Source: a virus. From it: DNA of 42,536 bases. A program made the position numbers and the translations under genes. The notes beneath the pieces are model-generated. The model ran no database searches. It saw only the letters and a program-made list of their open reading frames with translations, and was not told where the DNA came from. The DNA lies in the IMG/VR virus record IMGVR_UViG_3300009506_001156, positions 1 to 42,536 of that record; one strand, written 5' to 3'. This document shows, in pieces, positions 1 to 42,536 of this stretch (within the stretch, counting starts at the first letter, position 1; every line of letters starts with the position of its first letter).

Positions 1-337
1 CCCCTTGCAGGTCGGCCCATCGCAGGTTGGCCCCTCGCAGGTCGGCATCTTGCAGGTAGGCCCCTTGCAGGTCGGCCTCTTGCAGGTAGGCCCCTCGCAG
101 GTCGGCATCTTGCAGGTTGGCATCTTGCAGGTTGGCCCCTCGCAGGTCGGCCCCTTGCAGGTCGGCCTCTTGCAGGTTGGCCCCTTGCAGCTCGGCCTCT
201 TGCAGGTCGGCCTCTTGCAGGTAGGCCTCTTGCAGGTCGGCCTCTTGCAGGTTGGCACTATTGCTTTCAGCTAATTCTTTTATGGTTTGAGTGCCTTTGC
301 AGATGACTTCACCATTGATGCGTTTGATCTGATTCAT
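1..337 (-). CDS. Pentapeptide-repeat protein, N-terminal part (gene runs across the contig ends)
   Basis: Read on the minus strand from the ATG at 337-335, about 24 leader residues (MNQIKRINGEVICKGTQTIK...) are followed by uninterrupted A(D/N/Y)LQx pentapeptide repeats down to base 1. The repeats continue in the same frame at 42536, so this is the 5' part of one gene whose end is at 42046. The family folds as a right-handed quadrilateral beta-helix; roles known in the family include DNA mimicry and gyrase protection, but none can be assigned here. The start is fixed by AGGAG seven bases upstream and by a good promoter at 385-413. The plus-strand QVGxL-type frame over the same bases is only the shadow of the repeat. 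Simple joining of the ends adds one extra Gly codon, whereas collapsing the 18-base overlap restores perfect periodicity. Confidence 0.85.
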   Translation of the reverse strand, partial: MNQIKRINGEVICKGTQTIKELAESNSANLQEADLQEAYLQEADLQEAELQGANLQEADLQGADLRGANLQDANLQDADLRGAYLQEADLQGAYLQDADLRGANLRWADLQG

Positions 338-372
338 TGTTGCGCTCCTGGCTGTCACGGGTGGGAGAGTCG
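335..372. repeat. Bipartite direct repeat, left copy (leader of the pentapeptide gene)
   Basis: Bases 335-352 and 355-372 are each identical over 18 bases to 42081-42098 and 42113-42130 respectively, in the same orientation. The two blocks are 2 bases apart here and 14 bases apart in the right copy. The left copy is the ribosome-binding leader and start codon of the pentapeptide gene; the right copy is translated as the end of the same protein. Confidence 0.9.
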
Positions 373-384
373 ATCATTGATTAC

Positions 385-413
385 ATAGTAATCGGAAAAT
401 GACTGCGTGTCAA
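385..413 (-). promoter_or_regulatory. Sigma-70-like promoter of the pentapeptide gene
   Basis: On the minus strand TTGACA (413-408) is followed after exactly 17 bases by TACTAT (390-385). Transcription would start near 378 and give a leader of about 40 bases with AGGAG before the ATG at 337. The -35 box overlaps the TGAC-N5-GTCA dyad at 400-412. It also sits inside a larger inverted repeat, 391-403 with 423-435, whose 13-base arms have one mismatch. The position suggests repression by a phage regulator. Confidence 0.7.
400..412. promoter_or_regulatory. Candidate repressor operator 1 (TGAC-N5-GTCA)
   Basis: The sequence is TGACTGCGTGTCA. It shares the TGAC-N5-GTCA pattern with 751-763 and 1010-1022 and overlaps the -35 box of the leftward pentapeptide promoter. 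Confidence 0.5.
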
Positions 414-455
414 TAAAAAAATGTCACTTTCCGATTTTTTTATTAGGTGTTTTGA

Positions 456-764
456 TCAATCGGATTGGATGGTTTTCTTTAGGTAGGACTTCTTTAGGCG
501 TTGTACTAGCTTAGGATTTATTGTTTCCGCAAATAAATCCTCCACTCTTATTGAAAAAACGTCGGCAATCGCCTTTAATTCACTTGCTTTTAACTCCTGT
601 TCGCCCGATTCAATCCTTCTCATCAAGCTCTGGGCGCCATTATCTTTGCCAAAAGCCATTTCACCCAATGTCTCTTGAGTTAATTTCGGACTGATGAGCT
701 TACGGAAGAATCGCACTCGATTTCCGATTCCTAAAGGGTCATTTTTTGTTTGACTTTTAGTCAC
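456..764 (-). CDS. XRE-family helix-turn-helix repressor (CI-like)
   Basis: The protein has an HTH_3-type N-terminal domain (RVRFFRKLI...LTQETLGEMAFG..NGAQSLMRRIESGEQELKA) followed by a short acidic and basic tail, about 100 residues in all, so it lacks the C-terminal peptidase domain of lambda-type CI. It would bind DNA as a dimer and keep lytic genes off. Two starts are possible in one frame. The GTG at 764 has AAAGGA ten bases upstream. The ATG at 788 lacks a Shine-Dalgarno and would overlap the start codon of the divergent gene by two bases. I prefer the GTG. No conserved function supports extending the frame to 869. Likely targets are the dyads at 400, 751 and 1010. Confidence 0.75.
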   Translation of the reverse strand: MTKSQTKNDPLGIGNRVRFFRKLISPKLTQETLGEMAFGKDNGAQSLMRRIESGEQELKASELKAIADVFSIRVEDLFAETINPKLVQRLKKSYLKKTIQSD

Positions 765-778
765 AAATTGATTATCCT
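750..778 (+). promoter_or_regulatory. Rightward early promoter (P-cro)
   Basis: TTGACT (750-755), a 17-base spacer and TATCCT (773-778) predict a start near 785, at or one to two bases before the ATG at 787. The message for the Cro-like gene would therefore be leaderless or nearly so, which fits the absence of a Shine-Dalgarno. The -35 box lies in the dyad 751-763, and a weaker dyad (762-784, 7 of 11 positions) covers the -10 box. Confidence 0.6.
751..763. promoter_or_regulatory. Candidate repressor operator 2 (TGAC-N5-GTCA)
   Basis: TGACTTTTAGTCA has perfect four-base arms and overlaps the -35 box of the rightward promoter, where a bound repressor would block RNA polymerase. It also overlaps the preferred start codon of the repressor gene, so binding could be autoregulatory. 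Confidence 0.5.
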
Positions 779-786
779 TTGATGTC

Positions 787-984
787 ATGAAACTGAAAGA
801 TTGGCAAAAACTTAATAAACGCACAGATATAGATGTAGCGCGTGAAATGGGTGTCCATCCGTCATACATCTCGCATTTGAACGCGGGGAGGCGCAGACCA
901 TCACCAGAAATGGCGGCTCAGATCGAGCGAATCACAGGCGGTAGAGTCTCGCGGATCGAACTCCTTTATCCCAATGAAAACTAA
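787..984 (+). CDS. Cro/YdaS-like HTH regulator
   Basis: A 65-residue protein consisting of one helix-turn-helix (DIDVAREMGVHPSYISHLNA) and the tail RRRPSPEMAAQIERITGGRV, which is typical of Cro/YdaS-type phage proteins whose end reads ...RIELLYP. It is divergent from the XRE repressor. In such pairs this partner usually favours the lytic state by displacing the repressor. The ATG has no visible Shine-Dalgarno, and the predicted transcription start is next to it. Confidence 0.75.
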   Translation: MKLKDWQKLNKRTDIDVAREMGVHPSYISHLNAGRRRPSPEMAAQIERITGGRVSRIELLYPNEN

Positions 985-1009
985 TCTTGGTAATTTCTAA
1001 CCCAAGAGC

Positions 1010-1022
1010 TGACAAAATGTCA
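1010..1022. promoter_or_regulatory. Candidate repressor operator 3 (TGAC-N5-GTCA)
   Basis: TGACAAAATGTCA is the third copy of the dyad. It lies just after the Cro-like gene and before the early operon, where it could control a second early promoter or a leftward promoter reading towards the repressor. Confidence 0.5.
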
Positions 1023-1050
1023 AGGCCTAATTACGGACTAAGAAATTAGC

Positions 1051-1128
1051 ATGAGAGGGACAAAAAACTGCCGCATGAATACCTGGACCGGCCTCGAGGA
1101 CGAAGAGCGGCTCGAGAAATGTGATTAA
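1051..1128 (+). CDS. Possible 25-residue peptide or gene remnant
   Basis: The short frame from ATG 1051 ends at TAA 1128 and contains WTGLED, then five residues, then KCD. The same pattern with the same spacing occurs again at 1783-1824, on the other side of the exonuclease gene, and there the frame continues into an alpha-helical tail. There is no clear Shine-Dalgarno. It could be a broken first half of that small gene or chance. Confidence 0.25.
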   Translation: MRGTKNCRMNTWTGLEDEERLEKCD

Positions 1129-1145
1129 TTAAAAGGAGATGATCT

Positions 1146-1817
1146 ATGGAATTAGAAAATTGCGTTGTTTATGACGTAGAGATTGCCAAAAATGTCGATG
1201 ATGTCCCTGGCAAATGGGATAACCCAGAAGGCATGGGGTTCGCGTCAGCAGTTGCCTACGATTACCGCGAAAAGCGGTATCGATTTTTCCTGCATGAAGA
1301 ACAAAAACACGATTTACTTGAATTGTTACAAAATCAAATAGCCATAACTTTTAACGGAGTGAGCTTTGATTCACGAGTCACTCTAGGAAACAAAAGAGAG
1401 GCGATTGTAGATAGAACTCCCGGAGAGAAATTATCTGGTCTCATGCAAATCACAGACAAATACAGGGACATTGAAGGAAATTATTGCTGCGCTCATGCGT
1501 GGTTAGATTTCGACATTCTTCTGCAATACGTTCGCAGTCGTTTTGAATACGACGACGTAAAACAAGCAGAAGAACGCCTGGGGGACAAAGCAATCCATGA
1601 CGGTTCTTTCAGCCTTGATGGCCTTGCCGAAGGTACTTTTGGAATGCACAAAACAGGCCATGGAGCCAGGGCTCCTATGCTTTATCAAGAGAATAAATAT
1701 GCAGAACTCCTCGAATACAACCTCCAGGATGTCCGGCTTACGAAAAAACTATTTGAATTCATTCAAGAATACGGGTTTGTCGTGGACCGGGCTGGAAGAT
1801 CGGTGCGTTTCAAATAA
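1146..1817 (+). CDS. DEDD-type 3'-5' exonuclease (RNase H-like fold)
   Basis: The three DnaQ/PolB-type exonuclease motifs are visible: motif I YDVE (Asp10, Glu12), motif II FNGVSFD (Asn70 to Asp75) and motif III YNLQD (Tyr191, Asp195), which makes it a DEDDy member. Members remove nucleotides from 3' ends using two metal ions. At 223 residues it is a stand-alone exonuclease domain with no polymerase attached. The start is supported by AAAAGGAG at 1131-1138. It opens the early operon, so a role in replication, recombination or host DNA breakdown is likely; the substrate cannot be read from the sequence. Confidence 0.75.
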   Translation: MELENCVVYDVEIAKNVDDVPGKWDNPEGMGFASAVAYDYREKRYRFFLHEEQKHDLLELLQNQIAITFNGVSFDSRVTLGNKREAIVDRTPGEKLSGLMQITDKYRDIEGNYCCAHAWLDFDILLQYVRSRFEYDDVKQAEERLGDKAIHDGSFSLDGLAEGTFGMHKTGHGARAPMLYQENKYAELLEYNLQDVRLTKKLFEFIQEYGFVVDRAGRSVRFK

Positions 1818-1929
1818 ATGCGACCGCGGCATCCGGTTGTCCGAGGAGATCCGGCGCCGGCTGGAGGAGGCCGGGTTCAGCGAGGAGTGGCTGAGGGCGT
1901 GGAGGTGGTGGAGGGAGAACGATAAATGA
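1777..1929 (+). CDS. Small coupled gene overlapping the exonuclease end
   Basis: In the second frame the residues RLSEEIRRRLEEAGFSEEWL and then RAWRWWRENDK look like a real helical, Trp-rich protein end, and the stop overlaps the next start as ATGA (1926-1929), the usual coupling signal in this genome. The start is unclear. TTG 1777 is a guess; the frame stays open upstream to 1597, but that part is a shadow of the exonuclease. The 1820-1925 stretch is much richer in G+C than its neighbours on both sides. Function unknown. Confidence 0.4.
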   Translation: MSWTGLEDRCVSNKCDRGIRLSEEIRRRLEEAGFSEEWLRAWRWWRENDK

Positions 1930-2366
1930 CGGATGCACCAATCTGTCCGACTTGCAAAAAGCGACCTAGGGTGAAAGCCATCAGCCCGAATGCCCAAAAA
2001 ACATATCAAGCATATTGCTCAGAATGCCATTCCAAAAAACAGCTCTTGTATAAAAAGAAAAAACGGGATGCAATAAATTCGACATCGTGTCGAATCGAAG
2101 ATCATCTATTGTGCCCTATCTGTGAGCAACGGAAAATTCATCCTCATTTGAAATTTTGTGAGTCATGCCACAACGACCGCCGATCAACCCAGCCTCTCAT
2201 TTGGTATCAGATTTATTCGAAGTTGAAGATATTGAATGAGTACATAGAAAACAACGCCGAATTCCCGCCAGAAATAACAACGAATACAAAAATTGACCTA
2301 TTGATAGAAGTCGATCAATTTGCTGAATTCATAAAAGATATCAAGGAGGGCATAAAAGATGGATAA
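1926..2366 (+). CDS. Zinc-knuckle protein with two C4 sites
   Basis: 146 residues with paired CxxC motifs: Cys7/Cys10 with Cys31/Cys34, and Cys63/Cys66 with Cys78/Cys81. This layout fits two small zinc ribbons of the kind seen in phage nucleic-acid-binding proteins. The last 60 residues are helical and acidic (INTKIDLLIEVDQF-like, ending FIKDIKEG) and may mediate contacts. GGAGGGAG precedes the ATG, which overlaps the stop of the previous small gene. It is translated in tandem with the next gene (8-base overlap). I cannot name a family; a DNA- or RNA-binding role is inferred only from the zinc sites. Confidence 0.65.
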   Translation: MTDAPICPTCKKRPRVKAISPNAQKTYQAYCSECHSKKQLLYKKKKRDAINSTSCRIEDHLLCPICEQRKIHPHLKFCESCHNDRRSTQPLIWYQIYSKLKILNEYIENNAEFPPEITTNTKIDLLIEVDQFAEFIKDIKEGIKDG

Positions 2367-3177
2367 AGAAAAGCTCCTGGAACAATGGCGGGGAAAGGAC
2401 AAAATCAAAACTATTAGAAAGAGACAACTAAATAATAAAAAATGGCGATTGGATTACTATGAGGGAAGGAAAAGGGCGCATGTCGATTTTGATGATCTTA
2501 AAACCTGTGATGAATTCTTGATTGAATTCGGCGGTAAAAACGATGACACCGTTTCTGCTCCTCCAATATATCTTGATTTGAGAACATTCGATGTCGAGGA
2601 AATGTTAAATTCTAGTCATATTCTGAAAAGGATTAGTATACAAGGAGTAATTGCATCAGAAAAAGAAGATAGCATTATAAGTGTACCAAATGGATGCGGA
2701 AATCCATATTTTACAGGGAAAATAAGCAGAAAAGACGGAGACGATGTAATTACAAAAAATGTCCGCTTTATGCGTGACACAAGTAGTATCTACAGACAAT
2801 TTGAGACAAGCGAAGAATCAAAACGATTTATTAAATGGATAACAAATCATGATCAATTGAAAAATTTTAAATGGACTGTCCATGAAATGGTTACATACTC
2901 AAAAGATACTGAGCAGTTCTGCCATTGGGTAAGAAGGAAAGCTGGTGATGGCACACAAACAATGGAACTACAACTACATTACGTTGATAAAATACATTAT
3001 CAGGATTGCATAACAGCGGATTTGATGGCGGCCGCAGGGGATTTGATATGGAAGGAGTGTCATCTAATTGAGGTGCCAAAAAGTACGCCACGGAGAAATA
3101 TGATTTGCGTTGATGCTTATGGCGCTGGCTTAATTGATGAAACTGGACGAAAAAATAAATGCGCTCCCGCAACCTGA
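2359..3177 (+). CDS. Unknown early protein, AT-rich
   Basis: I do not recognise this 272-residue protein. The N terminus is very basic (GKDKIKTIRKRQLNNKKW), the middle is rich in beta-prone segments, and no catalytic motif, membrane segment or repeat stands out. CAAGGAGGG precedes the ATG, which overlaps the previous stop. The gene is clearly more AT-rich than those from 3160 onward, and its codon choice follows (AAA, AAT, ATA common), suggesting a separate origin from the replication genes downstream. Position in the early operon suggests replication or host takeover. Confidence 0.6.
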   Translation: MDKEKLLEQWRGKDKIKTIRKRQLNNKKWRLDYYEGRKRAHVDFDDLKTCDEFLIEFGGKNDDTVSAPPIYLDLRTFDVEEMLNSSHILKRISIQGVIASEKEDSIISVPNGCGNPYFTGKISRKDGDDVITKNVRFMRDTSSIYRQFETSEESKRFIKWITNHDQLKNFKWTVHEMVTYSKDTEQFCHWVRRKAGDGTQTMELQLHYVDKIHYQDCITADLMAAAGDLIWKECHLIEVPKSTPRRNMICVDAYGAGLIDETGRKNKCAPAT

Positions 3178-3917
3178 AACCCGGCTTTTTCAAGAATGAG
3201 TGCCTGGCCCGATGCGAGCCGTTGGCCCGGCTGCTTTGGCAAGGCTTATGGTGCGTTGCCGACCGGGAGGGACGTTTCGAGTGGCGTCCGCTACGCATGA
3301 AAGCCGAGATCCTACCCTATGACAACTGCGATATCGATGAACTTCTCGACCAGCTTATAGCCTGCCAAGCCATCGTGAAATACTCCGTAAACGGCAATAA
3401 TTACGGCGCCATACCCACGTTCTTGAAGCACCAAAAACCCCACGTCAGGGAGAGCGCGAGTTCATGCCCTGCACCTACCTTGGCAGTGCCTAGGCACAAC
3501 CTAGGCGATGACGAGCACCTACCTAGATCGCCTGAATCCCTCTTACCTCTTACTGAATCCTTAAAGAAAGAAGATGACGGCAAGCCGTCCGCACTTTCGA
3601 TCTTTATCCCGCTCCGAAACGGCGAATTCGAACTAACCGAAAATCAGGTGCGAGAATACCAGGACGCCTATCCCTCGCTGGATGTCCAGCAAGAACTCAA
3701 AAAACTTAGACAATGGAACCAGGACAACCCGGCCAAGCGCAAGACGCAGGCTGGGATATCGCGGCACGTCAATTCGTGGCTCAGCCGGGAGGCCGATAAG
3801 CTATCAGCTCAGGATGCGTTCAAACAGGCTTTCCATCCGAAAGGGATCCCGAAGCAGGAAAGCCGCGCCGAACGTGAGCGGTTATTGAGGCAGCAGGCAA
3901 AGGAGTTGAGAAAATGA
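3159..3917 (+). CDS. Phage replication-initiator-like protein
   Basis: The N terminus (RSRNLKPGFFKNECLARCEP, then LARLLWQGLWCVADREGR and an LPYDNCDIDELLDQL segment) is the winged-helix start typical of phage replication proteins of the lambda O/DnaD-like type. The C-terminal part (LKKLRQWNQDNPAKRKT followed by ISRHVNSWLSRE) is the helical motif that commonly ends such proteins. The linker (residues 95-150) is Pro/Ser-rich and may carry the origin, as in lambdoid O genes, although I see no clear iterons in it. Overlaps the previous gene by 19 bases. No helicase gene was seen, so a host helicase would have to be recruited. Confidence 0.65.
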   Translation: MRSRNLKPGFFKNECLARCEPLARLLWQGLWCVADREGRFEWRPLRMKAEILPYDNCDIDELLDQLIACQAIVKYSVNGNNYGAIPTFLKHQKPHVRESASSCPAPTLAVPRHNLGDDEHLPRSPESLLPLTESLKKEDDGKPSALSIFIPLRNGEFELTENQVREYQDAYPSLDVQQELKKLRQWNQDNPAKRKTQAGISRHVNSWLSREADKLSAQDAFKQAFHPKGIPKQESRAERERLLRQQAKELRK

Positions 3918-4057
3918 AAGCGCATCACTGGACCATCCCGCAGCGGTTACTTGAGGAGAACGACGCCATCAGGACTTACCCTAAATGTGGCCGCTCTTTT
4001 CCATATGAGCACCAGTGGCCGAAAGGGTTCGATATCAAGACTGGAGAATTAAATTGA
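3914..4057 (+). CDS. Small protein of 47 residues
   Basis: The frame begins with ATGA overlapping the previous stop (3914-3917) and ends with TTGA overlapping the next start (4054-4057), so it is tightly coupled on both sides. It contains TYPKCGRSFPYEHQW, with only one Cys, so it is not a complete zinc ribbon. No function can be assigned. Confidence 0.55.
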   Translation: MKAHHWTIPQRLLEENDAIRTYPKCGRSFPYEHQWPKGFDIKTGELN

Positions 4058-4458
4058 CTGACCGCCGCCGATTCACCTACGACGCGCATATACCGGAGCG
4101 CAGGATGCTTTCCGAGGCCGACGTGACGAAACAAATTCGTGATGTTTTGAATACCGCAAGGGTTTTCCATTGGAAGGCATGGCAGGGGCCGATGTCCCAA
4201 CCGAAGGGCGTCAGCGATATCCTGGGGATATTCAAGGGTCGGATGCTGGCCATTGAGGTCAAGAAGCAGGGATGGGAGCCGCCGTCGCCAGGCACTTATG
4301 CCTACGGTCATTATCTGAAACAACAAGCGTTCATCGACCGGATAAATGCTGAATGCGGAATAGGATTTTTCGCCACCTCGGTCGAGGAAGTCATCGATGC
4401 CCTCAAATTGGGATTTGAGATTACCCCCTTATTTCGACGGGAAGGCCCCAAATCGTGA
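4054..4458 (+). CDS. VRR-NUC domain nuclease
   Basis: A 134-residue single-domain nuclease of the PD-(D/E)XK type: Glu21 in MLSEADVTKQI, Asp55 in GVSDILGI, Glu68 and Lys70 in MLAIEVKK, and Gln90/91 in LKQQAFIDRI. This is the VRR-NUC pattern seen in phage proteins thought to cut branched DNA such as Holliday junctions. I chose TTG 4054 because GGAG lies about eight bases upstream and TTGA overlaps the previous stop; a GTG at 4015 is an alternative that adds 13 residues. It closes the early operon and would resolve replication or recombination intermediates before packaging. Confidence 0.8.
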   Translation: MTDRRRFTYDAHIPERRMLSEADVTKQIRDVLNTARVFHWKAWQGPMSQPKGVSDILGIFKGRMLAIEVKKQGWEPPSPGTYAYGHYLKQQAFIDRINAECGIGFFATSVEEVIDALKLGFEITPLFRREGPKS

Positions 4459-4476
4459 GCTACGTCGATTTTTTTT
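4450..4476 (+). terminator. Probable intrinsic terminator of the early operon
   Basis: AAATCG (4450-4455) pairs with CGATTT (4466-4471) across a 10-base loop, and the right arm runs into eight T residues (4469-4476). The stem is short and AT-rich, so termination may be partial. It separates the replication genes from the sugar and radical-SAM cassette. Confidence 0.45.
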
Positions 4477-4511
4477 GAAAATACGTGCTAGGAGGTGGGT
4501 AAACAAAAAAT

Positions 4512-5201
4512 ATGCGAATTATGGCCCTAATTCCGGCCCGTAGCGGCAGCGTCCGGGTGCCGACTAAGAACATCAAAGAACTCGGCGGTATCCCCCTTAT
4601 GGCATGGTCTATACTTGTTGCTAGGGCGTGTCGGTTAATCAATGAGGTCATCGTGTCAACGAACGATTTAGAATATGGCCGAATCGCCTTGGATTGGGGA
4701 GCTGAAACGCTTATCCGCCCGGATCATCTGGCAACCGCTGAATCAACGGATTTTGGCGTTGTGAAACACCTCCTCGAGCACTATCAGCCTGATCTGATCG
4801 TGTATCTCCGTCCCACTACTCCGTTTCGGACGAGCGAATTGGTTGACGATGCCATCAGACTTATGTCGGTCCCTGGGTATGATAGTTTGCGCTCCGTCGA
4901 GGAGATGGTTGAATCGGCCTGGAAGTGCTTTCGAATAAAGGCGGGGCTATTAAAACCGCTGACCAAAACAGATTACACCGATAAGGCAAACCAAACCCTG
5001 CCGAAGACTTATCACCCTAATGGTTATGTGGATATCATACGCAGCGAGATCGTGCGCCAGGGGTTCCTCTGGGGCGCCGGGAGGTATGCGTTTGTGACGC
5101 CGCGGACGGTGGAGATCGATACGCCAGAGGATTTCGAATATGCAGAATGGAGAGTTCAGAAGGGAAGGGAATTCAATTATGCAAAAGCTGAGAATCGATA
5201 A
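4512..5201 (+). CDS. neuA: NeuA-like CMP-nonulosonate (acylneuraminate) cytidylyltransferase
   Basis: 229 residues, normal length for the family. The nucleotide-binding start is IPARSGSVRVPTKNI (residues 7-21), followed by STND (49-52), LRPTTPFR (99-106) and a C-terminal EIDTPEDFEYAEW, all in the usual NeuA order. The family couples CTP to sialic, legionaminic or pseudaminic acid, giving the CMP-sugar used by transferases; KdsB-type use of Kdo is less likely because KdsB reads differently around the first motif. AGGAGG lies upstream (4492-4497). It begins a cassette that also holds a NeuB-like synthase. Which sugar is made cannot be read from the sequence. Confidence 0.85.
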   Translation: MRIMALIPARSGSVRVPTKNIKELGGIPLMAWSILVARACRLINEVIVSTNDLEYGRIALDWGAETLIRPDHLATAESTDFGVVKHLLEHYQPDLIVYLRPTTPFRTSELVDDAIRLMSVPGYDSLRSVEEMVESAWKCFRIKAGLLKPLTKTDYTDKANQTLPKTYHPNGYVDIIRSEIVRQGFLWGAGRYAFVTPRTVEIDTPEDFEYAEWRVQKGREFNYAKAENR

Positions 5202-6318
5202 CTGGACGGATTGGGTTGATTTCACTTCAGGGGGAATCTTTTCGGCGATCCTGGGTGCCGAAGCCGATTACCTGCTGCCTAAGTCAGGGCAAGTCTGCTG
5301 TTATGGGGCGCGATATTCCAACCCCGTGACTGATCGGTATATTGACATGCTTCTTGAATTCACGGGATTTGAGGCCGCGGCCCTGTTTTCAACCGGGTCT
5401 GAGGCCACCGAAGCATTCTGGCGCTGCATGAGGATTTACAGCAGTAAACCAGGCATTTGGGGAGGGTTAGTAAACCCCGATGAGGTAGGGGGCGAAAAGC
5501 CGATCTGCGATGCTATGCATGGGTGGACGCTGGGGGCTTTGATTATGGCCGGCCGGATGTCCTGGCCGGAACTTGGCGTTTTCCCAGAGCTTGGCGCATC
5601 CAGGTTCGGGCAGATGCCGGACATGACCTGCGGGATGATCATGGAGCCGTACCATGCCCCTTCTGCACAGTGGCACAAGGTCGATCCAACGATTAACCGG
5701 GTCAAGAGCCTCCAGAAAGAATTCCCGGCAATTCCTTTGTGCCTGGATGAGATACAAGCGGGATTCGGACGTACTGGCAAGTTGTTTGGGTATGAGTGGT
5801 ATGAGGATTTCCGGCCTGATTTCGTTTGTGTTGGCAAGGCCATGGGCGGGGGCCTACCCTTAGCAGCACTCCTGGGACCGAAGGAAATCCTCGAAGATGA
5901 CAAAGTTCTGAAGGCTGCCAACTTGCACAGTACGCACTCCGGCAATCCCGCCATGTGCTATGCGGGCATTGAAGTTCTGCTCGCCATCCAGGAACAGAAT
6001 CTCATTCAGCAGTCGTATGAAAAGGGCCTCTTGTTTGCTCACTTACTACAAAATTGCGGGGTTCGGGTTCATGCCGGCCGCGGACTCCTGGCGGGACTTG
6101 AATTTGAATCAACGGAGATGGCCTCTGAAGTGGCGAAACGATGTCAGGAAAGGCAACTCCTGGTGGTCGATACGGGCCGCAAGTGGGTCAAGCTGGGGCC
6201 GCCATTCACCATACCCATACATGAGCTGGAAACCGGCTCGAAAATCCTGAAAGAGGTCATTGAGGAGGTCAAGGATGCCCATTCTGAGACATGTGGGGAT
6301 CAAGGTGGCGAACCTTGA
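5179..6318 (+). CDS. Class-III PLP aminotransferase / aminomutase
   Basis: 379 residues with the fold-type I signatures of the class-III group: STGSEAT (residues 71-77) holding the PLP phosphate, LDEIQAGFGRTG with Asp190 for the pyridine nitrogen, and VGKAMGGGLPL with the Schiff-base Lys220. It most resembles the glutamate-1-semialdehyde aminomutase branch and is a little short for it. I start at ATG 5179 (AAGGGA upstream) rather than at 5140, which lies deep in neuA. The 23-base overlap with neuA and the tight link to the VOC gene suggest one pathway. The substrate is unknown; a keto-sugar or amino-acid side chain of the surface glycan are both possible. Confidence 0.85.
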   Translation: MQKLRIDNWTDWVDFTSGGIFSAILGAEADYLLPKSGQVCCYGARYSNPVTDRYIDMLLEFTGFEAAALFSTGSEATEAFWRCMRIYSSKPGIWGGLVNPDEVGGEKPICDAMHGWTLGALIMAGRMSWPELGVFPELGASRFGQMPDMTCGMIMEPYHAPSAQWHKVDPTINRVKSLQKEFPAIPLCLDEIQAGFGRTGKLFGYEWYEDFRPDFVCVGKAMGGGLPLAALLGPKEILEDDKVLKAANLHSTHSGNPAMCYAGIEVLLAIQEQNLIQQSYEKGLLFAHLLQNCGVRVHAGRGLLAGLEFESTEMASEVAKRCQERQLLVVDTGRKWVKLGPPFTIPIHELETGSKILKEVIEEVKDAHSETCGDQGGEP

Positions 6319-6640
6319 GCGAGCCATATCATGGTATGAAGGGTTGGGTTTTGTCCTTCAGGATAAGCCCAAGGCCGAAGATTGGCATTCACAGCTCCTT
6401 TATATCGCCAAGATGAAGGCAAAAGACGCAAGCGGAATGATTGAGCTGATTCAATCGATAAAAACCTGGCCCAACCATTTCGCTTTAACCGTGCATGATG
6501 TTTCACGGGCAACACAAGGACTTTGGAAAGGCCCCGCAAAGGGTATCGCGCATTATGCCCAGGATCCTTCGGGTAATGTAATAGAATTCGTGGAGGAAGA
6601 GGATGCCGACGATAATCGCGGAGATCGGGATAAACCATAA
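6275..6640 (+). CDS. VOC (glyoxalase/dioxygenase fold) protein
   Basis: 121 residues with two beta-alpha-beta-beta-beta modules. The metal positions are His6 (LRHVGIKV), Glu57 (GMIELIQ), His68 (NHFALTV) and Glu104 (NVIEFVEE), that is the H-E-H-E pattern of metal-binding VOC enzymes such as glyoxalase I or epimerases. GGAGG precedes ATG 6275, and its 5' end overlaps the aminotransferase. The 3' end overlaps neuB by 38 bases. An epimerase or isomerase step on a sugar precursor would fit the context, but the fold alone does not define the reaction. Confidence 0.75.
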   Translation: MPILRHVGIKVANLERAISWYEGLGFVLQDKPKAEDWHSQLLYIAKMKAKDASGMIELIQSIKTWPNHFALTVHDVSRATQGLWKGPAKGIAHYAQDPSGNVIEFVEEEDADDNRGDRDKP

Positions 6641-7442
6641 CGGCGATGTGAAGATAGCCCGCCAGCTTATGTCCATGGCCAAAGATTGCGGGGCGGATAT
6701 GGTGAAATTCCAGAAACGTACTATCGATATTGTCTATTCACCAGAAGAATTGGCAGCGCCGCGGGAAAGCCCTTGGGGGACCACCAACGGCGACCAGAAG
6801 CGCGGCCTCGAATTGAACTACAAAGAATATCGGCAGATCAATGAATACAGCAAGGAACTTGGGCTCCCCTGGTTCGCTTCCGCCTGGGACAATGGGAGCC
6901 TAGACTTTCTTGAGCAATTCAACCCGCCTTGCCACAAAGTCGCCTCCGCTATGATAACGAACTACCCTTTCCTGGAGACCGTCGCTCGACAGAAGAAACT
7001 GACGTACATCTCCACCGGGCTCCTTCCTGATTTTCGAGCCATCGATAAAGCTGTCACCTGTTTTCATTACCATGAGTGTCCTTTCGTGATCATGCATTGT
7101 GTGGGTGAATACCCATGTCCTCCAGGTAATACCAATTTAAGCATGATACAGACCCTGAAGGAGAGATATCCCGGGGAAAGGGTAGGTTTTTCTTCCCATG
7201 CGGTTAGCCCGGTCATCGGCGCCCTGGCAGTCATATGGGGGGCGATCGCCATCGAGGCGCATATCACACTGGACCGCTCGATGTATGGAAGCGACCAAGC
7301 GGCCAGCCTCGAGCGGCCGGGGCTGCAAAAGCTGGTTGATTATTGCCGGATAGCTGAGTCCGCCAGAGGGCATGGGGCGAAATTCATGACACAGACGGAA
7401 GCGAAAATAGCAGAAAAGCTCAGGTGGTTTGAACGTGCCTAA
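6603..7442 (+). CDS. neuB: NeuB-like nonulosonate (sialic acid) synthase, catalytic domain only
   Basis: The protein starts with IIAEIGINHNGD (residues 4-15) and keeps VKFQKR, GEYPCPPGNTNL, GFSSHAVSP and IEAHITLDR..GSDQAASLE, the conserved run of the NeuB TIM barrel. NeuB enzymes condense phosphoenolpyruvate with ManNAc or a related 6-carbon amino sugar to make a nine-carbon nonulosonic acid. At 279 residues it is shorter than cellular NeuB (about 340) because the C-terminal SAF/antifreeze-like domain, which closes the active site of the dimer partner, is absent. It sits two genes after a NeuA-like gene. No epimerase/hydrolase or dehydratase for the precursor is present, so that would have to come from the host. 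Confidence 0.85.
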   Translation: MPTIIAEIGINHNGDVKIARQLMSMAKDCGADMVKFQKRTIDIVYSPEELAAPRESPWGTTNGDQKRGLELNYKEYRQINEYSKELGLPWFASAWDNGSLDFLEQFNPPCHKVASAMITNYPFLETVARQKKLTYISTGLLPDFRAIDKAVTCFHYHECPFVIMHCVGEYPCPPGNTNLSMIQTLKERYPGERVGFSSHAVSPVIGALAVIWGAIAIEAHITLDRSMYGSDQAASLERPGLQKLVDYCRIAESARGHGAKFMTQTEAKIAEKLRWFERA

Positions 7443-8772
7443 TACGCTTTTGATTTCCTATGATAACGGGTCGCATATTCCATTTTTCCCTCAAAATATC
7501 TTCTATCTTGCCGGTGCCATTAAAAAAGCCGGATTTAAGGCGCCAGCTATCTGGCATCAGGATATTCACCATGGAACTGAAAAAGATCTGCTGCGAATCC
7601 TTGATGATGCCGAGTTTGATTTTATCGGGCTAGGATTTGTGGCCGGTTATTACCAATATCGAAAGGCTAAAGCCATAAGCGAGGCCGTAAGCCAATCGAA
7701 GCGTCGACACAAGTTCAAGTATACTCTTGGCGGGCATGGACCGGCAGCAGAACCCGAATGGTTCATGGAGAAATTCGAGGCTGATGCCGTTGTGGTGGGG
7801 GACGGTGAGGACGGTATCGTTAGGATCTTGAAGGGTGAAATGGGATTAATCCATTCCGCCCCTTGTGAAGACGACGCCGCGCCTATCTCAACTTACAACG
7901 ATTTCCCATTGGACATCTACCGTCTTATCCGTTGGCCAACGTCAAGGCGGGAAGATTTTTGTATGCCGATCCTCTCGAGCCGCGGCTGCAAATGGCATTG
8001 CTCATTTTGCTATCGGATGCGAAAGGGCTATCATATGCGTTCAACCGAGGCGATACTCGACGAAATGCGGTTCTTGCATAGGCAGGTACAGATCAATCAC
8101 TTTCAATTCTCTGATGAGCTCCTTATGGCCTCTGAGAACCGCACAACGGAGATATGTGAGGCGATCATCAATTCCGGCATGAAGGTAAAATGGGACTGCA
8201 ATGGCCGGCTGAACTACGCAAAGCCAAAAATCCTAAAGCTTATGAAACGCGCTGGCTGTGAATACATTAACTATGGGATTGAAAGCTTAAACCAGGATAT
8301 CCTGAACGGTATGGGGAAAGGATTAACCGTTGATCAAATCCATCGCGGCGTCGAAGCTACCAGAGCGCATAATCTTAGCCCTGGATTGAATTTCATTTGG
8401 GGGTTTCCTGGAGATACCGTTGAAAATCTCGATCTCGCTGTGAAGTTCCTAATCAAGTACGATCCATGCGACGAGTTGCGTACCATCCGACCCGTGACTC
8501 CTTATCCCGGCACGCCGCTCTACTCTCGCGCCATTAAGGACGGCTTATTGGCTGGCACCAAAGACTTTTACGAGCACAAGCACCTAAATAGCGATCTCTT
8601 TACCGTCAATTTCATGGACATCTCGACTGAAAAGGCGCATTTCCATTTGAAGATGGCGAATCGTAATCTTTACAGGAATTATCTTGACAAACGATGGGAC
8701 CAATTCGGACGACAAACAGATAACCTTTACAGGGATCTCGACACATCCTTTAGGGGGTTTCGTAGTGTTTGA
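7435..8772 (+). CDS. B12-binding-type radical SAM enzyme
   Basis: About 445 residues. The N-terminal part (to about 135) looks like a cobalamin-binding Rossmann domain (FIGLGFVAGYY..., TLGGHGPAAEP, VVVGDGEDG) but lacks the classical DxHxxG, so B12 may not be bound. The radical-SAM core starts with the cluster motif SSRGCKWHCSFCYR (Cys185, Cys189, Cys192), followed by INYGIESLNQDIL and NFIWGFPGDT. Relatives include BchE-like cyclases and methyltransferases of antibiotics and lipids. GTG 7435 has AGGTGG upstream and overlaps the neuB stop; TTG 7429 is an alternative. The substrate is unknown; a sugar or peptide modification tied to neuA/neuB is the obvious idea. Confidence 0.85.
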   Translation: MPNTLLISYDNGSHIPFFPQNIFYLAGAIKKAGFKAPAIWHQDIHHGTEKDLLRILDDAEFDFIGLGFVAGYYQYRKAKAISEAVSQSKRRHKFKYTLGGHGPAAEPEWFMEKFEADAVVVGDGEDGIVRILKGEMGLIHSAPCEDDAAPISTYNDFPLDIYRLIRWPTSRREDFCMPILSSRGCKWHCSFCYRMRKGYHMRSTEAILDEMRFLHRQVQINHFQFSDELLMASENRTTEICEAIINSGMKVKWDCNGRLNYAKPKILKLMKRAGCEYINYGIESLNQDILNGMGKGLTVDQIHRGVEATRAHNLSPGLNFIWGFPGDTVENLDLAVKFLIKYDPCDELRTIRPVTPYPGTPLYSRAIKDGLLAGTKDFYEHKHLNSDLFTVNFMDISTEKAHFHLKMANRNLYRNYLDKRWDQFGRQTDNLYRDLDTSFRGFRSV

Positions 8773-8779
8773 AATCATA

Positions 8780-8806
8780 TGTGAAATAATTTTAGACCAT
8801 TTCACA
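8780..8806. promoter_or_regulatory. Perfect 8-base inverted repeat in the only AT-rich gap of the cassette
   Basis: TGTGAAAT (8780-8787) and ATTTCACA (8799-8806) are perfect complements around an 11-base centre. The gap (8773-8849) is the only real break between cassette genes and is AT-rich. There is no T-run after it, so an operator or RNA hairpin is more likely than a terminator. Confidence 0.4.
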
Positions 8807-8849
8807 CGTAAAATTTCAATAGTACAACCAAAACAATTGGGACTCTTCG

Positions 8850-9653
8850 ATGTTTAACTTCCTCCACCTCGAACTAACCTCTCGTTGTAACAAGTCCTGT
8901 TGGATGTGCGGCCGCCGCAAGATGGAGCGGGAATATCCACAACTCTGCGATTGGGGGGATATGCCTTTTGAAATGGTGGAAAAGGTCGCGGAGGAGATTA
9001 ACCGGATTGATGCTGTTGGGCAGGTGATCCAGTTCCATAATAACGGGGAACCCCTGCTTTACCCCCGGCTGGGGGAGGCCCTGACGCTATTTGCATCTCT
9101 GGGGCGTATCCGGCAGTTTAACACCAACGGCAAACTGCTGATGGAGAAAGCAAAGGAAATCATCGGCAACCTTGATGTGCTTACTGTGTCCGTCGTGGAA
9201 AACGACCCTGAAGGCGATGAACAATATGAAATGGTGAAAAAGTTTATCGAAATCAAAGGCAGCAACGCGCCGAAACTTGTGTATCGCCTATTGGGCCGCA
9301 TAGATCATCCGGAAAGATGGGAAAAGCTACCTGGCCTGATCGCCAGGAGGACGATACACTCCCCGGACGGCTCTTTCGATTACCAAGAGGAACCCGTAGT
9401 GCCGGAGATAGGGATCTGCCTAGACTTATTGACGCACTTAAGCGTCGATCGCTACGGCAACGCCAGCATGTGCGTAAGGTTTGATCCCGATGGATATTTA
9501 ATTATCGGCAATGTCGCCAGTGAGTCGTTGCTCAAAATGTGGCATGGAACGAAGAGGCGAATTTATATCTCGTATCATAAGCTAAAAGACAGGGATACTA
9601 TGGCGGGGTGCCAAAGATGCGAGTATTGGGGAATACCGAGGGGGTCGGCGTGA
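8850..9653 (+). CDS. Radical SAM / SPASM-domain protein
   Basis: The core cluster motif is SRCNKSCWMC (Cys13, Cys17, Cys20), followed by NNGEPLLYP (residues 64-72), the SAM-binding GE motif. The C-terminal SPASM-like region has Cys190 in GICLDLL, Cys208 in GNASMCVRF, an IIGNV..ESLLKMWHG stretch and Cys254/Cys257 (CQRCEYWG). SPASM enzymes usually carry extra iron-sulfur clusters and act on peptides, proteins or sugars. 267 residues, slightly short. It is followed without a gap by a methyltransferase (GTGA overlap). Whether it works in the same path as neuA/neuB is inferred from position only. Confidence 0.85.
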   Translation: MFNFLHLELTSRCNKSCWMCGRRKMEREYPQLCDWGDMPFEMVEKVAEEINRIDAVGQVIQFHNNGEPLLYPRLGEALTLFASLGRIRQFNTNGKLLMEKAKEIIGNLDVLTVSVVENDPEGDEQYEMVKKFIEIKGSNAPKLVYRLLGRIDHPERWEKLPGLIARRTIHSPDGSFDYQEEPVVPEIGICLDLLTHLSVDRYGNASMCVRFDPDGYLIIGNVASESLLKMWHGTKRRIYISYHKLKDRDTMAGCQRCEYWGIPRGSA

Positions 9654-10405
9654 AAACAAACGAAGAACTAAAAGCGAAATACGACGAGATGCACAAGCAG
9701 GGGCCATCGGCATGGTTTAGTGACGGCACAGAGGAACGAGAGATGATTCTCAATATGGGCCGTCCATGGGAAAGTCGCTATATACTTGAGATAGGCTGTG
9801 GAGAGGGCGATTTGGCTGCATTGATGGCCAAACAAGCCGCGTATGTCTATGCTTGTGATTATTCCGAGGAAGCCATTAAAAAGGCCCGCAAGAAATACCC
9901 AAAAGTCCTATTTCGCGTAATGGATTTCCATGAAAACCCACGCCGCTATGATCGAGTGGTTATGCAAGGCGTCCTTGAGCATCTTGACGATCCCTGGGGA
10001 GAACTAAGATGGATCATCAATAATCTTCTTTCGCCTGGCGGTGACATTATAACTAGTTCCCCATGTTTCTTGAACCCACGCGGTCTGATTTGGATGACAT
10101 TACACATGCTCGGGGCGGTGATGAGTAGAACCGATCGGCGTTTTTTGCATCCTAGCCAGTTCCGGGATTTTTGTATTGACCAGGGTTACCATTTTTCAAT
10201 GATGGATTGCGATTATTCATGGGGAAACGAAAATATTATGGTTGACGATTTCAGCCAGCGCATTCCTCTCGCCTTGAAAGATGGTGGCATACCAGTGGAT
10301 AATAATGAATTGGAGAACTTTCTCCATTGGGTTTACTATGACTACTTGAAATCGGGATCCAAAGGGAATTTCGGCGCAACGATGGTCTACCATATAAAAA
10401 CATGA
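9650..10405 (+). CDS. Class I SAM-dependent methyltransferase
   Basis: 251 residues. Motif I is ILEIGCGEGDL (around residues 46-56), the acidic end of beta2 is YACDYSEEAI, and a post-motif reads VMQGVLEHLDDPWGEL, as in UbiE/sugar and small-molecule methyltransferases. HPSQFRDFC follows, as in many SAM methyltransferases of polysaccharide loci. GTG 9650 overlaps the stop of the SPASM gene (GTGA) and has GAGGGGG upstream, so I prefer it to the ATG at 9608. Likely partner of the cassette enzymes, adding a methyl group to a sugar or lipid; DNA or protein substrates are not excluded. Confidence 0.8.
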   Translation: MKTNEELKAKYDEMHKQGPSAWFSDGTEEREMILNMGRPWESRYILEIGCGEGDLAALMAKQAAYVYACDYSEEAIKKARKKYPKVLFRVMDFHENPRRYDRVVMQGVLEHLDDPWGELRWIINNLLSPGGDIITSSPCFLNPRGLIWMTLHMLGAVMSRTDRRFLHPSQFRDFCIDQGYHFSMMDCDYSWGNENIMVDDFSQRIPLALKDGGIPVDNNELENFLHWVYYDYLKSGSKGNFGATMVYHIKT

Positions 10406-10578
10406 AATGTCCCCATTGCTTTTCCGAAGATATCCGAGTGGTCGATACGCAGAAGTACGACACCTGCGTCATCCGGATTCGTGTTTGCGATTCTTGCAAC
10501 TCATCCTGGACGACTTCAGAGACATTCCACAAAATTCCCGTCCATACTACCAAAATCACCATAAAAATACCTAAATAG
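10402..10578 (+). CDS. Zinc-ribbon protein resembling the NrdR/Ogr N terminus
   Basis: 58 residues starting MKCPHCFSEDIRVVDTQKYD, with the second knuckle VCDSCNSSWTTSETF. This is the four-Cys ribbon found at the N terminus of NrdR and in P2 Ogr/Delta-type late activators. It overlaps the methyltransferase stop as ATGA and ends just before the inverted-repeat cluster and the late genes. By analogy with Ogr it could activate late transcription from that region; a plain structural zinc protein is the alternative. Confidence 0.65.
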   Translation: MKCPHCFSEDIRVVDTQKYDTCVIRIRVCDSCNSSWTTSETFHKIPVHTTKITIKIPK

Positions 10579-10652
10579 CCGTATTTAGGCAACCCTTCCT
10601 TGATTTTTGCCAAATACTGACTTCATAATTTGCCTAACATGAATAAAGGCAA
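10567..10652. repeat. Cluster of inverted repeats before the terminase genes (candidate late-control or pac region)
   Basis: CCTAAATA (10570-10577) and TATTTAGG (10582-10589) form a perfect 8-base dyad with a GCCG loop. TTTAGGCAA (10584-10592) is repeated inverted as TTTGCCAAATA (10607-10617) and TTTGCCTAA (10629-10637), and a half copy AAAGGCAA follows at 10645-10652. The cluster spans the end of the zinc-ribbon gene, the 60-base gap and the start of the small terminase gene. Confidence 0.5.
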
Positions 10653-10917
10653 GTGGAAAAAGGGACAATCAGGGAATCCGCGGGGGCGGCCTCCGGGAAA
10701 GACCTCCGCTGAAATACTTATTGCCGCCCTTGTCCGCCAAGGTAAGAAACGAGGACAAAAATGGGAAGATAGAGTCGCGGAGATGTTCTGGACTTCCGAG
10801 CGGGTGATGGTCGCAGTGCTTTCCAAGATAATCGCCGACCTTCAAAAGATCGACAATAACGTATCTGGTGGTTTGACGGTGACAATAAACCGCTTTGGAG
10901 ATAACGATCCCAAATAA
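10639..10917 (+). CDS. TerS-like DUF5681-type protein
   Basis: 92 residues starting MNKGKWKKGQSGNPRGRPPG. The KxGQSGNPxGRP motif is the signature of the DUF5681 domain found beside phage terminases. A basic helical middle (ILIAALVRQGKKRGQKWEDR) and a beta end follow. It stands exactly where P22-like phages have the small terminase subunit and overlaps terL by 23 bases, so it probably recognises the packaging site. I start at ATG 10639; no strong Shine-Dalgarno is present, and the first codons lie in the inverted-repeat cluster. Confidence 0.65.
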   Translation: MNKGKWKKGQSGNPRGRPPGKTSAEILIAALVRQGKKRGQKWEDRVAEMFWTSERVMVAVLSKIIADLQKIDNNVSGGLTVTINRFGDNDPK

Positions 10918-12244
10918 CTGGGTTCCCAGGCCCGATCAAATGCCCCTCTGGTGCTTTATGGAGGCCGGCGGCAAAAGAGCTGTTGAGGTCGCCCACCGTC
11001 GTTGGGGCAAGGATGACGTTGCCCTCCACTTTACGGCTGTGGCCGCCATGCAGCGAGTGGCCAACTACTGGCACATGCTCCCGCAGTATTCGCAAGCCCG
11101 CAAAGTTGTATGGAACGCAGTCAACCCGCGCACCGGAAAGCGCCGCATCGATGAAGCTTTCCCCCCTGAAATCAGATCGGCGACCCACAACCAGGAGATG
11201 TCCATCGATCTGGTCAACGGGTCTATCTGGCAGCTCGTAGGGTCGGACAACTATAATACTCTCGTGGGATCCCCTCCCGCGGGAATTGTCTTCAGCGAGT
11301 GGGCGCTGGCCAACCCCATGGCCTGGGCCTATTTGGCGCCGGTTCTTGAAGAGAACGGCGGTTGGGCTCTTTGGATCTACACCTCCCGCGGCAACAATCA
11401 TGGAAAAACCATGCTGGCCCATGCCCAAACCACAGAGGGCTGGTTTTCACAAAAGCTGCCCGCCGACGAGACTCCCGTTTTCAAGCCGGAACAGCTCGAC
11501 ATAATCAAGGGCGAATATCAAACCATCTTCGGCCCGGAACTTGGGGAGATGATTTTTGAGCAGGAGTATTTTTGCAGCTTCGAAGGCGCCGTTTACGGAT
11601 CGTATTATGCCAAGCAAATGGCTGAAGCCCGCAAGGAAGGCCGGATCTGTCCAGTTCCCCATAATCCGTCCATCGAAGTCGATACGTTTTTTGATCTCGG
11701 GGTTGATGATTCCATGGCCATTTGGTTCATGCAGCCGGTGGGCAGGGAGTACCGATTTGTGGATTATTACGAAAACACCGGATACGGACTCGAGCACTAC
11801 GCTAAGAAGATCAAGGAAAAGCCTTATACCTACGGAAACCATTGGATGCCCCATGACGCCAGTATTCGGGAGATGACCAACAACGAGATCGCGTTGAGCC
11901 GGAAAGAAGTCGCTGAAAATCTAGGCATCAAACCGATAACCGTGGTGCAAAGAGCCAGGAACATGGACACGATTATCAACGTTCATATTCCAGCCGTCAG
12001 GAGCATCCTGTCGCAATGTGTTTTTGACGAAAAGAAATGCGACATCGGCATCCGCGCCTTGGAGGGCTATCACGCCGAATACGACGAGGAAAAGAAGGTA
12101 CTTGGCAATAGGCCGGCGCACGATTGGTGCAGTCATGGCGCGGATGCTTTTAGAACCTTTGCCGTCGGATACAAGGAAAAAATGCCGGATGCGGACCTCA
12201 CGCACTTCCCAAATTACAAGAGAAAAGAGGCCTGGCTGTTCTGA
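10895..12244 (+). CDS. terL: Terminase large subunit
   Basis: 449 residues. The ATPase shows the arginine-rich Walker A variant HRRWGKDD (residues 34-41) and Walker B GIVFSEW (129-135), where the usual Asp before the catalytic Glu134 is Ser. The nuclease has Asp265 in FFDLGVDDS and a late Asp in HDWCSHGADAFRTF. The PRPDQMPLW adenine-binding start is typical, so the gene must begin upstream of ATG 10940. TTG 10895 is the only convenient start but has a weak ribosome-binding site. TerL pumps DNA into the prohead and cuts it. The next gene begins at TGATG. Confidence 0.92.
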   Translation: MEITIPNNWVPRPDQMPLWCFMEAGGKRAVEVAHRRWGKDDVALHFTAVAAMQRVANYWHMLPQYSQARKVVWNAVNPRTGKRRIDEAFPPEIRSATHNQEMSIDLVNGSIWQLVGSDNYNTLVGSPPAGIVFSEWALANPMAWAYLAPVLEENGGWALWIYTSRGNNHGKTMLAHAQTTEGWFSQKLPADETPVFKPEQLDIIKGEYQTIFGPELGEMIFEQEYFCSFEGAVYGSYYAKQMAEARKEGRICPVPHNPSIEVDTFFDLGVDDSMAIWFMQPVGREYRFVDYYENTGYGLEHYAKKIKEKPYTYGNHWMPHDASIREMTNNEIALSRKEVAENLGIKPITVVQRARNMDTIINVHIPAVRSILSQCVFDEKKCDIGIRALEGYHAEYDEEKKVLGNRPAHDWCSHGADAFRTFAVGYKEKMPDADLTHFPNYKRKEAWLF

Positions 12245-14109
12245 TGGATGAAAAAGACATCATCAAGGAAATCAGGGACCGATACGACGAAGCCTCCACC
12301 GCCTGGGACGAAGCCTATGATGAAATGCTCGATGATCTCAATTTCGTCTCCGGGGACCAGTGGCCTCATGATCTCCAGAAAGAGCGCGAAATTGATGGTC
12401 GGCCCTGCTTGACGATTAACAAGCTGGCGAATTACGGGGATCAGGTTATCGGGGATATCCGAATGAATGAGCCCTCCATCAAAGTCAAGCCGGTCGATTC
12501 CGGGTCTGATCCCGATGTGGCGGAAATACTTACGGGATTGATCCGGAATATCGAAGTGCAAAGCCGGGCCGAGATTGCTTACGATTCGGCGGTAGAATCG
12601 GCGATCTTGTGTGGAAAAGGAACTTTTAGGATCATCACGGAATACGCCGATGAAGATAGCTTTGACCAGGACATCCGCATCAAGCGGATCAAGAATCCCT
12701 TCACCGTTCTTTGGGATCCCTCCGCGCAAGAATTCGACAAATCGGATGCTAGGTATTGCATCATTACCGAAAGGATTCCGCGTGATGAGTTCGAACGACT
12801 TTATCCTGACGCTGCCCTGACAAATGCTCCCGGTGACAAGGATAAAGACATTCATTGGCGGGACGATAGGACGATTCGGGTCGCCGAGTATTTTGTCAAG
12901 CGGGACAAGAAAAAAACCGTCTACTTACTCCAGGATCCGACGACCGGGAAGCAGCAGGTTAGGGATGAGATTGAGCCGGGATGGGAAACCGTCAAGACCC
13001 GAAAGGTCGATAGCTACAAGATCGAGTGGTACAAGACGAACGGGATTGAAATCCTTGAGGGGCCGAATGAATGGCCTGGGCGGTTGATCCCCATATGCGA
13101 GGTGTGGGGCAAGGAGCTCATTATCGAAGGCAAGACGATCTACCGCGGCATGGTGCGCCACGCCAAAGACCCCCAGCGTCTTTACAACTACAGTCGCAGC
13201 CACGGCGCCGAGGTAACGGCGCTGGCTCCCAAGGCGCCGTACCTTGTTACAAAGTCCATGATTCAGAATTATGCCCCAATTTGGAAGCAAGCACACAAAA
13301 AGAGCTATCCCTACCTGCCTTACGAACCAGACCCGTCAATGCCTGGTATCATACCAACCAGGGCTTTACCCATTTCGGTATCCACCGCAATTACCCAGGA
13401 GATCATGATCTCCGATCAGGAGATGCACGATACCACCGGGCTCCAGCAAGCCTCATTGGGCCAGAAAAGCAACGAGAAAAGCGGCAGGGCCATCCTTGCG
13501 AGGCAGCGCGAGGGCGATGTGGCCAATTTCTCGTATTATGACAATCTGGGCAGGGCCTTGACTTACGCTGGTAAGGTTCTGCTGGATCTCATCCCGAGGA
13601 TCTACGATACGGAACGGATTGTCAGGATCTTCCAGGAGGACGGGTCAGAGCAATTCGTGCCGGTAAATCAACCGATCCCCATGCAGATGCCCAATGGGGA
13701 GGTAATCGAAAAAATTTTCGATCTGACGACCGGCAAATATGATGTCGTGGTATCCATCGGTCCTTCGTATACGACTCAGCGCGACGAGGCGGCAGAGATG
13801 ATGATGGAATTCTTGCGAGTGATTCCGGCTGCTGGCCCCGTCATTGCCGATCTGGTTGCCAAAAACATGGACTGGCCAGGGGCGGAAGAGATCTCTGAAC
13901 GATTGAAAGCTCTTCTTCCCCCACAGGTCGCGGGGGCCTCTGGTGGGGCTCCTCCTCCCCCTCCCATGCCCCCCGACCCCACCGCGGAGCTCAAGGCGCA
14001 AAACGAAAGAGTGAAATTAGAAGGTAGACTATTGGATAACCGCAAAAAGAGCATGGACATAGCAGCTCAGGAAGCGGGAGCGGGAGGGTTCACGTTTGGC
14101 AATGCGTAA
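12244..14109 (+). CDS. Portal protein, P22 family
   Basis: 621 residues with the P22-portal opening: RYDEASTAWDEAYDEML, FVSGDQWP, RPCLTINKLANYGDQVIGDI and MNEPSIKVKPVDSGSD. The central crown/wing region reads YDSAVESAILCGKGTFRI and NPFTVLWDPSAQEFDKSDA, and a C-terminal coiled tail follows a Pro-rich linker (PPPPPMPPDP). It forms the dodecameric DNA channel at the vertex. It begins one base into the terL stop (TGATG). P22 gp1 is about 725 residues, so the C-terminal barrel is shorter here. Confidence 0.92.
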   Translation: MDEKDIIKEIRDRYDEASTAWDEAYDEMLDDLNFVSGDQWPHDLQKEREIDGRPCLTINKLANYGDQVIGDIRMNEPSIKVKPVDSGSDPDVAEILTGLIRNIEVQSRAEIAYDSAVESAILCGKGTFRIITEYADEDSFDQDIRIKRIKNPFTVLWDPSAQEFDKSDARYCIITERIPRDEFERLYPDAALTNAPGDKDKDIHWRDDRTIRVAEYFVKRDKKKTVYLLQDPTTGKQQVRDEIEPGWETVKTRKVDSYKIEWYKTNGIEILEGPNEWPGRLIPICEVWGKELIIEGKTIYRGMVRHAKDPQRLYNYSRSHGAEVTALAPKAPYLVTKSMIQNYAPIWKQAHKKSYPYLPYEPDPSMPGIIPTRALPISVSTAITQEIMISDQEMHDTTGLQQASLGQKSNEKSGRAILARQREGDVANFSYYDNLGRALTYAGKVLLDLIPRIYDTERIVRIFQEDGSEQFVPVNQPIPMQMPNGEVIEKIFDLTTGKYDVVVSIGPSYTTQRDEAAEMMMEFLRVIPAAGPVIADLVAKNMDWPGAEEISERLKALLPPQVAGASGGAPPPPPMPPDPTAELKAQNERVKLEGRLLDNRKKSMDIAAQEAGAGGFTFGNA

Positions 14110-15754
14110 CGCCTTGGATTACATCATGGACGAAAATGTCCTCTTGAGCGGCGTAAACGATGTTCCCAGACCTCCCATCGAAGCCTTGGCTACCATGGAG
14201 CCTACAGCTTTAGAAAGGCTTATTTTGAGACTTCCGCAGTATCTTGGGGGAGAGATGGGCGGATTGCCAAATATCATTTGGGATCCAATCCATGCGGCAC
14301 AACGATTGCCGGAGTTGGCAAGATGGGCTGAAGAATACGCCTCCGGCAAAGCGGAGTTTGATCCCTCGCTCGGTGCCGCGGCACATGTACTTACAGGGGC
14401 TGGAGTGGTTGGAGGTATACCAGGAGGCCTCCCAGCTGAATCTGCCGGGGTGGGAATTACCAGGCCGATCATACAGGCGACTAAACGGGGAGGGAAACTC
14501 ACCTTTGAGCATGTCAATCCTTTTCCGGCCTTGAAGGGCGTCAGCGCACGCACCAGAAATGTTTTTAGCCAGAACGCATTGAATTCCCGGGCCATTAATC
14601 CTGCCGCCAGAAGGGTGGCCTATCAATACACCACCTCCTCAGGGGCTCCAATAGCCGGCGTGGAAAAGGCATTTGCCAGATCGGTAAGCAAGGATCTCAC
14701 GGGCAGGTCTGTTTTTGACGACATCTGGAAGGGTGAGGTGGACAGGCGACTCTCCTACCGGACGGCGAAGACATCGAAGGGCAAGCCGTATGTTCCCTAT
14801 AACGTCGAGAGCAGGAATGTGTCAAGGGCCGAATCGGGTAGCGGCAATCTCAAGACGGCTGGCGAACTGACCGCCTTTGATACCTCCCGTGGCTGCGTCA
14901 ATTTCTGTCCTGAATGCTACGCTTTTGGTTCTGGCACTAAGAGTACGAGATTATTTGTAGAACCGACCAAGATTATTCTCAAAGGGGATTTCTACGACAA
15001 CCCGAACATGATCCGCAGGTTCGGGGAGAGCGGGGAACCGTCGATCCACCCGGACAAATTTGCCAAGGTGCGCGAGGCGTACAACGCTGCGGGCAAGGAT
15101 TTCACGCCGGCAGAATTGGACACGATCCTTGAGCCTGCCTACGATTGGAGCTATACGAACCAGCAATTTCGTAATACGAACCTGAACGCGCCGGAGGCTC
15201 ATTCTAAGGTTTTTGTCATCACCAAATTGAACTCGATCAAGAATTTCGATCCGACGGTGATCAGAAATCTGGAGGTATCCATCGATCCTCTCATACCGCA
15301 TCACTTTTTCAGGTCATTGAAAAATATAGAGAAATTGAAAGAAATGGACCCGACACTCAATATCTCTATGCGGATCAGATCGATTAGCACCTATTCGGAT
15401 GAGGTTAATGCCCTTCAAAAGATAGCTGTCGATTTCGCCAATCAGCATGATCTGCCAGTCCTCGAAACGAGGCTGAGATTCAGGCATATCGGTAGAGCGG
15501 AAAAGTACATGGTGCAGCCGGATTATTTGAAATCCGGTCCTCAATTCAAGCACGGCAGCTATAGCGTCGAGGGACCGAAGGTCAGAGAGGAAGTTAAGGA
15601 AGTCAGCCCCTTGAGCCAGATGGGGATCAAGAAGGCTAATCACTACATCTGCGACGAGGTGAACTGGGGAGGGGCGGGGGCTTGCGGAAAGTGTCAGAAT
15701 TGTCGGAGGTTTACGGGAAGGATTGAGAAGGAAGCAGAAGAATTATCCGATTAA
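14102..15754 (+). CDS. Radical SAM protein embedded in the structural module, with a long N-terminal extension
   Basis: About 550 residues. Residues 1-190 are Gly/Ala-rich with low-complexity loops (GAGVVGGIPGGLPAESAGVG) like virion-associated phage proteins. The core begins at FDTSRGCVNFCPECY (Cys265, Cys269, Cys272), a CX3CX2C cluster motif, followed by GESGEPSIHPD (near 309-319), VITKLNSI and LEVSIDPL, the usual radical-SAM order. Near the C terminus a Cys-rich knot (ICDEVNWGGAGACGKCQNC) could hold a second cluster and recalls the mycobacteriophage gp88 family. It follows the portal gene (8-base overlap) where P22 has scaffold. Either it modifies a virion protein or it travels in the virion; function unknown. 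Confidence 0.7.
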   Translation: MRNALDYIMDENVLLSGVNDVPRPPIEALATMEPTALERLILRLPQYLGGEMGGLPNIIWDPIHAAQRLPELARWAEEYASGKAEFDPSLGAAAHVLTGAGVVGGIPGGLPAESAGVGITRPIIQATKRGGKLTFEHVNPFPALKGVSARTRNVFSQNALNSRAINPAARRVAYQYTTSSGAPIAGVEKAFARSVSKDLTGRSVFDDIWKGEVDRRLSYRTAKTSKGKPYVPYNVESRNVSRAESGSGNLKTAGELTAFDTSRGCVNFCPECYAFGSGTKSTRLFVEPTKIILKGDFYDNPNMIRRFGESGEPSIHPDKFAKVREAYNAAGKDFTPAELDTILEPAYDWSYTNQQFRNTNLNAPEAHSKVFVITKLNSIKNFDPTVIRNLEVSIDPLIPHHFFRSLKNIEKLKEMDPTLNISMRIRSISTYSDEVNALQKIAVDFANQHDLPVLETRLRFRHIGRAEKYMVQPDYLKSGPQFKHGSYSVEGPKVREEVKEVSPLSQMGIKKANHYICDEVNWGGAGACGKCQNCRRFTGRIEKEAEELSD

Positions 15755-15843
15755 CCTACTTTTTGATGGCTTCGCCCGCCCTTATATCGGGAGGTCAGGG
15801 CTCCTCCGAAGAGGCAAAAAGAGGATAGCATAGGCTTTACGGA

Positions 15844-16479
15844 ATGTCAATAGAAATTAAAAACCATAGCGAGATCACGCTAAAGAGAAAAAACGATGTC
15901 CTCCTCATCCTCGGTGATGGCCGCACGATGCCTGAGGATCGCTCCTTATTCCGTTCCTGGGGTATACCGCACGATCTCGGGGCTATTGGCAGAAGCATCA
16001 AGATCTGCGATGGAAGGGCGGACCATTGGTGGAACGCGGATGGAGAAACCGCTATTGCTTGGGTGAAGCAAATCAAGGCGCAGTCGAAAAACGGCCTCCT
16101 GACGCATTCTTTGGGGCCTGTGGAGGGCTTTGATGTCGATTGGGATATTCAGCAACCGGACTATCACTACAAACGCATCACGGGCGAGAAAGGGCGTATT
16201 CATGGTTCCAGTTCATTGTTTGCGGCCCTCACAGCGATTGCTATGGGATACCAAAAGATCGTTCTTGCTGGATGCCCTATGGATAGCGAAGGCCATTGGT
16301 ATTTTGAGCCTACGGGGCCGGAAACCCTTGGCCCGATCTGGCTAGGGCTTGATTTTATGGCGTGGCTGGATTTCGCAAAAGATCCAAGATCAAAACGGAT
16401 TCGCTCGTTGAGCGGATATACGGCGGACATACTGGGCGAGGCAACAAAGTCGTGGTGCGATTATGATTTTATGCCATGA
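15844..16479 (+). CDS. Maf/GT42-like protein, paralogue 1 of 3
   Basis: 211 residues. VLLILGDGRTMPEDRS (GDG at residues 24-26) is followed by ADHWWNADGE, RIHGSSSLFAALTAIAMGYQ, KIVLAGCPMDSEGHWY and a C-terminal RSLSGYTADILGEATKSW. The order nucleotide-loop GDG, HGSSS, GYxxIxLxGxxMD recalls DUF115/Maf motility-associated transferases and GT42 sialyltransferases, which use CMP-nonulosonates. I recognise the similarity by pattern only. Paralogues are at 16789 and 27065. The ribosome-binding site is weak and the 89-base gap upstream shows no promoter. Confidence 0.55.
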   Translation: MSIEIKNHSEITLKRKNDVLLILGDGRTMPEDRSLFRSWGIPHDLGAIGRSIKICDGRADHWWNADGETAIAWVKQIKAQSKNGLLTHSLGPVEGFDVDWDIQQPDYHYKRITGEKGRIHGSSSLFAALTAIAMGYQKIVLAGCPMDSEGHWYFEPTGPETLGPIWLGLDFMAWLDFAKDPRSKRIRSLSGYTADILGEATKSWCDYDFMP

Positions 16480-16792
16480 CTGCCAGTTCGCATACGAAGG
16501 CGAATGCCGGAAAGGCCCCCCAGGAAAGCAAGGCTGGCCCGACGTAAGACAAGCTCCTGGGGCTACTATCCTACCGGGATGCTGGGAGGGGGTGAAGAAA
16601 GATGCCTCTGAAAAAGGGGAAGAGCAAGAAAGTAATCTCGGAGAACATCAGCGAGTTGGTGCATTCGGGGCGCCCGCAGAAACAAGCTGTAGCAATCGCG
16701 ATGTCAAAAGCGGGGAAATCGAAGTCAAAGCGCAAAAAACGAAAGTAAGAAAGCGGGGCTGGCCGAAGGGCAAGCCAAGAAAACTGCGATGA
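16463..16792 (+). CDS. Cys-rich small protein with a basic AT-hook-like tail
   Basis: 109 residues. The start [20 protein letters not shown] and the later GCWEG give four Cys in a zinc-binding pattern (CxxC...C...C with GPPGKQGWP) common in phage accessory proteins. The tail [18 protein letters not shown] is very basic and resembles an AT-hook. It overlaps paralogue 1 at its start and paralogue 2 at its end (ATGA, 16789-16792), which supports reading the whole frame. The region 16602-16748 is also open in another frame and encodes a recognisable phage protein there. Confidence 0.5.
16602..16748 (+). CDS. DUF6496-like small basic protein nested in another gene
   Basis: 48 residues, [20 protein letters not shown], then [20 protein letters not shown] and a Lys/Arg-rich end. 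This reading ([17 protein letters not shown] type) is a very common small phage protein of the DUF6496 group, usually near the head genes. GGGAGGGGG lies about a dozen bases upstream of ATG 16602. It is nested in a different frame inside the Cys-rich gene. The function of the family is not known; DNA or RNA binding is likely from its charge. Confidence 0.7.
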
Positions 16793-17487
16793 ACAAGGTT
16801 ATCTCGAACAATACCGTAGTGCCGACGAGAATCATTCCCGGGGATTACCATACTGTGCAAATCATTGAGGACTACATGAGCCTGAAGCCGAAGCCAGAAA
16901 AGGATGTGCTTTTGATCATCGGCGACGGTAGCAACGTCCTCGAGGATATTGGCGCCTGGTATGCGGTAGCGGAGGGAATTGTTGATTACGATACGATGTG
17001 CGTAAACTACTCAGCGATGATTTGCCCCCATGGCATCCAGCATTATGCCGCGGGCGACGCACACATGCCGGATATGCAGAGAGTAGCGCAATCGCTTGCA
17101 AGATCAATAGTCAAACATGCTTGGAATCCCGGCGCAACCGGCTTTGATGTGCGCTGGTTGCGGAACGGGCGGGGCGGCTGGAATGGAACGTCGGCGAACC
17201 TGGCCCTCAAAATAGGACTGGCCTTGGATTACACCCGCATCGTCCTTGCCGGCTGCCCCATGGATAACAGCGGAAATTGGTACAGGCCCTTGATACCGGC
17301 AGAAGATATCAAGGCGAGAAAAGATCATCGGTATCATTTATGGAAATGGTGCGAGATGGCAACAAGACCCATTGGCCGGTTTATCCGATCAATGAGCGGA
17401 AACACCGCCGACCTGTTCGGCAGACCAACCAGGGAGTGGCTATGCCATGAACCTGAGATCATTGAAGAGGTAATAGGACATGCCTGA
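16789..17487 (+). CDS. Maf/GT42-like protein, paralogue 2 of 3
   Basis: 232 residues. DVLLIIGDGSNVLED (GDG at 45-47) opens the conserved part. MCVNYSAMICPHGIQHYAAG, GWNGTSANLALKIGLAL, RIVLAGCPMDNSGNWY and IRSMSGNTADLFGRPTREWL follow in the same order as in paralogues 1 and 3. It is the most divergent of the three in the middle and has about 20 extra residues at the N terminus. It begins at ATGA over the previous stop and overlaps the scaffold gene by 8 bases, so it is made with the capsid proteins. Confidence 0.55.
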   Translation: MNKVISNNTVVPTRIIPGDYHTVQIIEDYMSLKPKPEKDVLLIIGDGSNVLEDIGAWYAVAEGIVDYDTMCVNYSAMICPHGIQHYAAGDAHMPDMQRVAQSLARSIVKHAWNPGATGFDVRWLRNGRGGWNGTSANLALKIGLALDYTRIVLAGCPMDNSGNWYRPLIPAEDIKARKDHRYHLWKWCEMATRPIGRFIRSMSGNTADLFGRPTREWLCHEPEIIEEVIGHA

Positions 17488-18331
17488 AGAAAACGAACTA
17501 ACCAACCTGCCAGACGCAGAGGTCAAAGCTTCTCCAGCGGAAACGCCGCCGGAAGTAACTGCCACGACCCCTACGGGGGATGAAGGCAAGCCGAAAGACA
17601 TTGATGCAACTCCAGATGCCTCCAGCCTACAGGCTGAGATCGAAGACCTCAAAAGACAGAGAGACAAGGCGAAAGAAGACGCGATCAAATGGAGAAAAGA
17701 AAAGGCAAGCGCCAGAGCGGAATTTTTTCGGGATCGTGAGCGTTCACCGGAAACCCAAGACCCTGCGGCAAAACCGGGCAAAGAACCGCAAGCCTCTGAT
17801 TTTGAGAATTATGACGATTATGTCAGAGCGGTTAGTGATGCCAGGGTGAAGGCCGCAAAAGAAGAATGGGAACGCGAAAGCCGGCAACGGCAGCTTGAGG
17901 AATCCAACAAGCAGAAAATGCAAGACTTACATGCCAAGCTGCAAGAAGGTTTTACGAAATACGATGACTTCGAGGAAATCGTATTTGACCGGTCGGCCGG
18001 GCATATCACTCCCATGATCGTGGATATCCTGGCGGACTGCGACAATCCTGCGGATGTCGCCTATCATCTGGCAAAGAATCGAATTGAAGGCGTTGCAATC
18101 AGCAGAATGACCCCGACGCAGGCCGCGAGGGCGATTGCTAGGCTGGAGAGCCAACTTGCCTCAACTCCTGCATCGCCAAAACCATTAAGCCCAAAAACAA
18201 CTAACGCCCCGCCGCCGATCAAGCCTCTCGGTGGAGCCGGAGGGTCGAGTTTGACAACCAAGGACCCAGATAAAATGACTCTCAAGGAATTCAACGAGTG
18301 GCGTCGTCAGCAGGGGGCGAAACCATACTGA
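17480..18331 (+). CDS. Scaffolding protein
   Basis: 283 residues, highly charged. A Pro/Thr-rich N terminus (residues 1-45) is followed by a coiled coil (LQAEIEDLKRQRDKAKEDAI, to about 80), a charged helical centre, and a C-terminal segment MTLKEFNEWRRQQG of the type that docks to the coat protein. It precedes the coat gene by 14 bases. As in P22 gp8 it would direct prohead assembly and leave before DNA entry. No protease motif was seen. Confidence 0.8.
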   Translation: MPEENELTNLPDAEVKASPAETPPEVTATTPTGDEGKPKDIDATPDASSLQAEIEDLKRQRDKAKEDAIKWRKEKASARAEFFRDRERSPETQDPAAKPGKEPQASDFENYDDYVRAVSDARVKAAKEEWERESRQRQLEESNKQKMQDLHAKLQEGFTKYDDFEEIVFDRSAGHITPMIVDILADCDNPADVAYHLAKNRIEGVAISRMTPTQAARAIARLESQLASTPASPKPLSPKTTNAPPPIKPLGGAGGSSLTTKDPDKMTLKEFNEWRRQQGAKPY

Positions 18332-18345
18332 CGAGGTAATGAACA

Positions 18346-19638
18346 ATGGGACATACTCATACTCTTTTGACCCCGACCGTGATTGTTCGAGAGGCCCTGC
18401 GGCTTTTCAAAAACAATCTGGTCATGGGTAATCTTGTTTACCGCGATTACGAGGCCGAGTTTCCGGGGGTGCCGAAAGTGGGCGGCAGCGTCCAGATTCG
18501 CAAACCCGTGAAATTCAAGGTGACGAAAAGCAGGGTTCGCGTCACCTCGACCATCACAGAGCAGTACATCACCTTGACCGTGGCGACCCAGGCGCACGTT
18601 TCCTGGCAGTTTAGTACGGTCGATCTCACCCTGACCATCGAGGAATACTCCGCAAGGTACATCAGGCCGGCGGCCGCGGCCCTGGCAAATCAGGTGGATG
18701 CCGATCTTTGTGGCCTATATGCGGATGTTCCGAATATGGTTTACGAATCCACTGGGTTTGTAACACCGCACACTTTTATGGTGCTTGGCAAGGCCATGCA
18801 AAAGATGGACGAAGAAGCCGTACCCCCGGATGACAGGGTGGTCGTTTTCAACCCGGCCGCGCACTGGGCTTTCGCCAACGCCCTCAGCAACTGGAATTTC
18901 AAGGAAGGCGGCGAACAGGCGCTTCGAAAGGGATTCCTCGGCAGGATCGCCAATGCCGAGATTTTCATGGACCAAAACATTAAGACGCACACCTACAGCA
19001 CCTATGTCACCGCGGCGGCTACAGAGGCGCGGGTGGCCATTTGCTCGACGGCCGATAGCGCCGCTGGTGGCGGACTGCCCACCGGGGTGGGCGTCGGCGT
19101 TTCGCAGAACCAGAAAATCCTGGTAGTCGATGCCAACGGTGGAAATACCGCAGTAGCAGTTATGGCGGCCGGCGACCAGTTCGAGATTGCTGGTTGCTAT
19201 GCGGTCAATCCCATGAGCGGGGAATCAACCGGATCACTGCGACAGTTCGTGGTCACGACCGCAGCTTATATGAGCACCGTGTCAACGGCCGTCGATACGC
19301 CGATCCCGTTCTATCCGGACATGATCCATACCGGGCCTTACAAGACGGTGGACACCATTCCGGCCCTCGGGGCCTTGGTGACAGTCTATGGCGGCACGGG
19401 CGAACCATATCCGCAGAACCTGGCATTCCATAAGAATGCCTTTGCCCTTGTGATGGTTCCCTTGGAGATGCCGGACGGCGTGTGGGGCGCGAGGGAAACG
19501 GAGGACGGGATCAGCATCCGCGTGGTGAAGGATTACGGTATTGACGCCGACGTTGAAACCATCAGGTTGGATATTCTGTATGGCGTCAAGACGATCTATC
19601 CGGAACTCGCTTGCCGGATCTACGGTGCCGAGGGTTAG
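18346..19638 (+). CDS. Major capsid protein, P22 coat family
   Basis: 430 residues, same length as P22 gp5. The start ALRLFKNNLVMGNLVYRDYE and GGSVQIRKPVKF is the usual N arm of this coat group. An inserted Gly/Ala-rich beta domain (about 220-310, GVGVGVSQNQKILVVDANGG) corresponds to the I-domain region, and the end DYGIDADVETIRLDILYGVK is the P-domain strand typical of the family. HK97 fold is expected. The gene lies directly after scaffold and should be the most highly expressed late gene. Confidence 0.9.
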   Translation: MGHTHTLLTPTVIVREALRLFKNNLVMGNLVYRDYEAEFPGVPKVGGSVQIRKPVKFKVTKSRVRVTSTITEQYITLTVATQAHVSWQFSTVDLTLTIEEYSARYIRPAAAALANQVDADLCGLYADVPNMVYESTGFVTPHTFMVLGKAMQKMDEEAVPPDDRVVVFNPAAHWAFANALSNWNFKEGGEQALRKGFLGRIANAEIFMDQNIKTHTYSTYVTAAATEARVAICSTADSAAGGGLPTGVGVGVSQNQKILVVDANGGNTAVAVMAAGDQFEIAGCYAVNPMSGESTGSLRQFVVTTAAYMSTVSTAVDTPIPFYPDMIHTGPYKTVDTIPALGALVTVYGGTGEPYPQNLAFHKNAFALVMVPLEMPDGVWGARETEDGISIRVVKDYGIDADVETIRLDILYGVKTIYPELACRIYGAEG

Positions 19639-19640
19639 GC

Positions 19641-20165
19641 GTGAATTTTCAGCAACCACTGCGGGCGGGGCTTAACGACCCCGCTCGTAAATCTAAACCC
19701 AAGTCCGAGTTCCCCTTTTTCGGTATTTTGGATCCTGACCGCCAGCATGTCCGGTATCCGTTCTATATGTATAAGGACGGGCATGATCCTATTCGTGTGG
19801 ATGACGAAGACCAGGAAAAACAGGCTCGCTTTGAGGGATGGGACAACATCAGTGCGGCGACCACATCGAACAAGTACCTGATAAACTGGTTTTGGGATCT
19901 CGAAGACATGAGTCCCCGCCAGCTCCAAGTCTTCGCAAAAGAGGAGTACGGAGTTGAATTGCCGATAGAATCGGGGCAAGACAAGCTTTTCTCTTGCGTG
20001 GTGGATTTGGCGCGGAACGCTCCGCAAAATCAAAATCGGCTCATACTCATGGCGCACACGGTACAGATGAACTATGACGCCACGCTGGCCGAGATCCAAC
20101 GCATGGTGGAAAATCCCGCCCCGGGGTGGGAAACCGAAACCGTAAGTTTCGAGGTCGAGTTGTGA
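19641..20165 (+). CDS. Hypothetical head-module protein
   Basis: 174 residues from GTG 19641, two bases after the coat stop. The protein is acidic and soluble with no clear motif: FPFFGILDPDRQHVRYPFYM near the start and LINWFWDLEDMSPRQLQVFA in the middle. A role as head decoration or head-completion factor is suggested only by its place between coat and the gp4-like gene. An ATG at 19611 in frame lies inside the coat gene and is less likely. Confidence 0.55.
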   Translation: MNFQQPLRAGLNDPARKSKPKSEFPFFGILDPDRQHVRYPFYMYKDGHDPIRVDDEDQEKQARFEGWDNISAATTSNKYLINWFWDLEDMSPRQLQVFAKEEYGVELPIESGQDKLFSCVVDLARNAPQNQNRLILMAHTVQMNYDATLAEIQRMVENPAPGWETETVSFEVEL

Positions 20166-20350
20166 TCGAGAGAGTTGGCTATACGCAAAACGGGAAGGTG
20201 TTTGCCATATTGGCGATTCAAATCGGCGCGGACAAGCATACCGCCGTGCTTATGATGGAACCTGATTTCGCCAGAATAGTCGCCAAGGATGTTACCAATG
20301 CTGCCGAGCTGGCCGAGGAAGCGGTCAAGAAAGGGGCTATAATTCAATGA
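20162..20350 (+). CDS. Small hypothetical head-module protein
   Basis: 62 residues from GTG 20162, which overlaps the previous stop as GTGA, and the end overlaps the next ATG (20347). It has an alternating beta pattern (RVGYTQNGKVFAILAIQIG) and a helical end (AAELAEEAVKKGAIIQ). I do not recognise it. It may help head completion. Confidence 0.55.
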   Translation: MIERVGYTQNGKVFAILAIQIGADKHTAVLMMEPDFARIVAKDVTNAAELAEEAVKKGAIIQ

Positions 20351-21027
20351 GCGAGACAGCCAGAACGCTGATTCAAGACGCCCTTAGAGAGATCAACGTT
20401 ACCGCATCCGGCGAAACCCCGAGCGCAGCGGAAATGGCCGACGGATTGAGGGCGCTTCAATTCATGCTCGAAAATTGGTCAGCAAAGGATCTCCGGCTGT
20501 ATTATACAAAGCAGGAATCCTTAAGTATGGACGGTTCCGCGTCTTACACTATCGGTAGTGGCGGCGATCTGGACACAGTGAGACCGGCATCGATCAGGGG
20601 CGCCTGGACATCCGATTGGCCGTTGAAAATCATCGATGAAGGACAATACCGGCAAGTCAGGATGATTTCGGCATCCGGAGCCATCATAGAATCGTTGTGG
20701 TATTCGCCTGAGTATCCTCTTGGCAAACTCTATCCATGGCCCCTTGGGGGTTCTATGCTCTATCTGGATTCCTTGAAGCCCTTGACGGCGCCGACCACCT
20801 TGACAACGAGCGTCGCTTTTCCGCCGGAATACAACGATGCCATCAAGTACAATCTTGCCGTTAGGTTAGCCCCGCAATTTGGGAAAGAGCCGAGCTCCAC
20901 GGTCGCCGCTTTGGCGGCATCGACGCTCAACGCCTTGGAATCAAGGAATTTTGCGTGGCAGATCGATGCGGTAATTCCGGAAGTGATCAAACTATCTCAC
21001 GCAAAATACAGGATAGACAATGAATAG
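20347..21027 (+). CDS. P22 gp4-like tail accessory / head-completion protein
   Basis: 226 residues. TARTLIQDALREINVTASGE, ADGLRALQFMLENW and a PPEYNDAIKYNLAVRLAPQF segment are the repeated landmarks of this connector family. Twelve copies attach below the portal and hold the tail. Unlike P22 gp4 no obvious lysozyme-type residues stand out. It begins with ATGA over the previous gene and overlaps the next by 8 bases. Confidence 0.8.
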   Translation: MSETARTLIQDALREINVTASGETPSAAEMADGLRALQFMLENWSAKDLRLYYTKQESLSMDGSASYTIGSGGDLDTVRPASIRGAWTSDWPLKIIDEGQYRQVRMISASGAIIESLWYSPEYPLGKLYPWPLGGSMLYLDSLKPLTAPTTLTTSVAFPPEYNDAIKYNLAVRLAPQFGKEPSSTVAALAASTLNALESRNFAWQIDAVIPEVIKLSHAKYRIDNE

Positions 21028-21841
21028 GATATTCCAGGTTTTTATTGCGTTGTTGATATTATCCTATCCTTCAGGTTCGGCTGGAGGCGATGTCGCCGTT
21101 TTCGATTTGACTGTGAACCAGGATGTAAGTGGGGCATCTCCTTTTTCGCTTTTAAGAAATCCCAATAATTGGCCCATCGGGGATGATTACACATTAAAGG
21201 AAACAGACAATCTCGGCCCCTACTGGGCCGTGCAAGTTGTCGAGGCGATGCCCGGAAATGGCGTTACCGGGGCAGACCTTGGTAATACCGGGACGACCGT
21301 TTACCTTTACCGCAAATCCTCATTTGTTGATTCAGCGGCCGCATGGTCCAACATCGAGAAGAACTATATATTATACAATATTCCGTATGATGACCCAAGG
21401 TTCTCCAATCCAATTCTTATCCCGGCGGCAATCGGAAATAATGTCCGATTCAATCTTGAAACTAATGGGGTGACTCCCTGGCCCACATTTAAAATCCGAG
21501 TAACCACCGGACAAGAAGGGCCGTCGGACGATCCTGGATGGATCTCCTCAGCATACCTTGCTTTCACAACCACTGGGGTGACGATATACGAAAGCGGCAC
21601 GACGCCGGCAATGGATCCTCCGGACGGCACTAGATGGGTGGCGATGGGGCCGAGCGGCGACACGATCTACGTCTGCTTCGATGGCATTTATACTGCGCCG
21701 GCCGTCAATACCGGCCAGATGATCATTAGCGGAGGCGAGTTGATCATCCCGGTCAACCAGTATCGGCGATCTGCCTGGACCGTCGATGGGACGCACGCCG
21801 GCACGATAAAACTCGATTGGTATAGCCGGAGGCCGTTTTGA
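21020..21841 (+). CDS. Secreted-type beta-rich virion-module protein
   Basis: 273 residues beginning with a Sec-type signal peptide (MNRIFQVFIALLILSYPSGS with cleavage likely after the Gly/Ala residues near 22). The rest is a beta-rich domain without recognisable motif, ending in DGTHAGTIKLDWYSRRPF. It is placed between gp4-like and gp10-like genes, where P22 has no extra gene. A signal peptide on a virion-module protein is unusual; it could be a host-surface protein delivered in lysogens or a tail fibre with a membrane-seeking N terminus. Confidence 0.55.
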   Translation: MNRIFQVFIALLILSYPSGSAGGDVAVFDLTVNQDVSGASPFSLLRNPNNWPIGDDYTLKETDNLGPYWAVQVVEAMPGNGVTGADLGNTGTTVYLYRKSSFVDSAAAWSNIEKNYILYNIPYDDPRFSNPILIPAAIGNNVRFNLETNGVTPWPTFKIRVTTGQEGPSDDPGWISSAYLAFTTTGVTIYESGTTPAMDPPDGTRWVAMGPSGDTIYVCFDGIYTAPAVNTGQMIISGGELIIPVNQYRRSAWTVDGTHAGTIKLDWYSRRPF

Positions 21842-23574
21842 AACGACTGCTCGTATTTTTTGCGTTGATTTTATTCTTCACGCCTCCCGCCATGGCGGCG
21901 GCTCCAACTGCGGTACCCACATTTCACTGTATTGGTGTAACATGGGTCATCGCCAATGGAGCGGCTGACAACGAGTGCCTAGTTGAGTACAAGGTGAGCA
22001 CAGATGCCATCTGGAGCGACGGGATGGACTTGTGGTGGGACCCTGACGACAGCGAATATCGCGGCAGTATCGTGGGGCTCGACCCAGGTACTACATATGA
22101 CATCCGTCTGACTCTGAACGATACGCTAGATACCGATTCCATTCAATCGACAACTCTGAGCGAGACCTTTTCTGTTGGCGCCACAACTTATCTCCCTTTA
22201 ACATCTTCCAGCAGATATAACGTAACCACTTCAGGCTCTGCCGGTTCTTACAGGCTCTATACATTTGACCCAGCCAACGGTTCCGCAACGATTGATACCG
22301 CTCGTTCTGCCAATGATGGCGGGCATGGCATGTATATCGATGCCAATTACGTCATCATACGGACGATCACCATTAAAAACTCCTTGGGCAGTGGGATTTA
22401 CATTGCCAACGGCCGGCATGATATCGTCATTGAGTATTGCGACATCTATGGATTTGGTGACGGTCTTAGCAACACGACCCCAACCTGGGATGGTGGTATT
22501 GCAACCACTTGGAATTCTGGAATCTATAATGTGACAATTCAACGGAATAAAATTCACGATCCAGGTGTTGATGTCAATTCGTGGTGCGAACCTTCCGCTG
22601 GTACTCACCCAGACAATGAAGGACCTTATGCCATATCGATGCAGGAGGCTGACAGTCGTTGGATCATACGGTACAACTCGATTTACAGCACCGGCAATTT
22701 CTTCGCTGATGGCATTACGAACGCCGAGACTGCGGACACGAACCATAATCAGGAGATATATGGCAATTACATCTCCGCTTGCTGGGACGATGCGATCCAG
22801 ATGGAAGGCCACTGCGAGAACATCCGGATCTGGGCCAATTACATCGATACCTGGCATCATACCATTGCAATGGCCACATTTTGGGATGGTCCAGGATATG
22901 TCTGGAGAAACATTTGCAAGAACGAATGGGTGGCGAGCTGGTGTGATTACAGTCGCGGCGGATTTCTGAAAACGAGCCAGGTCAGCCCTGACAACAACGG
23001 CAAAAAATACGTTTTCCATAACACGATGCTATGGGACACTAACCTCTCGGAACCCTATTTACTGGGTTCCGGTGGAACTGGGGGAGCGGGCATCGGAAGC
23101 GGCACAAACGGAATGTATCGAATTGAAAGCAAGAACAACATCCTACAAGTGCGCGACGTGGCCGGCATCCATTCAATCTTAGGCCCATGCGGGGCAGAAT
23201 GCACCTCCAACAACGACCTTTACAATGGCGACGTGGATATTACCATGACCAACGGTATAGACGGTACGCCGACATACGATCCGGCTCCGACATTTTCGCT
23301 GTCAGGCACCTATACGGGCAGCGGCGTTTTCACCTTGTCGTCCGCCAGTGACGGCAAAGACGACGGAGTAGTGATCAACAACTTCACCGATGGATACGAG
23401 GGCGCCGCGCCTGACATGGGAGCGCACGAATATGGCGCCGCGGCGATGGAGTTCGGCGTCGATGCGTATCTCAGCGGCGGCGGTCCCGCATCGCCAGCCA
23501 ACCTGAGATACAATAGTGCCAGGGCGGGGAAGAGAATTGGCATCGGGTTGCGGTCCCGGAGGCTTACCCGATGA
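21838..23574 (+). CDS. Signal-peptide protein with fibronectin-III-like and beta-helix domains
   Basis: 578 residues. The Sec signal (KRLLVFFALILFFTPPAMAA) is followed by an Fn3-like domain (about 25-105, ending GLDPGTTYDIRLTLND) and then a right-handed parallel beta-helix with PbH1-type coils (HGMYIDANYVIIRTITIKNS, GIYIANGRHDIVIEYCDIYG and later turns to about 400). Cys pairs occur in the helix. The fold is shared with tailspikes and polysaccharide lyases, but catalytic acids cannot be assigned. A host glycan-degrading or binding role is likely. The gene overlaps both neighbours by 4 bases. Confidence 0.65.
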   Translation: MKRLLVFFALILFFTPPAMAAAPTAVPTFHCIGVTWVIANGAADNECLVEYKVSTDAIWSDGMDLWWDPDDSEYRGSIVGLDPGTTYDIRLTLNDTLDTDSIQSTTLSETFSVGATTYLPLTSSSRYNVTTSGSAGSYRLYTFDPANGSATIDTARSANDGGHGMYIDANYVIIRTITIKNSLGSGIYIANGRHDIVIEYCDIYGFGDGLSNTTPTWDGGIATTWNSGIYNVTIQRNKIHDPGVDVNSWCEPSAGTHPDNEGPYAISMQEADSRWIIRYNSIYSTGNFFADGITNAETADTNHNQEIYGNYISACWDDAIQMEGHCENIRIWANYIDTWHHTIAMATFWDGPGYVWRNICKNEWVASWCDYSRGGFLKTSQVSPDNNGKKYVFHNTMLWDTNLSEPYLLGSGGTGGAGIGSGTNGMYRIESKNNILQVRDVAGIHSILGPCGAECTSNNDLYNGDVDITMTNGIDGTPTYDPAPTFSLSGTYTGSGVFTLSSASDGKDDGVVINNFTDGYEGAAPDMGAHEYGAAAMEFGVDAYLSGGGPASPANLRYNSARAGKRIGIGLRSRRLTR

Positions 23575-23849
23575 GAGTGACTTGGAGCAATAATCGTCAG
23601 TTGATTGCGCTCAAGACTAGTGAGCCACCAGTAGAGATTCCCGCAGTCATGATAAAGAACGCAGTCGGCACTACGTCATCTGCAGAAGTGGCGATCACAG
23701 CTGCTTTACAAACTAGCTTTGCCGACAGCGATTATGAGATTACTATTCACATAGTGCGGAAGAACCCGCCAGATTGGATTACCGGGATTTGGTTGAAAGG
23801 GCAAGTTCCGAACCCTCCGGGACGTGAGTGGTGGGAGCCCAATGGCTAA
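23571..23849 (+). CDS. Small hypothetical protein
   Basis: 92 residues with strands around RVTWSNNRQLIALKTSEPPV and a Trp-rich end (PPDWITGIWLKGQVPNPPGREWW cut at the last turn). Overlaps both neighbours (ATGA at 23571; 8 bases at the end). No family recognised; probably part of the tail or fibre set because of its neighbours. Confidence 0.5.
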   Translation: MRVTWSNNRQLIALKTSEPPVEIPAVMIKNAVGTTSSAEVAITAALQTSFADSDYEITIHIVRKNPPDWITGIWLKGQVPNPPGREWWEPNG

Positions 23850-24582
23850 GACCTGGGAAGAGTATTTCGAGGCAAGCCCTGGAACCGATGAATCATGGAG
23901 CGGAGGGTCGGTCAGTGCAGGATGTACGCGTGATCCGGACTGCGCCACTTCAGGTGTCTCAGGCGCTCCCGCCGATTGGGACGATGACTGCCTTGAGGCC
24001 ACCATCGATGATGTAGGCGACGCGGCATATTATCAGCAGGACTTTGCGGGAAGTCCAGATCCGGCATATTTTCACTTCGAGTTTATTGTCCCTAGCCTAG
24101 CTCAATACGTGGATTCCGGGGATTATATTTGCATTCTCTATATGTGGGACGATACATGGGGGCAAGGCATCGAATTTCAAATTTCCTCCGATGGGTCAAA
24201 TCCAAGGCTTTTTGGAAGATTCAGGGCAGGGGGCGCACCACAGGAAGCATGGGGTCCAATTCTATCCGCCAACACGAGATACAAGGTCGATGCGTACTGG
24301 AACGATACGGGCAACGCATGGGAGTGGCGCGTAGATGGTGAGACTATTGACAGCGGCACTGAAGCTATTGCCGATGCAATCGGTGTGCTTCAACTAGGAA
24401 TTTGCGCGGGGAGAACTTCTACCGTTACCGGAACGATCTATATCGATAATTTCTATATCGATAATGCCGATTGGCCGCCAAGTGCAGGGGCTGAGGAGTA
24501 TACGGCAACCGGAAGCAACAGGTATGTTGGCGGAATAAGCAGATTGATAGACATAACCCGTAGTGAATCAGGGGCTATCTGA
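23842..24582 (+). CDS. ConA-like lectin/glucanase-type domain protein
   Basis: 246 residues from ATG 23842 (GTGGGAG upstream). The order of strands, with EGxx-like DDWDDDCLEATIDD, the FHFEFIVPSLAQYV segment, LFGRFRAGGAPQ, YKVDAYWNDTGNAWEWRVDG and IYIDNFYIDNADW, is the jelly-roll pattern of LamG/ConA-like carbohydrate-binding domains, where the W.wrvDG and IyiDnf motifs are common. It probably binds a glycan on the host. No signal peptide is present, in contrast to the two genes upstream. Confidence 0.6.
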   Translation: MAKTWEEYFEASPGTDESWSGGSVSAGCTRDPDCATSGVSGAPADWDDDCLEATIDDVGDAAYYQQDFAGSPDPAYFHFEFIVPSLAQYVDSGDYICILYMWDDTWGQGIEFQISSDGSNPRLFGRFRAGGAPQEAWGPILSANTRYKVDAYWNDTGNAWEWRVDGETIDSGTEAIADAIGVLQLGICAGRTSTVTGTIYIDNFYIDNADWPPSAGAEEYTATGSNRYVGGISRLIDITRSESGAI

Positions 24583-25982
24583 TGGAAATTCCTTTCGTGG
24601 GGGGTGCATATTCCGGCAGGTCTAAACCCCTGAACGCCCAGGAGTGCCAGAATTTCTATCTCGAAGCGGATATGCAGAACGGCAAAAAACCTCTCTCGTT
24701 AATCGGCACCCCTGGGATGCGGCTATGGCTTACGAGCGGAATTGAGGGAGAAGTCCGCGCCTTGTACATATGGAAAAGCTATCTTTATGCCGTCATCGGA
24801 AGCACTCTTTATAAAATAGACACCCAAGGAAAACCCACAAATGTTGGAACCATCGGAACATCAACAGGGGGCGTATGGATTGCCGGGGGAACTACTCATC
24901 TTTGCATCGTTGACGGAATCAAAGGGTATTACAAAATCGCATCTGCGACGAGCCTGACAGAGATAACTGACGCTGATTTCCCGACGCCCACGAGCCTTAC
25001 ATATCAGGATGGGTATTTTATTGTAACAGAAGAGGACACCGACGCATTCTACATCAGTGGCAGTGAGGATGCCAGCTCGTGGGATGCACTGGAGTTCGCG
25101 AGCGCGGAGGACACTCCCGACGATGCTTTGGTCGGCCTGAGCCACAAAAGGGAATTATGGATATTCGGGGAACAAACAACCGAGGTGTTTTACAATTCGG
25201 GGGATTCTGATTTTCCATTTTCTCGGGTTGCGGGCGGTGTTTTTCCAATGGGAATTGGCGCGGTGCGCTCTGTGGTTTCCGATTCTCTTGGCCTTTTGCT
25301 CCTCGATGACAAGTATCGCGTGCAATTTATTTCCGGCTACCAGTGGCAGATCGTTTCCACATCCCAAGTGGAATACCACATTTGTAGTTACTCGAATAAA
25401 GACGGCGCGATTGGATATTCTTACAGTCAGGAAGGCCACACGTTTTACGTTCTCACATTTCCAGGAGCGTCGAAGACTTGGTGTTATGATCTGACAACGG
25501 GCGTGTGGAGCGTGAGATCGTCAGGCCTTGCTGGTGGAAGGCATCGATCGAACTGTCATGCGTGGTTTGCCGGGAAAAATCTGGTTGGCGACATGAATGA
25601 CGGAAACATCTATGAATTTGATTTGGGGTATTATAAGGACAATGCTGATGCCATTAGACGCATTCGCGCAGCCCAAGCGATACATCAAGACAGGAAACTC
25701 CTATTCCATAATCAACTTGAGGTCGAATTCGAACCAGGGGTCGGGCTTGCCACAGGGCAAGGATCAGACCCGCAGGTGATGCTTGACTGGTCCGACGATG
25801 GCGCTAAAACATGGAGCAACGAACATTGGACGACCATCGGGGCAATTGGAGAATATCAGGCTAGAGCAATTTGGCGCCGGCTGGGGAGATCGAGAAGCAG
25901 GACGTATAGGGTTACTATTACGGACCCGGTGAAGTGCATTATTCTTGGGGCGCATATCGATGCACAGTCAGGGATAGCATGA
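24582..25982 (+). CDS. P22 gp10-like packaged-DNA stabilisation / tail hub protein
   Basis: 466 residues, near the length of P22 gp10 (472). IPFVGGAYSGRSKPLNAQEC, QNFYLEADMQNGKKPLSLIG and TPGMRLW are the standard opening of the family, and repeated blade-like segments follow (WKSYLYAVIGSTLYKID, DGYFIVTEEDTDAFYISG, KRELWIFGEQTTEVFYNSGD). Six copies close the tail below gp4. It starts at TGATG over the previous stop. Confidence 0.9.
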   Translation: MEIPFVGGAYSGRSKPLNAQECQNFYLEADMQNGKKPLSLIGTPGMRLWLTSGIEGEVRALYIWKSYLYAVIGSTLYKIDTQGKPTNVGTIGTSTGGVWIAGGTTHLCIVDGIKGYYKIASATSLTEITDADFPTPTSLTYQDGYFIVTEEDTDAFYISGSEDASSWDALEFASAEDTPDDALVGLSHKRELWIFGEQTTEVFYNSGDSDFPFSRVAGGVFPMGIGAVRSVVSDSLGLLLLDDKYRVQFISGYQWQIVSTSQVEYHICSYSNKDGAIGYSYSQEGHTFYVLTFPGASKTWCYDLTTGVWSVRSSGLAGGRHRSNCHAWFAGKNLVGDMNDGNIYEFDLGYYKDNADAIRRIRAAQAIHQDRKLLFHNQLEVEFEPGVGLATGQGSDPQVMLDWSDDGAKTWSNEHWTTIGAIGEYQARAIWRRLGRSRSRTYRVTITDPVKCIILGAHIDAQSGIA

Positions 25983-26428
25983 GAAAACAGACTCCCCCGC
26001 CGGTAGGAATAAGGCTGCTTGATGACGCTGGCAATCTTCATCCTCAATGGGTAAGATGGTTCCAGCACGTGGGAGAATACTATGATCTTGTCCGGAGGAA
26101 GCCCGACAAGGTATGTACTGCCGATGCGACTTTAACGACTGACGATTATGGCAAAGTCGTCCGATTCGATAATGGAGCAAGTGATATATCCTGTTCATTG
26201 CCCGCAATCTATTCACGGGATCTGTACTGCTGGATAACGATCGTGAGGACGGGAACAGGACGGCTGACAATTATACCGGATTCCGCGGCCAGGATCGAAT
26301 ATGGTTCTCTTGGCGGTCGATTTTGGTGCGAAGAACCAAAGAGGTTGGCGGCAAACGTCACATTGCAAATCATGAATTCAACACAGTGGGGCATTATCGG
26401 TGCTACGGGTATTTGGTCGTACCGTTAA
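25979..26428 (+). CDS. Hypothetical tail-module protein
   Basis: 149 residues from ATG 25979 (ATGA overlap). The N-terminal third (PPVGIRLLDDAGNLHPQWVR, WFQHVGEYY) is common in phage proteins next to tail hubs, and the rest is a beta sandwich of the kind seen at the base of fibres (KVCTADATLTTDDYGKVVRF...TGRLTIIP). P22 has its tail needle gp26 here, but no coiled coil is present, so it is not an obvious homologue. Confidence 0.55.
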   Translation: MRKQTPPPVGIRLLDDAGNLHPQWVRWFQHVGEYYDLVRRKPDKVCTADATLTTDDYGKVVRFDNGASDISCSLPAIYSRDLYCWITIVRTGTGRLTIIPDSAARIEYGSLGGRFWCEEPKRLAANVTLQIMNSTQWGIIGATGIWSYR

Positions 26429-26458
26429 AAAACCGAAGAAAGCGGAGGTAAAGCAAAA

Positions 26459-27064
26459 ATGTTTTTCTGTCAAGGTTACCCGGTCATGGAGTATTGGCGG
26501 CTCCGAAAAATCGCCAAACAGGTTCGGGCTGGCATTCTTCCTAAAGGCGTTGATAAAGAGACTATTTTCGACGCCTTGAAACTGACCAGGCCGAAGAACG
26601 CAATGGAGATGTTCGGCTTTCTCTCTGCCAAAGTAGAGAGAGCGAATGGGGATGCTGCTGTTGATCTAGGGCTCGTGTCGGTCAAAAAGGTGACGCTGGC
26701 CTTCGCCAACCGCCTTGTGGATGCGATGACTACTTCTGGGGACATCATCGATGACTTCAACCAGCACAAGCAAGGAGCTGGCAGCACGGCAGAGGCTTCC
26801 GGCGATACCGCCCTGGTAACCCCTCAAGCGGGAGCCCAAGGCGCGACCGGAGGGGCTGCCGTGACCCATGGCGCGACATCGAACATCTACCGTACCATCG
26901 GGACGGTCACCGCCGGCTCGGCCTATGAAATCCGAGAGCATGGCGTTTTCAACGCCAGTACGGGGGGCATCCTGCTCGACCGTAGCGTGGTCACGGCCAT
27001 TGCGGTGAATACAGATGATGTGGTCACCTGGACCTACGAACTCACCGTGAATACGGAGACATAA
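26459..27064 (+). CDS. Hypothetical virion-module protein
   Basis: 201 residues with GCGGAGG as ribosome-binding site. The first 110 residues are helical (LRKIAKQVRAGILPKG...NAMEMFGFLSAKVERAN); the C-terminal half is a Gly/Ala/Thr-rich beta region ending VVTWTYELTVNTET, as in phage proteins that describe variable surface structures. Not recognised. It abuts the third Maf/GT42-like gene without a gap, so it could be the acceptor of that enzyme; this is inference. Confidence 0.5.
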   Translation: MFFCQGYPVMEYWRLRKIAKQVRAGILPKGVDKETIFDALKLTRPKNAMEMFGFLSAKVERANGDAAVDLGLVSVKKVTLAFANRLVDAMTTSGDIIDDFNQHKQGAGSTAEASGDTALVTPQAGAQGATGGAAVTHGATSNIYRTIGTVTAGSAYEIREHGVFNASTGGILLDRSVVTAIAVNTDDVVTWTYELTVNTET

Positions 27065-27814
27065 GTGAAATCGAAGATTCACCGTCTTGTTTCGTGGTCG
27101 TGGCAAAAGCACCAGATGACGGCCAAGCAGCTTCAGACAAAAGGAAACATCATCAAGTGCGAGAGGCTGAAGTTGCTCAACGAACCGTCAATCGATTGGA
27201 GCCGCGTTAGGCGCCACGATTTCCTTGTCATCACGGGCGATGGGAACACGATGCCGCAGGACGTTGACGAATTCCGCTCCTGGGGAATTGGATATGATCT
27301 TTATTGCGTCAACAAAAGTATGCTGTTCTTTAAGGAACAGGTTGACCATTGGGCCGCAATCGATAGCGAGGAAAGTGCGTGGTTCACGCAGCATGTGAAC
27401 AAAGATATCGAGCCGTTCAAGCCGATTTTAAGGCACACGATCGGCTATTTCCCAGGCGGTTATGATGTCTGGTGGGAACAGGTGTATCCGTTCACATCCG
27501 AGTTCCAGCGCCGGGTTTTCATCGGTAACACGGGGTATTTCGCCCTTTTGACATCATTGCACATGGGATATCAAAAGATATTGCTCCTCGGTATCCCTAT
27601 GAATCATGAGCCGCATTGGTACGAACCGGAAGCCGAAATGGGTCCCAATTGGGCCGGGTTGGCTTTTACCCAATGGATGGATCTCATCATCAAGTACCCC
27701 GAAGAAGCTGACAAAGTCAGGAGCATGAGCGGGTATTCCGCCTGGATGCTCGGCAAAGCGACAAAGGAGTGGGCAGTAGATGCCGCTATCAGGCAATCTA
27801 ACAAGGTTAATTGA
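27065..27814 (+). CDS. Maf/GT42-like protein, paralogue 3 of 3
   Basis: 249 residues from GTG 27065, immediately after the previous stop. FLVITGDGNTMPQDVDEFRS (GDG at 58-60), VDHWAAIDSEESAW, FIGNTGYFALLTSLHMGYQK, ILLLGIPMNHEPHWYEPE, WAGLAFTQWMD and RSMSGYSAWMLGKATKEW match paralogue 1 closely in order and wording. It differs in a 50-residue N-terminal extension and in Asn for Asp after PM. Its ORF end overlaps the repeat protein by 35 bases. Confidence 0.55.
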   Translation: MKSKIHRLVSWSWQKHQMTAKQLQTKGNIIKCERLKLLNEPSIDWSRVRRHDFLVITGDGNTMPQDVDEFRSWGIGYDLYCVNKSMLFFKEQVDHWAAIDSEESAWFTQHVNKDIEPFKPILRHTIGYFPGGYDVWWEQVYPFTSEFQRRVFIGNTGYFALLTSLHMGYQKILLLGIPMNHEPHWYEPEAEMGPNWAGLAFTQWMDLIIKYPEEADKVRSMSGYSAWMLGKATKEWAVDAAIRQSNKVN

Positions 27815-28913
27815 CAACCTCACCAGGGCTTTGGGAGGTGGCCCCCGCCTTGCCGGGGCGATTCTGAGGACGATCAATCTTCTAACAAGGGCGTCCTCCG
27901 GGACTGCCCAAGTATTCACAGGTTCTATATCGCGCACAATCAATCTATTGACGAGAACATACTCCGGGACCGCTCAGATGCTTTCCGGAACTGTCGAGTA
28001 CTTAAAGACGATTCCGCTTTCAGCAGCCGGAACATTTCGCCAGTCGGGAACTATCTCGCGCATCATCAACCTGCTGACGAGGATATGCGGGGGGACTACC
28101 AGGGTTTTTGGCAGTATCTCCCGCAGGCTCGCCATAGTAAGAACCTACACCGGAACAGCCCAGCTCTTTTCGGGAACTATCTCGCGCATCATCAACCTGC
28201 TGACAAGAACCTACACCGGAACAGCCCAGATTTTCTCAGGTGTCGTTTCAAGCTTGAAAACGTTCCCGTACTCCGCAGATGGCAGTTTCAGGATATCCGG
28301 AGCCATAACCAAGATCGTCGGAACAGCCAGGACTTATGCTGGATCATTTGTCTTTGTGAAATCATTAACACGTCTGGCCGATTCAAGGCGGCTACTGTCC
28401 GGCGCTGGACAATTGTTTAGCGGCATTGCAACGGGAGTAAGGGCGTTAAGGCTTTATACCGCGGCGGGGGTTTCAAGCTTTGCGGGGGCGGTGTCGAGAA
28501 TCTTTTCTGCCATGCGGATGCTCGACGGCAGTCCAAGATTTATGGGGGCAATATCGAGATTGTTCGCGATAACCACGGTGTACACTGGCAGCCTGGGGAT
28601 CACAGGGGCGATCACGCGACTTATCGAAATCACCAAACACCTAGAGGCCTCCTATTCGGGTTTTTCCGGCATCGTGTCCAGCATATCAGAGGAATCCGGC
28701 AGTTCCCGGAAAGGATATATCAGGTTCCTAGGTCAAGTGCTTCGCGCCCTTATTTTCGGGCGCAACCCACAGGCGGGTATTTGCTTTTCCGGCGCATTAA
28801 CCAGGATCATCGAATTACATAGAACTAAAGTTTCGCAATTATCTTTTAGTCAAGGGGCCTGGGGAACTGAGGCCAGCAAAGAATTGATGTACTACGGGGT
28901 GAGGAACCCATAG
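27780..28913 (+). CDS. Repeat protein with about 16 copies of a 20-22 residue unit
   Basis: 377 residues made almost wholly of a unit with consensus sG-(T/A)-(I/V)-S-R-I-I-N-L-L-T-R-x-Y-(S/T)-G-T-A-Q-x-F, each starting at a small residue plus Gly. Clean copies are SGTISRIINLLTRTYTGTAQ and TGSISRTINLLTRTYSGTAQ. Late copies (after residue 200) diverge. The pattern suggests a solenoid of short hairpins, with hydrophobic and Arg positions alternating. The DNA keeps long near-identical stretches (see 28045-28229). The final 20 residues are unique. Such proteins occur among phage structural genes but I cannot name a function. AAAGGAG lies upstream. Confidence 0.6.
   Translation: MPLSGNLTRLIDNLTRALGGGPRLAGAILRTINLLTRASSGTAQVFTGSISRTINLLTRTYSGTAQMLSGTVEYLKTIPLSAAGTFRQSGTISRIINLLTRICGGTTRVFGSISRRLAIVRTYTGTAQLFSGTISRIINLLTRTYTGTAQIFSGVVSSLKTFPYSADGSFRISGAITKIVGTARTYAGSFVFVKSLTRLADSRRLLSGAGQLFSGIATGVRALRLYTAAGVSSFAGAVSRIFSAMRMLDGSPRFMGAISRLFAITTVYTGSLGITGAITRLIEITKHLEASYSGFSGIVSSISEESGSSRKGYIRFLGQVLRALIFGRNPQAGICFSGALTRIIELHRTKVSQLSFSQGAWGTEASKELMYYGVRNP
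28045..28229. repeat. Internal direct repeats in the solenoid gene
   Basis: A 34-base stretch at 28045-28078 recurs without change at 28171-28204 (offset 126), and a 25-base stretch at 28139-28163 recurs at 28205-28229 (offset 66, that is 22 codons). Both offsets are multiples of three. Such identity at DNA level points to recent copying of units rather than old divergence. Confidence 0.85.
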
Positions 28914-28925
28914 GAGGTGTTATAA

Positions 28926-29660
28926 ATGATAGCACCGGCAATCATCGGAGGAATCATTGCAGGAGGGGCGGCGCTTGGTTCCGCCGTGCTTGGCGGATTA
29001 GGTTCCAAGTCCGCAGCTTCAGAACAAGCACAAGCGTCTAACAACGCGACCTTGCTCCAATTGAAGATGTATAAAAACGCCTGGGAAGAACAGGCACCTT
29101 GGCGTGAGGCCGGCACGGGCGCAGTCAATGAACTTTGGCGGCGTATTCAAGCAGGACCAGGGAAATTCGAAGAATCCCCAGGGTATCAATTTACTCTCGG
29201 GGAAGGGCTCAAGGGAATAAATAGACTAGCATCGGCTACCGGCCGCCTGGGAAGTGGGGCCACTTTGAAGGCGGCCGGTAGATATGCCGAAAACCTTGCC
29301 TCGACCGAGTATGACAATTTCCTGCGAAGATGGTATCAATCGTTGACGCCTTACCAGAGCCTTTCCGGGGTGGGCATGACTTCTGACCTAACTACTGGCG
29401 CGCAGGGGGTGCAGACTGGCGCAAATGTGGCAAACACATTACTTCAGGGAGGGCAGTCGGCGGCAGCGGGACAATTGGGAACTTATAACGCCCTTGCAAA
29501 CGCTGTGCAAGGCGTGGGACAGACCGCCCTTGATGCCTACAATTATAATGCTTTGCGAAATCTATATAATACCGATTTGGCAGGAGGCACCTCTTCGGCG
29601 GGTAGTTACTATAACATGCCTTCCGGACCAAAGGGCAATGAATGGTGGGAGTACTACTAG
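28926..29660 (+). CDS. P22 gp7-like DNA ejection protein
   Basis: 244 residues. The Gly/Ala-rich start (IIGGIIAGGAALGSAVLGGL) is followed by a coiled helix and by the motif YQFTLGEGLKGINRLASATG, RLGSGATLKAAGRYAENLAS and TEYDNFLRRW, which is shared by internal virion proteins that leave the head with DNA and help form the channel across the envelope. GGAGG lies at 28914-28918. First of a three-gene ejection set. Confidence 0.8.
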   Translation: MIAPAIIGGIIAGGAALGSAVLGGLGSKSAASEQAQASNNATLLQLKMYKNAWEEQAPWREAGTGAVNELWRRIQAGPGKFEESPGYQFTLGEGLKGINRLASATGRLGSGATLKAAGRYAENLASTEYDNFLRRWYQSLTPYQSLSGVGMTSDLTTGAQGVQTGANVANTLLQGGQSAAAGQLGTYNALANAVQGVGQTALDAYNYNALRNLYNTDLAGGTSSAGSYYNMPSGPKGNEWWEYY

Positions 29661-29671
29661 GGGGATAAGCG

Positions 29672-30847
29672 ATGGCTAACGGAATCAACGCCTTGATTGC
29701 ATTGGGAGGACAGAGGCCTCCTATAGATTTCCTTGAATCTAAAGCGCGGGCCGCCCAAACATTGACGGCCGAAGAGTCCGCCCTGGCGATCCCCGAGGAG
29801 AGGGCCTGGAAGCGGGAGAGCCGCGGATTCCTGCGGGAAGAAGCTGCGCGGCTTAGAGATGTAGACCCGATCTTGAAAGCTAAGACTTACGCCGAGTTCG
29901 TCCTTTCGCAAGCCCCGATGATTACATGGGAATCCTATCCGCAGTCGAGGGAATACCTGATGGGAATGGGCGAGGAGCTTGGCATGCCTAACGATATCTA
30001 TTTTCCTACCCCCGACGAAATTCAGCAGTGGAGCCTCGACAATGGCGTGATGCCAGCTGAAGGATTCGAGATCTGGAAAAACCAGCATTTGACCGCTTTA
30101 GATGATCAGCTTAAGCGATTTCAAGCTGTTACCCAGAGAATGGTTGCAACAAAAGGAAAATGGTCATCTCCACAAAAAGGAATCGATGAGCAAGGGAATC
30201 CCGTTGTTTACCGTGTGGGAGAAGGTGGAAAAATCGATATACTTCAAGGCATCAAACCAGAACCTAAAAAGGGATTGAAAGTCTATGATAGCAACGGGAA
30301 TCTAATTGTTGATACGACAGGCGGCCCAGGACAAACATTGACCAAAAAAGTCCAGGGTGCCATTGAAGAAAAACTTCTCGGAGCAAAAGAGCAATACCGA
30401 AGGATGACTGCGATTGCCAATGAATTCAAGCCGGAGTATCAGGAGATAGGAAAGCGCCTTTCTGCCGCCTGGACCGGCATAAAGTCGAGACTGGGGAAGG
30501 GAGTGAGCGAAGAGGATCAAAAATTTCTCGCTGACTTCAAGAGGTATCAGCGGCGTGCGATCGAGAACATCAATCTTTATATCAAGGAATTGACCGGCGC
30601 ACAGATGAGCGAGAAAGAGGCGACTAGACTTCGTCTCGCCCAACCGGATCCAGGCGAACATTGGTGGCAGGGGGACGACCCTATTACTTTCAAGTCGAAA
30701 ATGGATGATGTCTTGCTGGCTACCCGAGCCGCAATTGCGCGGTTCGAGTATTATCGGCAAAAGGGGCTTGGCGATGATGAAATCACGGCGATGATCAATG
30801 CCGATACGGCTGTTAGCCTGGAAAGCATCATGCAAAGGATGCGTTAG
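29672..30847 (+). CDS. Ejection protein, P22 gp20-like position
   Basis: 391 residues. Strongly helical and Ala/Glu/Arg-rich at the N terminus (ARAAQTLTAEESALAIPEER), with a beta insert in the middle (GNPVVYRVGEGGKIDILQGI) and helices to the end. No catalytic motif. Position between the gp7-like and gp16-like proteins and its composition support an internal virion protein. It ends one codon before the next start. Confidence 0.65.
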   Translation: MANGINALIALGGQRPPIDFLESKARAAQTLTAEESALAIPEERAWKRESRGFLREEAARLRDVDPILKAKTYAEFVLSQAPMITWESYPQSREYLMGMGEELGMPNDIYFPTPDEIQQWSLDNGVMPAEGFEIWKNQHLTALDDQLKRFQAVTQRMVATKGKWSSPQKGIDEQGNPVVYRVGEGGKIDILQGIKPEPKKGLKVYDSNGNLIVDTTGGPGQTLTKKVQGAIEEKLLGAKEQYRRMTAIANEFKPEYQEIGKRLSAAWTGIKSRLGKGVSEEDQKFLADFKRYQRRAIENINLYIKELTGAQMSEKEATRLRLAQPDPGEHWWQGDDPITFKSKMDDVLLATRAAIARFEYYRQKGLGDDEITAMINADTAVSLESIMQRMR

Positions 30848-32968
30848 ATGGCAAAAGAACAAGATCAAACAGTCATCGATGAGATCTTGAAATTCGACCC
30901 CGGAAAACAAGAATCAGGAGATAAGGATTCTCGTATAGATGAGATCTTGAAATTCGATCCTGCTCGAGTCGGAGGTACATATCAACCGGCAGTTCCACCT
31001 ATACCTGGAGCCACGCCTCCTATAAGCACGATTACTGGCAAGCCGGTCACCGAATATGTCCCCGGAGAGGAGCCCGAAGCCAGCTTCAAAGCTCTCATCA
31101 AAGCTAGTTTCGTCGATGAACCAGAGGAGAAAATCAGGGTCTTTGCTCAAGAACGAGGGATATCCCCAAGACGGTACAGGATCGACAATAAGGGAAATAT
31201 CATTTTTCAGACGGATGCCGGGGGCTGGCAGAGAGAATCCGGAGAACTTGGCTTTACTCGGTTCAAGGAATTGGCTGCCGCGACCATAGGACATCCCGGA
31301 ACCTATCTTGGCACGGTTGGTGCCATATTCGGCCCGTCAGGAGCCGTTGAAGGGGCCGTTGCGGGTGAGCTCATCAGACAGGCGGCAGGGGCATATCTCT
31401 ATGGCGGCCACAAAGACCCGACGAAGAATATCATGAATGCGGGCCTCGAGGGCGCGTTTGCCCTCCTGGGTGAAGGGGCTTCGAAGGTCATAAAGAATTC
31501 AACCAACAAATTCCTTCGCCGTGGCGCCATCAGTGCGGTCCGCGGGCGGGAGGCCCCGCTCTATTACGGCGGCAGAGAGCTCGCCCAGGGACTCCTGACA
31601 AAACAGGACCACGCAAAGGCGGCATTCATTAAGTCTCTTGCCGACAAGCACGGGATCGAACTCCTGCCCCATCAGCTTTACGATAAAAAAGGCATGTCCG
31701 ACGTGTGGGCCTATTTACGCAAGCATCCCACAACCTCGACCGCCATCAAAGAAATCGAAAAGCAACTCGCCGACCAGACCGACGAAGCCCTGGACGCTTT
31801 TATCAAAGACCTCGGCGGGGATGTTCTAACACCATACCAGACCGGAAGGCAATTACAGCAAGCGGCCAAGGCTCCCATCAAGCAGCTTGAACGGGCCCGG
31901 GCGGCAGAGGCAGGGCCGCTATACAAAGCCGCCTTTGAAACGCCCACGATTGTCGATGTCACCCCTGTCATGGAAACCGTAGACAACCTCATGGGGGAAA
32001 CGGTTCCGGGCGATCCAGCCTACGCTGCCCTATCCCGTATCAAAAAAATGCTGGAATACTCGGAAGGCGATCCCAGGAAACTGCACCGGGTCAAGATGAC
32101 GGGAATAGACAATGTCCTCAGAAAGGCCAAGGCGCCGGCCTATCTCAAGCGCGAAATGACACAAGTCAAGACCTCCCTGAAAGAAATCATGCAGGAGTCG
32201 GTACCAGGCTATACCGAGGCAAACCTCGCATGGGCCGAATGGAGCCGGCCGATCGACAAGCTCAAGGAAGGCGTGATCGGGCAAATCGCGGATCTTTCTG
32301 GAGATAAGGCCATTGCCGGGGCCTCCGATCTCCTCCTCAAATGGAAAAACATTCGAAGCCCGGACCTTCTCAGGCAAGCCAAAGCCATTATTCAACCGCA
32401 GGATCCTGTCCTATGGAACCGCATGATTGGCAACTACATCAGGGACACCTGGCAGGATCTTGTGATTCGCCAAGATACCGGAGAAGTCGCCAATGCGGCC
32501 GGCGCGATGTACAAGGCACTGTTCGGCCGGGAGGGCAGCAAGCAGCGGGAGATTCTGCGGGCGGCCCTTGACAAGGACCGCTTCAAAGCCCTGGACGAAC
32601 TGATGCAGGTGTTTCAGAGGGCGGGGGTGGGAATCGGCAGAGAAAGCTCAGAGACATTCATGTTCCAAGAAATGAACCGGCAGCTAGGCGGTAAGGCGGG
32701 AGCATTGAGGCAGCTCCTGCAATCGACAAAGGAAACGATTGCGGGATGGACGTTCGGGGCTTGGGACGAAGCGATCAGGGATCAGCGTTTGATGAGCTTG
32801 ATTAGTGCCTTGACGGCTCCGGACGCCTTGAATCAGATAAGAAAAATGAAATCATTGACCCCCGGCAGCCGCAAGTTGATCGACGCCTTTGCGGTATTTA
32901 CGAGCGGGTTAATCGGGACCGTTTATGGCGAGCAATGGTTGTCCACGCCGATGCTGCAAGAGCGATAA
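30848..32968 (+). CDS. Large ejection protein, P22 gp16-like position
   Basis: 706 residues. The N terminus carries two copies of IDEILKFDP 20 residues apart. A Gly/Ala membrane-seeking segment (TIGHPGTYLGTVGAIFGPSG, AVEGAVAGELIRQAAGAYLY) lies at about 145-185, then a long alpha-helical region. The end FAVFTSGLIGTVYGEQW could also enter a membrane. No transglycosylase signature was seen. It should be ejected with the DNA and help it cross the envelope. Confidence 0.7.
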   Translation: MAKEQDQTVIDEILKFDPGKQESGDKDSRIDEILKFDPARVGGTYQPAVPPIPGATPPISTITGKPVTEYVPGEEPEASFKALIKASFVDEPEEKIRVFAQERGISPRRYRIDNKGNIIFQTDAGGWQRESGELGFTRFKELAAATIGHPGTYLGTVGAIFGPSGAVEGAVAGELIRQAAGAYLYGGHKDPTKNIMNAGLEGAFALLGEGASKVIKNSTNKFLRRGAISAVRGREAPLYYGGRELAQGLLTKQDHAKAAFIKSLADKHGIELLPHQLYDKKGMSDVWAYLRKHPTTSTAIKEIEKQLADQTDEALDAFIKDLGGDVLTPYQTGRQLQQAAKAPIKQLERARAAEAGPLYKAAFETPTIVDVTPVMETVDNLMGETVPGDPAYAALSRIKKMLEYSEGDPRKLHRVKMTGIDNVLRKAKAPAYLKREMTQVKTSLKEIMQESVPGYTEANLAWAEWSRPIDKLKEGVIGQIADLSGDKAIAGASDLLLKWKNIRSPDLLRQAKAIIQPQDPVLWNRMIGNYIRDTWQDLVIRQDTGEVANAAGAMYKALFGREGSKQREILRAALDKDRFKALDELMQVFQRAGVGIGRESSETFMFQEMNRQLGGKAGALRQLLQSTKETIAGWTFGAWDEAIRDQRLMSLISALTAPDALNQIRKMKSLTPGSRKLIDAFAVFTSGLIGTVYGEQWLSTPMLQER
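30876..30960. repeat. Duplicated segment coding for IDEILKFDP
   Basis: Bases 30876-30900 and 30936-30960 are nearly identical (two or three changes, mostly silent) with an offset of exactly 60 bases. Only the motif residues are repeated; the linker between (GKQESGDKDSR) is different. Confidence 0.8.
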
Positions 32969-33122
32969 CGAACCCGATGGCGCCCCCAAGAGCAGCCATG
33001 CCGAAAATACAGATAATCCAGGTGCGGACATCACTGACATCGCGCAGGTCAAGGACTGTCCGTCCGAGAGCCATACAGATTGGGGTCACGATAATCAACA
33101 AGGTATTGGGATGCCATTTCAT
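32898..33122 (-). CDS. Possible small membrane protein, antisense in the late region
   Basis: 74 residues on the minus strand from ATG 33122: MKWHPNTLLIIVTPICMALG, then RTVLDLRDVSD, then a second hydrophobic segment (WIICIFGMAALGGAIGFVIA), and a basic tail (ARHKRSRLTRS), as in a two-span inner-membrane protein with positive end inside. It fills the only 200-base gap on the plus strand (32969-33168) and overlaps the end of the ejection protein by 71 bases. There is no good Shine-Dalgarno and no promoter seen; the frame also stays open upstream to 33221. It may be an antisense immunity or lysis gene. Confidence 0.4.
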   Translation of the reverse strand: MKWHPNTLLIIVTPICMALGRTVLDLRDVSDVRTWIICIFGMAALGGAIGFVIALAASAWTTIARHKRSRLTRS

Positions 33123-33168
33123 GGCTGGAAGCGTTTCATAAAAAAGACGGCTTGTCAAGGGGTAAACT

Positions 33169-35373
33169 ATGATCATTAAATATTTCAAATACTTAATTGT
33201 TATGGTCCTCTTATTGGCCATGCCGGGATTAGTGGATGCCGGCGGGCTGCTTACCTACCCGAAATTCAAGGCATGGGATAGCGACGGTGATCTTCTGGTT
33301 GGGGGGAAATTATACACATATATTCCTGGAACCTCCACTGCAAAGGCCACTTATAGCGATAAGAACCTCACGACCGCAAATGCAAATCCAGTCGTTCTTG
33401 ACAGTGCCGGTGAGGCAACTATCTATTTATTGGGAATGTATAAATTGGTTCTCAAGGACTCTTCCGATGTCACGCAATGGACGATGGATAACGTTGAAGG
33501 CACCGGGGAGTACGTCACCGCATATTATCCAAATCCTTCAGCGACGGATCAGGGGGCCACTGGATCGAGCGATACGATCAAGTATTATGTCGATACAGCC
33601 GGGGCCAATACAGCGACGATCGTCCTGAAACATACTGCGGGCGCTGCCTCATCAACCTACACCTTATCAACATCCGAAAGTCTTCCATCGAACATCCGGC
33701 TCCTGATAGAGCCCGGCGCCCAATTGTCCATTGGGAACGGCATCACCCTCACCCTCGCGAGCGTGGACAACTTCGTCGCTCCTCCCGGTTCGGAAGTGAT
33801 AACCGGATCTGGAACGGTGGTTTTCACCAGTGGAGAGGGAAAGCGTTATACATCCTGGTGGGGGAATGATTCGACGGCACTTGCCGAGGCCGAGGCATCT
33901 TGCGCGGTCGGTGGAATTATCGTCGTTGATGGCGATATGACCATATCAACAGGGGTCGTTTTCGACGTCGCCGAGACAGTAATCGAAGAACAAGGGGATC
34001 CTGTAATTACTTATTCCGGTACGGCTACGGCAATACGAATAAGAGGCTGGCACTGTGTTTGGCCTGACATACAGATCAATCGGTCGGCCCTAGAATGGAA
34101 CGATGGCACCGATACGACCTCGGTAGGTCTTGAACTCTATAATACGCGGTACTCTAAGGTAGATGTTTCAGTTGCCAACTTTTATGCAGGATTAAAACTA
34201 TATGGTGATTCGACGGAATCCGGTGTCGGCACTCAGTATGCAACGATGTATAACACGGCCACGATTCATCTTGTCTACAATAACCAGAGAAATATCTTTC
34301 TCACCAATGCAGATGCGAACGGTGCAGTAAACAGCAATCTGATAGAAGGTGGGAATGTAGCATACTCGACGGCTGTGATGACAATAGCCGTCGCAAATGC
34401 GATTACTGCTTGCAATTTATATATCGCGGGCTCCCCTTATAAATGCAATAACAATGTCATCAATTGCGTTGCCCTTCAAGGTGCCGTTGATTCCACCTAT
34501 CAGCAATTGTTTTACGTCGATGGAGTTCAAAACGATTTAATCAATTGCCGTCTAGAGCCATATACCTATACGGGAACTTACACCTTTGGACGATTCGGCG
34601 CCAATTCCCTTTATAACAAAGCCTCTTTCGGTCGGTGGCCTAGCGGTTACACGCTTGCTACGATGATTCTGGACGAAGGTTCACGAAATTGGGCGATCAT
34701 GGATGACCGGATGGACATGGGGACCATTTCCGAATTCAAAGCGGGAGCCATACGATCAATCGGAAACTATGATGTTGTATCACATTTTACTGCGGAATCC
34801 CAATTCGAAGCCAAAAACACTAATTCGGCCAATAAATATCTGTGGTCTGGTATGACAACGCTCGACGAGGAGACAAGTTGGATCAGAGGATTTGGCCAAG
34901 TTGGCATAGGATTACCTCGGGCTGATGCAGACGGTAACGACGGTTCTGCCTATATTGCAATGGAGCAATTAAAGGCCTGTACGTTTGATCAAAGCTGGAC
35001 AAATCAAGATTGGCGGAGAACGACGGCACATAGATCCTCAACGGATGCAAATGCTGTCCTTTTATGGAGGGCGACTGTCCCTGATGATGCCGTGATGCAG
35101 GTTATTGTGCATTTAGTAGGCCGCAAATCGGACAACACCAGATATGTGCAAGCGGTTCTAAGGGGCGTCTGGAAGGCGGCATCGGGAACAGCAACGCTTG
35201 GCGCAAGCAACTATACCGATCCGGCTGCCTTAAATGTAGGCACATTTGATGTCACCGATATCTACATGTCGGCCAGCGGGGCTTATGCCAATATTTATGT
35301 AGGCGGGAACGAGGCGGCGACATTTTATTTTTCCGCCATGATTGATTGGCAAATAGTAGCTACCAACAGTTAA
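33169..35373 (+). CDS. Tailspike with signal peptide, P22-type head-binding domain and beta-helix
   Basis: 734 residues. A Sec-type signal (YFKYLIVMVLLLAMPGLVDA) is followed by a region GGKLYTYIPGTSTAKATYSD, NANPVVLDSAGEATIYLLG, YKLVLKDSSDVTQWTMDNV, which is the head-binding domain seen in tail fibre and spike proteins. From about 200 to 560 there is a parallel beta-helix (NGITLTLASVDNFVAPPG and later turns), and the end is a beta sandwich (about 610-734). It should bind and perhaps cut a surface glycan. The gene follows the ejection genes, as in P22. Catalytic residues cannot be assigned. Confidence 0.7.
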   Translation: MIIKYFKYLIVMVLLLAMPGLVDAGGLLTYPKFKAWDSDGDLLVGGKLYTYIPGTSTAKATYSDKNLTTANANPVVLDSAGEATIYLLGMYKLVLKDSSDVTQWTMDNVEGTGEYVTAYYPNPSATDQGATGSSDTIKYYVDTAGANTATIVLKHTAGAASSTYTLSTSESLPSNIRLLIEPGAQLSIGNGITLTLASVDNFVAPPGSEVITGSGTVVFTSGEGKRYTSWWGNDSTALAEAEASCAVGGIIVVDGDMTISTGVVFDVAETVIEEQGDPVITYSGTATAIRIRGWHCVWPDIQINRSALEWNDGTDTTSVGLELYNTRYSKVDVSVANFYAGLKLYGDSTESGVGTQYATMYNTATIHLVYNNQRNIFLTNADANGAVNSNLIEGGNVAYSTAVMTIAVANAITACNLYIAGSPYKCNNNVINCVALQGAVDSTYQQLFYVDGVQNDLINCRLEPYTYTGTYTFGRFGANSLYNKASFGRWPSGYTLATMILDEGSRNWAIMDDRMDMGTISEFKAGAIRSIGNYDVVSHFTAESQFEAKNTNSANKYLWSGMTTLDEETSWIRGFGQVGIGLPRADADGNDGSAYIAMEQLKACTFDQSWTNQDWRRTTAHRSSTDANAVLLWRATVPDDAVMQVIVHLVGRKSDNTRYVQAVLRGVWKAASGTATLGASNYTDPAALNVGTFDVTDIYMSASGAYANIYVGGNEAATFYFSAMIDWQIVATNS

Positions 35374-35388
35374 AAATACAGGAGGGGA

Positions 35389-35832
35389 ATGATGGTCAAT
35401 GTGAATCAAACCAGGGCAAAACTCCTTTTGGCCTTTGCTTCTATCACCGTCATTTTATTTTTCGCGTATAAGACAGAAGCCCAGGAATGGCACGTTACGG
35501 ACCAGGCCACAATCGCATGGGACGCCGTGACGACCTTGGAAGACGGGCAGCCGATCCTGGAGCCGCCCACCTACAAGGTCTGGCGCAAAGTGGCAGGAAG
35601 CGCGGACAAGGAACTGGTGGCGAGCGGCATAGTTGAGACACAAAATACCATCGCTTTTGCGGCGGAAGGATCGTACTTCGTAGGGGTAAGTGCGGTCCGG
35701 TTGTTGGCCGAAGGACTGGAGATCGAAGGCGCGATCGCTTGGTCCGACGACCCAGAAGCGACGGGCGGGAATCCTTTCGGCATCAGGCATTATATTCCGC
35801 CTGCTATGCCGAGGAATCTGACTCAGCAATGA
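35389..35832 (+). CDS. Signal-peptide / anchored Fn3-like protein
   Basis: 147 residues (two possible ATG codons, 35389 and 35392) with AGGAGGGG upstream. The N terminus LLLAFASITVILFFAYKTEA is a signal peptide or anchor. The rest reads ATIAWDAVTTLEDGQPILEP, YKVWRKVAGSADKELVASG and a YFVGVSAV strand, an Fn3-type sandwich. It is probably exported by lysogens or displayed on the virion. Third gene of the genome with this architecture. Confidence 0.6.
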   Translation: MMVNVNQTRAKLLLAFASITVILFFAYKTEAQEWHVTDQATIAWDAVTTLEDGQPILEPPTYKVWRKVAGSADKELVASGIVETQNTIAFAAEGSYFVGVSAVRLLAEGLEIEGAIAWSDDPEATGGNPFGIRHYIPPAMPRNLTQQ

Positions 35833-36179
35833 ATCAAACCCAATGCCCGTATGGGGAACACGGGCAGCTATGCGAAAGGGTAAAAAACTTGGCGAAACTG
35901 CTTGAGCAAAGCCGCGTAGATCATCAAGAGATCTGGACTGATGTCAAGAAGCGGGCGCCGATGGGCCTCATGTTGTGGCTGGTGGGCGGCATTTTTGTTT
36001 ATTTGATTGTTCTCACCGGATGGGGTGGCCTTCTTTCCGGCGAAGTGCGGGGGAATAGTACTTGCTTGGCAGTCATTCAATCCGACCTGAAGCACATCAG
36101 CGATAGCGTTGGAAAAATCGAACGACGCGTAAATCGGATACCGATTCCCGATCGCCGGCGCGGAGTAAACGACGAATGA
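35829..36179 (+). CDS. Single-span membrane protein, holin-like
   Basis: 116 residues from ATG 35829 (ATGA overlap). A Cys-containing start (NQTQCPYGEHGQLCERVKNL) and a helix are followed by one membrane span (GLMLWLVGGIFVYLIVLTGW, residues about 46-65) and a coiled C-terminal part (IQSDLKHISDSVGKIERRVN). This is the XhlA-like layout used by lysis and holin-associated proteins. Not proof of holin function. Confidence 0.5.
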   Translation: MNQTQCPYGEHGQLCERVKNLAKLLEQSRVDHQEIWTDVKKRAPMGLMLWLVGGIFVYLIVLTGWGGLLSGEVRGNSTCLAVIQSDLKHISDSVGKIERRVNRIPIPDRRRGVNDE

Positions 36180-36403
36180 TCTGTTGTTGCCAGATGAGCC
36201 TGGTGGAGGCTAAGGTCAAGCTGGCCGAGATGAGGTCTGCCCACAAGACGATCATGCGGGCGCTGTGGGCTCAGAAAACCATCGCTCCGGCAACGTCTCC
36301 CGAGTTGGTGGAGGCGGCTAGGGTGATGTTGAGCTGTGAGAAGCAGCTCGAAGAATTCATAAAAGAAAAGGAGAGAGAGCAATGTCAACAAGTACATGGA
36401 TGA
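36176..36403 (+). CDS. Small helical Cys-rich protein
   Basis: 75 residues from ATG 36176 (ATGA overlap). MICCCQMSLVEAKVKLAEMR starts with a CCC triplet and forms amphipathic helices to the end (EKQLEEFIKEKEREQCQQ). No membrane span. Function unknown; the coupled setting suggests a helper of the membrane proteins around it. Confidence 0.45.
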   Translation: MICCCQMSLVEAKVKLAEMRSAHKTIMRALWAQKTIAPATSPELVEAARVMLSCEKQLEEFIKEKEREQCQQVHG

Positions 36404-36642
36404 AATACTTGGGGATTGCCGCAGCCTTTGCCGGCGTCGGTACGAAAGTATTTTCCTGGCTGAGGAAGGCCCAGGCTGACAGTTCGCCTGGCGGTGAGGA
36501 TATCATGCCAGAGGAGATCCCGGCACTTCAAGGCGTGATCACCGATGCGATCAATACGGGCCTTCAGGCAGCAGAAGTTCCGCTCATGGCTGAAGTCACA
36601 TTGATGTATATCGGGGAGGCGCAGGGAGAAATACCGGATTGA
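36382..36642 (+). CDS. Small protein of unknown function
   Basis: 86 residues with GGAGAGAG upstream of ATG 36382. It starts with a short amphipathic or weakly hydrophobic stretch (WMKYLGIAAAFAGVGTKVFS) followed by an acidic helical region. Overlaps the previous gene by 22 bases and the next by TTGA. Confidence 0.45.
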   Translation: MSTSTWMKYLGIAAAFAGVGTKVFSWLRKAQADSSPGGEDIMPEEIPALQGVITDAINTGLQAAEVPLMAEVTLMYIGEAQGEIPD

Positions 36643-36818
36643 AATGGTATGACGACATTCGGGAAGAATTGACCGTAACGGCCCTCGCAGTTATTTCCAT
36701 TGTGGCCTTGATCTTTGGCCAAGGGGAGATAGCGGCAGGGGCCGCGGGTGCTTTGGGTGGATACCTCAAGGGACGCAAGGAAAAAACCACGATCCCGTCG
36801 GAAAAGCCGCCGGAGTGA
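36639..36818 (+). CDS. Small single-span membrane protein
   Basis: 59 residues from TTG 36639, which overlaps the previous stop as TTGA; GGGAG lies upstream. LTVTALAVISIVALIFGQGE and IAAGAAGALGGYLKGRKEK give one span and a Gly/Ala turn with a basic end, as in small phage holin candidates. It is the last rightward gene, 9 bases before the convergent leftward operon. Candidate lysis gene, not proven. Confidence 0.55.
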   Translation: MKWYDDIREELTVTALAVISIVALIFGQGEIAAGAAGALGGYLKGRKEKTTIPSEKPPE

Positions 36819-36827
36819 CCTTTTTTA

Positions 36828-37049
36828 TTACATCCCCACACAAACGCCTGACTGCCATTTCACAAGGTCTGCTTCGTCTTTTTTTATTTCAGCATCTTGC
36901 CTGTAAGCCGTGACTGCAAACCAGGCAACGACGAATAAGACAACTAACAACCAAGGAATAAACATAGAGTAAAATTTAATTCCTTCATTTAGATGCTTTG
37001 CTTCTGTTTTTCTAAGACTCAACCTGGCGTCATCATTCAGCTTTTCCAT
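36828..37049 (-). CDS. Single-span membrane protein with charged arms
   Basis: 73 residues from ATG 37049 (AGGAG ten bases upstream). An acidic and basic N arm (EKLNDDARLSLRKTEAKHLN) is followed by one span (FIPWLLVVLFVVAWFAVTAY, around 30-49) and a charged C arm that ends KWQSGVCVGM. Last gene of the leftward operon. A role in superinfection exclusion or lysis control would be typical for such a protein, but cannot be shown here. Confidence 0.6.
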   Translation of the reverse strand: MEKLNDDARLSLRKTEAKHLNEGIKFYSMFIPWLLVVLFVVAWFAVTAYRQDAEIKKDEADLVKWQSGVCVGM

Positions 37050-37090
37050 CAAGTTCGACTCCTGACGAGATAACCGAATTTTGAGTTATT

Positions 37091-37285
37091 TCAGACTGTT
37101 CTGGAGGGGTGGTTCGCTTTGATTTCTGGTTTGGCATCTTGCTCATCCATATCTTGATGGAATTTGACTAAAAGTTCAGGCACACTCAATTTCCTAATGT
37201 CCTCACCTCTATCGAGGGCATTACAAGCATATGCATACATCCATCCGAGTGCTTCCATTCTCGCATCGATAATTTCTATTCTCAT
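37091..37285 (-). CDS. Small helical protein of the leftward operon
   Basis: 64 residues from ATG 37285 with AAAGGAGATGG upstream. It is helical (RMEALGWMYAYACNALDRGE, then VPELLVKFHQDMDEQD). I do not recognise it. It starts 2 bases from the stop of the radical-SAM gene, and the frame reading further upstream to 37534 is a shadow. Confidence 0.55.
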   Translation of the reverse strand: MRIEIIDARMEALGWMYAYACNALDRGEDIRKLSVPELLVKFHQDMDEQDAKPEIKANHPSRTV

Positions 37286-37286
37286 C

Positions 37287-38123
37287 CTACCATCTCCTTT
37301 CACCGGCTTCTGGAGGGGCGGTTCGCCCGGATTTCTGTTTATACGCAGCAGGACGGCACCATTTCCGCCTAAGATTGCGCCATTCCTGTGACCAAGGAAT
37401 TTCCCGTTCTGCAGATCGATACAACATAGCGAATGGCAGGAAACCAAGATAGTAAACTCGTTGAAGACGTTTCTCGGCTTTTTCAATAGTTTCACCATTG
37501 AATCCGATAAGAACATAGCATCGTTTTTTTTCAATCGAAAAATCAGACATCAAAGCTGCGACACGTTCAAGATAATCGAATGAACCTGGAATATCACAAG
37601 CGAACCATGCGAATTTTAATCTGATAGATTTCAATAGATCGACATGCCAGGTATTAAAAATCCTGGCATCGAGACCTCCAGAAAAGATAACAGGTTCAGG
37701 CTGTCTTCTGAGCATATCAAAAACGTTTTCAATGTGGCGTTGTGAGCAAGCGAGTAGATTATTGTCTGCTACATTCCATCCATCCTTGATCTCAAGCTCG
37801 CGTGTACTGCCCTCTCTTTGAGGAACTAAACAAAAGTCGCAAGATCCTGAACAGCCGCGACTCGTGATCGTCACTCCACGTTTTACGAATCTTTCGGGAA
37901 TAAACTCACTACCTCTATCGTCGAACGCAGGACCACCTATTTCCACGTCATCATAGAAGTGAGACCAAGCCCGATAAAGTCTTTCGGCTTGTGGAATATC
38001 CCATGTAAATGTCACGGAGATCATAACTTTTTGCTTTGGGGGACGGAATAAAGGCGGATCTCCTATGAAAGCAAGATCGTCTGTCGGAGTCCATCTGGTG
38101 CGCCTGGGAAATACTCTGATCAA
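37287..38123 (-). CDS. Radical SAM protein of a phage-associated family
   Basis: 278 residues. The N-terminal 80 residues (RVFPRRTRWTPTDDLAFIGD, then TFTWDIPQAERL and GGPAFDDRGSEFIPERF) are followed by VTITSRGCSGSCDFCLVPQR with Cys91, Cys95 and Cys98, the CX3CX2C cluster motif, then DGWNVADNNLLACSQRHIEN, VIFSGGLDARIF and CYVLIGFNGETIEKAEKR. I recall near relatives only in phages and mobile elements, without known function. Start is TTG 38123 with AAGGAG upstream, directly after the integrase stop. tRNA, protein or nucleoside modification are all possible. Confidence 0.8.
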   Translation of the reverse strand: MIRVFPRRTRWTPTDDLAFIGDPPLFRPPKQKVMISVTFTWDIPQAERLYRAWSHFYDDVEIGGPAFDDRGSEFIPERFVKRGVTITSRGCSGSCDFCLVPQREGSTRELEIKDGWNVADNNLLACSQRHIENVFDMLRRQPEPVIFSGGLDARIFNTWHVDLLKSIRLKFAWFACDIPGSFDYLERVAALMSDFSIEKKRCYVLIGFNGETIEKAEKRLQRVYYLGFLPFAMLYRSAEREIPWSQEWRNLRRKWCRPAAYKQKSGRTAPPEAGERRW

Positions 38124-39254
38124 TTATCTCACCATCTCCTTTAAATCCAGAAACGCCTGTTGCACATAATGAGCATCCGTCGTCGCGTATGAGGCGTGGC
38201 CCATCCAGGCCTGGACTTTCTGGATCGGCCATCCCTCATTGGCGAGCTGAGTCGCCTTGCTGTGCCGGATTCCGTTTCGGAAGTCACATACGATTCCCAC
38301 TTTCCGGGCGGCCCGAGTCCAGACTTTGGCCATGCTTTGCCGATAAGGCTGGCGGCGGCGGTTCAGGAAGATCCACCCGTGAGGGCGTCCGTCCAGGCCC
38401 CGGACCTTGCACCGGTCAGCGAGGCCCTGGAGCATATCGACCATCTCACTGGATAATGGCAGCATCCTGACCGTGACTTCCGTTTTCGTTTGCACTACGT
38501 TCTGGCGGGCATCCAAGGCGCGCCGGATCCAGATTGCCCGTTTTTCCCATTCCACGTCCTCCCACCGCAACGCCCTGAGTTCCCCCGGCCGGCAGCCTAA
38601 GAAGACCCCTAAACGGAAGATCGGACGATTCCAGGGCTCGATTTGGCCTATCACGCGCTCTTGTTCTTGCGGGGTCAGGGCTCGCTTCGGCTTCTTTGTG
38701 TCCCGGAAGATCCCCGCCCGCACATGGTCCTTGAAGTCCCGCTTGCCAGGGAAGGCCGGCATCTCTCCGACGAGCTGCCTCTTGTGGGCATACGTGAGCA
38801 CAGCTCTAGCGACCTTGAGCGGCTGAAGGCAGGAGCCGAGGTTGCGATTGGTGGTCCTGGCCAGGTGCAGGACGAAGGCTTCGAGCTGCTGGTACCGGAC
38901 ATTCTTGAGGGCGCAGTCTTTGAGACTAGGGCTATCCCGGAAGAAATCAAGGGCGTGGTGCCACTCCCGGATGCTGGACACGCTCAGTCCGGGACGGCGG
39001 ATCGCGAAGACCTCCTCGGCGTATCGGATAAAAGACTTGACGCCGAACCAACGATAGGGATCGAAATGCTCCCCGGTTTCGAGGCAGCGGTACCAATCCT
39101 CGTTGATACGGGCGGCATAATCCTGAGCCATTTCAACACTATAGAAAGGTAAACGACCTTCGAACTTGTTCGTCGCCCACTTGCGACCCCGGTGGTATAG
39201 GTAAACCGTCCGACCATCCCTAGTCACTTTGACCTTCCGATGGCCTGGAGACAT
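38124..39254 (-). CDS. int: Tyrosine-type integrase
   Basis: 376 residues from ATG 39254, with AAGGGGG upstream; a TTG at 39317 would add 21 residues. An N-terminal arm-binding region (VKVTRDGRTVYLYHRGRKWA) and a SAM-like core domain precede the catalytic domain: Arg in GCRPGELRALRW, Lys in QTKTEVTVRMLPL, Arg in NGIRHSKATQL, His in MGHASYATTDAHY and the Tyr nucleophile in the same motif. The first His of the usual HxxR box is Asn here (NGIR). It integrates the phage by site-specific recombination. No attP core was found next to it by eye. Confidence 0.9.
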   Translation of the reverse strand: MSPGHRKVKVTRDGRTVYLYHRGRKWATNKFEGRLPFYSVEMAQDYAARINEDWYRCLETGEHFDPYRWFGVKSFIRYAEEVFAIRRPGLSVSSIREWHHALDFFRDSPSLKDCALKNVRYQQLEAFVLHLARTTNRNLGSCLQPLKVARAVLTYAHKRQLVGEMPAFPGKRDFKDHVRAGIFRDTKKPKRALTPQEQERVIGQIEPWNRPIFRLGVFLGCRPGELRALRWEDVEWEKRAIWIRRALDARQNVVQTKTEVTVRMLPLSSEMVDMLQGLADRCKVRGLDGRPHGWIFLNRRRQPYRQSMAKVWTRAARKVGIVCDFRNGIRHSKATQLANEGWPIQKVQAWMGHASYATTDAHYVQQAFLDLKEMVR

Positions 39255-39320
39255 CGCCCAGAATCCCCCTTTCGTTAAGCTGGGAGCATCATGGGCATAT
39301 TGGAGGGAGGAGATCAAGAT

Positions 39321-39521
39321 CTAAATCAACCCTTTCGCTTCAGCAAGCCACGAAGGAATCTCAAGCAGGAGATATGTTCCGTCTTCCTTTTCGATCTCAT
39401 CATCAACGTGAACTTGAGACTTGGGTAGCCAGATTTTTTCTTCGTCGTCTTCAGTCACGCAATAGGCGAGATCGGTTTCATGTAGGCGCTTTAGTATAAA
39501 ACTATATGGGGCATTAACCAT
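39321..39521 (-). CDS. Small acidic protein between recT and int
   Basis: 66 residues starting ATG 39521, which overlaps the recT stop (ATGGTTAA). It reads YSFILKRLHETDLAYCVTED, then KIWLPKSQVHVDDEIEKEDG, then LLLEIPSWLAEAKGLI: beta-rich, with a WLPKSQV pattern common in small phage proteins that sit near recombination genes. Function unknown. Confidence 0.6.
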   Translation of the reverse strand: MVNAPYSFILKRLHETDLAYCVTEDDEEKIWLPKSQVHVDDEIEKEDGTYLLLEIPSWLAEAKGLI

Positions 39522-40554
39522 TCTCAGCCTCATTCTTGGCGTCCAGGGCCGCATTTAAATCCTTGAGCACTACTGCTTTTTGTTCATCCGTAGCCTTATC
39601 CCAGCGGTCGATGCCATGTTTTTTTATTGATTCGCCAAGCAACCTATTACCGTTAGGGGCGAGCTGCCTTACGATCTCCGATACATTCCTCGTGATGCTC
39701 GGCTTCCCATGAATCGCGGCGGCATGGGCTTCGGCGGGGGTCTGCTCTGGGGGTAGATAATCGGGCTCAAAAGGTGGATTGTCGTCTTCGGGATGCGATT
39801 GCGTATAGTGTTTTCTTAAGCCGCGTTGCGACACCGATACAAACCCACATATTCCACACTTCCAATCCTCGACAGGGGGGATTATCTTTTCCGGTCCCGG
39901 TTCTTTCGTTTCGTAGATGTCCTCCTTGACCTCGCCTGTTTGGGTATCAACCTTGAGGGTGCGTTTCGGCGTCACGTCAATAACCATGTCTTCTAGTTCG
40001 TCCTTTGTCCTGAGCCCCAGCAACGCGCCCGGATCGTACACCCGTGCAAAGAACATGGCGGCCCGGTAGGTGAACATCAGGTCAGGCATCGTTTTCCACT
40101 TGCTTCCGTCCTTATCGACCCACCGTTCGGCCTTGGCCATCTGCCATGTTACCCAGGTGCCATGAAGCGTTTTACCGCTCTTGATCTCCTTGGCGAATGC
40201 CCTGCATTTCCTGGTTTCGCCTTCTCCATCGAATTCGAACTCAAGCGGTTCAAATCGGCCTCCTCCATTCATAAGGGCGATGGCCAGTTTCGCCTCGATT
40301 CCAGGCTTGCCATGCACGATATACATATTTTGCATGAGCATGAAAGGATCGACCCTCATCCGTTCGGCCAGGTTTAAAGCAATGACGCAATTAGCGATGC
40401 CCCGTTCACCCTGGAATTGCGCCGGAACCATCGTTGATGTGGCAAGCATTTTGCCGACACGCTGGGCGTGCTCGAAGCGGGCAACGTCCAGGAACAAAGA
40501 TGCGCCCTGCTGCATCAACCCTAGTTCTTTCGTCTCGCTTTTTACGACTTCCAT
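39514..40554 (-). CDS. recT: RecT-family annealing protein with inserted C2H2 zinc finger
   Basis: 346 residues. The RecT/Bet core runs from about 20 to 195 (VGKMLATSTMVPAQFQGERG, CVIALNLAERMRVDPFMLMQ, VHGKPGIEAKLAIALMN, FTYRAAMFFARVYDPGALLG). At 233-254 there is a C2H2 finger, CxxC-X12-HxxxxH (WKCGICGFVSVSQRGLRKHY then TQSH), which RecT proteins normally lack. The C-terminal 90 residues are helical. It pairs single strands during recombination with the RecE-like exonuclease just upstream (TGATG overlap at 40554). The finger could bind DNA or a partner. Confidence 0.88.
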   Translation of the reverse strand: MEVVKSETKELGLMQQGASLFLDVARFEHAQRVGKMLATSTMVPAQFQGERGIANCVIALNLAERMRVDPFMLMQNMYIVHGKPGIEAKLAIALMNGGGRFEPLEFEFDGEGETRKCRAFAKEIKSGKTLHGTWVTWQMAKAERWVDKDGSKWKTMPDLMFTYRAAMFFARVYDPGALLGLRTKDELEDMVIDVTPKRTLKVDTQTGEVKEDIYETKEPGPEKIIPPVEDWKCGICGFVSVSQRGLRKHYTQSHPEDDNPPFEPDYLPPEQTPAEAHAAAIHGKPSITRNVSEIVRQLAPNGNRLLGESIKKHGIDRWDKATDEQKAVVLKDLNAALDAKNEAENG

Positions 40555-41369
40555 CAGAATCCCCCTTCCCAAATCACGCCCATTTCCTTCTTTGCCCAGG
40601 AGGGCGCGTAAAGTTCTTTGATCTCATCAGTGTATCCAGGCCACTCTGCGGCATCCTGACATTCCTTTATCCGCTCCATCGCTGAGGCGCAGCGTTCAAG
40701 ACCGAGGCCGATCAACTCCTCGGATGCCTTGTAAACCATGACACCATGCGGCGGCTGCTCCTCCACGGCTACAAAAAAGAAATCGTTATGAGTGACCTGA
40801 GTAATCTGCGTGGCGCCGTACAAATACCAAGCGGCCTCCATATCGTACCCGTAAAGCCAGGCATCACGCTCAAAGCGTCGGCAGTCCTGAACCTTTTTCA
40901 GATCGACGATGGCTCGCCTTGATTTATTGATGCAATCCATCCGCATTTTACAGGTAATCTCGGGAAATTTAGGGTCAGGCCAGCATCCGCTGACTTCCGC
41001 CTCACCCGCGGTCAGCAGTTCCTTGGCTTGCTTGCTTCGTTTCAGGGCCAATGCCATGGCTTGCAACTTCAGACCGTCTTGAAAGGAGAGAATTTCCTTG
41101 GCGGCATTCTCTGTAAGCCACGCTTTGCCGTCTTTTGTTCGGCCATCTAAATCCTCCGGGCGGATAGCGTAGAGACTTTCAAATAGCTGGCGCTGTAAGA
41201 CATAAACGTGAAAGGCGCGGCCGAAAGAATACGCTGGCTTGTCAGCTTCTTCCGTGATCCCGTGTAGCGGCGAGCGGAGAGTCCTAAAAAGGCGGGTTCG
41301 GCTGATGAATTCGGCCCAGGCGCCTCGGTGGTATTCGTCGGCGGTTATCCTATAAAATCCTGTTTCCAT
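40554..41369 (-). CDS. RecE-like PD-(D/E)XK exonuclease
   Basis: 271 residues. The start (YRITADEYHRGAWAEFISRT, then AYSFGRAFHVYVLQ) matches the family used by phage exodeoxyribonuclease VIII (DUF3799-type), where GxxxH belongs to the active site. Later come Cys-rich KMRMDCINKSRRAIVDLKKV (Asp and Lys of the catalytic core), and an RDAWLYGYDMEAAWYLYG Tyr-rich helix. It chews 5' ends to leave 3' tails for RecT. The next gene starts in its stop. Confidence 0.82.
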   Translation of the reverse strand: METGFYRITADEYHRGAWAEFISRTRLFRTLRSPLHGITEEADKPAYSFGRAFHVYVLQRQLFESLYAIRPEDLDGRTKDGKAWLTENAAKEILSFQDGLKLQAMALALKRSKQAKELLTAGEAEVSGCWPDPKFPEITCKMRMDCINKSRRAIVDLKKVQDCRRFERDAWLYGYDMEAAWYLYGATQITQVTHNDFFFVAVEEQPPHGVMVYKASEELIGLGLERCASAMERIKECQDAAEWPGYTDEIKELYAPSWAKKEMGVIWEGGF

Positions 41370-41370
41370 C

Positions 41371-41532
41371 TCACTCCTCCCTCAAAACATGGTCCGGCGG
41401 CCCGGCTTTAAACTCTTCCAGCTCGCGCAGTATGGCAAGATGACAAGCCGCGCAAATGCCGTGGCTGACGCTGTTATCGTCAAACGGTTCTTTGACGTAT
41501 AATTGAAGGCCGCAAGTGCATTGGACGATCAT
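41371..41532 (-). CDS. Small C4 zinc protein
   Basis: 53 residues from ATG 41532 (ATGA overlap). VQCTCGLQLYVK and VSHGICAACHLAIL give two CxC/CxxC sites; SHGICxxC is very common in small phage proteins of recombination operons. Ends two bases before the exonuclease start. Probably a zinc ribbon; function unknown. Confidence 0.6.
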   Translation of the reverse strand: MIVQCTCGLQLYVKEPFDDNSVSHGICAACHLAILRELEEFKAGPPDHVLREE

Positions 41533-41699
41533 TGGCCGTTCCTCAGAAGCGTCACCCCGAGCAACGCCAGCGCGAACCCGATGGCCAGCCACCACGGCCT
41601 CTCATTGCGCCATCGCTCCCGGCGTTTGCGCTCCAAGTAAGTGGCGGCGGCCATGATGCCGGTGATCCTGGCTATGTCAAAATTCGGAAGATCGTCCAT
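41529..41699 (-). CDS. Small membrane-anchored protein
   Basis: 56 residues from ATG 41699 (GGGGAG upstream): a helical arm (ITGIMAAATYLERKRRERWR) and a C-terminal span (WWLAIGFALALLGVTLLRNG). It overlaps the previous tiny gene and the following zinc gene. The longer frame to 41795 is not used because the start fits the ribosome-binding site. Confidence 0.55.
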   Translation of the reverse strand: MDDLPNFDIARITGIMAAATYLERKRRERWRNERPWWLAIGFALALLGVTLLRNGQ

Positions 41700-41761
41700 A
41701 GGATTACTCCCCAAATAAGCAGGCTGATCAGAGTGCCAATCGCTATCGGCTGCCATCGCAC
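41672..41761 (-). CDS. 29-residue membrane peptide
   Basis: GTG 41761 has a textbook AAAGGAGG site five bases upstream. The peptide is RWQPIAIGTLISLLIWGVIL plus WTIFRILT, a single hydrophobic span. It overlaps the next gene by 28 bases and is the first gene of the leftward operon. Too short for most gene finders. Confidence 0.55.
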   Translation of the reverse strand: MRWQPIAIGTLISLLIWGVILWTIFRILT

Positions 41762-41774
41762 GACGGCCTCCTTT

Positions 41775-41812
41775 CGCCCCCGGGCGGCTTCGCAACCGGG
41801 TATCCGGGGGCG
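41775..41812 (-). promoter_or_regulatory. GC-rich hairpin before the 29-residue gene
   Basis: CGCCCCCGG (41775-41783) and CCGGGGGCG (41804-41812) are perfectly complementary around a 20-base loop. On the minus strand the hairpin ends about 8 bases before the AGGAGG of the first operon gene, so it could control access of ribosomes or protect the message. No T-run follows, which argues against an intrinsic terminator. Confidence 0.5.
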
Positions 41813-41997
41813 GTTAACACGGTTTGGTTAAGCTGATCCGTTACCTAGTGACGCGCCTTTGCCTGTCCCGCCCGCCCGGTGGCTGTGGGCCTGGGCTTGG
41901 AGCGGGTCCGTGCGGATCCTACAAAACCAATCGCCCGCCATTTATTGGTCCCCATCCCTCGGCCCCGCACGATTCGCTACAATGTTTGGAGCATTAA

Positions 41998-42026
41998 GTT
42001 AGATTAGGCTGATTATTGTTCCTCAA
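41998..42026 (-). promoter_or_regulatory. Possible promoter of the leftward recombination operon
   Basis: On the minus strand TTGAGG (42026-42021), 17 bases, TCTAAC (42003-41998). Each box matches four of six consensus bases. The leader to the first gene (41761) would be about 230 bases. Read-through from the pentapeptide promoter is the alternative. Confidence 0.35.
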
Positions 42027-42045
42027 CGCGCCCCTGCCGCCAACC

Positions 42046-42536
42046 CTACCCACCGTCTCCCGCCGGATCGCGGACGCTTGCATTGTTGCGCTCCTGGCGA
42101 TCTGGAGAGTCCTCACGGGTGGGAGAGTCGTCCTTCCACTGATGACTTTGTTTCGCTAACGGTAACAATGCTTTTTGTGCTGCTTGGACTTCTTCGTCGT
42201 CACAGATGATTTTGCAAAAATGCAAAGCTAATTGAGCAGCAATTCGTTTATCGACTTTGATGCCGAAACTGCCGCACCATAACGGCCAACATGAAAAATC
42301 AAGCTCGGCCTCTTGCAGGTAGGCCTCTTGCAGGTCGGCCCCTTGCAGGTCGGCCTCTTGCAGGTCGGCATCTTGCAGGTAGGCCCCTTGCAGGTCGGCA
42401 TCTTGCAGGTAGGCCCCTCGCAGGTTGGCCCCTCGCAGGTCGGCATCTTGCAGGTCGGCCTCTTGCAGGTAGGCCCCTTGCAGGTAGGCCCCTCGCAGGT
42501 CGGCCCCTTGCAGGTCGGCCCCTTGCAGGTCGGCCC
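42046..42536 (-). CDS. Pentapeptide-repeat protein, C-terminal part
   Basis: Continues the gene that starts at 337. About 16 further A(D/Y)LQx repeats (to 42312) are followed by a globular tail: DFSCWPLWCGSFGIKVDKRI, AAQLALHFCKIICDDEEVQA and LPLAKQSH, a Cys/Trp-rich end that I recognise as a recurring C terminus of phage pentapeptide proteins. The last residues (SPTREDSPDRQERNNASVRD) are encoded by a copy of the gene's own leader sequence (42081-42130). The stop is TAG at 42048-42046. With the 5' part there are about 31-32 repeats, enough for about eight coils. Confidence 0.85.
   Translation of the reverse strand, partial: ADLQGADLQGADLRGAYLQGAYLQEADLQDADLRGANLRGAYLQDADLQGAYLQDADLQEADLQGADLQEAYLQEAELDFSCWPLWCGSFGIKVDKRIAAQLALHFCKIICDDEEVQAAQKALLPLAKQSHQWKDDSPTREDSPDRQERNNASVRDPAGDGG
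42081..42130. repeat. Bipartite direct repeat, right copy (inside the pentapeptide gene end)
   Basis: Blocks 42081-42098 and 42113-42130 match 335-352 and 355-372, 18 of 18 bases each. In this copy the ATG and ribosome-binding site of the leader are out of frame with the host gene and translated as part of its C terminus. Confidence 0.9.

Follow-up and report, generated by a model that had tools for sequence, protein, structure and literature searches.

The polyvalent proteins of phages are usually encoded near the virion genes, and it has been suggested that virions carry and inject them (Iyer et al. 2017, PMC5512222); a case for packaging has also been made for phage ARTs encoded near the terminase, portal and capsid genes (PMC9503650). 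For most of the known polyvalent proteins, packaging and injection are predictions. The 2017 survey describes 131 polyvalent domains, and the word 'radical' is absent from its main text (PMC5512222). Here we describe a phage protein, encoded directly behind a P22-like portal gene, in which an N-terminal segment weakly resembling that of polyvalent proteins precedes what is likely a radical-SAM domain.

The locus behind the portal gene

The window, that is, the whole stretch of DNA that was analysed, is a single IMG/VR virus record of 42,536 nt, and the protein is known from this one sequence. Its gene begins with an ATG at 14102 and ends with a stop codon at 15752-15754 on the + strand, encoding 550 residues, and lies in a structural block with the order terminase, portal, the gene described here, two paralogues, scaffold and coat (Table 1). 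The start codon falls within the final codons of the portal gene, giving an overlap of 8 bp, and no terminator-like or promoter-like site was found on the + strand at this junction; co-translation with the portal would therefore be the natural reading.

Table 1. Coordinates of the structural block and of the features within the 550-residue protein
Feature	Position in the window	Strand	Evidence
Large terminase-like gene	10895..12244	+	phrog_2, E=4.6e-23
P22-like portal protein gene	12244..14109	+	PF16510 (P22_portal), E=3e-194; phrog_156
550-aa orphan protein: polyvalent-like N-terminal module, radical-SAM-type domain and C-terminal Cys cluster	14102..15754	+	ORF
Residues ~46-119, resembling the N-terminal module of phage polyvalent proteins	14237..14458	+	weak profile similarity
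Residues 120-252, no domain assigned; possibly a linker or an N-terminal portion of the enzyme domain	14459..14857	+	no module proteins among top matches
Radical-SAM-type core, residues 253-477	14858..15532	+	custom profile, hhalign
CVNFCPEC, CX3CX2C [4Fe-4S]/SAM motif (C265, C269, C272)	14894..14917	+	sequence motif
GESGEP (308-313), counterpart of the radical-SAM GGEP motif	15023..15040	+	in register with profile
VSID (392-395), probable beta-4 strand	15275..15286	+	sequence; AlphaFold2 strand-helix-strand-helix 389-448
CX10CX2CX2C (C517, C528, C531, C534), candidate auxiliary Fe-S or zinc site	15650..15703	+	inferred
Two mutually paralogous genes without known function, between the orphan and scaffold genes	15844-16479, 16789-17487		
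Scaffolding protein gene	17480..18331	+	phrog_8865, E=8.1e-35
P22-type coat protein gene	18346..19638	+	PF11651, E=9.2e-50

The single unbroken frame, overlapping the portal gene, also speaks against an assembly chimera in which a phage N-terminus had been joined to a foreign enzyme. The GC3 values of the two halves (0.56 and 0.62) are close to each other and match those of the neighbours. The lack of any detected homologue of the joined protein would fit such an artefact, which we nevertheless regard as hardly credible.

Elsewhere in the window, the phage carries at least three further radical-SAM-type genes (7429-8772, 8850-9653 and 37287-38123) and a nonulosonic-acid-like cassette at 4512-10405. 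PADLOC assigned no defence family to the 550-residue protein, and its pVip matches for the genes at 8850-9653 and 7429-8772 are probably at the superfamily level. The gene immediately downstream and its paralogues bear no more than a weak likeness to sialyltransferases (phrog_4603 with E=0.038 in the copy at 27065), and the AlphaFold2 model of this paralogue family was uninformative (pLDDT 44).

Homologues of the whole protein or of its radical-SAM domain were sought in IMG/VR, INPHARED phages, plasmids, GTDB genomes and 386 genomes of one phylum, and none was found in any of these; among 50 phage records there was no relative of the whole protein, and only a weak N-terminal match (L108). Since no homologue of the whole protein was detected in the collections searched, the architecture rests on one sequence. 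Several candidates had to be rejected: the sole IMG/VR match to a DNA pattern for the Cys motif, a pattern steered by synthetic probe rows that are no data, sits over an antisense frame, the single weak plasmid match is antisense to an ABC-transporter gene with which it overlaps, and the five best open-frame matches in the 386 genomes are unrelated proteins, none of the five carrying CX3CX2C.

The radical-SAM-type domain

The protein has exactly seven cysteines, at positions 265, 269, 272, 517, 528, 531 and 534. The first three make up a CX3CX2C motif, and a GEP-type motif is found 43 residues after it. When the protein was shuffled, CX3CX2C arose in 0.075% of the shuffles, and CX3CX2C together with a GEP-type motif within the next 70 residues arose in none of 20,000. 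The residue preceding the third Cys is atypical, being a Glu where an aromatic residue is usual.

Profile comparisons gave a similar picture. Against a generic radical-SAM profile, built from 27 genome loci that PF04055 had retrieved and from the phage's three other radical-SAM-type proteins, the domain at residues 253-477 scored 12.0 bits, and the alignment stayed in register between the Cys motif and GESGEP. This score was reached by none of 1265 full shuffles and by 2 of 1500 shuffles in which the first 30 residues, and with them the motif, were kept. With hhalign, the probability was 91% and the score 44.6, compared with maxima of 86.5% and 40.7 in 100 motif-keeping shuffles. Curated models were less responsive: neither Pfam, including PF04055, nor PHROGs gave a match over the cut-off to the whole protein or to the domain alone, the PF04055 cut-off being a detection threshold and not a biochemical criterion. 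NCBIfam likewise had nothing over its cut-off; its only two weak matches (E=0.07-0.09) were both to radical-SAM activases, aligned at residues 405-469. The single-sequence AlphaFold2 model (pLDDT 37) was too poor for a Foldseek fold search, and its best-scored stretch was a strand-helix-strand-helix at residues 389-448, of moderate confidence.

We therefore assign the protein to the radical-SAM superfamily as a likely member, on the basis of the ordered motifs, the profile and hhalign scores above those of shuffles, the VSID segment and the modelled stretch at 389-448. That it is a radical-SAM enzyme, with a putative activity of this kind, we consider likely. The sequence-only reading that drew attention to this gene had described an open reading frame at these coordinates directly behind the portal gene, the Cys265/269/272 motif, a GEP motif and a Cys-rich C terminus, all of which were borne out with exact residue numbers; its radical-SAM call is supported by the motifs and by the scores relative to shuffles, though no curated family model matches.

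A Cys-rich, metal-binding phage protein that merely mimics these motifs would account for the silence of the Pfam, NCBIfam and PHROG models, even for the domain alone, for the non-aromatic residue before the third Cys, and for the failure of AlphaFold2 to fold the protein. Such a mimic would not be expected to carry CX3CX2C, GEP and VSID in their proper order, the first two of which never occurred together upon shuffling, nor to outscore the motif-keeping shuffles in both profile and hhalign comparisons, and we hold it to be quite improbable. As for the four C-terminal cysteines, they could bind an auxiliary cluster; their arrangement may resemble that of GP88 (PF17338).

The N-terminal segment and the slot behind P22-type portals

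In the protein, 264 residues stand before the Cys motif. Residues 1-190 had been read from the sequence as belonging to a head-associated protein. This idea was borne out only in part: these residues showed no homology to known structural proteins, and the N-terminus bears no similarity to the phage's own structural and ejection proteins, but residues ~46-119 show a weak, collinear, above-shuffle similarity to the N-terminal module of polyvalent proteins. The shared pattern is LPxxA...E[FY]DPxxxxAA...GxGxxxG[IV]P...GxGI, the rough module consensus is LPxRAxxxSxxxxxxGxYDPxPxxEAAMLPMGTGAxAGVPxxAGExxLGAG, and the alignment is clearest at residues 68-122. Further along, residues 160-228 gave a weak match to phrog_30446 (E=0.05-0.14).

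For these comparisons, polyvalent proteins were gathered by an ART-type motif (80 IMG/VR loci kept of 559 matching), and module proteins by the N-terminal module alone (23 IMG/VR loci). One of the pattern searches used hand-written variant rows; the loci found with them are real sequences, confirmed by tblastn. A first module profile, whose members were chosen knowing the query, scored 11.7 bits against the protein, a value reached by 1 of 3879 shuffles. A second, larger and independently collected profile gave 6.1 bits, which 68 of 9377 shuffles equalled (p about 0.004-0.01), and the protein was still the top scorer among all ORFs of the phage sequence; the larger profile thus weakened the N-terminal match relative to the first. 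With phmmer, residues 1-150 were searched against 3965 ORFs, and module proteins made up 9 of the top 20 matches, whereas local shuffles averaged 0.7 and full shuffles 0.25, and a single one of 120 shuffles equalled 9; the rest of the protein found no module protein among its top matches. In hhalign comparisons with the module, 2 of 300 and 0 of 300 shuffles scored as high, at an absolute probability of only 5-7%. The search of the 50 complete phage records returned as its sole match the L108 module protein, aligned to query residues 33-109 with an E value of 4e-4 per record, or about 0.02 over the 50 records. Taken together, the N-terminus stands above roughly 99-99.9% of shuffles at low absolute significance, and its resemblance to the polyvalent module is, on balance, probably real.

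The module itself precedes different continuations. Pfam places ART-PolyVal (PF18760) behind it in L045 and in PhiGT1 gp5, below the cut-off in both, LPD23 (PF18838) in L112 (E=3e-20) and DUF7178 (PF23802) in L094 (E=1e-8), and L108 has a peptidase-like continuation with weak metallopeptidase-like matches. A 'GNAT-like' label given to L107 was a mere impression and was dropped, as Pfam finds nothing there.

Polyvalent-type proteins recur in the slot behind P22-type portals. In about 12 distinct IMG/VR contigs (L026, L027, L029, L031, L052, L068, L073, L080, L098, L100, L103 and L108), no more than tens of bases separate the stop codon of a P22-like portal gene from the start of a polyvalent-type gene; these contigs came from the search for polyvalent proteins, and so they speak for the existence of the arrangement and not for its frequency. 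Phage PhiGT1 has a polyvalent-type gene two genes downstream of its portal gene. When relatives were sampled by portal, the 80 closest mostly had a ~120-aa protein, the scaffold or tail-spike-like genes in this slot. A [GST]CX3CX2C motif is absent from every + strand ORF longer than 180 aa in all 113 portal loci, so the present protein is unusual for its slot. A PF04055 protein occurs in only one of the 50 whole phage records, where it is unrelated, 679 aa long and does not adjoin the portal gene.

This variety of occupants bears on the strongest rival explanation, namely that the protein is ordinary moron or auxiliary cargo, a radical-SAM enzyme that stays unpackaged in a variable portal-scaffold slot and perhaps serves a phage sugar or cofactor pathway. 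The slot does carry assorted genes in other P22-portal phages; the phage has its other radical-SAM-type genes and the nonulosonic-acid-like cassette; and the weak sialyltransferase likeness of the downstream gene and its paralogues would suit such a pathway. Accumulation without packaging is illustrated by Campylobacter phages, whose 11-12 radical-SAM genes have been given a metabolic interpretation (PMC2853527). In-cell cargo leaves unexplained both the similarity of residues 46-119 to polyvalent N-termini and the long stretch before the Cys motif, and we judge it rather unlikely.

A proposed head-delivered effector

The reading that we favour, tentatively and at somewhat less than an even chance, is that the protein is a polyvalent-style, late-expressed and head-delivered effector with a radical-SAM domain. 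The idea of a virion-carried, injected enzyme, put forward in the sequence-only reading, is partly supported: it draws indirect support from the polyvalent proteins that hold the same slot in other P22-portal phages and from the weak resemblance of residues 46-119 to their module. The place of its gene in the operon and the 8-bp overlap suggest that the protein is co-expressed late with the portal and other head genes. Its N-terminal module may then guide it into the head during assembly or through the portal, as has been proposed for polyvalent proteins. Once the protein has been ejected into the next cell, its radical-SAM domain would draw SAM and a reductant from the host, and a host macromolecule or small molecule might be modified early in infection. 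A bolder and more doubtful form of this proposal would have the enzyme built into the head and injected with the DNA to carry out radical chemistry on the host in the first minutes, the slot being a modular effector bay and the radical-SAM domain a new cartridge for it.

Several points count against head delivery. The module similarity is weak in absolute terms (hhalign 5-7%, 6.1 bits with the larger profile, a seed group chosen knowing the query); a combination of several domains defines polyvalent proteins, and in this protein a single one is recognised; the slot of the 80 closest portal relatives mostly holds other things; and the whole protein has no homologue in the collections searched. 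The P22-type ejection proteins come from another part of the window, with a phrog_598 gene at 28926-29660. A [4Fe-4S] enzyme in an extracellular virion would also have to withstand oxygen or undergo reassembly in the host cell.

Many radical-SAM enzymes modify proteins or peptides. It is conceivable that the protein acts inside the producing cell on the phage's own head or tail proteins, bound to the procapsid via its N-terminal part before or during assembly, and the overlap with the portal gene as well as the position between the portal and the scaffold and coat genes would agree with this. We found no precedent for such a modifier in this slot, whose polyvalent-type occupants are predicted to act on the host, and no substrate peptide gene was recognised; we therefore consider it improbable.

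If head delivery is true, phages would deliver a chemistry not previously reported for this effector class; our literature search, of limited coverage, turned up no radical-SAM enzyme carried in virions. Were the protein packaged, radical-SAM chemistry would be added to ADP-ribosylation, proteolysis, acetylation and the other activities suggested for proteins that phages inject, and this enzyme, with its predicted Fe-S cluster, would need to withstand passage in the virion or be reassembled afterwards. Whatever its packaging, the recurrence of one N-terminal module before different domains offers a handle for finding new effectors and a candidate packaging signal. We rate the significance as moderate, given that the architecture is known from one sequence without homologues and that packaging is putative.

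Compared with the Radical SAM superfamily (PF04055), the protein shares the CX3CX2C motif, the in-register GEP motif, VSID and C-terminal cysteines as in auxiliary-cluster enzymes. It differs in falling below every curated threshold, in the Glu before the third Cys and in the 264 residues ahead of the motif, and it could be assigned to no subfamily. In concept, it resembles phage T4 Alt and the MuF-effector fusions (PMC5512222, PMC9503650), in which a late-made enzyme is packaged in the head and delivered together with the DNA, as is predicted here; these act by ADP-ribosylation and other reactions, and the present protein differs from them in fold and chemistry and has no MuF domain. In Sulfitobacter phage PhiGT1, gp5 (L010:4918-6081) is also a polyvalent-type protein, encoded between the portal and scaffold genes of a P22-portal podovirus, although it has an ART-type domain (ART-PolyVal, E=1e-6, below the cut-off) and is separated from the portal by one gene. 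Polyvalent proteins in the strict definition have at least two disparate domains; Pfam, PHROGs and NCBIfam recognise no such pair here, and we therefore call the protein polyvalent-style and do not class it as a polyvalent protein. Unlike those proteins, it has one recognised domain, of radical-SAM type, and no hallmark polyvalent domain was detected in it. Like them (Iyer et al. 2017, PMC5512222), it is encoded among the virion genes, between the portal and the scaffold and coat; its residues ~46-119 bear a weak, probably real resemblance to the module that precedes ART-PolyVal, LPD23 and DUF7178; and, like the polyvalent-type genes of about 12 IMG/VR phages, its gene lies directly behind a P22-like portal.

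Contig ends and probable circularity

We found the same 15-bp tandem repeat unit at either end of the window, where the terminal 18 bases are also identical between the two ends, and the contig is therefore probably a circular genome that was opened within this minisatellite.

Features of the window
Feature	Position	Strand	Remarks
Tandem repeat, first end	1-256		about 17 copies
Nonulosonic acid-type cassette	4512-10405	+	
Paralogue 1	15844-16479	+	GDG, GCPM and SG-containing motifs
Paralogue 2	16789-17487	+	GDG, GCPM and SG-containing motifs
Paralogue 3	27065-27814	+	GDG, GCPM and SG-containing motifs
Further radical-SAM protein	37287-38123	-	phrog_9298, E=1.6e-26
Tandem repeat, second end	42305-42536		about 15 copies

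Cassette, paralogues and a further radical-SAM gene

The phage carries a cassette of the nonulosonic (sialic-like) acid type, with genes for CTP_transf_3 (NeuA-like), aminotransferase III, glyoxalase, NeuB, B12-binding radical-SAM, SPASM radical-SAM and methyltransferase proteins. The closest relatives found for its NeuB were 44-47% identical and came from Gastranaerophilales, Patescibacteria and other MAGs.

Paralogues 2 and 3 share 30-40% identity with paralogue 1, for which a tblastn search of 50,697 phage records returned 0 relatives. No Pfam family was found for the three proteins, and one of them has a weak, sialyltransferase-like PHROG match; they are possibly transferases tied to the NeuB cassette.

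The further radical-SAM gene has a low GC3 (0.37), and an integrase gene lies immediately upstream of it on the same strand.

Surroundings of the portal gene in other phages

In many close portal relatives (the loci L118, L121, L123 and others), the slot directly behind the portal gene is occupied by a conserved protein of ~120 aa (LFLARDVTHSVHLNTRSYAKHKAL...), which, where annotated, is called a 'DNA binding protein' or hypothetical. Polyvalent-type genes with an ART-type motif lie immediately upstream of the portal gene, not downstream, in four other loci (L085, L087, L088 and L089). Behind the portal gene of contig L108, a polyvalent protein (L108:2128-4518) is a single 796-aa chain made of two near-repeats, each of which comprises the N-terminal module and a HELGH peptidase-like domain.
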